NCBI RefSeq assembly: GCF_036669915.1 | Contig: NC_089325.1 | Span: 5,111,400-5,175,399, forward strand | Source of the DNA: Pocillopora verrucosa | Lineage: Eukaryota > Cnidaria > Anthozoa > Scleractinia > Pocilloporidae | Length of the DNA: 64,000 bases | Reading direction: 5' to 3' | Shown: piece after piece, positions 1 through 64,000 of the stretch | How positions within the stretch are numbered: the first letter of the stretch is position 1 | Layout of the letters: each line of letters opens with the position of its first letter | Program-made: the position numbers and the translations under genes | Notes under the pieces: generated by a model | What the model saw: only the letters and a program-made list of their open reading frames with translations | The model's database searches: none | What the model was told of the DNA's origin: nothing

Positions 1-3000
1 GACGAACATTAGTTCGGGGAACAATTAGTCTTGCTTCAATTTGAACAGTGAGAACGGTAGAAATAGCCTGTATTAGTTTAGTTGGTCCTGTAGGATATTT
101 TCAAATGGCCTACCTACGTATGAAAAGACTTTGGTTTATTTTAGGCTTTGAGAAATTCACACTTAATATCTGTTAGTCTCGACATGTCGTATATTGATGA
201 ATTTCCTGACCTCATTAAAATTTGGATCCTTTCCTTACCTTTGGCACTTTTGCAAATGCCTTTGTTCCAGCGTTTTTGTCTCAAGGATGCATGTTTGTAC
301 ATTTATACTAATCTAAACTCAACTTTCATACAAACTTAGGGAAAACTGTTGACTTATACATTGTCTGGTTGCTTTCTGACCAAGGCACCTTTTTTCTTTT
401 TGTATGATCTTTTCAAAGAAAAGTGTATTTTTGAGTTACAAACAACCTTCTTTCAGTCGAGACAGTCCACCCAGCTGAAAACACCTTCCTATTCATAACA
501 AATATGCTTAATGCAGCAAGGAAAATTATAATTGTCTGACTTCTTCACCTTAAATAAGAGTAAGTATTTGTTGTTAAAGAGTTGTAACAGTTGTAACACA
601 GTCACAGGAGCGGGTCGCAAAGGGTCCATACGTGACGCGGCTTGATTAAACCCAAAACTACTCCGAGACGTGTGAATTTTACAGAAAGGCAAGGTATGGT
701 GAGGTTTGAAGTTTTCCCCATTAAATTTATTACACGTAAGATTCTGTTTAAAATCCATGTGACGTGAGAGTAGTAAAGAGCGCAACGCTTTAAAGTCGTT
801 GGTGTGCTGTTAGAGAGAAATAATCCCCAATTATGAAGACAACTGAAGTCTGTTTGGTTACAGATATCTGGACGTGGAGGACACACCCTTCACCGGAGTT
901 TCCTAACCCATAACTCTTATTTCCCAACCCTCTTTCATTTAAAAATGAATATGCGAATAGAATTGATCTAAAGATCACCCTTCGTGAGGAAGAATGGTCA
1001 CGCGCGTATCAGGCTCAATGCAAACCATTTGATGTAAAAAATTGAACTTTAACGTGATTCTCGATTGTTTAAGCTTCCAGCGAAATGATTTCACCATCAG
1101 CTACAAAAAATGATAGATTAATCTACAGCGTAAACAACCACGGAAAGGAATTAATTATTCAATAAATCATGAGGAATTTTTGTATGGAATAAGCTAGGCT
1201 ACAAGTTATTTACAAGAAGTATGTTAAGATTAGATTGTTATCTGACATGTTGACGTGCACGTCGACCCCTTTAATGTTTAGATTGGTCTTTATCTCCAAA
1301 AACCACAATATGGATCGGTGTCCTGCTGGATATTTTTAACAAATGAGATTAACGTTAAGGCGATTAAAATGCTAAATGAGTAGATAAAATACAAACTAAA
1401 ACAAAACTGAAAGACGATATACTTAGGAGAGTGATATGCCGAATGCACACATTTAATTTTGCCTCGGAAATAATGTTTGACGCCAACTGATGGAACAGGC
1501 CAGATAAGAGATGAACACCGTGCTTTGCTTGTGAAAAAAAATTTTGTTAGTATTTATGATTAAATGTACATACCACAATCCAGATCACGGCTGGCAGAAT
1601 CTTAAGTAAATAAGCAGCAATAACTTGAATTTTTATTTTCAATCGATTCGTTCAGACAACCAGAAATTGCGATTGCAAATACGTGATATCATAGTTATAT
1701 TCAGTTTATTTGCTGATTGGCCTGTATAAGACCAAAATGTTCCATCAGAGGTAAAATAAACTAGCTAAAAATTTCAGGCGCTCAGGATGTGTATAGTTCA
1801 CAGCTATTAAGTTTTTCGGTCACATTTATTTAAATCGTTGTTGCTGGAAACATTTTTTAAAGATTTTTACGTTGATGTATCGAATGTACAGAATTGTAGA
1901 GAGCGTTACTGTTTATTTTCTGCAATGTGGCGTCAAGAGTTATTCCACATTCAGTTATTAATTTAAATCTCGTATAACCGCATACTTGGCTGGTGGAATT
2001 AAAGACAGTTTTAGAACAAAATTTATATAAAAGTGAATGTAATACTAAGATATCAACCATAGAAAAAGTTATGGAAAGGTGAATTGGTGTCTCCAGAGAC
2101 ATTTGAGACTGAAGCCAGAAAATATGGCTAAGTACCTTTCAGAAACATTTTGAAATATAATACAAAGCAGATGGTAACACAGTTGTTGGAGGTCAGTTAT
2201 TCGAGGTCACCATTAATTTAAATAATTTAAAGGTGATGAGACCAAGATGCGTATGAAATAATCCAATTCGCCACGTGCTGTGGTTATTATTTGTGTTTCT
2301 GACCACCGTCTAGAAAAGATAACTTGGTGGTCGAGAAGATTCTCCAAAAATTGCAGACGTTTCAGTCCTTATCGATCTGCGAGGCTCTTGCATCAAAAAC
2401 TGACACTTTAAAAGGAAAGATGATGGATGCGTTACTGCGATTCTTCGAGTCCCTACGTTTCCTACAGACATAATTTTCTCGTTTATCAAAGCCATTAAAG
2501 CTGTCAAATCCTCAGTTTCCCCATTAAGCCATCGACTTAAAATCAAAAATCTGCTAAACGGTTACACCCACAGCTATTTAAGAATTTAAAGGGCGAAACA
2601 GGAAATTCCTTTTCATGTTACTGAGCACAAAAAAACGAATGCCTAGCCTTCAGTCGGTAGTTTTCCTGCGAATTCACCCCATCGTAATAACAGATTCCTT
2701 TGCGGGAATCGCCCGGCGTTTGTTGATTCAACCAAATTAAGGTAAACAGCGGTCTATTTTGGTTTTAAATAGATTTTGTCATGTACCTAGTGTTAATTTT
2801 GTTTATAGATAAACTTTCTCTAGTGTAAGCTTATCTCTGTCGAAATCTTTCAAGACTGTTGGAAGACTCTATGGGAGAGTCGCTGCCTTCACCCAAAGGC
2901 GAAATTTGAAATCATCAGAGTGTTGAAAACAAAGTAAGGACGATGAGTAAAATATCTCGCCATGCAGCTCAAATTTATTTTCTTCTTTCACAGAAGACCA

Positions 3001-3197
3001 ATCAATGCATTTATATGGGTCGTGTCGAAAATCTCATGTGCAAAACTACTTTACTTTACGTTATAAATGATAAGACGCCTGCATCAAATTCCATTGCGGA
3101 GGCGTCAATTTGAACAGCGCATCTGTTGTGTTACAGGGGCATAAAAGTTCAGGCAGAATCTCGCAGTTTTCGACACTCAGCACACCTCAGTCGAAGG
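1..3197. other. Intergenic, no gene recognised
   Basis: AT-rich sequence. Open frames on both strands are short, lack recognisable domains and mostly overlap one another, so I call no gene. The last few hundred bases before 3198 are presumably the promoter and 5' UTR of the VWC gene. I saw no distinctive motif in them. Confidence 0.5.
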
Positions 3198-3297
3198 ATG
3201 ATGGCTGCCGCATTCTTTCTTGGTCTGATGCTCGCTTTGTTACAATCGATCGTATGTGCCTTTATACCTCCTTCTTTTCTTCATAACAATGGCCAAG
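3198..3297 (+). CDS. VWC protein exon 1 (signal peptide)
   Basis: Two adjacent ATGs (3198, 3201) begin a hydrophobic leader. Cleavage is probably near the VCA-F junction around residue 21. The exon ends in CAAG before GTACGT, leaving one base carried over (phase 1). Confidence 0.75.
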
Positions 3298-6202
3298 GTA
3301 CGTTTATCATTTTGATAGTGCATTTCCGTCAAACGCAGGTTTTGAAAAATCTCAAGTCCCTGCTATGCGCAAATGATTATTCGTGTTCGTTTGACGGTAT
3401 TTTTCCATTCCTGTCCTCTTGCCGCTCTGAATAACAGCTGGTTAGTAATTAGTGTCGATAAAGCTCAAGAACCTCTTCCAATGTAGCAATTTTTCCCCAT
3501 TTTGTACAGCGTAAAGTTCCACTCTCTTTTGAACATCATAATTTCACTCGTCAATTTAATAACAACTGCGTAGGTATGTTTTACTCTGTTGTTAAATCCC
3601 AAAGGCTAATACGGATTAGTTTGAAATCGCGAAAAAGATTTTCATGTGTATCTCCCAGCGATAAATTGAATCATTTCTTAAATAATCTGTTAGGAAAGGA
3701 AATTTCAGTCAAAACTACTTTGAAAGATGAGTTAACACTCTTGTCGAAATTGTTATGCAGTAAACAGACAGAGAGTGAATCAAGGAACTTTCTAAAGGCA
3801 TTCGAGATTGAAACAGATTTCATGACGTAGGAGGTCGGTAATTGACTCAGAAGTTGGCTTTCCTTCTTTAGTTGCATACAAGTGGTTCAATTATTATTAA
3901 ATGATCTTCACTTTTGGCAAAAGACGGCTTAAATTCACAAAAATTACATATAGACACGATCCCTCGCCATCACGCATAAAACTGTGATAATGATAGTCTC
4001 ACTTGATGACATAATAGATGACACAGCCTCTTTAAAAAATGTACATGATAACAAGGGTGTGGTTGGGAAAATATGCCACTTGGGTGTGTTGTCATAATTC
4101 AAAATCTCTGGTAAGACTTTTATCAGTCTCGTCTTTGGTGTCGTTTAATCTTTAAGGACCGTATTTATATCCGTTTATCCGATTTTAATTTCGTGTCAAA
4201 TTCCCCCAAGAAGCGTGACTCTTTACTGGTAATGTCATTCGTTGAAATGACAAAATTAACGTCTGATTCCCTTACCCTTCCCATGGTTCAGCTGAGTACA
4301 AAATTTAACACACACAAAAAAAGACTCATTTTCTGTAATTAAGGACAATTTCTTTCAGCATTCTGCACAAACGACTAAAAGTAGACATCAGCTCATTATT
4401 TGTCGTCTCCCGTTCTTCATAGAGGTGATGCTTGACCCGGACTCTAGTATCATGAAGCAATTTGACAAAGGACAGTGTAGGAGTACATCTAGTAAACTTA
4501 CGAACTGATTGACTTGTATAAATATACATATGAATACGCCTGCCGGAAACCGGGAAATGTCCGAGTTTTTGTGGTTGTAGACATCTGAAGAATCACTACT
4601 CATTCTCAATGGGATGATATGGGATTATTCGATAGCAGTCCAGCACAGGTTATTCATCAGAGTTTAGTCAAGTCTTCCTGTAAGTTTGCTGGAGTAAATT
4701 TACTTTATACTCCCGCATGCAGAGAAGCAATGTTCTTTGCCTGAAAGCACAAAATCGTACCGTCTTAAAACCTCCAACCCAACCTTTCATTCAGCGTGCC
4801 GCCTGGTAACTAAAAAAGCCACCTTGCCTTCCAATCAAAACAGTTAACTGATTTCTAGGCCAGCTTTTCGTGAATCAAAATTTATACTTTGTGTACCGTT
4901 TATGACATCTCTCTTGATAGAAAAGCTGTGCTTCCACGGAGACTCCATATACGACCCGTGGGAACGCTTTGCTGATGAATCCTGCACTGGATGGTGCAGC
5001 TGTAACGGCCGAACTGGAAATGTGGGATGTGTTTCCTTGTGTCCCCCCCGTGGCCCTCCCACGTGTTCTTTAGGGGAACTTCCTGAAGAGACAGAGGAGC
5101 CATCTGTGGATCCAACGGGAAGGTGCAAGTGCAAACGGAAGTCTTGCTCTCCGAGACTTAACCTCCCTCCTCCCCCGCCTCCAGTAAAAATACCTGAAGA
5201 ACATGGTGAGCTCCTTGGTACCGCGGAACAATAATATTGACCTTGATGTTCTTCGTTTTCTTCTTTCGTTCCCCTCTAGGCAATGACCCATAGAGGAGTC
5301 TGCAAGAAAATAATAGCTTTTCATCTTCATTTGCATTTAAAATCCTGAAGAGGAAAAGGATAAAACTAATTTGAGAAGAAGCTAGAACATTGATTGAATT
5401 CACGTGAATTTAACCAAAAATTGACAAAAAGGGTCAGACAGAGAAACCACTTTTATTACCCAACTTCACCAAGAAGAGAACAAATATCGCGCGGAAAGAA
5501 TATAAATATCGTACGGTTTTGTACAGTTGGTTATTTTGTACGGTAAAAAAAAACATCTTTGAGCAGTCGGTTGCATGTGTTACGCTTCTCTTTTCACTTC
5601 ACTTTTCCGCCTTATAAGATTTACATATAAAATAAAGCAGTTTGATGATAGATAGGCTATTAGGTTTATGGTGTGTAGTATTTCCAAGTATATTTACTCG
5701 TTGTTTGTACAACTCGCAGAAATACTCAGCGATACTACACACCAAAACGTCTAAAAAGTTATGTGTATTGCATATTATGATGGTTGAGCGGGTGAGCCAA
5801 AGATACAAAAACCCAAAGAGGCGAAGATAATCAAACAGGGAGCAGGGATGGCTGAAGACGAAAAGTTTTAGCATCGATTGAAATTCATTGTCAAAAATAA
5901 CAAAAGTAGGCGCGTTTTTTTACATATAGTGACGCGTCTAACTTGAAGCTAATGAATGATGTGTCTCTTCAGTTCTTCCAGAGTGTAAAAACCGTACCCC
6001 AAGAGAATGGTTCATCAACGATTCTTGTACAGGAAGATGTAAGTGCCAATATGGCGGCATTACTTGTGTTTCACTTTGCTCGCCAATGGTAGTTAAATGC
6101 CCGTCGAATATGGAGGAGGAGTCTTACGATTATCCAATGGATGACAGAGGAAAATGCAGCTGTAAACGCAAGAGATGCGTGCCAAAAGTTGGAGCATGGT
6201 AA
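3198..6202 (+). CDS. Secreted protein with two VWC-like domains (3 exons)
   Basis: Coding exons 3198-3297, 4921-5205 and 5982-6202 join to 606 nt, encoding 201 residues. Both introns are phase 1 with clean GT-AG borders (donors GTACGT and GTGAGC). Residues 1-22 form a hydrophobic signal peptide (MMAAAFFLGLMLALL core). Exon 2 and exon 3 each encode one 10-cysteine module with the pattern SCTGxCxC, then CVSLC, a lone Cys, and xCxCKRKxC. This matches the cysteine count and spacing style of von Willebrand factor C domains, which bind growth factors such as BMPs or occur in matrix proteins. A proline run (LPPPPPP) links the two modules. The basic CKRK motif closes both domains. One domain per exon with symmetric phase-1 borders is typical of exon-shuffled extracellular modules. 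The exact family and ligand are unknown. Either start codon, 3198 or 3201, would give the same mature protein. Confidence 0.8.
4921..5205 (+). CDS. VWC protein exon 2 (first VWC domain)
   Basis: 95 codons in phase 1-1. The acceptor at 4919-4920 follows a pyrimidine-rich TCTCTCTTGATAG. The exon carries ten cysteines, a WERFADESCTGWCSC core and an RCKCKRKSC end. The open frame upstream of 4921 contains an ATG at 4902, but the carried base from exon 1 joins exactly at 4921, so the 4902 ATG is not the start. Confidence 0.78.
5982..6202 (+). CDS. VWC protein exon 3 (second VWC domain)
   Basis: Begins after TTCTTCCAG and completes a Glu codon with the base carried from exon 2. It repeats the domain architecture of exon 2 (SCTGRCKC, CVSLC, KCSCKRKRC) and ends at TAA 6200-6202. 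A good donor (ATG|GTAAGG) overlaps this stop; see findings. Confidence 0.75.
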
Positions 6203-8249
6203 GGGGCATAAAAAGACGGTCTCGATAAGGTGGTGACTTTAACGGCTAACGGTTAAAATGTTGGACATTTACGGCTGACTGTTAATTTCTTTCTGTTATG
6301 GTAAAGGAGAAATTTTTTTCGATTAACTTTCTTTACGACTAATGGTGAACATTTATCGCTGGCCTCTCAGAATCCCTACTTCATTATAGCCTACTCACTG
6401 GCCAGTTAAAGACTCAATCTTAGTCACTTTTGGGCGGATGTTTCGGCAGACTTTGCTCTGGACCCGGGTGTTCTGGATTATTGCGCAACTGGTCAATATT
6501 GAAGTGGTGATTGCTAGAATAGAATTTAATGCAAGCCGATTGATATGTATATTAAAACAACAGAACAAAGTACAGCTACAACTGCGAATCTTTCAATTTT
6601 TAATCACTTCTTAATTACCAGAATTTTCCTAAACCCCAAATCCTGAAAATGTGCCATCCCATTCTAATAATTCTATTGAAAATGCGAACGATTATAATTA
6701 ATCCAGTCGTAAAAATGTGACCCCAGGCCCCATCTAATAACACATCCCCATCCCCCTCCCCTCCCCCTCCCCCCCCCCTCTCAGAATTTTAGCTGGACAG
6801 TTTTTCGAGAAGCTAATCTGGCCATTTTTCGATTACACAGTTTTGGCATCATTGGGCTAGAAATGGCGACTTATAAGCTATTAAAAGTTAAGTTAATTTT
6901 TTTTCTGTGGTTTCTTACAGATTTCATGCTGACAGCCTGACTGGACCCATCAGATCTTTTGATTACGATTAATATCATAATTAGTTTTTATGACCCTTAT
7001 CAGACATGGCAATTGTCGTTGAGTTTCTTTTGAGATTATGTGAACCTGGCCTCAGGTCAAAGGTGTTATTTACTATTATTAAACATCAGACGAGAGCATT
7101 CAGTCAATTGCAACAGCGTATGAAGTTGACAAGAAAACCCTGGCAATATCAGCATTAGATATTGGGTTATCATCTTGAGTTCAAAGTCTACCTAGTTACC
7201 AACCCCCCTTCATCAGTTTAGTGTTCTCAAACTTTTGCAAACTCAGAGAGAATTAGTAAGTTTGTTTCTTTACCGATTGTTTAAAATATGTATTATAAAA
7301 CAATTATTGAATTCGGTTTTCACTAAGCAATTATTAGATGAGGTTGAACATTATATTATGAATTATCAAACCTCGTATCTGTGTTATATGTCTCAGCCTT
7401 CGGCTTCGACAGCTTAGACCTCGGCATCGATATTTCATGATGTAATGTTCAACCTAACCCTTAGAGTCATCCGTCTTTAAGATTGCAAAAGGTTAATAAG
7501 TTCGCCAGAAACCAGATTACAACGCACGGGAAACAAAAATTTATAGTCCCGAGTTCAGTAGGGTACCAGCAACAAGGTACACTTGAAAACAGAAACATCC
7601 TTCATGCATGAAGTCTCCTTTCTAGCTGGCAGAGCAAGCGTCAGTTTTGGTGGACGAGTGCTCAGTTATCTTAGTGAAAATTAAAACTGCCATCTTCGAT
7701 TTTTACAACAGCGGAAGGCTGGGGAGAGAAAAAATTGTACCAAGGGGGTGAGCGATGGTCAAAAAGAGGGAGACCATCTCGACCTCAGAATCTCAACTTT
7801 CTATGCCTCTATGTTTAATTCTCCATACTAAATTCTTCATACTCCTCTCGATGCAATTCCTACAATACTGACAAGGAGAATTTGTTTAACAGTCAACTAC
7901 TTATTTACTAGATTATAAGATACTATAATCTCATGACCTTGCTATGGTATTTAAGGTTTCTGGAGGTGGTTTTAGGTGGTTTTAGGTAGTTTTTGGTGGT
8001 TTTAGGTGATTGCAGGTGGTTGTAGGTGGTTTTTGGTGGTTGTAGGTCATTCCATGTCTAAGTGTTTCAGAAGGAGAAATTAGATATCAGCCAATTTCAG
8101 GGCCCTCACAACTGCTAGAGGGTAAAGATCGTTTAGGTTTGGCATCATTTGAGCTGTGATATCTATAAGTTTCCGGTTGAACATAGTTTTGTGTTAATTA
8201 ATACCTAAACTAGGTATAGTACAAGGTCGGTACTCATTCGATGTTCTCC
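6203..8249. other. Intergenic, repeat fragments
   Basis: No gene recognised. It holds a possible 3' UTR exon starting at 6921 after TTTCTTACAG, a C-rich tract at about 6745-6780, and repeat debris. The block at about 7630-7790 resembles, in opposite orientation, sequence at 37610-37830. Sequence at about 7810-7930 resembles the interior of the second MITE family seen at 31.8, 38.4 and 62.5 kb. Confidence 0.4.
7964..8052. repeat. 10-bp minisatellite, GGTGGTTTTA-like
   Basis: About eight degenerate copies of a 10-bp G/T-rich unit (GGTGGTTTTA and variants such as GGTGGTTGTA). Strand-asymmetric: the plus strand is almost free of C. Confidence 0.8.
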
Positions 8250-8416
8250 TTATTCTAATTTTCTTTCAAGTCTGAGAGCAATACGAACGTAAGTTGACAC
8301 GACTGGTCTGGGTCCTAGTCTTCTTGAAGGAGTGGACCTTAGCCTTTCAACACGTCTCTTCTTCCGTTTGAAAATGAAGATGAAGTTCGTATCTGGCACG
8401 TCATATCGTCCAAGAT
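8250..8416 (-). CDS. Candidate terminal exon, unknown gene
   Basis: On the minus strand a pyrimidine-rich acceptor (TTACTTTTTTAG) is followed by an open frame of about 55 codons ending in TAA at 8250-8252. The predicted peptide is very basic (FKRKKRRVERLRS). The frame requires one carried base (phase 1). I found no upstream exon and no recognisable domain, so this may be chance. Confidence 0.2.
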
Positions 8417-9929
8417 CTAAAAAAGTAAAGTAAATAATTAGTAAGAAAAAAAATAGAACACACGTTCCAGGGTTCCATGTCTAAAGTCAATTGAGAGTGC
8501 CTGAACGTCTGAGATAATTTGAAACTAACTAAATTTTTAAAAGGCTAACCAAATTGCGCGAACCCCTGAATGAATGGTCAAATTGTGTTAATTTATCCCA
8601 AATTTCACGATTATGTGATCACCAGTTAATAAGATACAAGCAAAAAAATGACTCTGTTTTCATTTTAAGTTGTTTTTATTTAGTGTCACGACTCACTGGT
8701 TCGGCCGCTTGCCTTTGCCTTGATGCCGGAGTCAGTCGGGCTTTTTCCTCAAGAACTTGCTTCAAGCTTTATAACTCTTTATCTCTATATTTTCTAGAGG
8801 CACAAGAGCCAGACATCAAACTTCATTTCGCATTATCTTATTACGGTGGTGTGTAATAACTTGAAAAAAAAAACCCGAGTCTAGCACACTTTTCATTTGT
8901 TTCCGAAATCTCATCAGTCTCTGCACCGAATTTCGAAGTTTCGTTTATAGCGAATTGTATTTTGGTCTCGAAGTCTTGCAATTCTTTGAAGTAAGCTTGA
9001 GTATCTTTGAGTTATCAAAGTGAAATTCGAAGACTATTTAAGGTCCTCCTCAGGTCTTCTCACTTGGGAACCATCAGCAGAAATATTGGACAAGATGGCG
9101 GCCGCGCTTGCGCATTTCGTCCATAATGGCGTCCAAATAATGTAAGAAACTGTATGGAAATTTGTAAAATTTCTAAAATATAACAATCAGGAGCTCATGG
9201 TCTCGTCTGCTCTCGATCGAGACATACTCAGTCCTGATTCTGCTATTCATCAAACCTCACAGGGACTCGATAAATAAAAACCACTTACTTCCCGAGCCAG
9301 TTCTTTTGTCATTGATCATTGACCTAGGTCGCCATTCAGTTCTTCAAAATCCGGCGTTTTTCATCCCAAACACTCGCCTATTACAGGAAAGTGCATCAAT
9401 AAAGTCAACTGCTCTCGATCGAATTGACTGCTACAGAGTTCGAAGCGTCCAAACATCCTGTAAAATTGCCATTTCTTCTCATCAAAAAACTTCCCAACGC
9501 GCCAGAATATCCCTTATTTTCCATGTTGAGTAAGTGACGAGACACCATGTTGAAAACTATGACTGAAATATTTAAATAAGAGCAACGCTGATCTTCGAAT
9601 CGTCAGCTATATTTTTTTATGTTCTTGGAGGGAAATAAATTAGTTCTCAGGTCCTTTTCGGAATAAAATATGCCAGGCATTGAATGCAAATTCAGTAGTC
9701 TTAGCGCGAAAATTAAATTAAAGCAAATCAAAATTCTGACATCATGTCATCGTTCTGCCTCGAAAAATCCCAAATATTTACTTGCAGGTCTTCTTTTCTT
9801 TTTCTTTTCATTAAATAGAAGATCTGCGGTGCTCAAATTGTATAAGTCATGGTGCGAAATACTCTTCTTTACAGATCGAGCCGTGATCGCCGCCATATTG
9901 AATTCTCTTGATATTCTATTGTTCCGGGG
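8417..9929. other. Intergenic, no gene recognised
   Basis: No supported gene. A motif AAGATGGCGGC at about 9093 resembles a YY1-type initiator, but the frame that follows closes after 16 codons. Other open frames here show no domain. Confidence 0.4.
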
Positions 9930-9941
9930 TGTAATACGATA
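9930..9941. repeat. Target-site duplication, left copy of Penelope-like element
   Basis: TGTAATACGATA, identical to 12087-12098 on the far side of the element. Confidence 0.85.
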
Positions 9942-10188
9942 GAAAGGGGTAAGTTTCTAAAGAAACTGTGGTGCTACGTCGGTGGGAGAGTATAGCAGGT
10001 AATTTAGAGTTAACAACTGGGTGGAAAACGTAAATTAGCCACCGTAAAGGGTAAAACTGAAAGCTGACGTTTCGAGCGTTAGCCCTTCGTCAGAGCGATT
10101 AGAGGAATTGTGGGTTGTGTGTGGGTTTATATGCAGAAAGTGGAGCTACGCCATTGGTGGGAATATGGTGACGAGAAAAAGGAATAAA

Positions 10189-11644
10189 TTAGTTGAATGA
10201 AAAGCGCTCGTTGATTCCGTGGGGATTAAGGGTGCCGATTTGGAATATAAATTTTTGTTCTAGTGTTTTACGGCTTTCCGAACTGCCTAGAAGTAAGGAA
10301 AGGCCGCAAACTGCCATATGCTGTTTAAAATGACTAGGAAGATTAAAGTGTCTAGCGACTGGTTTGGTTGCGTCCTTGTCATTTCTTTCCACATCGCGAA
10401 GGTGTTCTCGGAATCGGTCACCCAGTCGTCTTCCTGTTTCGCCGATGTATAACTTATTGCATAGTTAGTAGAGGAGACAGTCTCCTCTACTAACTATGCT
10501 TATTGCAATAAGTGCAAGTTATGCAGTAAATAACATTGGCGGAGGTATACGTAAAGTGATCAATGATCTTAATGGATCTTTTGGGTCCCGATATTTTCTC
10601 TATGTTATGAATGAAAGGACAAGTTTTGCATCGTGAGCGAGCGCATTTAAAAGTTCCAGATTGGTCATTGGTTGGAAATGAACTCCTGACTAAAAAGTTG
10701 CCTATGTTTTTGTCACGTTTGAATGAAATAAGTGGGGGTTGCGAAAAGATGGTGCCGGTCTCTGAATCGTCTTGGAGTAATTTGAAATTTTTAAGAATGA
10801 TAGATTTAACTGCGTGGTTGTGAGGGTGAAATGTAAGAGTAAATGGAATGCGGTCAGTGTTTTCCTTCTCGGCCGTTTGTAGTGCTGCCTGTCGATCGAT
10901 TTGTTGGGCACGGTGGTAGCCCGCTTGAACGACAGAAACAGGATAGCCACGTTTATCGAAAAACTGGCACATTGCCTCTAATTTTTCGGAAAAATAAGAG
11001 TCGTCACTACATAAACGACGTAGTCTGAGAAACTGTGAAAAAGGTATGGAGTTCTTGACGTGTGATGGATGTGAAGATGAATACAACAAGTAACTATGTG
11101 AATATGTAGGTTTGTAGTAAACACTAGTACATAAACCGTTGCCTTCAATTGAAATTTTGATGTCTAGAAAAGCCAAAGAAGTGTCGGAATTTCCCAGGTA
11201 TATTTAAGAACCGGATGAAAGGAATTGATGGCGGTTATAAATTGAGTGAGCTCCTCTTTTGGCGACCACTCTTTCGAAGAAAGATTGGAAAATTTGGTGT
11301 AACGATTGAATTTAAGTTTGTTGATATCGTGGCGACATTTTTTGTGGAAAAAAAATCTAAAGATGAGAACTCGAGGTGTTAGAATCATCCTCTTTGTCAT
11401 GAAAAAAGGCTTTTAACTGAACGCGGCGAAGGAATTTTTCAACGTCTTGCTTAACTGAAAATTCGTCGGTTTTTTTTGATATGGGAACAAAATTTAAGCC
11501 CTTGCTGAGAACTGATTTTTCTGAATCGGAAAGTAGTAAATTTTCTGGAATGGTAACTACAGTTTTGAGGTTTTCAGGCGATGAGTCGTTAGTAACTTGA
11601 GGGCCGATAAGTAGGTCAAGTTTTTGGGCCTTAATTTGGTGCAA
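10189..11644 (-). pseudogene. Penelope RT/GIY-YIG endonuclease, broken
   Basis: Penelope proteins carry a reverse transcriptase followed by a GIY-YIG endonuclease. Here the C-terminal half is clear: AFLDIKISIEGNG, YSSSHPSHVK, LRRLCS, then CARSRCKTCPF, YCITCTYCNK and, after an interruption, LYIGETGRRLGDRFREH and ARHFNLPSH. The lesions are deletion of the RT core near 11265, a frameshift near 11195 between the EINSFHP-side frame and the AFLDIK frame, and a palindromic insertion at 10453-10499 that places stops between YCNK and LYIGE. It cannot make a full product. Confidence 0.85.
10459..10499. repeat. Perfect 41-bp palindrome inside GIY-YIG domain
   Basis: Arms 10459-10478 and 10480-10499 are exact reverse complements around a single A. 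The palindrome is bordered by CTTATTG on both sides (10453-10459 and 10499-10505). Removing 46 bp restores the conserved YCNK-LYIGE reading frame. Confidence 0.9.
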
Positions 11645-12086
11645 ATGTTTAAAAAGTTTTGAATTGGCATCCTGAATTTTGGCACGAATGGATTGTACTA
11701 AAACAGCTGGACAGATTTGGAAAGTTCAGAGCGGCAATGTAGAATTTGTTCGCTGAGTTTGTTACGTTTTTGGCACATAGCTCTGATTGTGATTCTCATA
11801 ATATTACGTGAAAAAGAATTTTGGGCGCACTGAATTTGGTGACGATATTGATTCGAATGAGAAAAAGAAGATGTGTGAAAATTGGAGCGAAAACTCTTAG
11901 GAATAACTTTGGAATGAAGGCAACGGCCGATGAAATGGATGTGACTACAAAATCTAGTTTTGGCGTAAATGAGAACGGCTAAACGGAATGCTAGATCTTT
12001 ACTAATAGGGGGGAAAGGAAAAAGGTAACTTACGATTTCCGATGGCTAATTTACGTTTTCAACCCAGTTGTTAACTCTAAATTACC

Positions 12087-12098
12087 TGTAATACGATA
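12087..12098. repeat. Target-site duplication, right copy
   Basis: TGTAATACGATA, matching 9930-9941. Confidence 0.85.
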
Positions 12099-12151
12099 CA
12101 CCGCTGATAATTGTTAGCGGGCTCGAGATGTCCTTGATTTCTGGCTATGAT

Positions 12152-12780
12152 TACATGCGTAAAGGAATATCGATATATCATGAACCCAACAATAATATTA
12201 TAATTAAGGTGTCTACGTCACGAAATTTTGTTTTTTTACATTTTCTGGTTGATAGCTGTATTTCAAATAAACTCGAGAATATTTCATGCTGAAAGGAGTA
12301 TCTATATATAAACACAGCAATAGTATTATATTTAAAGTGTCTACGTCCCGAAATTTTGTTTTTTTACATTTTCTGGTTGATAGCTGTATTTCAAATAAAC
12401 TTGAGAATATTTCATGCTGAAAGGAGTATCTATATACAAACACAGCAATAGTATTATAATTAAGGTGCCTACGTCACGAAATTTTGTTTTTTTACATTTT
12501 CTGGTTGATAGCTGTATTTCAAATAAACTCGAGAATATTTCATGCTGAAAGGAGTATCTATATATAAACACAGCAATAGTATTATATTTAAAGTGTCTAT
12601 GTCACGAAATTTTTATTTTTTACATTTTCTGGTTGATAGCTGTATTTCAAATAAACTTGAGAATATTTCATGCTGAAAGGAGTATCTATATACAAACACA
12701 GCAATAGTATTATATTTAAAATGGCTATGTCACGAAATTTGCTTTTTTGCATTTTCTAGTTTATAGTTTTATAGCTGTAT
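12152..12780. repeat. 128-bp satellite, block 1
   Basis: About five tandem units. The landmark TCACGAAATTTTG recurs at a spacing of 128 bp (about 12214, 12342, 12470, 12598, 12726). Each unit also carries TTTCTGGTTGATAGCTGTAT and CATGCTGAAAGGAGTATC. Open frames here only reflect the repeat. Confidence 0.9.
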
Positions 12781-13074
12781 TTAAAATTGTACTGCTTGTC
12801 GCAACAATCGCCAAGGTTCCAAATATTTCACAGTTTATTCAGTCATCTTGTTTACAGGAAAGTATTCGAAATCTATTAACGGATTAGAATTACAATTAAC
12901 AAAGGCCAGGATTAATATACATCAACACGGAATAGTATTTACATACCCCTCGGTGTCTCTCAAATCTGTGACGACTAGTAGTATTGGCTTTGATGATCTT
13001 ATCAATTAATTACGTGAGGCATTGTTACGTAATGTCTCATAAAAACATCACGCATGAATTTCGTGTTAGAACGA
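12781..13074. other. Unique spacer between satellite blocks
   Basis: About 294 bp with no similarity to the satellite. Nothing recognised inside it. Confidence 0.5.
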
Positions 13075-13595
13075 AACAAAAATAAACTTGAGAATATTTC
13101 ATGCTGAAAGGAGTATCTATATACAAACACAGCAATAGTATTATGTTTAAAGTGCTTATGTCACGAGATGTTGTTATTTTGCATTTTCTGATTGATAGCT
13201 GTATTTCAAATAAACTTGGGAATATTACATGCTGAAAGGAGTATCTATATACAAACACAGCAACAGCATCATGTTTAAAGTCCCTATGTCACGAAATTTT
13301 GTTATTTTGCATTTTCTGGTTGATAGCTGTATTTCAAATAAACTTGGGAATATTTCATGCTGAAAGGAGTATCAATATACAAACACAGTAACAGCATAAT
13401 GTTTAAAGTGCCTATGTCACGAAATTTGCTTTTTTGCATTTTCTAGTTGATAGCTGTATTTAAAATAAACTTGGGAATATTTCACACTGAAAGGAGTATC
13501 GATATACAAACACAGCAATAGTATTATATTTAAAGTGCCTATGTCACGAAATTTTGACTTTTGCATTTTCTGGTTGATAGCTGTATTTTAAATAA
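13075..13595. repeat. 128-bp satellite, block 2
   Basis: Four more units of the same satellite (landmarks at about 13157, 13285, 13413, 13540), more diverged from block 1 than block 1 units are from each other. For example, GGGAATATT replaces GAGAATATT in several units. Confidence 0.88.
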
Positions 13596-15096
13596 GAAAT
13601 AATCAACCTCAGCGCTTAACGAGTTCTCCTTGACCATTTTTTTGGGCATTGATAGTGCGATTTGGCGGCCAAAAAGTGTCTTGTAAATGCCGAATAGAGC
13701 ACCGTGCCGAAAAGAGCACGACGCATAAATTATGACTGATTATGCAATTTAAGCTAGGTGTTTACGTAGTGTTTGTCACGCAAGACAGGGCTTCGTCGAA
13801 TTGCTCTCGCTGTGAACGCTGTCCTTTCGGTAACATACTTTGTTTGGCGCTGGATTCTTGTCTAATCTTTAGGCTACTTATTTTGCAAAAAGTCAAATCA
13901 GCCCACAATACACTTACATCCCCATGTGTAACGTTGCGTAAATTAAGTACTGCGAATCTCTTAATTCTTATACCCTGTTTCACTATTACTCAAGCGTTAT
14001 TTAAATTTAGGTAGCGCACAACAGAACAAGGACAACAACAAAGGTCCTGATATAAAAATGTTCTTATTGTAACAAATGGCTTTGTAATGTAATCGAAATA
14101 GACTTTCAAGGGAGAGATAATACAAATATTAGAAAAAGAAAACGTTAAAAATTTCTCCAAAGATGACAGATGCTTGAATGGGTGAAGAATGTGATAGCTG
14201 GTAAAGAAACTACTTGCGAACCTTAAAGAACTCTGCCAACGATTTCGTTTTGTTTAATACCGTACCCTATTGGGACTCTGATGACTTTTCAACGCAACAG
14301 CAATCATATCGTTCCCCTTTTAGGACTGACTTGACCTGTTTAGATATAAAGAGAATCCTGACAGTTATTTGCGGGTGGTCTTCTTCAGATATTTTTTGTC
14401 AAAGCGAGTACGGAACTTATCAGGATGCCAGAACTGAGAGTGCATGCTAGCTCCTTATTAATACCCTGTTATTAATATTCTGCTTTATTGCGAGTATCAC
14501 CGCGACCTTATCTTCAGAAGTACCATCGCCAGGCAAAGGACGTCATCATATCTTATTGTTCGAGGAGTTGTCTCCACAAACCTCTTCATTTGAAATGATA
14601 TTCGAATCTACCTCTCACTTATTTAACCCTTCAACTCCCAGACCAAATTTGTAATTCTCCTTACTGTCAACCATACAATTCATATAATGTTAGTTCAGAG
14701 AATTTAGTATTGGATCAACGGTTTTAAATGCCTTGTCCTTGTAGCGCTTTACCCATAACTATATCATAGTCATAGCTGTCCCGTTCCATGAATGGGTGCT
14801 TTGTCGCTTCTTCGGCGAATTCGACCAAAATATATCTGTAAAAGTAAAGTTATTGGTACGAAAGTTCGAAAATTCAATTGTTCGATGTGGGGCACACGAA
14901 TCCCTACCGGTCTTTTGTTGCGGTTTAAGCAAAGAACAACGTTTTAAAAAGAACGTGGAAAAACTTTTCGCTAGAAACACAACTACTAAGTTACTTAATT
15001 TAACCAAACCTAAGTAGCATGGAAAACTCAATATGTTTAGTTCTATCGCTTGTTACATAACGTTGCGTAATGAAAGGTGAAAGAAAAAGAGAAAGA
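13596..15096. other. Intergenic with repeat fragments
   Basis: No gene. A segment around 13625-13745 is related, inverted, to 17360-17460. A fragment of the TTAA MITE family lies at about 14622-14735 (TTAACCCTTCAACTCCCAGA onward). A roughly 45-bp block at 14912-14956 (TTTTGTTGCGGTTTAA, CAACGTTTTAAAAAGAACG) recurs at about 15262-15306. Confidence 0.5.
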
Positions 15097-15217
15097 TATT
15101 TTTTTCCGCCTTGTCACGAGCGTGGGACAAAGAAAAAATTCTGAGTCTCCATGAGGAATCGAACTTCACACCTTCGGATTCCGCGCTTCGATGCTCTAAT
15201 CACTGAGCCACAGAGAC
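15097..15217 (-). mobile_element. tRNA-derived SINE
   Basis: The minus strand holds a tRNA-like head at 15145-15217 with a GTCTC/GAGAC acceptor-like stem, A box GTGGCTCAGTGATTAGAGC and B box GTTCGATTCC. It is followed by a T-rich non-tRNA tail (TTTTTTCTTTGTCCCACGCT). The anticodon stem is imperfect, so I call a SINE rather than a working tRNA gene. Confidence 0.6.
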
Positions 15218-15477
15218 TCCACAGTGAGCGAGGTCTATTACGAAGTTCACACATATCCCTACCGCTCTTTTGTTGCGGTTTAAACAAAGAACAACGTTTT
15301 AAAAAGAACGCATCTTTTTGTTTTGTATTCCAGGTAACATATATTACCCTTCCTCCAGTCTTGGTCTTCCCTACATCTGAGCTTATTAGAGTTGCTCTTC
15401 CGGTGTTTAGGGAAAAAAAAACTCGCACCACGCCTTCCAGTCATTAAAACTGTCTAACAAATGATCTCACACTCTAT

Positions 15478-16330
15478 TCAACACGCACAGAAAACGTATA
15501 TGTCAAGCAAGATTGACTTCAAGCCTTGCATATTATTCGGCAGGAAACACACATGTTAAGTAAGATTGACTTCAAGTCACGCACTCTATTCGGCACGCAC
15601 GAAACGCATGTGTCAAGCAAGATTGCCTCAAGTCTCACACTCTATTCGTCACGCACGAAACGCATGTGTCAAGCAAGATTGCCTCAAGTCTCACACTCTA
15701 TTCGTCACGCACACAAAACGCACATGTTTAGTAAGGCTGACTTCAAGTCTCATACTCTAGTCGGCACGCACAGAAACGCACATGTTAAGTAAGATCGCTT
15801 CAAGTTTCGCACTATCTTCGGCGCGCACAGAAAACGTACATGTCAATTAGCAATTGGTTCATACGTCAGCGTGCGTTCATCGAGATATGAAGCACACGGG
15901 AAGTTTGGAGAGCACGAAAGATGCGTAAGAGTTGCTCGAGATTGACCACAAGTCTTGGACTCTATTCGACACGCACGACAGAAAGCATATGTCAAGTAAA
16001 ATTGCCTTAAGTCTCGCACTTTATCCGGCACGCACAGAAAACGCACATGTTAAGGGGGATTGACTTCAAGTCACGAACTCTATTCGGCACGCACATAAAA
16101 TGCTCAGAAATCTCACACGTCATGTGAGAATGACTTGTCGCACTCTATTCGGTGCGCTCAGAAAACGCACATGTCAGTAGAGGTTGACTTCAAGTCTCAA
16201 TCTCTATTCGGCACGCACAGAAAACGCACATGTTAATTAAGATTGCCATAAGTCCCGTACCCTGTTGGGTACGTACAGAAAGTGCACATGTCAAGTAAGA
16301 TTGACCTTAAGTCTCGCACTCTATTCGGTC
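15478..16330. repeat. 58-bp minisatellite
   Basis: About 14 degenerate copies of a unit of roughly 58 bp. Shared landmarks are GCACGCACAGAAAACG, CACATGTCAAGTAAGATTG, CTTCAAGTC and CACTCTATTCGG. The clearest stretch is 15490-15840. Unrelated sequence (GCGTGCGTTCATCGAGATAT region, about 15860-15940) interrupts it once. Confidence 0.88.
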
Positions 16331-19300
16331 TCTATTCAGACAGAAGATTTGTGAATTTTCTATCCTATTTTAAAACTCTCTCTCACTGGGAAGAATGGAT
16401 TTCAGTCTCGCACTGGATTCGACTCGGTGATATAACTCTTTCCTTTAACAATCTGTTACTGTTTTAATACGTCCGCTTATCTGACAGCTTCAAATAATGA
16501 CGCTTGCCTTGCCTGACATGAGGTCACAGGTATTAAAGATTAAGTTCAAATGTTTGAGCTCATACATCGTCTTTTATTTTTTTTGAGAAAGAAGTTTTGA
16601 TGTCTTTATATAGTGTCTTAATGGGGTTAACCGTTAGCCGTAAAACGGCTAAAAATTTAGTCGTTAAGCGTTAAAATCGAAAATTTTTAACCGTAAGTCA
16701 CAAATAAGATTGACCGTAGAAAATTTTCATGTGTCAACAATTGGAAGATGTTAATCATCACCCGTAAAATACATTACCCCGTTGAGATCCTTTATATAGG
16801 GACATAGCGAAGGATTTGAAACTCAGTCACTAAGTCATGAATGGTTCTGTCTCGTTATTGTAGGTATTTTGTAAGTGCTTTTGATAATCAGCAATCGCAG
16901 ATTGTTTTTACCAAAACCGAGGATTTGGTAATTTTTGTTTGTAATCACGCACAACCACTGCCGTGTGATTAATACGCATTAAATTTATGTACCCTTTATT
17001 CATACCATTTTCACAACCTGGCATTCTTAAAGTTCTACCGTCACTGAAATAAATTAGGAACTGGAAAATATTACTAACCTAAAACCGATTACATTTTGGA
17101 AATGAGAGTAAGAAATTGCAGTCAACTAGAGAAATAAATATTGTCCTAAGAAGTGTTTGTAATTTGTAATTTAGTCAAGCGGATATTTTCTCAGTTTTCG
17201 CGCAGTCATTGGGTGCTTTGATATTCCTGTCGCAGTCTATCTTTTGGTCAAAAGTGACCCTTGATGATTGCTAAAAATTGAATCTAATGGCGAACGCAGT
17301 TTGGACGAAGCTGTATCTTGCGTAACAAATATTGACTAACCACATAATTTTGGCTGCACGATCGGTCATAATTTATGCGTCCTTCTGTTTTCGGCACGGT
17401 GCTCGATTCTGTATTTTACAGCTCTTTAGGGCCCAAAAAAACCTGGTTGTAAGTTTTTTGAAATTTTTCTTTCTGTTGGAATTGGTTTGTACATATGATT
17501 AGCGGTACGCAAAAATTCGTGTCATAAGCACGTTAAGACCGGAAACAAGTAAACAAAGTGTCATTCAAAGTTGTTGCAATTGGTTATGAGATGCGGTGAA
17601 ATGCACGCAACATTCTGATTAACGGGTAGGTCAGTTTTTATACTTCAACATGGGAGTCGAGAACTAATCTCTCCTAACGTAAAAAGATTCAAGAGGACTT
17701 ATGTGAGTCACGACCCACGACTCACGACCCACGATCCAGTCAAACGCGTTGGAAGGGGGCTGGCAGGGGGCATTTCCGCTCGCCTAATCTCGCTTGAAAT
17801 GTTGATAGAATCATTGTTATGAAGACTGATGTCACTGAGACGCCTGTCGATTACGCATATTTAGTTGCTGTTTGCAGGCTTCAAGGATCACAACCTTCCG
17901 CCGGTGGGATCACATATAGTCGTCCTCTGGCTCAGTACTCGATCTTTTTAAAAGGATCACCGAGAGGAGGGTAACCATAAGCTGTTAAATCCACGGTAAG
18001 TCATTTGCGTTTGGTGATTCAGCCAAGATAATGACACAATATGTAAAGATATTCATTTGTATCGTGAGAAAACTTCCAATACTACAAACACAACTATCTG
18101 AATTATTTCTTGTAATAAATGGTGGGAAACGAAATGCACAAAATGAAATCATCATGTTATAAACTTTTGGTTGTTTATCAGCATCGATTCACCCAACACT
18201 CCGTCCAAAGAGCTTTGCATGATCTTCAAACACGGCTTTGAAAAGACTATACGTGGCAATGCCTGAGGGCTTATTTCGACTTGTTTTGATTTAATACACG
18301 CGAATTTTTAGGACGGTTTGGTCTTATCCCAAAAAGGGGAAAATTTCGATTCTTGAGAATTATTTTTAGCAAAAGGGAAGCTAGAGAAAGGAAAAATTGT
18401 CTGTGAACAACCCAATGAAGATTTCAGCATGAAATGTGATCGCATGGTTAGCTACAGTGTCAGAGATAACTCTGCGTGAACTCAGTAGCCAGTAGAAACA
18501 CAGGCGGCCAAAGCGTTCTTTGTGTAATTTCGGGGTTTAAATCTAATATGCTGAATATGTACATTAACTGGAGTAGTAAAAGCCAAAGTTACCCCAGTAT
18601 GATTGATATTCAATCACTCTTTAGTTCACAATGGTTCACCAAAGTCGATATTCGATTCCCTTGATATTGCACGATCGAGGGTTATATTTAGATTGAATTT
18701 TAACCATTTGCGTGTGCCGTAAAAAAGTAAAATAATGAAAAATATTGTTATAAATGCGATAAATATATATAACGTGTAAACTCCTTACCTTTATTCCATA
18801 TCTGAACTTGCCTCTTCCAGACGTTTTTCAAATCATACACTGTACACTTAGGCCGCCCGTGGCCGAAGGGCTTTACGCTGAAAATTTACAAAAAAAAATT
18901 TACAAAAAATTTTACAAAAAATTTACAAAAAATTTACAAAATTTTCAACCTTGAAAATGGCGTTTCTAGTGTTTCGATTAGTTCACCTTACTCCGATTAT
19001 CAGTGCATATTCCGTGTCACCGTTTATGGAAAGCATTGTCTTAACTGTCAAGTAGCTAAAAAAAGCTCCATCTAAACGTTAAGGATTTAATGAAATTTAA
19101 AAATTCAGTTATTCAAGTTGCACTTGTTGAATACGGGAATGGTTATAGACTTCTGGGCGCTACGCACCTCGTTGATTATTTATCATCTTAACGCGCTTAT
19201 GGAATAAACGTTAAATAAGTCTCTCCATGGGTTGCTATTTTTAATAACATACAGTTTCATTATTTCAGTCTCGAAGATATCTGCTTACTAGCCTGCAGAG

Positions 19301-19481
19301 CAGGCGTAATTTAGGCTAGCCAGCGCTAAGTAATTTCATAACGAATATTATGGCCGCCATCTTTGATTTTAATGGCCGGTCGAACAAACGATCACGAGCT
19401 TTTAGCGTTAGCTCGCACTAACAAGACGCCTGCACTGTAGGCTATCTGCTTACAAGTTATTCTATTTTAGTCACTTTCCAG
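16331..19481. other. Intergenic, upstream of HYKK
   Basis: No gene recognised. It contains a segment of repeated GTTAACCGTTAGCCGTAAAAC type around 16625-16700 (similar words, inverted, near 6240-6300), the inverted partner at 17360-17460 of the 13.6-kb segment, and a short CACGACCCACGA repeat near 17710. The HYKK promoter and non-coding first exon probably lie in the right part but are not identifiable. Confidence 0.4.
18878..18945. repeat. A-rich simple repeat (ATTTACAAAAA)n
   Basis: Five to six copies of an 11-12 bp unit ATTTACAAAAA with variable A-run length. Confidence 0.8.
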
Positions 19482-19485
19482 GAAT

Positions 19486-20133
19486 ATGAATATTGATCAT
19501 CCTCCCCTAGTGCGAACAAAACCGCCCGTCGAAAAACATCAAGCAGCAGTTCTGGCAGCTCGACTTTTCAACCTGCATATCACAGATTTGTCTTTTGTCA
19601 AAGAGCTTAATTCCTATGACGACAGAAACTTTTACATGCGAGGATCCTTGAATGGGCAACGTGAATGTCAAGAATACGTTCTCAAAATTATAAACGACGT
19701 AGAATCAAGGCATGAATATTTCCTAGAGCTTCAGTGTAACATCATGTTGTTTCTCCAAACACGTGGCTACAACTGCTCCTCCCCAGTCCTTTCAATTCTC
19801 AAGACGCATTTGGTAAGTTGCAAAATCCCACGAAAGCATCGAGCTGGCATTCTTCACGCGGAGCCTGGTCATGTTTCTATGGTAACAGACAAAGATACGA
19901 ATGGAATTTCTTTAGAAAATGGTACTAGCACTCTGTCTGTAACAAGTCTTAGAAATATCGTTGATGGAATTGAGATTTATGACGGGGAAGAATACTCTGA
20001 AGACGAATTCTTGGTCTGCGCTGTTCTCCTTTTGAACTTTGTACCGGGTAAATTACTGAATGAAATCCCGCTGAACACTCAACTGCTGTTTAATGCAGGA
20101 GTGGCCGTGGGCAGCATGGATCGAGACTTAAAG
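19486..20133 (+). CDS. HYKK: HYKK exon 1 (N lobe)
   Basis: 216 codons from ATG 19486 to the donor AAAG|GTAAGA. Acceptor upstream at 19480-19481. Ends phase 0. Confidence 0.85.
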
Positions 20134-21119
20134 GTAAGAGAAAAGCAATAGCAAACAAAAAGCAAACAAAGGAAAAAATACCAGCAAGGTGGAACAGACA
20201 TCAGCTGTCCATCTCGACTCTCACTTAAGACTGTTGTCTCGTCTCCTTTCTTGCTCATGTTCAGCCTTTGCAGTTGTTTACTTTATTGTTGTTTACTTTC
20301 TATTAATTTTTTTAGCTTTGTTCCAGGAAAATCAGATTGTCATTATTATCATTATCGTTCTTACAGCTAGTGTTCTTTCTCAAAGTGGAATTCGTTCATA
20401 AAAGTTTGAGTTGCCGTTGCTTTTTTTAGTACAAAACTAAACTAATTTTTTTAAAAAACGAACAGGATTTCGTCGGTGAAGAACTGAAGCGTCCAGAATT
20501 TAGCTGGGACTTGTCGAATGTTGATGAGAAAATTGAGCCTTGCCTCGAAGCTGTTACTGATCCTCATCATGTTGAAATGGTTCGAGAGGTTTGTGAAGCT
20601 TTTAGAAAGACTGTGAAACCAAAACTACATCTCCTAGCCAAGCAAATCATCCACGGGGATCCAAATTACACCAATCTTGTATTTTCTCCCCGTAACAAGC
20701 ATTGTTCACAGTATTCAGTGCAAGATATTGGTGTCATAGACTTTGGAGACCTCAACTACAGTTGTACAGTATTTGAAATTGCCATTTCCCTAATGTATAT
20801 TTTGAACCTTGAAGGGGTTTTGAAGTGCGGGCGAACTCAAATGGCAGGACATTTCTTCGCGGGATATAGCTCGGTTCATCCCTTATCTAGCGAGGAGTTG
20901 GAAGTCTTGCCTGTGCTGGTAGCGTCAAGGTTTTGTCAGTCATTAGTATTTGGTGCTTATGTCAGTAAACTCGTTGATCCTGGAAACGAATATATCTTGG
21001 AAACAGCCAAAAACGGGTGGGAGAATTTAGAGGAATTTTGGAAGACACCAAAGGAAGAGGTGCTACAATTATGGATGGAAATGAGCGAAAACACACGACA
21101 AAACCAAGATGAACTTTGA
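19486..21119 (+). CDS. HYKK: Hydroxylysine kinase-like (APH-fold kinase), 2 exons
   Basis: Exons 19486-20133 and 20466-21119 join in phase 0 to encode about 433 residues. Hydroxylysine kinase (HYKK/AGPHD1) phosphorylates 5-hydroxylysine in lysine and collagen breakdown. The family has the aminoglycoside-phosphotransferase fold. Visible motifs are the catalytic loop HGDPNYTN (residues 279-286) and the metal-binding IDFGDL (D308). The N-terminal region with FVKELNSYDDRNF and YVLKI, where the Lys binds ATP, fits the family's nucleotide-binding lobe. The first coding ATG lies four bases after an acceptor (TTTCCAG at 19481), so the 5' UTR is spliced. Human HYKK is about 373 residues; the extra length here includes an acidic insert around residues 120-170. 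A broken copy of the second exon lies 2.1 kb downstream. The family call is confident; the exact substrate is inferred. Confidence 0.88.
20466..21119 (+). CDS. HYKK: HYKK exon 2 (catalytic loop, C lobe)
   Basis: Starts DFVGEELKRPEF after acceptor 20464-20465 and ends at TGA 21117-21119. It carries HGDPN and DFGD. The whole C-terminal lobe lies in this exon. Confidence 0.88.
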   Translation, partial: DFVGEELKRPEFSWDLSNVDEKIEPCLEAVTDPHHVEMVREVCEAFRKTVKPKLHLLAKQIIHGDPNYTNLVFSPRNKHCSQYSVQDIGVIDFGDLNYSCTVFEIAISLMYILNLEGVLKCGRTQMAGHFFAGYSSVHPLSSEELEVLPVLVASRFCQSLVFGAYVSKLVDPGNEYILETAKNGWENLEEFWKTPKEEVLQLWMEMSENTRQNQDEL

Positions 21120-22379
21120 GAGAGTCTGTACATATGGAGGAAATGCTATTAAGATGTTAACATAGGTTTCACTAAATGCAATGATAATTTTATCCTCAAA
21201 ACAGTTTTCAAATGAATGTTTATAGTAATCCGGGATTGCATTGCTTTAAATTGGTTTTGCTCTGCTTTGCTCTGTGATTGGTCCAGAAAACTCGCGTTCC
21301 CCTCTCAACCAAGTAAATGCAAAACTAAAACCCAGTCGAGACTCGGTCACCCGCGTTTTCCCGCGCTTAGGGTATACGTAGTTTTGCCGTAATTTGATAG
21401 AATACCTGTAGCTAAATTAAATGCCACACGTTTCGATCACGCCACGAAATGAATGCACATTTAATTTATTTGCCAGATAGATGAATATTTAGATTTAAAG
21501 GTGTGTAGTTGTGATTCGACTGAAAATAGATATTTAATACAAATATCTAAGTACAAATATAACAACAATAACGACAAAGCTACATGAAATAGAAACGAGC
21601 TTACAGTTTGTGGTGCAACCAAGTCCGGCCGTAAAACTCTTTAAAAAAAAGCGGAGCAACTGCAGAATACCCTGCCACTTTGGTCCACCTCATTTACATG
21701 TGTCGGGAGGCTTTGAAGATCGAGGTATAACACAATAAACGTTATTCTTATTCAATGACATGTAAATGAGCTTAGCCACAAAAGCAACACGCGAACATTC
21801 TGGTGAGAAATGAATCGCTACCGCCTTCTGTAATTCGTACATGATCTCACGCGAAGTCGCCAACTTAATATTAATTGAGTAGAAACAGAACATCACAATA
21901 GTAGTTCAATAGAAAGAAAACAATTCAAAATCATTTCGCAATTGCTTTACAATAAACAGAAATGTAAATTCTAGTTGCTTCAATGTCCATTAAAAATGTA
22001 AATATTTGTCTTGGAATGTTGTGATAGCATGGCAAGGTGCAATGACCCGTGTTAAACAATTTCGATCAATCGAGAAATTTCGTCAACTGTGCATTCTCCA
22101 AACTGACAAAATCATAGTTCGTTCACATAACTTTCAGAAGAAAGATGTTGTCACAAAACCTAAGCATTTCTTTAAAATAAAAAGGTACTTTCAATTTGTG
22201 AAAGGGCAAAACTGTTTTGCGATATTGATCTAACTAATTGGAGATTTTGCATTGTGGGTGTGAAGGGTTAATATTCTCGAACGATACTCATGGGTGATAA
22301 AAAAATTGTTAAGCTTGAAGGCAACATAAATTAGAGGTTCGACTTAGTGCGCGCGGACTTTTTTAATTTATAAGCGCCA
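21120..22379. other. Between HYKK and its broken copy
   Basis: No gene. About 21265-21400 is a diverged copy of a dispersed repeat with TGATTGGTCCAGAAAACTCG and CCCGCG motifs, also found at 22.6 and 36.1 kb. The rest is unremarkable AT-rich sequence. Confidence 0.4.
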
Positions 22380-22624
22380 TGCTGACTAGATCCAACAAGA
22401 TGAAAACAGCTATCCTCTCGGCCTTCATTCAGAGTGTTTGTGCTATCGTTATCGGGTTAACTTTTCTACTTATGATCAGCCTCTGCAGTTTACCGTTGTT
22501 TATGCCACTTTTTCTGTTCGATGTGCTCAAGGAAAATCAGATTACTCTCATTTTCGTTATTGCCATTGCCGTTATGATCATTTGAGCAATTCATTTCCAA
22601 TTGAATGACGAAAGCAATCCGATA

Positions 22625-22868
22625 CTGCTTTAGTTATGCTTAACCTCACTCTGTGATTGGTCCAGAAAAGTCGCGCCACTGGCCACTTTAGCAACCAATC
22701 AAATACTGAACTAAAGCGGTCCTCCGCGTTTCCCGCGCATAATTAGACAGTTTGGTTGTGTTTACTTTGAGTTGTCATTGGCCTTTAGGTATTGTTCCTT
22801 CCTCTGATTGGCCGTTTTGATAACTTTGGTTTTGGTTTTTCAACAATCAATCGAAGAGCAGTCTGTTA
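22625..22868. repeat. Dispersed repeat with CCAAT-type motifs
   Basis: Shares TGATTGGTCCAGAAAA, CTCGCGCCA, CAACCAATCA, CCTCTGATTGGCCG and CAATCGAA in the same order with 36118-36355, and partly with 21265-21400. Nature unknown; probably a short non-autonomous element. Confidence 0.6.
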
Positions 22869-22884
22869 GTATTAATACTCATAG

Positions 22885-23084
22885 CAGGTAATTTAGTGTT
22901 AACAACTGAAAGCGTAAATTAGCCACCGTAAAGGGTAAAAAAGCTGACGTTTCGAGCGTTAGCCCTTCGTCAATCGCTCTGACGAAGGGCTAAGGGCTAA
23001 CGCTCGAAACGTCAGCTTTTTTACCCTTTACGGTGGCTAATTGACGTTTTCAACTCAGTTGTTAACACTAAATTACCTGCTATA

Positions 23085-23123
<39 letters not shown>

Positions 23124-23131
23124 TGCCCCTT
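22885..23131. mobile_element. Miniature Penelope derivative (two inverted ends)
   Basis: A 247-bp insertion made only of the two Penelope terminal sequences head to head. CAGGTAATTTAGTGTTAACA reads inward from the left and its complement from the right. Between them AAAGCTGACGTTTCGAGCG and its complement meet at a duplicated GACGAAGGGCTAA. The right side continues with the same GTCGGTGGGAGAGTATAG-type sequence as the 9.9-kb element. Near-perfect flanking duplications TATTAATACTxATAG occur at 22870-22884 and 23132-23146. Confidence 0.85.
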
Positions 23132-23838
23132 TATTAATACTGATAGTCACATAAGCCGATATATGTTTAAGTTGCCGATGCTGTCTTAATAAAATCTTAC
23201 ATCATCTGTTTATTAAAACAACTAGGATTTCGTCTATGCAAAGTTGGAGCGTCCAGACTTAGGCTGGGACTTGTCGAGAGTTGATGAGAAAATTGAACCT
23301 TGCCTTGAAGCTGTTACTGATCCTCATCGTGTTGAAATGGTTCGAGAGGTTTGTGAAGCTTTTAGAAAGAATGTGAAACCAAAACTACATCTCTTACCCA
23401 AGCAAATCATCGCCGGGGATCCAAATTACACCAATCTAGTATTTGCTTCCCGTAATAAGCATTTTTCTCAGTATTCAGTGCAAGATATTGCTTTCATAGA
23501 CTTAGCTTGGACACTCAAACTACAGTTATACAGTATTTGATCTTGCAATTCCTCCGATGTTCCTTGTGAATGTTGAAAGGGTTTTAACCTGCGGGCGAAG
23601 TCAGATGGCGGGACTCTTCTTCGCCGGATATCACTCGGTTCATCCCTTATCTAGCGAGGAGTTGGAAGTCTTGCCTGTGCTGGTAGCGCCAAGGTTTTGT
23701 CAATCATTACTATGTGGCGCTTTTATCAGCAAACACGTTGATCCTGGAAATGAATATATCTTAGAAACAACCAAAAACGGGTGGAAAGTGTTTGAAGAAT
23801 TTTGGACGACACCAGAGGAAGAGGTGCTACAATTATGA

Positions 23839-25627
23839 ATGGAAATGAACCGAAACAAAGACAAAACCAAAATAGACTTTGAAAGTGTTGGTATACATAG
23901 AGGAGATGTCATTAAGATATTAACATGAATTTTACTAAATGTCATATAATGGTGTTCTGAATGTAGTAACAGAACAATAGATTAGGTTTTAACGCAATTA
24001 AGTAGATGAAGTCTTCAATGAAGTACTTATAATTTGCTCATCTCGGTATAACTTTAGTTCTCTTTAGCCCTCAATATTATTTCAACACTTAGCAATTTAC
24101 TCGAAACAGCATTCTCCACAGACCCCCAAGCCCATATTTATGCTGCTTAATCCTGATCAGTGGTGGGGCTGGGTACAAGCGAACCGCTTTCATGGCTTTT
24201 ATGATGATGATCTTTTTTTTCTTTCATTTTTCTTTCTTTGCCTTTGCCCCAAAAAATTTATACATAGTCGGTCGTGGAATAACGCTCGGCTCTCTAACTA
24301 ACAAATTATGTGCTAAAGAAGAAAAAAAAAACGAAAAAAGAACAAAAAAACATAGCAACGTAAGCAACGATCAGTTGAAAAAAATACAGAAAAAGCTTGA
24401 CAGCAAACCAAGTGCTCACAATTAAAAGTATTAATCCTGCATTATCCTGCAAATATTTATGTTGATGTGTGAACTTATTACTTAAGACTAGACAAGAAAT
24501 CGTCACTTTGTCAGATACAATCAAGGTATTACATTTGCAGCATGGGTGTTGTGAGCGGTAAGGCATGGCGAAAACAAACCAGCAAAGTAATTAAGTTCAA
24601 ACATTTTTGTTTCAATCAACGGATCTCCTTTTTACTAAATTTAAAATTTTTTTGTTTATTTATTTTCTCTAAATGCCGTAGCCAGAAGTAGGAGAAAAAG
24701 AAGCAAATTGCTTGGGACTGAAATTGAAAATCTGAGCCCCCATTTATTTTACGTGCCATGAGATTCTCAAATCTGCTAATTTTTACGTGTTTCGTTTTGG
24801 TAATTTAACAGGAGAAGATCTAATAAAATTTAAAATACTTCATACAAAAAGTAGACAATTCGTGCGTTTGTAAGACAATGACAATAACTAGCACTCGGGG
24901 TTTATAAACTTCAATTATAACCAGATGCTTTATTTAAAACGACTCTGGAACATGTCGAAGTCCTCCCACTTGCATGGAACGTGAATCTCTCGTCATAAAG
25001 AGCTTCTTATCATCATTATCACTAAGATTGCGGAAAGAAGTTTACACTACCATCGAAACAAAATTTACATGCATAAAAATAAAGGTTACGAAGAGCGTAG
25101 GAAGCTAAGACACTTATTTCAAGTTAAATACCATTTTAAAGTTTTGACCCTTCTGTGCTTAATTTCCAAGAAAGAAGTGTTTTGGAAAATACGCTGCTGT
25201 AAATTAAACCCCAATTCGCACTGTGGAGACAAACAACTTCAATTTGGATAAAAAAAAAAACGGCTCAATAATTCAATTTGCCACTTAGGAACAATTGGTT
25301 TTGCTTTTTGACTTACCAAACAACCACTTTGCTTGGATTCCCAATTTCCATTTTTCATTATGTCAGTTTCAGATGATTTATTAAAGAAAAGACTGTCCAC
25401 AGCAAATATTTCGCTTCACCTGTTTCCGCCTCCTTTCTGATAATCCCGTATTTCATCTAAAAAGATAAACACGAGGCTGATAAGGAGACGAAACAAGACA
25501 GTGTTGCCATAGACGACCCTCGAGCGTGGCAGGAAACAGAAAGGACCCGCTGATATAGATATGTCACCTATAAAACTGACAGAAAAAAATTTGCAAGAAG
25601 GAGTGCCTCGCAGTCTTCGCAGAAAAT
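23839..25627. other. Intergenic, no gene recognised
   Basis: AT-rich with T- and A-homopolymer runs. Open frames here are low-complexity (for example the Phe-rich one at 24192). The region just before 25628 presumably holds the GPCR promoter. Confidence 0.4.
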
Positions 25628-26695
25628 ATGGAGCTCAACACTACGAACTCAACCTCGGCGAATACTGCGGAAGCACCTCCGACTTTGAAGCACGGTGCGA
25701 AAGCTGCTTTTCTCTACGATATCTATTTAACGAGAGGTGTTCTCGCCATCAGCATGGCAGTGATCACATCATTCTCAAATGGCCTTGTGATATTTTTAGT
25801 TCTAAGAGATCCAAAGAAAAATCTTCGTTCATCTCCAACATGTCTTCTTGTAGCAAGCCTTGCTCTGGTGGATTTAGCAGTCGGCTGCGGCCTGGAGCCT
25901 ACGGATGCACTCTATAGTCTTGCCATTGCAAATAGAAAGAAGCCCAGTTTAGATCGAAAAGACTTGCAGAGTGCTGCCGCGTTTCTTCTCTTGTCCTCGA
26001 CAGTTCTGGTGATGCTGATAACTTTCGACCGACACACAGCAGTATCTCGACCCATTCAGTACCCTTACAGCATCACAAAGAAAAGAATCACCATAAGCGT
26101 TGTGTTAGTCTGGGTCTATTGTGCGATTCTTATAGTAGCAATACGCCGCTGGGGAAAAGAACTCAGGAACATTCTTTTTTGTGCTCATATAGACTTGGTT
26201 TTGTTCCTTACCACTGGCCTTTTCTGCAGGATTGTCTACGTGCTACGACAACAAACAAACATGTTAAAACGGCTAAGTGTGAGCTTGAACGGTACTTTTG
26301 TGGTTCAAGCGTCGGCTCGTGAACGGAAGGTAACGCTCACACTCGCTACTATGCTCGTGGTATTCCTATTCTGTACCATGCCCTGGTTTATCATGATGCA
26401 GATCTATGATTACTGCCAAATTTGCCAGAAATACTGGTGGATCATGAAGCTCCTGTTTATTCTCTTCGAAGCGAACTGCGCTATCAACCCGTTCTTGTGC
26501 ACATTCCGTCTGCCGCGCTACAGAGCGGCGCTGCGATTGACTCTGACGCAGTGGGGGTTTTCACGTGTAATTTGTCAATCTTCGCAGCGAGCCAGGCGTG
26601 CGTATGTACTCAAGCAAAAACGCTTGAGTAATGGAAATCATTTATGTGGAAAGAAGAGTCTACAAATTCAAGTTTTGCTTTGCCGCCGGTTATGA
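25628..26695 (+). CDS. Orphan class A (rhodopsin-like) GPCR, copy 1
   Basis: Intronless, 355 residues. Seven hydrophobic segments are visible: TM1 with SNG (N1.50), TM2 with LVASLALVD (D2.50), TM3 ending ITFDRH (the DRY site, with His for Tyr), TM4 with VWVYC, TM5, TM6 with FCTMPWF (CWxP variant) and TM7 with CAINPFLC (NPxxY variant with Cys). Three or more N-glycosylation sites (NTT, NST) lie in the short N-terminus. The usual TM3 cysteine is not evident. The receptor is a close paralog of the minus-strand gene at 30-31 kb. The ligand is unknown; the overall look is that of the amine/melatonin/opsin-like assortment expanded in cnidarians. The C-terminus may be frameshifted (see findings). 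The start ATG fits the paralog alignment. Confidence 0.9.
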   Translation: MELNTTNSTSANTAEAPPTLKHGAKAAFLYDIYLTRGVLAISMAVITSFSNGLVIFLVLRDPKKNLRSSPTCLLVASLALVDLAVGCGLEPTDALYSLAIANRKKPSLDRKDLQSAAAFLLLSSTVLVMLITFDRHTAVSRPIQYPYSITKKRITISVVLVWVYCAILIVAIRRWGKELRNILFCAHIDLVLFLTTGLFCRIVYVLRQQTNMLKRLSVSLNGTFVVQASARERKVTLTLATMLVVFLFCTMPWFIMMQIYDYCQICQKYWWIMKLLFILFEANCAINPFLCTFRLPRYRAALRLTLTQWGFSRVICQSSQRARRAYVLKQKRLSNGNHLCGKKSLQIQVLLCRRL

Positions 26696-27065
26696 CTCAC
26701 TATGAACAAAATGCTTACAAAGATTAAAACCAACCTGAAATACAATTATGAGGGTAATTTCAAACCATTAAGAAGAAGTTAATTTCGTAGTTTTTGAGCC
26801 CTCTATGTAAAAAGAAATTTAGTTATCAAATGGAAGTTAAGAGCGTTTGTGATAGGAAACAAAGTGAGATCATCATTCAGCTGTTGGTAATTTAGGTATA
26901 AAATATGCAAATGTTTTGTGATAATACAAATAATAATAATAAAAGTTACAATGTTTTTATGCGCGCATTTCAAGTCTGTGTGGGCTTTCATGTCATCAAT
27001 AAAATCAATTGTCAACACAAAATATCTAAAACACGAGATTAGTAAAAACATATCAAACAATTCGC
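26696..27065. other. Downstream of GPCR copy 1
   Basis: AT-rich probable 3' UTR and spacer. Nothing else recognised. Confidence 0.4.
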
Positions 27066-27371
27066 TTAGTTTAAAGAAAAAACTTCCAAATTAAAAATGT
27101 TTTTAAGGGCGGCTTTGAAAGACGAAACCGAAATAGCACTTTTAAGAGAATTGGGGAGAGTATTCCATAATGTCGGTGCATAGAAGGAAAACGCATGTGC
27201 TTCAGAGAGAGAGGTAAATAAATAAAGGCTGGCTTTTTTCAAAAGAAAGGAAAGGCGTTTATTAAATGATACTGCCCTATCCTCAGATTCAAAAATCTGC
27301 TCTATTCGGATCGAGAAGCCTGTCTCTTTGATTTGTGGACATGTTCGTCTGTAGAGTTTTCGGAACCCCAA
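27066..27371 (-). mobile_element. LINE remnant, C-terminal end of ORF2
   Basis: On the minus strand a 101-codon open frame ends with SFYAPTLWNTLPNSLKSAIS followed by SFKAALK. This is the characteristic C-terminal tail of non-LTR retrotransposon polyproteins of the CR1/Jockey/RTE type. No RT or endonuclease motifs remain, so it is a 5'-truncated copy. Confidence 0.7.
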
Positions 27372-30007
27372 CTGACATATTTGACAGTTTCCGGGTTGAA
27401 AATAATTACTGTGGGTGACCCAAGATAGTAATTAACTTCTCCTACAAGGAAATGGTTTCAACAAAACACAAATTCGGAAATTGCAAAAAGATGTTTCCAA
27501 GGATTTCGGACAGAAATAAGCATAAAATTTAATTTTTCCTCATTAAAATAATCCCAGATCTCGACAGAGAGTCTTGTAAGCAAAATAATTCTCTAAAACC
27601 TTGAAAATAATTCTTAATCTTGGGGCTCAGGATTGATCCCAAACTTCGTAATAAAAAATCTGAACATTTTGTATTTCTATGAGTATGAGGGCAAGAACAT
27701 TTTTACATGTAGAATCTATACGTTATCACCGTGAAGAAAAAAATGAGAACTGTGATAGACCAACATACAGACACGTCAGGACAAGGCTCATAGCAGTCTG
27801 ACAACTTCTTTCAGGAAATTGATAGACCTTAGTGCCATTGGAAAACAATGATATAAGAAGCTGGTAAATGGAAAAGGTAAAACTCTGTCTTGCTGCCGGA
27901 AGCACCCCCTATGTATTAAAAATGATCGAATCAAGTTGAAACCATTTCCAAGGAATCACAAAAACCTGTGAATTGGTGTTTGGAAATAACAAAGAAAATT
28001 GGCGTTACCATAAGTAATCTTTTTTTCTTCGCGCTCTCGACTTCCTGTAGGTTAGAATGATTTTAGGTAATTATTGTTACTCTCCTGAAAAAAAAACCCT
28101 CTCTGCTTTTTGAAAATTAACTTTCACTCAAATCATGAAAGTCATCGTTCCATATTTTACATAACAATTGACGACCACGACCTTAGATCGCTCATTGATT
28201 ATACCAAACCTCGCCGATACTTATTCAAACAGGTATGAATTACACAAAGATTGCGCCTTTTCAGGTTTCAGTCAATAAAATAGGCGCCATTAGTTCGCCG
28301 GAACTGACAAACACCGAAACATTTTTGAAATAAGAGTTTGTTACGCAGTTGCAGTCAAACTCATTGTGCAGAATGAAATTTAAGAACAGATCTTCATTTC
28401 TGACTCAATTTAAATTCAATCCTAGTTGCATGGGCACTGTTGACTCTAAATCAGTTCATTGGAACTAGCTGTCTAGTCACGTTCGTTTTTCGTAGATGTA
28501 AAGCAAAACTGATGAGATTACCATGGATTACATTCGCTCAATTTGGCTTTTCAGGCTATGGTACAATGGCAGACTGCTTCAGAATCAATCTCCATAGTAT
28601 CGAATCAGAATTTCAGGAAGAGAAAACCACATTTTCAAGCAAGAGGAGATCGTCGACTTTCATGGTCATTCGGCTTGGTTGATCAGTTAAAGTAACTTTT
28701 AATTTGAGTACGATACCTGATATTGACAAATGTTTCTTTTACTATACGTCAAATCATAGAGGAGAAAAAAAAATGGCTTTGAAGATCACTAACTGATAAA
28801 TGAAAAGAGCAAGGTCAAAAAGAGGTCTGCTCAATTAGATTACAGATCGTTCCAAAGCGTAAGAAAAAGGCTATTACACTTAGTAATCCCACGGGAAAAT
28901 ACCAGCGTAACTTAATTTTAGTATAGGGCTCAAAATCCTCATGTGGCATAAATAACTAAGTCAGGTGAACACTCATCACACGCTATGTCCCAAACTGGTG
29001 AAAATCCCAATCTCGTTTTCTTCAAGAACCTTGAAGAGAAATTCTTCATATTTCCGTCGCTGATAGAGAGAAAAGCTAGTTAATAAACTCATCCCTTCTC
29101 ATACAAAATGCTACCTTTTCATCCCTCCCGAACAGCTATATAACCACCTAAGTTTTCAAAAATACGAAAAAAAAATTACCTTTGCCACCATCGACAAAAA
29201 AAAAATAAAGATTCTTAAAACTGATAAAGCTCTCCAGAACACAACACAAATATTCGATCAAATAAAGCCATGGTCCACGCCAGTGAGCCGCAATTCAAGC
29301 AATTGCAGAAAAGATGTCTGAAAAAATGTTCAGGCTTGGACGGGATTTGAACCCAGGCCTCCCAGGTTATAGTTGGACGCACGCTACAAACAACTGAGCC
29401 ATGGGTTGGGAGCAAGACACAAATATTAGAAATACGTGCCCTGTTTTCAGCCGTCAATCCTTAAGATCGCCAGCATTGTTCAATGTTCGTGAGGGCGTCC
29501 TATGTCTAGTACATGTGGAAACCTTGAAACAGGTCATAGGGGTATGCATTCCTACTCGTCTGCAGTACCAAAACAAAAATAAACTCACTAATTTTAAGCC
29601 TTGATGAATCGATAATGGGAACGACGACTGGTACCAGGACGTGGCAAAACAAGAGATCTAAAGGGCAGACGTGCGTTTTCAAATCGAATTATATATATTC
29701 CTTAGCCGTCCTCTACAAAACAATAATAACGTTAAGTCATCAAAATTTACGGGGTTTGTGAACGGAAACCCCAACGGCAGTTATTTGAGTTACCATTTGG
29801 AACTCACATACGTTATGCTGAAGCTGAGTTGTGGGGCCATAGGAGATGGTAGGCACACTCAGCCATTTGCGAAATTCTCAATAAAAATGTAAATTTGTGT
29901 TTTGATCGGCGTCTTCTCGGCGTTTCCGTCGTGACTGCTTAGAAGTCCTTTTTCTTTTAATCGAAACGTTTTCATGTATAATATGATTTTCATACATTCA
30001 AAAACAT
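27372..30007. other. Spacer between the two GPCR genes
   Basis: No gene recognised apart from the SINE listed separately. Short open frames show no domain. Sequence immediately left of 30008 is the 3' flank of the minus-strand GPCR. Confidence 0.4.
29275..29410 (-). mobile_element. tRNA-derived SINE
   Basis: On the minus strand an A box (ATGGCTCAGTTGTTTGTAGC) and a B box (GGGTTCAAATCCCG) are followed by CCTGAACATTTTTTCAG and a tail containing GCAATTGCTTGAATTGCG. The junction style (CCTGAA, T-run, CAG) matches the SINE at 34.9 kb, so both probably belong to one superfamily. Confidence 0.6.
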
Positions 30008-31078
30008 TTAAAACGCTTTCGGTAAAACAAAACTTGAACTGGAAGCCAGTCTTCCTTTTCTGCCCCCTCGGTTGCTGCAGTTGGCGTCTCGCCTTTGAAG
30101 TTGATATTCTTGCCTTGCGGGACAAGTTGACCTAAAGCAGCGACGAAAAAATTCGAATCGCAATAGGGCCAACTTTACACTTGTCTTGTAAGGAGGCATC
30201 CGCAGTGTACACAAGAACGGATTGAAAGCGCAGTTAGCTTGGAACAAAATAAACAGCAACTTCATGATCCACCAATTCTTTTTGCAAATATCACAATAGT
30301 CAAAAATCTGCATCATGATAAACCAGGGCATAGTACATACAAGGAATATCACAAGCATGAGTAATAGTGTCATGGTTATTTTACGCTCGCGTTCTGAGGC
30401 TCGAACGACGAAGATGTCATCCGAGGACCTGCTAAATCTTTTTAAGCTACTCGTCTGCTTACGCAGCAAGTACACAATGTTACAGAAAAGCACCGTTATA
30501 ACCAACACGACTACATCGACATGAACACAGAAAATTTCATTCCTGAACTTTTCGCCCCACTGTCTTATACCAATGATTAGCAGGGCGCAGTAGATCCATA
30601 CCATCACCACGCTTATGCAGACTCTCCTTTTGGTGATTCTGTGAGGGTAATGAATGGGTCGAGATATCGCCGTGTAACGATCAAACGTTATTAGCAAAAG
30701 TAGAAGCATCGAGCAGAGGAGAAAATAAGCTGCAGCGCTTTGCAAGTCTTTTCTTCTTATGGAGTGCTGCCGTCCAAAAGCTATGGCAAGGCTGTAGTAG
30801 GCATCAGTGGGTTCCAGGAAGCCTCCCACCATGAAGTCTACTAGAGCCAGACTCGCAACAAGAAGACAGCTCGGAGAAGAACGAAGACATCTCTTTGGAT
30901 CCGTCAGAAACAGAAACATTACAAGACCATTCGAGAAAGATGTAATCAACGCCATGGGTATGGCGATTATTCCTCTTGTCAAGTAAACTTTTAAAATTAA
31001 CTCGGGCAGTTCTCGGTGTTTCAAAGTCGATGGTGCCTCATTTGTGGTATTTATCACCAGTGTATCCGTGCCGTTCAT
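30008..31078 (-). CDS. Orphan class A (rhodopsin-like) GPCR, copy 2
   Basis: Intronless, 356 residues from ATG 31076-31078. The open frame extends ten codons further to a GTG, but the first ATG is the sensible start. The protein is co-linear with copy 1 at 25.6 kb: SNG in TM1, LVASLALVD in TM2, a canonical ITFDRY at TM3, VWIYC in TM4, CTMPWF in TM6, NPFLC in TM7. N-glycosylation sites (NGT, NTT) lie in the N-terminus. Its C-tail is Arg/Ser-rich and ends SSSSFVLPKAF. The DRY is intact here, unlike copy 1. It is convergent with copy 1, so the pair is an inverted duplication about 3.3 kb apart. Confidence 0.92.
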   Translation of the reverse strand: MNGTDTLVINTTNEAPSTLKHRELPELILKVYLTRGIIAIPMALITSFSNGLVMFLFLTDPKRCLRSSPSCLLVASLALVDFMVGGFLEPTDAYYSLAIAFGRQHSIRRKDLQSAAAYFLLCSMLLLLLITFDRYTAISRPIHYPHRITKRRVCISVVMVWIYCALLIIGIRQWGEKFRNEIFCVHVDVVVLVITVLFCNIVYLLRKQTSSLKRFSRSSDDIFVVRASERERKITMTLLLMLVIFLVCTMPWFIMMQIFDYCDICKKNWWIMKLLFILFQANCAFNPFLCTLRMPPYKTSVKLALLRFEFFRRCFRSTCPARQEYQLQRRDANCSNRGGRKGRLASSSSFVLPKAF

Positions 31079-31108
31079 ATCGATACGTACTTGACTCGTT
31101 TTGTTCAC

Positions 31109-33755
31109 CTCACGCTTTATCGAAACGTTTGTTTGGTTTCCTTTTTAGCAGCACCCACTCTTGAGTGAAATTTCGAACCAATGAACTCTCCAGCTGCGAA
31201 TCCTAATCAGCAACCAACATAGGTATTGAAAGATTCGAACAAGCAGAGTAGACAAACAAAGACAGACTGTTAAAACGTGCAAGTTTCAACTGTTCCGCAA
31301 CATTCCAATTTCAAGGGCACGTCCTTGACGTGTCTCGAAACTCTACCCGATTGCCCTTGACCGGGTGAAAACGAATTATTCAAAGTTTTCAGCAAGGAAA
31401 GAAAACAAAACACTTAAAAATGCATTAGCGGTTATAGATAGCAGATTTATGGAACTGAAGGGCAAGTAGTTAATATTTGCGCCCAGTGTTAATTTTTATG
31501 CTGGGATTCACTGGGACAAAAAAAAGGGATCGAATGATTTAATCATTCAGGTCATAGTTGATAGACGAAGATAAAGCTGAAGACGAAATCACTCAAAAAC
31601 AAGAACAAATTGACATTAGCTGTCGTGCGTTTGTTTGAGCCGTGTTATCATTTCGCTAACCTGTTAAAAATTGTTGCTGGGTCCGCTGAAACCAACACTA
31701 GTGACATTTATTCTTGTTACATCAGGTTTCGCTGAAGGTTTTAGCAAAGTATCTCGCGTATTTAGGATGTCATGTTCCTCCCATAGAAATGCCGCCGACG
31801 TGCGTCTCCTCATTGTTAACCCTTTACACCTAAACATCAGTATATGTTTTCTCCACATTGTTCTCTATACATTTCCTATGGTACTGACAAAGAGAATTTG
31901 TTTAACAATCAAGAGCGTCGTAAATTGGTGATCGTTTCCTTTATTCTCATGACCTCAATGTTTGTTTTAGGAGGTGATGCTGATAGGGAAAATAGTTAGT
32001 AATCACTCTTAAGGGTTACGTTACACTCAGTCAAAGAAAGAGCTTTCTTTGAAGTGACACAGGTTTTAAGTTAATACCAACTTACTTCGGCACAAACAAA
32101 GCAAATAGAAAAAAATAGGGTCATTTCATCGTAACCTTTTACTTATATAGAGCGAAGGGTATTTCATAGCCTTACAGGCCGGCCTTCATCATTAGCACTT
32201 CTGCGCAAGCGTTTCTTCACTCGCGGGAAATTATAAGGCCTTGAGGGCGGGGAACCGTGCGTCTCGCAGTGCCAATGCGATGATGAGGACTTATTCGCAG
32301 GCCAGGAAGTTCAACTACATAACTCGTGTACTTTACAGCTTGTGAGGTAAAGATTTTGAAGGTTACGCGCAACTGGGTAGAAGGACTGTGCTACACCCAC
32401 AGTTAAGGTCCAAGATGCCGTGATAAACAGTGGAGCCTCCGCTCAAAGAAAACGAGGCTAGAAAAAGTGTCTGTCCGCAAATGATAACTTTTCTCTATCA
32501 TAGGTCCCTCAACTATAACCCGGCATAATTTGTAATTTGTTTCTTCGGCTAGGATCCCTGCAAAGGGAGCTAGAAATCCACAATTTACACGAGCTCAGGT
32601 TACAGATCTGCACAAACGTTCGGGTTGCCGGGGCAACCTTTCTTCCAACCAGAATCCAAAAGCGTTAGCCGTAAAGATGACAAAGAAACCTTTTACAAAG
32701 TCGTTTCGACTGAATAGTGTAGAGACAAGAAAAAGCAACATGCCGTGACGTGTAGACAGGAACAACTAAACAAACACGGTAGTTTGAGCTGAGTGTAAAC
32801 CACGGGGCCAGTTTAAGTTGAAAAGAAATTAACAAAATCCAACCCTACGCGTTAAGTCGTCGTATGTCCTTAACAAGGGTTACCTGGTGATGCGGTAAAT
32901 CTCCCCTACGTTTTTCCCATGAGTACTTGCAAACATTTGAATAAAATAGGGTCACCATTCACGTGCTAAGTATTCCAGGGTCTTGCACGAAGGCCTTGAA
33001 GGTAACGTAGGCAATAGTTCACGAAGTTATAGCAAGGAATCTTTATCCTTCCTGACCACAGTCTTATTTTCCATGAATAGAGCTACCCCAAAATAGTTGA
33101 GATGTCCTAAATTGAAACTTTCAACCGCTAAGGACCGAGCGGAATTTATCAAAAATGATAACGGAATGTGTGAGATTCAATTGACTAGAAGGAGTATCTT
33201 ATCTTGCGCAAATGTAGGATCGAAGACGAAAAAAATGCTTGAATTTAGGCATGGGTTCAATATAATGTTTTTCTTTCAAAAATCTGCAAGCACTGTTCTT
33301 CGTAACCCAGAAATGTACTGAAAACTCAACAAGTTCCTCAAACTTTCTCGGTTTTTCCTCTGTCTGTTTTTAACAATTATCGTGTACTATGCGAAAAGAA
33401 ATATAGCAATATGAAATTCCATTTGCAAGTGCTTCTCTACGAGCATGACCTTACTAATAAACTGGAACACTACCACTCATTAAGATCGTGGAAGCTATGC
33501 GGAGAATGACTGGCTAAAAAAAAAAAAAAAAAGATTGCTCGTTGAATTTGTAACTTATTTACTATTTATCGCTTCTCGTAATCCTTCAAATACTGACTGC
33601 ATTCTTAAGCTTAGGGAAGAAACAAAAACTTTCACCATTTCTTTCAGCCTTAATCAAAGAATCGATAATGGTCTACGGAGATTTCACTCTGACAATTAAA
33701 AAAACAACTTATCACTGCAGAGATACAAAGCTCTTAGACCGTTATTCAGGAATAG
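31109..33755. other. Intergenic between GPCR copy 2 and HSP110 gene
   Basis: No gene recognised. One MITE copy lies at 31816-32019 and a homopolymer A run at about 33517-33532. The right end is the 3' flank of the HSP110 gene. The open frame at 33668 on the plus strand is antisense to the last HSP110 exon. Confidence 0.4.
31816..32019. mobile_element. MITE, family 2 (TTAACCCTTTACACC)
   Basis: Begins TTAACCCTTTACACCTAAAC and ends CACTCTTAAGGGTTAC. The interior (CTCTATACATTTCCTATGG, GAGAATTTGTTTAACAATCA, TCATGACCTCAATGTTTG) recurs at 38.4, 62.4 and 62.7 kb. Non-coding, about 200 bp. Confidence 0.7.
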
Positions 33756-47246
<13,491 letters not shown>

Positions 47247-47342
47247 TCACAACTCTTGAGTGAAACGAAATTCACGTGGCCGTTTACGAAGATAGTGAGC
47301 CGGTTGTCACCGGTCAGCCATGACATGCCATAAAAGGTGACA

Positions 47343-47350
47343 TGACGTCA
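47343..47350. promoter_or_regulatory. CRE/ATF-type site
   Basis: Palindromic TGACGTCA, a perfect CREB/ATF consensus, between the heat-shock element and the start codon. Confidence 0.5.
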
Positions 47351-47380
47351 GGTTCCTACCCAGCTCTTTGCTTCCTTGCA

Positions 47381-47393
47381 GAATTTTCTGGAA
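47381..47393. promoter_or_regulatory. Heat-shock element
   Basis: GAATTTTCTGGAA fits GAAnnTTCnnGAA exactly, the three-pentamer binding site of HSF. It lies about 200 bp upstream of the HSP110 ATG. An HSF site is expected for a stress-induced chaperone. Confidence 0.75.
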
Positions 47394-47398
47394 TATGT

Positions 47399-47405
47399 AG
47401 ATTTC
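47399..47405. repeat. Target-site duplication, left, of 12.9-kb transposon
   Basis: AGATTTC, repeated at 60293-60299. Confidence 0.85.
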
Positions 47406-47514
47406 CAACATGTCCTCATTCTAGAATTACCAATAATCAGTAACTGGCTCAGAGTCTTGTTTTACCAATAATCAGTAAAACAAGAGGCAATGCTAAGGAG
47501 GCGTGGATCCCAAG
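47406..47514. repeat. Left terminal inverted repeat
   Basis: Identical to the complement of 60184-60292. Contains two copies of ACCAATAATCAGTAA (47429-47443 and 47464-47478); the second lies in the partial palindrome TGTTTTAC-n9-GTAAAACA. The TIR also includes an ATG at 47490. Confidence 0.95.
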
Positions 47515-47522
47515 GAATCAAA

Positions 47523-47739
47523 ATGGCGGATCAAGATGAGAGCAGATCTAGGAAAAGGCCAAAGAAAAAGGGAATTAAAGAGTCATCTGCGGATATTATT
47601 GCCGGTCTTGCTAAACTTTTGGATCAAAATGCCGTTAAGAAAACCAAAAAGAAGGCTACAATCATGGAATTTCGGCGAGATCCTCTAACTGGCCGACGAG
47701 TTTATAAATCGAAATACAGACCAAATAGGAAAAGCCAGG
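47523..47739 (+). CDS. Transposon left gene, exon 1
   Basis: 72 codons plus one base to donor GTACGT. Lys/Arg-rich, likely nuclear. The segment DIIAGLAKLLDQNAVKK looks like a short helix. Confidence 0.6.
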
Positions 47740-47882
47740 GTACGTAGGTACTGGTACTGTTTCCAGACGTTTTAGCCTCGTGTAAAGTCATAAAGTGTTC
47801 TCTTTCTTTTCGCGTTTAGTGACTTGGGCTTTTTTTACGCATATATTGTACATTTCCTGAATTCTTTTTACTGCATTTTTAG

Positions 47883-47975
47883 GAGCTAAGAGTACAAATG
47901 ACACTGGCCTTGATGAAGAAATGCATGATTCTTGTGAGCCTTTCATAGAACAGTGCGCAGACCAGGATTCAGATG
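47883..47975 (+). CDS. Transposon left gene, exon 2
   Basis: 93 nt after TTTTTAG. Phase 1-1. Acidic (NDTGLDEEMHDSCEPFIEQC). Confidence 0.55.
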
Positions 47976-48478
47976 GTATTAATCAAAAAATTGTTAGTTA
48001 TATCGTTAGTTGGGTATAAGTTTAGTTTGACATTTGCTGCAACTGAACAGCCAGAACCCGGTCAAATCAGTTTATGCATATTTATAGATGATATTACATT
48101 GCCGCGTGGGTATATGTAAAATAATTGTTGTTGTCGTTTATTAATTTGAAGAAATGAATTTCTGTGAAGTCTTGCCCAACAAATCACACGCAAAAACTGG
48201 AATAACCTTTTTTTCACCATCAATGCCACTTCATTGTTTATATATTTTACCTTATAATGTACTAACTTTATTGCCCACTGGCTTTTGACATATAGTAATG
48301 TAATTGTGCTATGTATCACCCTTATTTCAACCACAGCAACATCGCCACAACAACATTTATATTCAACAACATCAACCACAGCCACCTATATTATTTCACC
48401 CAATCTGCTGTATCACACATTCCACCTAATTTTGGCTGCATATCATTTTATTTTTAATTTTTATCTTTTCCTTGTTAG

Positions 48479-48667
48479 GTTATTATGAATTTCTTCTAAA
48501 TGAAGCAGACGACCTTCTTCATGGTTGAACAGACCTTAGAGACTCCCAAGCGAATGATTGGGGAAAAAGAATGGAGTCAATTAATGCAAATTGGCAAGCT
48601 TCGAGGACCCATTTATTTGAATCAATGCTAAAGTGCTCTGCACCAAGAGTCCAAAAATGTAACAGGT
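48479..48667 (+). pseudogene. Transposon left gene, exon 3 with TGA
   Basis: Acceptor TTGTTAG, donor GTGAGT at 48668. The frame is open on both sides of the TGA at 48526-48528, for 15 codons before and 46 after. Confidence 0.55.
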
Positions 48668-48819
48668 GTGAGTCAAGATAAACACTGTTTACTTTGTCTC
48701 ATGACATACTTAGTCTAGGATGAGTAGTACTTTGAGATGTACTTTTTCTAATGCAATAATGTTAGTAGTCTTTATTAAGCCATGAGGTCACTATCAATTT
48801 TGTTGTCAACTATATAGTA

Positions 48820-49382
48820 CTTACATTACGTGCAAAAATTTTCGGAGGTTTAAATTTCAACGTTTTATTTCAGATGGTTAATTTTCGGACACATTTTTTC
48901 TCATTTTGGACAAATTTTGGACAAAGATTTCGGACACTTCACTGAAACATTGCTAAAGCAATTTTTAAGCCAACAAACGTTGAATAACGCTGCGAAAACG
49001 TGCCTTAAAATTGTTTTTCTGCACCCTTAAGGGTTAACGGATATAACGATGAGAAAATAACACAAATTTTGTCATGTAGATATATGTGAGTATTTCAATC
49101 AGTGTCTCATCTAGAGTTTTTGAGCTTTGGAGCTCAAAGTGGCTTAATAGTCTACGACAAGAATTTGGAAAGGATCTTCTGGTTCTAGCTTCTTAGTGAC
49201 AGCCTTCACTATTCCTGTCATCATATCAGGTTTGTTTCGGCTTACCAGCGTGGTTTGCTATACTGTAAAATTTTCAGACGTTTTAAATTTGGGACGCTTA
49301 AAAAATTCAGACGGTTTATTTTCAGACACTTTTTTTGTTCGAAATTAACACCGTCCAAAATTTTTCGCAAGTAATGTAATAA
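48820..49382. mobile_element. Possible MITE nested in the transposon
   Basis: Inverted ends TTACATTACGTGCAAAAATT (left) and the complement of AAATTTTTCGCAAGTAATGT (right) enclose about 560 bp of T-rich sequence full of TTTTCGGACA/TTTTCAGACA repeats. No coding content. Confidence 0.5.
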
Positions 49383-49615
49383 TTGGGATTGTTCTGTTGT
49401 TGAATTTAAGTTTTCTTAATATTTTGTTATAATTTATGCTTTTTTCCCTTTGTAAGTCTGTTTTGCATTCAATAGACAAATTAGGTTTAATTTCAGTTAA
49501 TCTAATATAATTTCAGCCAATTTTATACCACCATGTCCCTCTTCTACTTATTATGTTGTTAGGGTTAAGTCTTTATGACCCCTTATGTGTATCCTTGGGG
49601 ATCCACTCAATAAAC

Positions 49616-49876
49616 TTAAGTTTGCTTTAAAGGTCCAGTAGAAATTTGTTTGTCTCCTCGAAGCTGCAGAGGCTTAAGAACAAGCAGACCATCTTTTCTG
49701 TCACCTTCGTTAATTAACGGAAACTGGCACGCAACTTTACACCAGTTAGAGATATCAACCATTATGAAACTAGAGGCTGCCAGATAAACGTATGTGTTCC
49801 AAAACCCAAAGCTCAGTTTTTCAATAGGAGCCTCGCCTATACCGGAGTGGTAGCATGTAGTGCGATGAGGAAGGTT
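49616..49876 (-). CDS. Unidentified open frame or exon in transposon
   Basis: The minus strand is open for about 85 codons ending at TAA 49616-49618. The peptide has non-random composition (FGFWNTYVYLAASSFIMVDI, NWCKVACQFPLINEGDRKDG). A possible acceptor (CCGGTATAG) at 49837 would start a phase-1 exon ending here. There is no ATG at the start and no recognised family. It could be a fragment of a captured host gene or of another element. Confidence 0.3.
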   Translation of the reverse strand, partial: NLPHRTTCYHSGIGEAPIEKLSFGFWNTYVYLAASSFIMVDISNWCKVACQFPLINEGDRKDGLLVLKPLQLRGDKQISTGPLKQT

Positions 49877-52105
49877 TTGAAGATCAACTCTTCAGCCTTC
49901 CAAGTCAGTTTACATGGTCCTCAGACTCAGGATTCTTTCACTTCAGTCTGTACTAAATTTAAAGCAACTGAAATGAATTTATTTTTTTATTTCGAGCATG
50001 TCAATGTCATTGTTGAGAAATTTGCGAACATGCATTTAAGAAACTGCTGCACGCAGAGCAATCGTTGCAAAGTGTAAAACACAAAACCTCTGAACAAAAT
50101 CCCAAATTTGGCTTCATGACGAGTGCAGTTGCGCCAGGAAAAAATGTAAATCGCCTCGACAACAAATCACTACAAACATTTATTTTGAGATAAAAAGCTC
50201 CAACACCGAGATAATAAAACTGATGCACCGGTTAAAACTAGACATGCAATTTATTTTTTTTACCAATGGGAAACCTCTCTCGAACAAAGTAAAATTTCAC
50301 ATGATTCGAATGTTTATGAGCAAACTGTATAATCAGGTGCAGTAATTACATAAGGCTAACTGTACCAGTTTCAGTTAAAGTTAGTGTAAAATTCTTCAGA
50401 AAACAAAAGTCACATGTATTAAAGCAACAATGGCAACAGTTCTTCCTATTGAAAAGTCGAAGAAACGTTTCAGTTTAGAAGCTGAACATGTCAAACGCTT
50501 TACCTAAACTCTAGAAAGTGTTGTAGGTTCTAAAGGCATTCCAATAGGAAATAATAACGATATTAAAACGTTTATGTTGGTAGCTGAGGAGTGTTGTGTG
50601 CATTCTCTATCTTTAAATTCGTTTAAGTAAGAACCGCGTAATATCCAACCCAAGGGAAGTTGGAAGTGTTGGAAGCAATCACAAATTAACATTGTTTGCA
50701 GCTATTTAGTCCATAATTTTTTGAAGCAGAAATATACCCGTTTTTTCAAATCTTCTGTAATTCCTGAGGAAATAATTTGAATGTTCATTCTGAAGGCTTA
50801 AACAATGTTTTATTTTTTAGTTGGTAGGAAGGAATACTCGAGAACTGTTTGGGCGGGGGTGTACTACTAGGAATCTGAAACCCTTTATTGTGTTTTAGAA
50901 CAAGATACGATGAATTTTGCAACCGTTCTTTTCCTACCGGCTACCCCAAACTTGCTTTTGTCCACTAAATCTTTGTTACAATTACGTGCATATCTATGTG
51001 CGTGTGCATCGGTAACATGAAATTCAATTTAAATTGAAGTTTCTATTCTGTACCGTTCTTTTCATTCGGTTAATTAATTCCAGCAGGGCTACTGATCAGT
51101 CCACTGGACAGTGTCCAAGTAAATGAAATCATATTCAGATCAAAAAACTGATTCACTGCGCCACACCCTTCACAGCAACTGACACCCCATAGATAGTATG
51201 TACGGGAGTACGTTTTGCTTTACGCTGTCTATTTAAAGTTTCCTAGTGTCAAGTTTGACTCGGCAAATATCACTCTGAGGCTCCCAAATTAATTGCACAG
51301 AAAATGTGTTGCTCATTTGTAATGGCGGATGTATATTTTTTGTTTGCCTGATGAAATTTTGATATTTGAAACAGATGAAAATATCAAGATAAATTCGGAA
51401 TCGCATTTTGTTTACCTGGTGTGTTGAAATGTCTCTTCCGGCTGGTTCGAAGGCCGCACAAAGTGTAATATTCCCCCCTTTGTATTGTTTTTCATGAGAT
51501 GTAGTTAAGGTATGGGGAGTCCCTCTGGCCTGGGACGCGCCAAGACCAGACCGAGGAAAGGTGTCAAAACAGGTTCAACCCGACTTACTCGAGGGTGGGA
51601 AGCTAAACATGACTTCAGATTGCGGTCTCAAGTGCATTGACAGGGTGTGGTACAATGCAATCTATTATATAGGATATTCATACAATCCCAAGGGAGTTAA
51701 TAATGATAATAACCAATGCAAACTAAGTTTGCATAGGTGGTACCGGGGCCAGTCAACTATAGGACGCCGGTTTGCCTTTGTTGTGCTGTTCTGTAGACAG
51801 CTTCCCTTCTATGATCCCGTGGAAAGGATCCTTGTCGCGTGAACTGAATAAGGATCCTTAAAGGAATGACGCTTATTAGAATAGCAGCGCTTGTTTTGAT
51901 GTGGGCGCTTACTAGAATAGGGAGTGCTTAATGGAATAGGGGAGCTTATTAACAAAAACACATTCGAACAGGGGCGCAAGTTGAAAGGAGGACGCTAAAT
52001 TGAGTCATCACGATACATAATCAGAATAGGAATTCGCCAAGATTGCTATTTGTGCATACGTCAGCTTTGGATTCACGACATTTTGGGATACCATGTTTAC
52101 AATAA
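49877..52105. other. Transposon interior, nothing recognised
   Basis: About 2.2 kb of AT-rich sequence. Short open frames on both strands have no domain. No second transposase segment could be found by eye. Confidence 0.4.
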
Positions 52106-55100
52106 TAAGCCAAAACGCATGCTTGTGAAATCGTTTTACGGTAGGTGGGCTAATCTGTGAGCTTTTTCGCAGAAATATGAAAAATTGAATTCAATCAATG
52201 TATGAGAATGAGTTCAATGTTTTGCCAAAACGCTTCTTTTTTGCTATCACTTGTTACGGCGTGTGGCCCAAACTACAGACTTTTTGGCTGAAATGATAGA
52301 AACTGACTTCAATCGATCTCTGACTTCAATCGATGTTTAGGCAAAACACATCCTTTTTGCAATCATTCTAAAAAAAAGTGGCGCAAACCACGGATTTTTC
52401 CACGGACAAATGTGAAAAATGCATTTTAATCAATGCATGCGAATGGGGTCCAATTTTAAGCCAAACGCATCATTTCTGCATTCATTTTGTGGCATGTGGC
52501 CCAAAAAGCGGACTTTTTCACAGAAATAGCCAAAACGCAGGCTTTGCACAACCATTTTACGGCATGTAGCCCAAACTTCAGACTTTTTTGCAGAAAGGCG
52601 AAAAATGGACTGAAATCGATCTATGCGAACGAGTCCAATATTTAGCAAAAACGTATGCTTTGTGCAACCATTTTACGGCATGTAGCCCAAACTACAGACG
52701 TTTTCGCAGAAAGGCGAAAAATGGACCCAAATCGTTCATGCAAACGAGTCCAATATTTAGCAAAAACGTATGCTTTGTGCAACCATTTTACGGCATGTGA
52801 ACCAAACCTGACTTTCTCGCAGAATGGAGAAAACTGGACTGAAATCGATCTATGCGAATGAGTCCTATTTTTGGCCAAAACCGATGCTTTGTGTAACCAT
52901 TTTACGGCATGTGGCCCAAACTACAGACTCTTTCGCATAAAGGCGAAAAATGGACTTCAATTGATCTATTCGAACGAGTCCAATATTTAGCAAAAAGGTA
53001 TACTTTGTGGAACCATTTTACGGCATGTGGCCCAAACCTCAGACTTTTTCGCAGAACTTGGCGAAAACTGGACTAAAATCGATCTATTTGAATGAGTCCA
53101 ATATTTAGCAAAAACGAGTGCTTTGTGCAACCATTTTACGACCATTGGCTTAAACTACAGACTTTTTCGCAAAAAGGCGAAAAATGGACTTTAACCGATA
53201 TATGCCAATGACTCCAATATTTAGCCAAAACGAATGCTTTGTGCAACCATTTTACGACCATTGGCCCAAACTACAGACCTTCTCTCAGAAAGGCGAACAA
53301 TGGACTTCAGTTGATCTATGCGAATGAGTCCAATATTTAGCGAAAACGTATGCTTTGTGCAGCCATTTGACAGCATGTGGCCCAAACCTCCGACTTTTTC
53401 GCACAATGCTGAAAAATGGACTGAAATCGATCTATGCGAATGAGGCCAATATTTACCAAAAACGTATGCCTTGTGTAACCATTTTACGGCATGTAGCCCA
53501 AACTTCAGACTTTTCCGCAGAATGGCGAAAACTGGACTGAAATCGATAAATGCGAATGTGGCCAATATTTAGCGAAAACGTAAGCCCTGTGCAACCATTT
53601 TACGGCATTTTTCGCAGAAAGGCTAAAAATGGACTGAGATCGATCATGCGAACGAGTCCAATATTTAGCAAAAACGTATGCTTTGTGCAACCATTTTACG
53701 GCATGTAGCCCAAACTTCAGACTTTTTCGCAGAATGGCGAAGTCGGCGAAAACTGGACTGAAATCGATCTATGCGAATGAGGCCAATATTTCGCCAAAAC
53801 CCATGCTTTGTGCAGCCATTTTACGGCATGTGGCCCAAACTGCAGACTTTTTCTTAGAAAGGCGAAAAATGGACTTCAATTGATCTATGCGAATGAGTCC
53901 AATATTTAGCGAAAACGTATGCTTTGTGCAGCCATTTGACGGCATGTGGCCCAAACCTCCGACTTTTTCGCACAATGCCGAAAAATGTACTGAAATCGAT
54001 AAATGCGAATGTGGCCAATATTTTGCGAAAACGTATGCCCTGTGCAACCATTTTTCGCAGAAAGGCGAAAAATGGACTGAGATCGATCATGCGAACGAGT
54101 CCAATATCTAGCAGAAACGTATGCTTTGTGCAACCATTTTACGGCATGTGGCCCAAACCTCAGACTTTTTCGCAGAAAGGCGAAAAATGGACTGAAATTG
54201 ATCTATCCGAATGAGTCCTGTACTTTGCCAAAACCGATGCTTTGTCCAACCATTTGACGGCATGAGGCTCAACCTACAGACTTTTTCGCAGAATGCCGAA
54301 AAATGGACTGAAATCGATCAATGCGAATGAGACCAATATTTAGCAAAAACGTATGCTTTGTGCAACCATTTTACGGCATGTGGCCCAAACCTCAGACTTT
54401 TTCGCAGAAAGGCGAAAAATGGACTGAAGTTGATCTATCCGAATGAGTCCTGTACTTTGCCAAGACCGATGCTTTGTCCAACCATTTGACGGCATGAGGC
54501 TCAACCTACAGACTTTTTCGCAGAATGCCGAAAAATGGACTGAAATCGATCAATGCGAATGAGACCAATATTTAGCAAAAACGTATGCTTTGTGCAACCA
54601 TTTTACGGCATGTGGCCCAAACCTCAGACTTTTTCGCAGAATGGAGAAAACTGGACTTAAATCGATCTATGCGAATGAGTCCTATATTTTGCCAAAACCC
54701 ATGCTTTGTGCAACCATTTTACGGCATGTGGCCCAAACTAAAGACTCTTTTGCAGAGAGGCGAAAAATGGAATTCAATTGGAGTCCAATATTTAGCAGAA
54801 ACGTATACCTTGTACAACCATTTTACGGTATGTAGCCCAAACTTTAGACTTTTTCGCAGAATGGCGAAAACTGGACTGAAATCGATCTATGCCGATGAGT
54901 CCTATATTTTGCCAGAACCCATGCTTTGTGCAACCTTTTTACGGCATGTGGCCCAAACTACAGACTCTCTCGCGCGAAAGGCGAAATATGGACTTTCATT
55001 GATCTATGGGAATGAGTCCAATATTTAGCAAACGTATTCTTTGTGCAACCATTTTACGGCATGTGGCCCAAACCTCAGAATTTTTCGCAGAACTTGGGGC

Positions 55101-55690
55101 GAAAACTAGACTGAAATCGATCTATGCGAATGAGTCCAATATTTAGCCAAAACGAATGCTTTGTGCAACCATTTCACGACCATTGGCCAAAACTAGACTT
55201 TTTCGCAGAAAGGCGAAAAATGGACTTCAATTGCTCTATGTGAACGAGTCCTATATTTTGCCAAACCCCGTGCTTTGTGCAACCATTTTACGACCATTGG
55301 CTTAAACTACAGACTTTTTCGCAAAAAGGCGAAAATGGAATTCCACTGATCCATGCGAATGAGTCCAATATTTTACTCTGCGCAACCATTTTACGGCATG
55401 TGGCCCAAAATACAGACTTTTTGGCAGAAAAACGTACTTCATTCGATCTATGTGAATGGGGTCCAATATTCAGTCGAAACACATCCTTTGAGCAATCATT
55501 TTAAAACAAGTTGCCCAAACTACGTACTTTCCACAGACATGCGAAAAAAAGGATGATTTGTGCGACCATTTTACGGCTTGGGGCCCTAACTACAGACTTT
55601 TCTCAGAAAGGTGATAAATGGGCTTTAATTGATACATGCAAATAGGGTCTAATATTTAGCACAAACGCATCTTTTGAGTAGTCCTTTAAC
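52106..55690. repeat. Satellite of about 115-bp units, roughly 30 copies
   Basis: Tandem units marked by TTTGTGCAACCATTTTACGG, CATGTGGCCCAAAC, GACTTTTTCGCAGAA, GGCGAAAAATGGACTGAAAT and CGATCTATGCGAATGAGTCC. Spacing varies around 113-117 bp. The first and last few units are the most diverged. The many overlapping open frames here are by-products of the repeat. Confidence 0.93.
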
Positions 55691-55720
55691 GGTAAGTGGC
55701 CAAAGGTAAATGAATATTTT

Positions 55721-55912
55721 AATGCAATGCAATGCAATGCAATGCAATGCGATGCGATGCGATGCGATGCGATGCGATGGAATGTGCCGTGCCGTGCCGT
55801 GCCGTGCCGTACTTTTATTACTGTACCGTACCGTACTTTTATTACTGTACCGTACCGTACTTTTATTACTGTACCGTACCGTACTTTTATTACTGCACTG
55901 TACTGTAATGTA
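55721..55912. repeat. Stepwise-changing pentanucleotide and 24-bp repeats
   Basis: (AATGC)n passes into (GATGC)n, then (GCCGT)n, then four copies of a 24-bp unit built from ACTTTTATTACT plus GTACCGTACC. The sequence steps from one array to the next without unique spacers. Confidence 0.92.
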
Positions 55913-57105
55913 TTGTAAAGCTTTATTTAACCTCGGCCTCTCCTTCGTCCTTTAATGTTCCCCAGAGAGCCGTGCTAGCTAATAACTACAAAATTAAACA
56001 TATCAATGAATGGTTACATGCGAAAAGATAAATTATATGCATGCATTGTTATTTAATAATTCCTTTAAAACTATTTACATCTTTAGCTTGTTTGGCTTCT
56101 TCGGGATGCAAGGTGAGAAGGTTAAGGCTCAAAACACAAAATTAAGAATATCTCTGGTAATAATTGGACAAGGTACTTTAAACTTGCCAAGCTTGTTACA
56201 CCCAAACAAATACACCAGACGGTGTATAATTTGATGTTGCTATGGCAACATACTCGGTTCCAGGACTCTGTCGTGCAGAAATGATAATTCCTGTATTTGA
56301 TCTTCAAGAAAGGTTGTCTGCTTCCTTTAGTTTGGTTAAAAGACCTAGTGTAATGTAATCGTTGTATATTTTTCAAAAAGAGCCAAGTATTTGAATTAAA
56401 GAGGAAAGGGACCAGTGGTTCTTTCAGATGGAGGTTGTTCTGAAACAGTATGAGAAAAAAATGAGAAAAGATTGTAAAAAATAACTGAACTAAACTAGAA
56501 AACTTTAGAAACAATCATGAAAAAAGTATATAACTTGGTTTGGCAACATAAAAACAAAAATTATTTTTGATGGCATTACGATGAAAACCAGAAATTGATA
56601 TGTAGTAGTGCTAATGTCATGTTGGAAAAAGTGTTACACTGTAATTAGTGTACTTACAGGGAATAAATAAATTTTAAAATATTGCAGTAAATGTAGAAAT
56701 TACAGTTTATATGTTGATTATAATTATGTTTGAAATTGTTTTCAATAAACAAGTCTTGCATATACATAATAGGTAGATAGTACGTTAGAAATTGTAAGTC
56801 CAGACGTTTTGTTTCTGGGTGTGTTATTTTTTTATATTTCAAGTTAATAAAGAATGCTTCTTACTCAATAGGTTTTAGATCCACACAAGTAGTAATATGC
56901 AACATTTTATTATTTCCAAGTGTAAGATCGTACCATAATAAAATCGTTTCAATGCTCTGAGCACTGTTGCTCCATGACTCTGGGACTTTTCATTTTCTGC
57001 ATCCTTTAAGAAAAGCCTGCCACTACCTGGAGTGCCATAATAATAAAAAAATGTGGCGGTCAGTCTCCCGACCAGGGACACCGGAATGAAAAAAACACTA
57101 TGACA
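55913..57105. other. Transposon interior, nothing certain
   Basis: AT-rich. A 130-codon minus-strand open frame (56122-56514) is Leu/Phe-rich with no domain. I do not call it a gene. Confidence 0.35.
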
Positions 57106-60100
57106 TCATAATAGTGTTTCTGGTACAAAGTGTCTGCCTAAGAAAACATATACACAAAATTTCAGTACTTATTAAAAGGCACTAACATTAACATGATAGG
57201 AAATACTGTCCAAACAAAATTCAGGAATGCAATTAGGTCTTTGTCATACCCTTAACTGCAGGCACCTCTTCTGAACAGTTACATTTGTCTTGCCCTTTTC
57301 CCTTATTTTTTGCCAGTAGGCATCATGAGGATCTTGGGGATCATCACTGAATCTTCTCTAAAATGACAAATACAGTATAATAATAAAAATAATAATAATA
57401 AAATGTATTTATGTAATACGTGTATATGTAATGCATGTACTTAATTAAAAGTCATAAGTTAACTTAAAAGTTATTTAGTTGTTATACAAAATAGGTAACT
57501 GTCATGTAAAAACTTGACTGCTGACTATAATTTACCAACAGTTTTTCTAATCACCATTGGCACTGACAAACTAACAAACACTGACCACACTGGTACGACA
57601 TTCCATCCCCACAAATCTTGAATGACAAATGCTAAACGTTAAATGTAAAAACTTTAATGTACAATCCACTGAACTTGAATGTGGAATGCAAAAACTTGCA
57701 TACTAACTAAGACAAGGTGAATGTACAAGGCAAAAACTTGAATTTTGCACAAGGAAAGTTGAATGGCGAAAGTGCAAACTAAGAATTTGTACAACAAATG
57801 TAGAAGCAAATGCAAAAAGAAGAATGAAAAAGCAAACATTGAATTTTGACAGGGATGAAATGTCATACCAATGCAGCCAAAGATGATTTTATGAACAATA
57901 TTTTGACTACTTAATTTGATGGAGTATGTCTATGATTCAAGACTGAGAAATGTAATTGTAATGTGACCCATTGACTCCCCAGTCATTTTTGCATGTTAAA
58001 AAGAAAAGTAGAATAACTGGTAATTATTTAATATAGCATTTTGATTTCACTCGAAGAACACTGGGGGGGAGGGGTGCATGGAGAAGTTACAACTTATAAT
58101 ATCCAAAGTGTTTAGATCCTAAAAAAAGAACATAATTTAACTTCATGGCTATTAGATTATTGATCTTTAATACTGAGCAAGGAGAAATAAACATGGATTA
58201 TTGAAAGTAAAAATACGTTGGGTATTTTTATCTGTCTACCTCAAGAAGTTAGAAGCAAAGAGACTAATACCATACAGATTTTGCTAAATAGAGGATTGTT
58301 TAATAAACTGGAAAACCGGTTTAATTTGAAAAGCAGTTATTCACGAAACTACAGATAGTCTACTAGCTAAAGTAAGAAAACTTCAAACTCCTTTGAAAGA
58401 TGATCGTTTTCTGATGTTGACTTATTTTGGAAATAACTTCAGGAGCATTCAATGTGCACTCTGATGAATTAGAGCTACCAGGGAATACAATAGGTCTATC
58501 CTATAGCATGGCGGGCTCTGTTAAACCAAAGCATCACAATTTTTGATTCACTAGAATGAAATCTGATGCACTCCATGCTGATAATCTTCTGTATCATCTT
58601 TTAAAGTATTCTTCACTTAAAGGACCCTAGTCAGCCAAGCCCTGAAATTCTTGAAATCCGCCATTCTTGATGCCATTGAAATTATGAAAATTGTGTGGTG
58701 AAGCAAAATCTTATTGCAGCGCCGCAAGTTGTGTTACTGGAAGTCTGTTAAAGCACCTTTAGCAGTTTTGAGGGGATCCCTTCGTTTTGACATGCTCCGC
58801 ATAAAATATAATACCGGAAAACCCGTATGTAAAGAAAATCAAAGGCGTGGCTGCCTAGGGTCCTTTAACACCTCTTAAAGGCGATGGATGCAAATAACAA
58901 TTTTTTTTGGTTCAGAAAATTTTCACATTCTCAAATAACTTGGGGGAGAGGGGATGGGGACGTATTTAAGCGGCCACAATTGGGACTTTGAAAACTGGCC
59001 ACATAATAGAGGTTGGCCATTTAATAGAGGTATAAATACTTTAATAGGGTAGAAAAATGACAGTAAAAATAATTTATTGATCTGTATAGGAAAATGTTCC
59101 TTGAAAAGTGTAAATATGTGAGTGTACATAATTGAGTATGGGAGGCACGGAGAGATGTAAAGTGAAAAACCTTTCCATAGCTAGGGCAAGGTACTCAGGT
59201 AACAAAGCCAGGGTTAATCAGTGATGTGCATACCCCTACGGCCTCTGCAAGTCTCTTGAACCATAGAATAGTCATTCAATCACCACCAATTTGGCTTGAA
59301 AAGCAATAAATAATAACCTTGTGACAGCCAAAAGGTAGCTGAATAGACTAATCGAATACAGCAGTTTACTAACAAATAATTGGAGACTTTGGGAAGTGGC
59401 CACCTAATTATGGAGGGTGGCCGCTTAATAGAGGTCCTACTGTAGTACAAAGTACAGTAGAATAAAAAGGTGTTACACTTTAAACACGATCAACAATCTA
59501 TACTGTATTTCCATGTTAAACTGAGATGACAATAGAGTGGATCAAGCAGAAGCCTACCTTTTTACGTCTAGGCTGTGAAGAATTGGATTCTGATGAATCA
59601 CGGAACTGAAATTAAGAAAGTAAGAAACAAATACTAAATACTTGAGGTAAAAAAATCAAACGAGAAAATCAGAAAGAAGAACTACTTCTATCAAACGACG
59701 TATTGGCAGTGATCGCAAAAAGTTTTCACGGTAAAATGCGGCCATTTCGACACATCATTTGGCGCCGTCGATGGCTACGGTGACAAAAAGCGCGAAATAA
59801 AAAGTAAAATTGAACAGTTCAAAACGTCAAATCGACAAAACGGATGTAAATTAGTTTTATAACAAAGTGGACGCATTGCTCAACTATGCTTAACGCCGAG
59901 TAAAATGTAGCGCTGCGAATTTGGAGTACAAGTTGATTGGCGAGACTGATCAGCTATTCAATGAATATTCAACAGGCAACACAGAAATTAGCATTGCAAA
60001 TTGTATCAAAATGCATACGAAATATGCATATATATATACAAAAAGAAAGGTATAGGATTATTTCCTTTTCACGGAAAAAAAAAATAGACAAAGAAATAAA

Positions 60101-60161
60101 GGAGAAAGACCAAATAAAAATAAAATTATACCTGTTCCCTCTTTTCGCTTTGCTCCGCCAT
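57106..60161 (-). CDS. Small multi-exon gene driven from the right TIR
   Basis: Exons 60132-60161, 59558-59605, 57250-57358 and perhaps 57106-57137 join with consistent phases (0, 0, 1) to about 72 residues. The start is ATGGCGGAGC, 22 bp inside the right TIR, in an AAGATGGCGG (YY1-like) context. The protein is hydrophilic: basic SQPRRKKRRFSDD, then DPHDAYWQKIRGKG and a CNCSEE motif. Family unknown. The last exon (acceptor TTTTCTTAG, stop TGA) is the least certain. It may be the truncated start of a longer transposon protein. Confidence 0.4.
57250..57358 (-). CDS. Right-TIR gene, exon 3
   Basis: 109 nt after ATTTTAG. Encodes RRFSDDPQDPHDAYWQKIRG and a CxC motif. Exits in phase 1 at GTATGA. 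Confidence 0.45.
59558..59605 (-). CDS. Right-TIR gene, exon 2
   Basis: 16 codons between AATTTCAG and GTAGGC (FRDSSESNSSQPRRKK). Nuclear-localisation-like basic end. Confidence 0.45.
60132..60161 (-). CDS. Right-TIR gene, exon 1
   Basis: Ten codons (MAEQSEKREQ) then donor GTATAA. Phase 0. Confidence 0.4.
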
Positions 60162-60183
60162 CTTGTTTCAGAAGAGCGCGTTG

Positions 60184-60292
60184 CTTGGGATCCACGCCTC
60201 CTTAGCATTGCCTCTTGTTTTACTGATTATTGGTAAAACAAGACTCTGAGCCAGTTACTGATTATTGGTAATTCTAGAATGAGGACATGTTG
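60184..60292. repeat. Right terminal inverted repeat
   Basis: 109 bp, exact complement of 47406-47514. Confidence 0.95.
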
Positions 60293-60299
60293 AGATTTC
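60293..60299. repeat. Target-site duplication, right
   Basis: AGATTTC, matching 47399-47405. Confidence 0.85.
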
Positions 60300-62033
60300 A
60301 GCTGTACGTGCACTGCCTGGAAAAACCGGAAGTCTTAAATCAAAGATCAAGTGTGCGTTCCTTTCGGTTTAAAATGCTTCAAGAAAGATGCCTCTCGAAC
60401 TTGGCCATTCGTTGAGGTGGCAAACATTTATCTTACTTTGTACATATGTATACCTCAAGTACCGGAAATACCAATCAACTGATTCCAAAATATTATTTTC
60501 AGTGAACTCAATAAATTTCTGTAATAATCGGAGAAAACAGATACAAAATCTCAGAATGTTACGGTTAAATAGCTTTGAGAAGGGTTACTCGCAGGCCAAG
60601 AATGGAAGAGTTGAAGGGATATGATTCAAACAGTTGTACGGTGTAACATAGTTATCAACTCACCCCTAAGGTACGTAGTACAACATAGAGTACAACAGTC
60701 CACGCTGGTCTTGCTTTGTAGTCAGACACGCACTGTGACAGCGGATTGTTTAAAACTGTTAACTTACACAGTTAATGGAAGTTGCATTTATATAATTTCA
60801 GATACAAATTCTAGAACCTTTCAAGACGACCTCATTATAGAAATATTACACAATTTAGTTATTCCTGGTGACTTACACTACTTTCTAAAATAAGCAAGGG
60901 CTACAGAACGAAAAGTCTGTAGGAATCAAGTTTCAAACTGCTCTAGAAGCTTATGGAAATTTCTAGTCTGCACAGTCAAGAAGGTCAAAATTTTGCGGCA
61001 CAGAACGACCCAGAAAGTTCATTAAAAATTTTAGAAAAATAGGAAAAAAAGAAAAAGAGATTTCAGAAATTGAAAGCTGTCACCGGAAATGAGATTCAAA
61101 ATCCGTTCAATCTCATCACGAAGCCCTCGCCTCCCCAAGGACCTGTGGGTTCTGGGGACGAGAATATTGAAAAAGCCGAAAGAACCCTGAACACGAGTTC
61201 TCAATTTATAGTATTATCCTTTCTCTCAGCGAAAATTTAGTTGATGTTGATGGCTAATGACAGCGAACAAGGCCTAATGACGGTGACTGATGTCTTGTGA
61301 CGGCGAGTGATGTTCACTGACGGTTATTAATATGCAGCAAATCTGAAGAATCGTCAAGCTGTAAATCTTTTCAAGCGTTAGATACTCCATTTCCAGTTTT
61401 TAATCCATGAATATAGGACCACCGACATTCTGGGTAGAACAACGGTAAAAGCCAGCCCGCGTAAAACGAACCGGAATTCGTGGAGGGTCCAACATAGGTT
61501 TTGCGGAATGCGGGATGCGGGAAGCGAGATGAGGCTTAAAATCGAGGCGGGATGAGGGATACCAGATTTTTTAAAGCTGAGATGCGAGATGTAAAATATG
61601 TTTTATGACAGCATCTACAAAACTTAGAATGTTCAGAAACGGGCGTGCAAGCATCTGTCGTTGTTTGGGACGAATCTAAGACATTCGCGAAATCAATCAT
61701 CTTCTCTCCTTTCAAATAAATCGTTGTGATATCATCTCTTTATTTTTATTACTCGGGCTTCCCTAGTTATAAATTGGGCAAAACGTAGCCAAGTCCTCAT
61801 CACGCATGCGCAACCTTTTGACTTTGACGTATGCGCCACTTTTGACTGATGAGCACATGGTGTAGTGGTGGACGAAGAGGAGCTTTGGCGGTGCAAAATC
61901 AGACATAAAACAGTTACAGGATAAACTAATAACTGCACAAAAAAAACTTAGGCACATAGAAAAAAACAAAGTTTCTTTCCAACAGAAAGCCCGAGTGAAC
62001 GCAAATATGCGTCTAGTTACGTAATCTTCTAGT
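60300..62033. other. Displaced upstream region of HSP110 and 3' flank of ACY1
   Basis: No gene recognised. Before the transposon arrived this sequence abutted the HSP110 proximal promoter. A short HSF-like TTCAAGAA occurs at 60378-60385. Purine-rich GATGCGGGA-type repeats lie around 61500-61590. Confidence 0.4.
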
Positions 62034-62186
62034 TCAAAATGGTTGCACATTTGCCAGAGCTGTTAACAACTCGCAATAGATTTCTATTCCGTGCAGAAAA
62101 ACTTTCTCGTTGAGGAATTCATCATGGTCATGGAGAAGAATCGGTGTGTTGTTCATTGGCGAGAAACCGATTGCGGGAAGACCCAG
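62034..62186 (-). CDS. ACY1: ACY1 last exon
   Basis: 50 residues and TGA. Contains GFSPMNNTP and HDHDE, the strongest ACY1 signature in the window. Confidence 0.95.
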
Positions 62187-63823
62187 CTGTGAAGATGGAA
62201 AACACATTAAAAAAAATTATTAAGTAGGGCAACTGAAGTGTACCTACAGTGTCAGTTTAAATGTCAGAAGATGAGTCAATACGAAAGTCGATGTCATGTC
62301 AAAACGGTCAAAGTCGCTTTCACTCAGCGTCGTTATCAATGTAGAAGTCAAAGGCGACATCAGTAAATGTCATTGTTGATGAAGACAATGAAGAAATTAG
62401 CCCTTTACGCTGAAACATCAGTATGCATTTTCTCCAAACTACTCTTCATACATTTCCTCTGGTGCTGACAAGGAGAATTTCTTTGACAACCAAGTGCTTC
62501 TTTAATCGGCAATCATTTCCTTTATTTTCGTGACCTTAATGTTTGATTCGGGGGTGAAGAGAAATTAGATGCTAGTCACTTTTGGGGGTTATGGTATCAA
62601 AGTTAGCTGAACGTTTCATAACAAAAAAAACGTTCAGGGAAAAAAAGTATCAAAGTTTGGTGATACAATTTCTTAATTAGTCAATAAGAGTAGATAAACG
62701 TTCTTCTTAACCCTTTCACGCCTAAGAGAGACTAACAGCTAATTTCTCCTTACAATATCTCCTCTGAGTTACACATAAAGGTCACAAGAATGAAGGAAAT
62801 GATCACCAACTAAAGAGGGTCTTGATTGTTAAACAAATTCTCCTTATCAGCACCTTAAGAAATGTACGATTAACAGTATGGAGAAAATGCATACTGATAT
62901 TGTGGTGAAAAGGGTTCAGTATTTCTTGCTGGTTAAAGGACTGTACCTTGCGTAAAAAACGGCTATCAGTTCCAGCAGGGAAAATCTCTTTCTCTATTTT
63001 CATGTTCCTGAGAAAGAAAATAAGCAAACAAAATTAAATAAGAAATTGAGATATGGTATACATTTCCGGACCGGTCGATCTAAAAACCAGCGGAGTAACG
63101 CAAAGGCCAGCGAGTATATCACTGAGAGCAAATGTTTTTCTTATTCTCTTCTGGAATTGGTTGCAAAAGTTTTCGTTCCTTTACTTTTTATTTGCCAAGG
63201 AAAATTTTATGAGAAGATTTATTGATTGAGTCCTTTAACAAAACAACATAAGGCAAGGTTGAAAACTGACATTTTCTTGCAAGTGGTACTGAAGGCTTTC
63301 CACCAAGGGTCATCTTCAGTAGTCGGTGTCAAATTGTAGTTATTTGCTTTCTGAAAGAAGAAAGAACAGAAACATTTAACAATACAAATGTTAGATTTAG
63401 TAAATAATATAACGTATGTTTTATGCTTCTTCTACAGTAACATAGGGCGTAACCAGAAAAGAGGGGAAGGATCCTTCCATCGCATCTCTTTGGTACCTAG
63501 ATGTGACTGTTTATTACCAAATGCTTTTAAGTTATTGGAAAAGGACCCCCACCACCCCACCCCTCCTGAGAGAAGTGACCAGTGACCTTGCTATACTATA
63601 ACAGGGTTCCTCAGAGCCTTGTACCTGTAAAAATTCATATGATACATCTTCTCCTGCTTCATTACACCACAGCTTTATTTTGTTCTCAAGTTCCTACAAG
63701 ACAGATAAAAAATCATCAATGGAATTACAACAACACAGTTTACAAGCAATAAATTGATACCACAATGAGATGAACTGTACTATACCACAAAGTCCATTGT
63801 TGGGGTGATTCTGATGTCAAACA
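62034..63823 (-). CDS. ACY1: Aminoacylase-1, 3' five exons (partial)
   Basis: Aminoacylase-1 is a cytosolic zinc peptidase of the M20 family that frees amino acids from N-acetyl forms. Exons in coding order are 63786-63823, 63625-63693, 63271-63350, 62947-63007 and 62034-62186, all with consistent phases. They encode the dimerisation domain end ([35 protein letters not shown]), then the last catalytic segment: [28 protein letters not shown] and [20 protein letters not shown]. The HDHDE motif carries the family's last zinc-ligand His. TGA is at 62034-62036. The first half of the gene lies beyond the right edge. Confidence 0.93.
62397..62591. mobile_element. MITE family 2 copy in ACY1 intron
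   Basis: TTAGCCCTTTACGCTGAAAC start, GACAAGGAGAATTTCTTTGA interior, TCACTTTTGGGGGTTA end. Lies between the last two ACY1 exons. Confidence 0.65.
62707..62926. mobile_element. MITE family 2 copy, inverted
   Basis: TTAACCCTTTCACGCCTAAG start. The interior is the complement of the 31.8-kb copy (TTGATTGTTAAACAAATTCT). Ends AAAAGGGTT. Opposite orientation to the copy at 62397, only about 115 bp away. Confidence 0.68.
62947..63007 (-). CDS. ACY1: ACY1 exon (second from last)
   Basis: 61 nt, [18 protein letters not shown]. Phase 0 exit. Confidence 0.92.
63271..63350 (-). CDS. ACY1: ACY1 exon (third from last)
   Basis: 80 nt, [20 protein letters not shown]. Donor GTCAGT, phase 2 exit. Confidence 0.9.
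63625..63693 (-). CDS. ACY1: ACY1 exon (fourth from last)
   Basis: 23 codons, [20 protein letters not shown]. Phase 0-0. Confidence 0.9.
63786..63823 (-). CDS. ACY1: ACY1 exon (fifth from last)
   Basis: 38 nt, phase 1 entry, [12 protein letters not shown], donor GTATAG. Confidence 0.85.
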
Positions 63824-63985
63824 CTGGTAGAGGAAGACAAAAATTGGACATTAATACAATAAACTTGTTCAAAACGGGGCTTAATTGAAAGAGATTATTC
63901 TTGCCATGTCTCATAGGAGGTGAGAACTCAAAGTTGTCAGCTTTGAGGGAAGGAAAATTTATGTGATCCAGACACAGGTTTATTT

Positions 63986-64000
63986 CAGGGTAATTTAGTA
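63986..64000. mobile_element. Possible Penelope terminus at window edge
   Basis: CAGGGTAATTTAGTA equals 15 bases at about 41514-41528 in a Penelope fragment. The match runs into the window end. Confidence 0.35.

Follow-up and report, generated by a model that had tools for sequence, protein, structure and literature searches.

A probably non-autonomous, KDZ-related DNA transposon with 109-bp terminal inverted repeats in the coral Pocillopora verrucosa

In this study we describe a 12.9-kb DNA element of the coral Pocillopora verrucosa that is a genuine mobile DNA element and belongs to a small family of near-identical, recent copies. Very probably it is a non-autonomous relative of the KDZ transposons that moves by cut and paste and has done so recently, with termini closest to those of Kyakuja. 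The element lies in a stretch of 64,000 nucleotides (assembly GCF_036669915.1, contig NC_089325.1, positions 5,111,400 to 5,175,399), which we call the window and to which all coordinates refer.

Termini, target sites and genomic copies

The element is bounded by perfect terminal inverted repeats (TIRs) of 109 bp that are identical at 109/109 positions, with a mismatch at position 110 and agreement resuming at 111-112. AGATTTC flanks it on both sides, and since neither adjacent base extends this match the target-site duplication (TSD) is exactly 7 bp long. The identical repeats and the duplicated flank named in the original prediction were both borne out, and its call of a transposon is strongly supported by TIRs and TSDs. 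Comparison of the ends gave the following features:

47399..47405, no strand: left TSD, AGATTTC
47406..47514, plus strand: left TIR, 109 bp, terminus CAACATG
60184..60292, minus strand: right TIR, 109 bp, terminus CATGTTG
60293..60299, no strand: right TSD, AGATTTC

The left TIR holds TTACCAATAATCAGTAA twice, at 47427 and at 47462, the second time within a 31-nt hairpin. The insertion lies 225 bp upstream of the start codon of an HSP70-superfamily gene.

Searching the same genome with the TIR, as had been proposed with the prediction, returned 12 matches that we assigned to seven copies, so that several copies have common termini, as members of a non-autonomous transposon family do. Four copies are complete (11.6-13.0 kb). 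All four end in CAACATG..CATGTTG and are flanked by exact 7-bp TSDs, each of a different sequence. With the satellite excluded they are 99.4-99.8% identical to each other: 99.65-99.77% in the left 1,750 bp, 99.38-99.69% between there and the satellite and 99.60-99.81% in the right 4,300 bp (six pairs in each case). Four different exact TSDs together with this level of identity indicate that the family has been mobile recently. The perfect identity of the two TIRs might also suggest an assembly duplication or a palindrome artefact, a worry already raised with the prediction, but this is hardly credible: the three other complete copies lie in separate places, each with its own exact 7-bp TSD and different flanks, which rules out an assembly duplication.

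Gene content and the link to KDZ loci

Two convergent genes, both predicted, adjoin the TIRs. The ATG of the left gene lies 8 bp inward of the left TIR, and that of the right gene, which is short, 22 bp inward of the right TIR. The original prediction had placed exons next to both TIRs, and predicted exons do start there; of the proposed outward-matching gene starts it holds that both genes start at the TIRs, whereas the genes themselves point inward and converge. The internal features are:

47523..47739, plus strand: left gene exon 1 (MADQDESRSRK...EFRRDPLTGRRVYKSKYRPNRKSQ), from prediction, spliced relative P0001 and exon 1 relatives P0002 and P0003
47883..47975, plus strand: left gene exon 2, from prediction, with the junction as predicted in P0001
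48479..48665, plus strand: left gene exon 3, interrupted in frame by TGA at 48526-48528, from prediction and alignment to an exon of locus L057; 3' end inferred
52527..55374, no strand: tandem array of ~116-bp units
55721..55917, no strand: simple tandem repeats of 5 bp and 24 bp
57244..57357, minus strand: right gene exon 3 (RRFSDDPQDPHDAYWQKIREKGKTN...), predicted, with a possible stop or splice donor
59558..59605, minus strand: right gene exon 2, predicted
60132..60161, minus strand: right gene exon 1 (MAEQSEKREQ), predicted

The repeat array, the satellite, spans ~3 kb, with diverged units from ~52.1 to 55.7 kb. In P0001, exons 1, 2 and 3 of the left gene are joined without introns; it begins in the frame of the TIR, from which its 5' end reads out. 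P0001 had no significant match in the PDB, and an X-padded search for full-length relatives left not one of 284 candidates at E <= 10. Exon 3 and the right gene, searched as a joint query, yielded no candidates, and no relatives were found in viral contig and genome contig collections.

What ties the left gene to KDZ transposases is locus L057 of the same genome, where the KDZ transposase domain PF18758 was confirmed (2.5e-13). Exons 1 and 3 of the left gene match, in the same order, two L057 exons ~3-4 kb upstream of this domain, so that N-terminal similarity to the KDZ loci of this genome was found at the one locus that is readable there. In Smith-Waterman comparisons with 2,905 six-frame ORFs, drawn from L046-L057 and positions 1-47000 of the window, L057 gave the best match outside the family for both exons: exon 1 scored 60 (next 47) and exon 3, in the version of the copy called C11, 73 (next 38). 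The score of exon 1 is marginal when taken alone (60 versus 59 for the best of 5,000 shuffles), and exon 3 is ~26% identical to the L057 exon. With relaxed word settings, tblastn against 22 loci (66.7 kb) also recovered the L057 exons in order, at E 1e-4 and 0.011; with default word settings it did not.

Used as a query against the whole genome, the L057 exon gave 23 hits at E <= 10. Seven of these, its own place counted, lie 2.0-6.3 kb upstream of a PF18758 match on the same strand and three more directly upstream of a CxC2 match; 12 adjoin no match of either kind. The 22nd hit (E 1.13) is exon 3 of the C11 copy, with an alignment that overruns the exon into a TAA. The L057 exon itself matches no CxC profile and only weak zinc-binding profiles under their cut-offs, so the tie to KDZ rests on its position upstream of PF18758 and on the same pattern elsewhere. 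In four short stretches at CxC2 hits no W-to-CxxC exon was seen.

Exon 3 of the left gene terminates at a CxxC that aligns with CERC in the L057 exon, and the gene halts after this first CxxC. The in-frame stop is present in four of the five copies that show exon 3, including all four complete ones; the C11 copy is open there, and a 110-aa ORF in its extra 2 kb has no Pfam match. Judged by these alignments, the left gene appears to encode a truncated N-terminal part of a KDZ transposase.

Autonomy, known relatives and competing explanations

For PF18758, the domain named with the original prediction, profile searches gave no match to the conceptual left protein, nor to the six reading frames of 48450-52502 and 55700-60202. 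Of 17 PF18758 matches found in the genome, not one falls inside a copy of the family. We therefore class the copy as a KDZ-related non-autonomous derivative and not as a KDZ coding element. CxC profiles (PF18803 and related models) matched neither the left gene nor the six frames scanned, and P0001 showed no match to a KDZ or CxC profile. The six-frame Pfam scans, which covered the part of the element outside the satellite and, among the family, the copy in the window, found no other transposase profile, hAT included, and yielded a single sub-threshold match (PF02343); no TET/JBP profile was found there or in the left protein. The lack of a KDZ catalytic domain in these searches and the shared in-frame stop indicate that the element is non-autonomous and is probably moved in trans by an enzyme from another element. 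No KDZ element with these TIRs and no other autonomous partner was found, and the KDZ and CxC2 loci examined have no TIR-like match. From the proposed KDZ-type transposon there remains the relationship, seen in the co-linear exons, the 7-bp TSD and the CA..TG ends; a transposase of its own does not. Hence it is very improbable that the element is an intact, autonomous KDZ transposon with two genes, as the prediction had implied; its length, its TIRs and the two gene starts adjoining them would fit that reading.

Among known systems, fungal Kyakuja elements of the KDZ group (Kojima 2025) are described as carrying 7-bp TSDs and 5'-CA..TG-3' termini and as lacking TIRs (PMC12730594). Our element shares with them the TSD length, in all four complete copies, the CA..TG ends and the KDZ-type ancestry of the left gene, but differs in its 109-bp perfect TIRs and in that our searches revealed neither a catalytic domain nor a TET/JBP profile. 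Zisupton and Dileera belong to the same transposase group, and TIRs are described for Zisupton, as here; their TSDs, however, measure 8 bp according to the same account (PMC12730594). Zisupton-like elements of the nematode Pristionchus pacificus likewise represent KDZ elements of animals, carry terminal inverted repeats and are divided into many exons; they encode full KDZ proteins of 1166 and 1367 aa, and their TSD is given as not detectable (PMC9297572). Dada elements, which target small RNA genes, resemble ours in TSD size (6-7 bp), but identity with Dada is ruled out since Dada is described without TIRs (PMC3706591) and Rfam gave no match at 47300-60400. An entry 'Likely KDZ transposase' appears in one paper on cnidarians (PMC9926710); among the papers searched, none combined KDZ, coral and transposon, or Kyakuja and Nematostella.

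It might also be possible that an element with long TIRs but from a different superfamily (MULE-like, hAT-like or undescribed) captured the KDZ 5' exons as a passenger. The absence of a KDZ catalytic domain from our searches would fit such a capture, as would the fungal comparisons, in which hAT7 also yields 7-bp TSDs and Kyakuja is described without TIRs (PMC12730594). However, the KDZ-like gene starts 8 bp inside the TIR, which resembles a promoter arrangement and not a capture, its exons 1 to 3 are naturally ordered and joined in P0001, and the scanned frames hold no other transposase profile, that of hAT included, in which the element differs from hAT7. The 7-bp TSD and the CA..TG ends fit Kyakuja as described in that source (PMC12730594), and we consider a captured passenger unlikely.

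Under the preferred reading of a KDZ-related element mobilized in trans, a KDZ transposase from another element would recognize the common termini, probably via the repeated TTACCAATAATCAGTAA palindromes, excise the element and insert it at a cut staggered by 7 bp. The transcription start of each gene may lie in the adjoining TIR, which would place both convergent genes under the same promoter sequence. The catalytic part would have been lost, and the stop in exon 3 acquired, before the latest amplification, so that the four complete copies would have moved in trans. A bolder proposal, possible though doubtful, is an undescribed animal KDZ lineage in which long, perfect TIRs accompany Kyakuja-like 7-bp TSDs and CA..TG ends and each TIR promotes one of two convergent genes (a transposase and a second gene); in the present family the truncated, still transcribed N-terminal protein might then influence the autonomous partner, for instance by competing for the TIR palindromes.

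Significance of the family

According to an account concerned with fungal elements, Zisupton is the one KDZ group that has been well characterized as a TIR- and TSD-bearing transposon (PMC12730594). Four complete, near-identical copies with clear ends offer a defined substrate (109-bp TIR, 7-bp TSD) for identifying the transposase that cuts them. The young insertion upstream of the HSP70-superfamily start codon provides, at its distance of 225 bp, a natural case in which to ask whether the promoter of a TIR may affect a neighbouring gene.

Ends, copies and age of the element

The terminal inverted repeats (TIRs) were predicted to be base-for-base identical over 109 bp, and the left (47406-47514) and right (60184-60292) TIRs do agree at 109/109 positions. 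The flanking AGATTTC was likewise confirmed: the two 7-mers are identical and neither neighbouring base prolongs the match, so that the target-site duplication (TSD) is exactly 7 bp. The termini read CAACATG...CATGTTG. Each TIR carries the 17-mer TTACCAATAATCAGTAA twice, the inner copy within a 31-nt hairpin whose fold is only mildly unusual, because 9 of 200 shuffles fold equally well or better.

A search of the TIR against the whole assembly (353 Mb, 52 contigs), suggested along with the original prediction, gave 12 matches and so revealed further copies. Eight of these pair into four complete elements, whose TSDs are all exact, 7 bp long and mutually different.

Complete copies of the element
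47406-60292 (window), 12,887 bp, TSD AGATTTC
C9:860761-873771, 13,011 bp, TSD AAACTCT
C5:20301158-20312783, 11,626 bp, TSD AAACACA
C5:6973358-6986287, 12,930 bp, TSD TCAGGTA

Two more TIRs belong to a copy on contig C11 (loci L046-L049, G000:C11:19330092-19364844), one flanked by TCCCAGC and the other by its reverse complement. They adjoin element sequence in opposite orientations with the break at element position 8,987, and we read the pair as an apparent single insertion later split by inversion. This copy also contains an additional 2 kb with a 110-aa ORF that has no Pfam match. The last two matches, both on contig C3, are single ends (G000:C3:27967408-27971842 and 24472299-24479798); in each an N run begins where the element sequence stops, and 30 kb of sequence at each of the two places yielded no opposite end. 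The 12 matches were thus assigned to seven copies, both counts being lower bounds.

The family has moved recently. The four complete copies (six pairs per stretch) share 99.65-99.77% of their bases in the leftmost 1,750 bp, 99.38-99.69% in the sequence between these and the satellite, and 99.60-99.81% in the rightmost 4,300 bp; the C11 and the two C3 ends show 97.8-99.3% identity to the complete copies. The TIRs are perfect over 109 bp in three of the four complete copies, the C9 copy having one mismatch at position 39.

The two predicted genes and the probable relation of the left one to KDZ transposases

Predicted exons (gene prediction)
47523-47739, 47883-47975, 48479-48665, left gene, exons 1 to 3
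60161-60132, 59605-59558, from 57357 downwards, right gene, short exons

The protein search returned P0001 (164 aa; cluster of 49 member sequences) with 97% identity over 88% of the left-gene query. P0001, whose source label is 'lgn', has the three exons in one continuous frame with the introns removed as predicted, starts in the TIR's own frame and departs from the reading frame of the window element near its end; on the simplest reading it would reflect the spliced transcript of a close relative, with transcription starting inside the TIR. Two other proteins are related to exon 1, P0002 (76% identity over 53% of the query) and P0003 (61% over 40%). Exon 3 of the window element contains a TGA (48526-48528) common to four of the five copies showing this exon, the C11 copy being open there. 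The right-gene residues are identical in all four complete copies, and neither Pfam profiles on its predicted protein nor a protein search with a joint exon 3 and right-gene query gave an identifying match.

The superfamily assignment, to the Kyakuja-Dileera-Zisupton (KDZ) group, stood in part. Pfam profiles did not match the conceptual left protein, nor did any exceed the cut-off in six frames of 48450-52502 and 55700-60202, on either side of the satellite, and the KDZ domain PF18758 was thus not found in anything scanned. The genome does hold KDZ transposases: a profile search gave 17 PF18758 matches (16 over cut-off) and 12 matches at E <= 10 to the cysteine-cluster profile CxC2 (PF18803; five over cut-off), and 0 of 14 control genomes gave either signal. 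None of the 17 lies inside a copy of the family.

What does stand is a resemblance of the left-gene exons to exons upstream of PF18758 at L057 (C5:89001-99000; PF18758 at 98879, E 2.5e-13), the one KDZ locus whose upstream part was read. Two exons there resemble the left gene and follow each other as they do in it: RKKPRKKTHYEFRTDPTTGIRSNKGTY pairs with KKTKKKATIMEFRRDPLTGRRVYKSKY, and NESWAQSRAEIFKFFLQSDFAVPDDAVCERC with NANWQASRTHLFESMLKCSAPRVQKCNRC. Against 2,905 six-frame ORFs the best hit outside the family was L057 both for exon 1 (score 60, next 47) and for exon 3 in the C11 version (score 73, next 38), and none of 5,000 shuffles reached either score. The exon 1 match would be marginal if taken alone, because its best shuffle scored 59. 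With relaxed word settings, tblastn (22 loci, 66.7 kb) recovered the exon 3 match at E 1e-4 and the exon 1 match at E 0.011; default settings detected neither.

Genome-wide, the L057 exon has 23 matches at E <= 10. Seven (its own place counted) lie 2.0-6.3 kb upstream of a PF18758 match on the same strand, as computed from match coordinates, another three are followed by a CxC2 match after 0.4-0.8 kb, and 12 adjoin neither. The 22nd (E 1.13) is exon 3 of the C11 copy, with the alignment continuing past the exon into TAA. Because of this similarity and the position upstream of PF18758, rather than a profile match, the left gene is best read as a probable N-terminal remnant of a KDZ-type transposase.

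Insertion site and repeats

An HSP70-superfamily gene, presumably Hsp110/HSPA4-like, is encoded on the minus strand, and 225 bp separate the element from the start codon downstream of it (ATG at 47180); the element's left TIR may for this reason be inside that gene's promoter.

Neighbouring features and internal array
47073-47180 and 39942-40367 (-), parts of the HSP70-superfamily gene
10490-12045 (-), ORFs presumably left over from a reverse transcriptase of Penelope or related type
25580-26695 (+) and 30008-31144 (-), pair of oppositely oriented ORFs that resemble each other, presumably GPCR-like
62070-62190 (-), exon presumably of aminoacylase-1 type (Pfam Peptidase_M20, E 0.032, below cut-off)
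52527-55374, tandem array of diverged 116-bp units (about 3 kb, middle of the element)

The array is common to the four complete copies, and its CpG observed/expected ratio is 1.0-1.2 versus 0.3-0.6 in the element's 55.9-59.4 kb. Between 55721 and 55917, 5-bp repeats shift through AATGC, GATGC and GTGCC and are followed by a 24-bp repeat.

Mobility of the family

According to Kojima 2025 (PMC12730594), fungal Kyakuja elements have 7-bp TSDs, CA..TG ends and no TIRs, whereas Zisupton and a Dileera-lineage family have 8-bp TSDs, in contrast to the 7 bp of all four complete copies here. Zisupton-like elements of the nematode Pristionchus have TIRs with no TSD detected, according to PMC9297572. 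The present family thus combines Kyakuja-like duplications and ends with long TIRs.

Taken as a whole, a recently mobile, non-autonomous, KDZ-related cut-and-paste transposon is, we are fairly confident, the right description. It would be rather unlikely that a transposon of another superfamily captured the 5' exons of a KDZ gene as a passenger. The L057 exon showed no CxC profile match, only weak zinc-binding profiles below cut-off, which counts toward such a capture and slightly weakens the KDZ-related reading.

For a KDZ-related, non-autonomous element a partner should exist whose transposase recognises the TIR; the TIR search of the assembly, in which two copies are cut by N runs, did not find one. 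Four copies share the exon 3 stop, show no KDZ domain and are inserted at four different sites. Most simply, the stop would be older than the movement of these four copies, which would then have been mobilised in trans.
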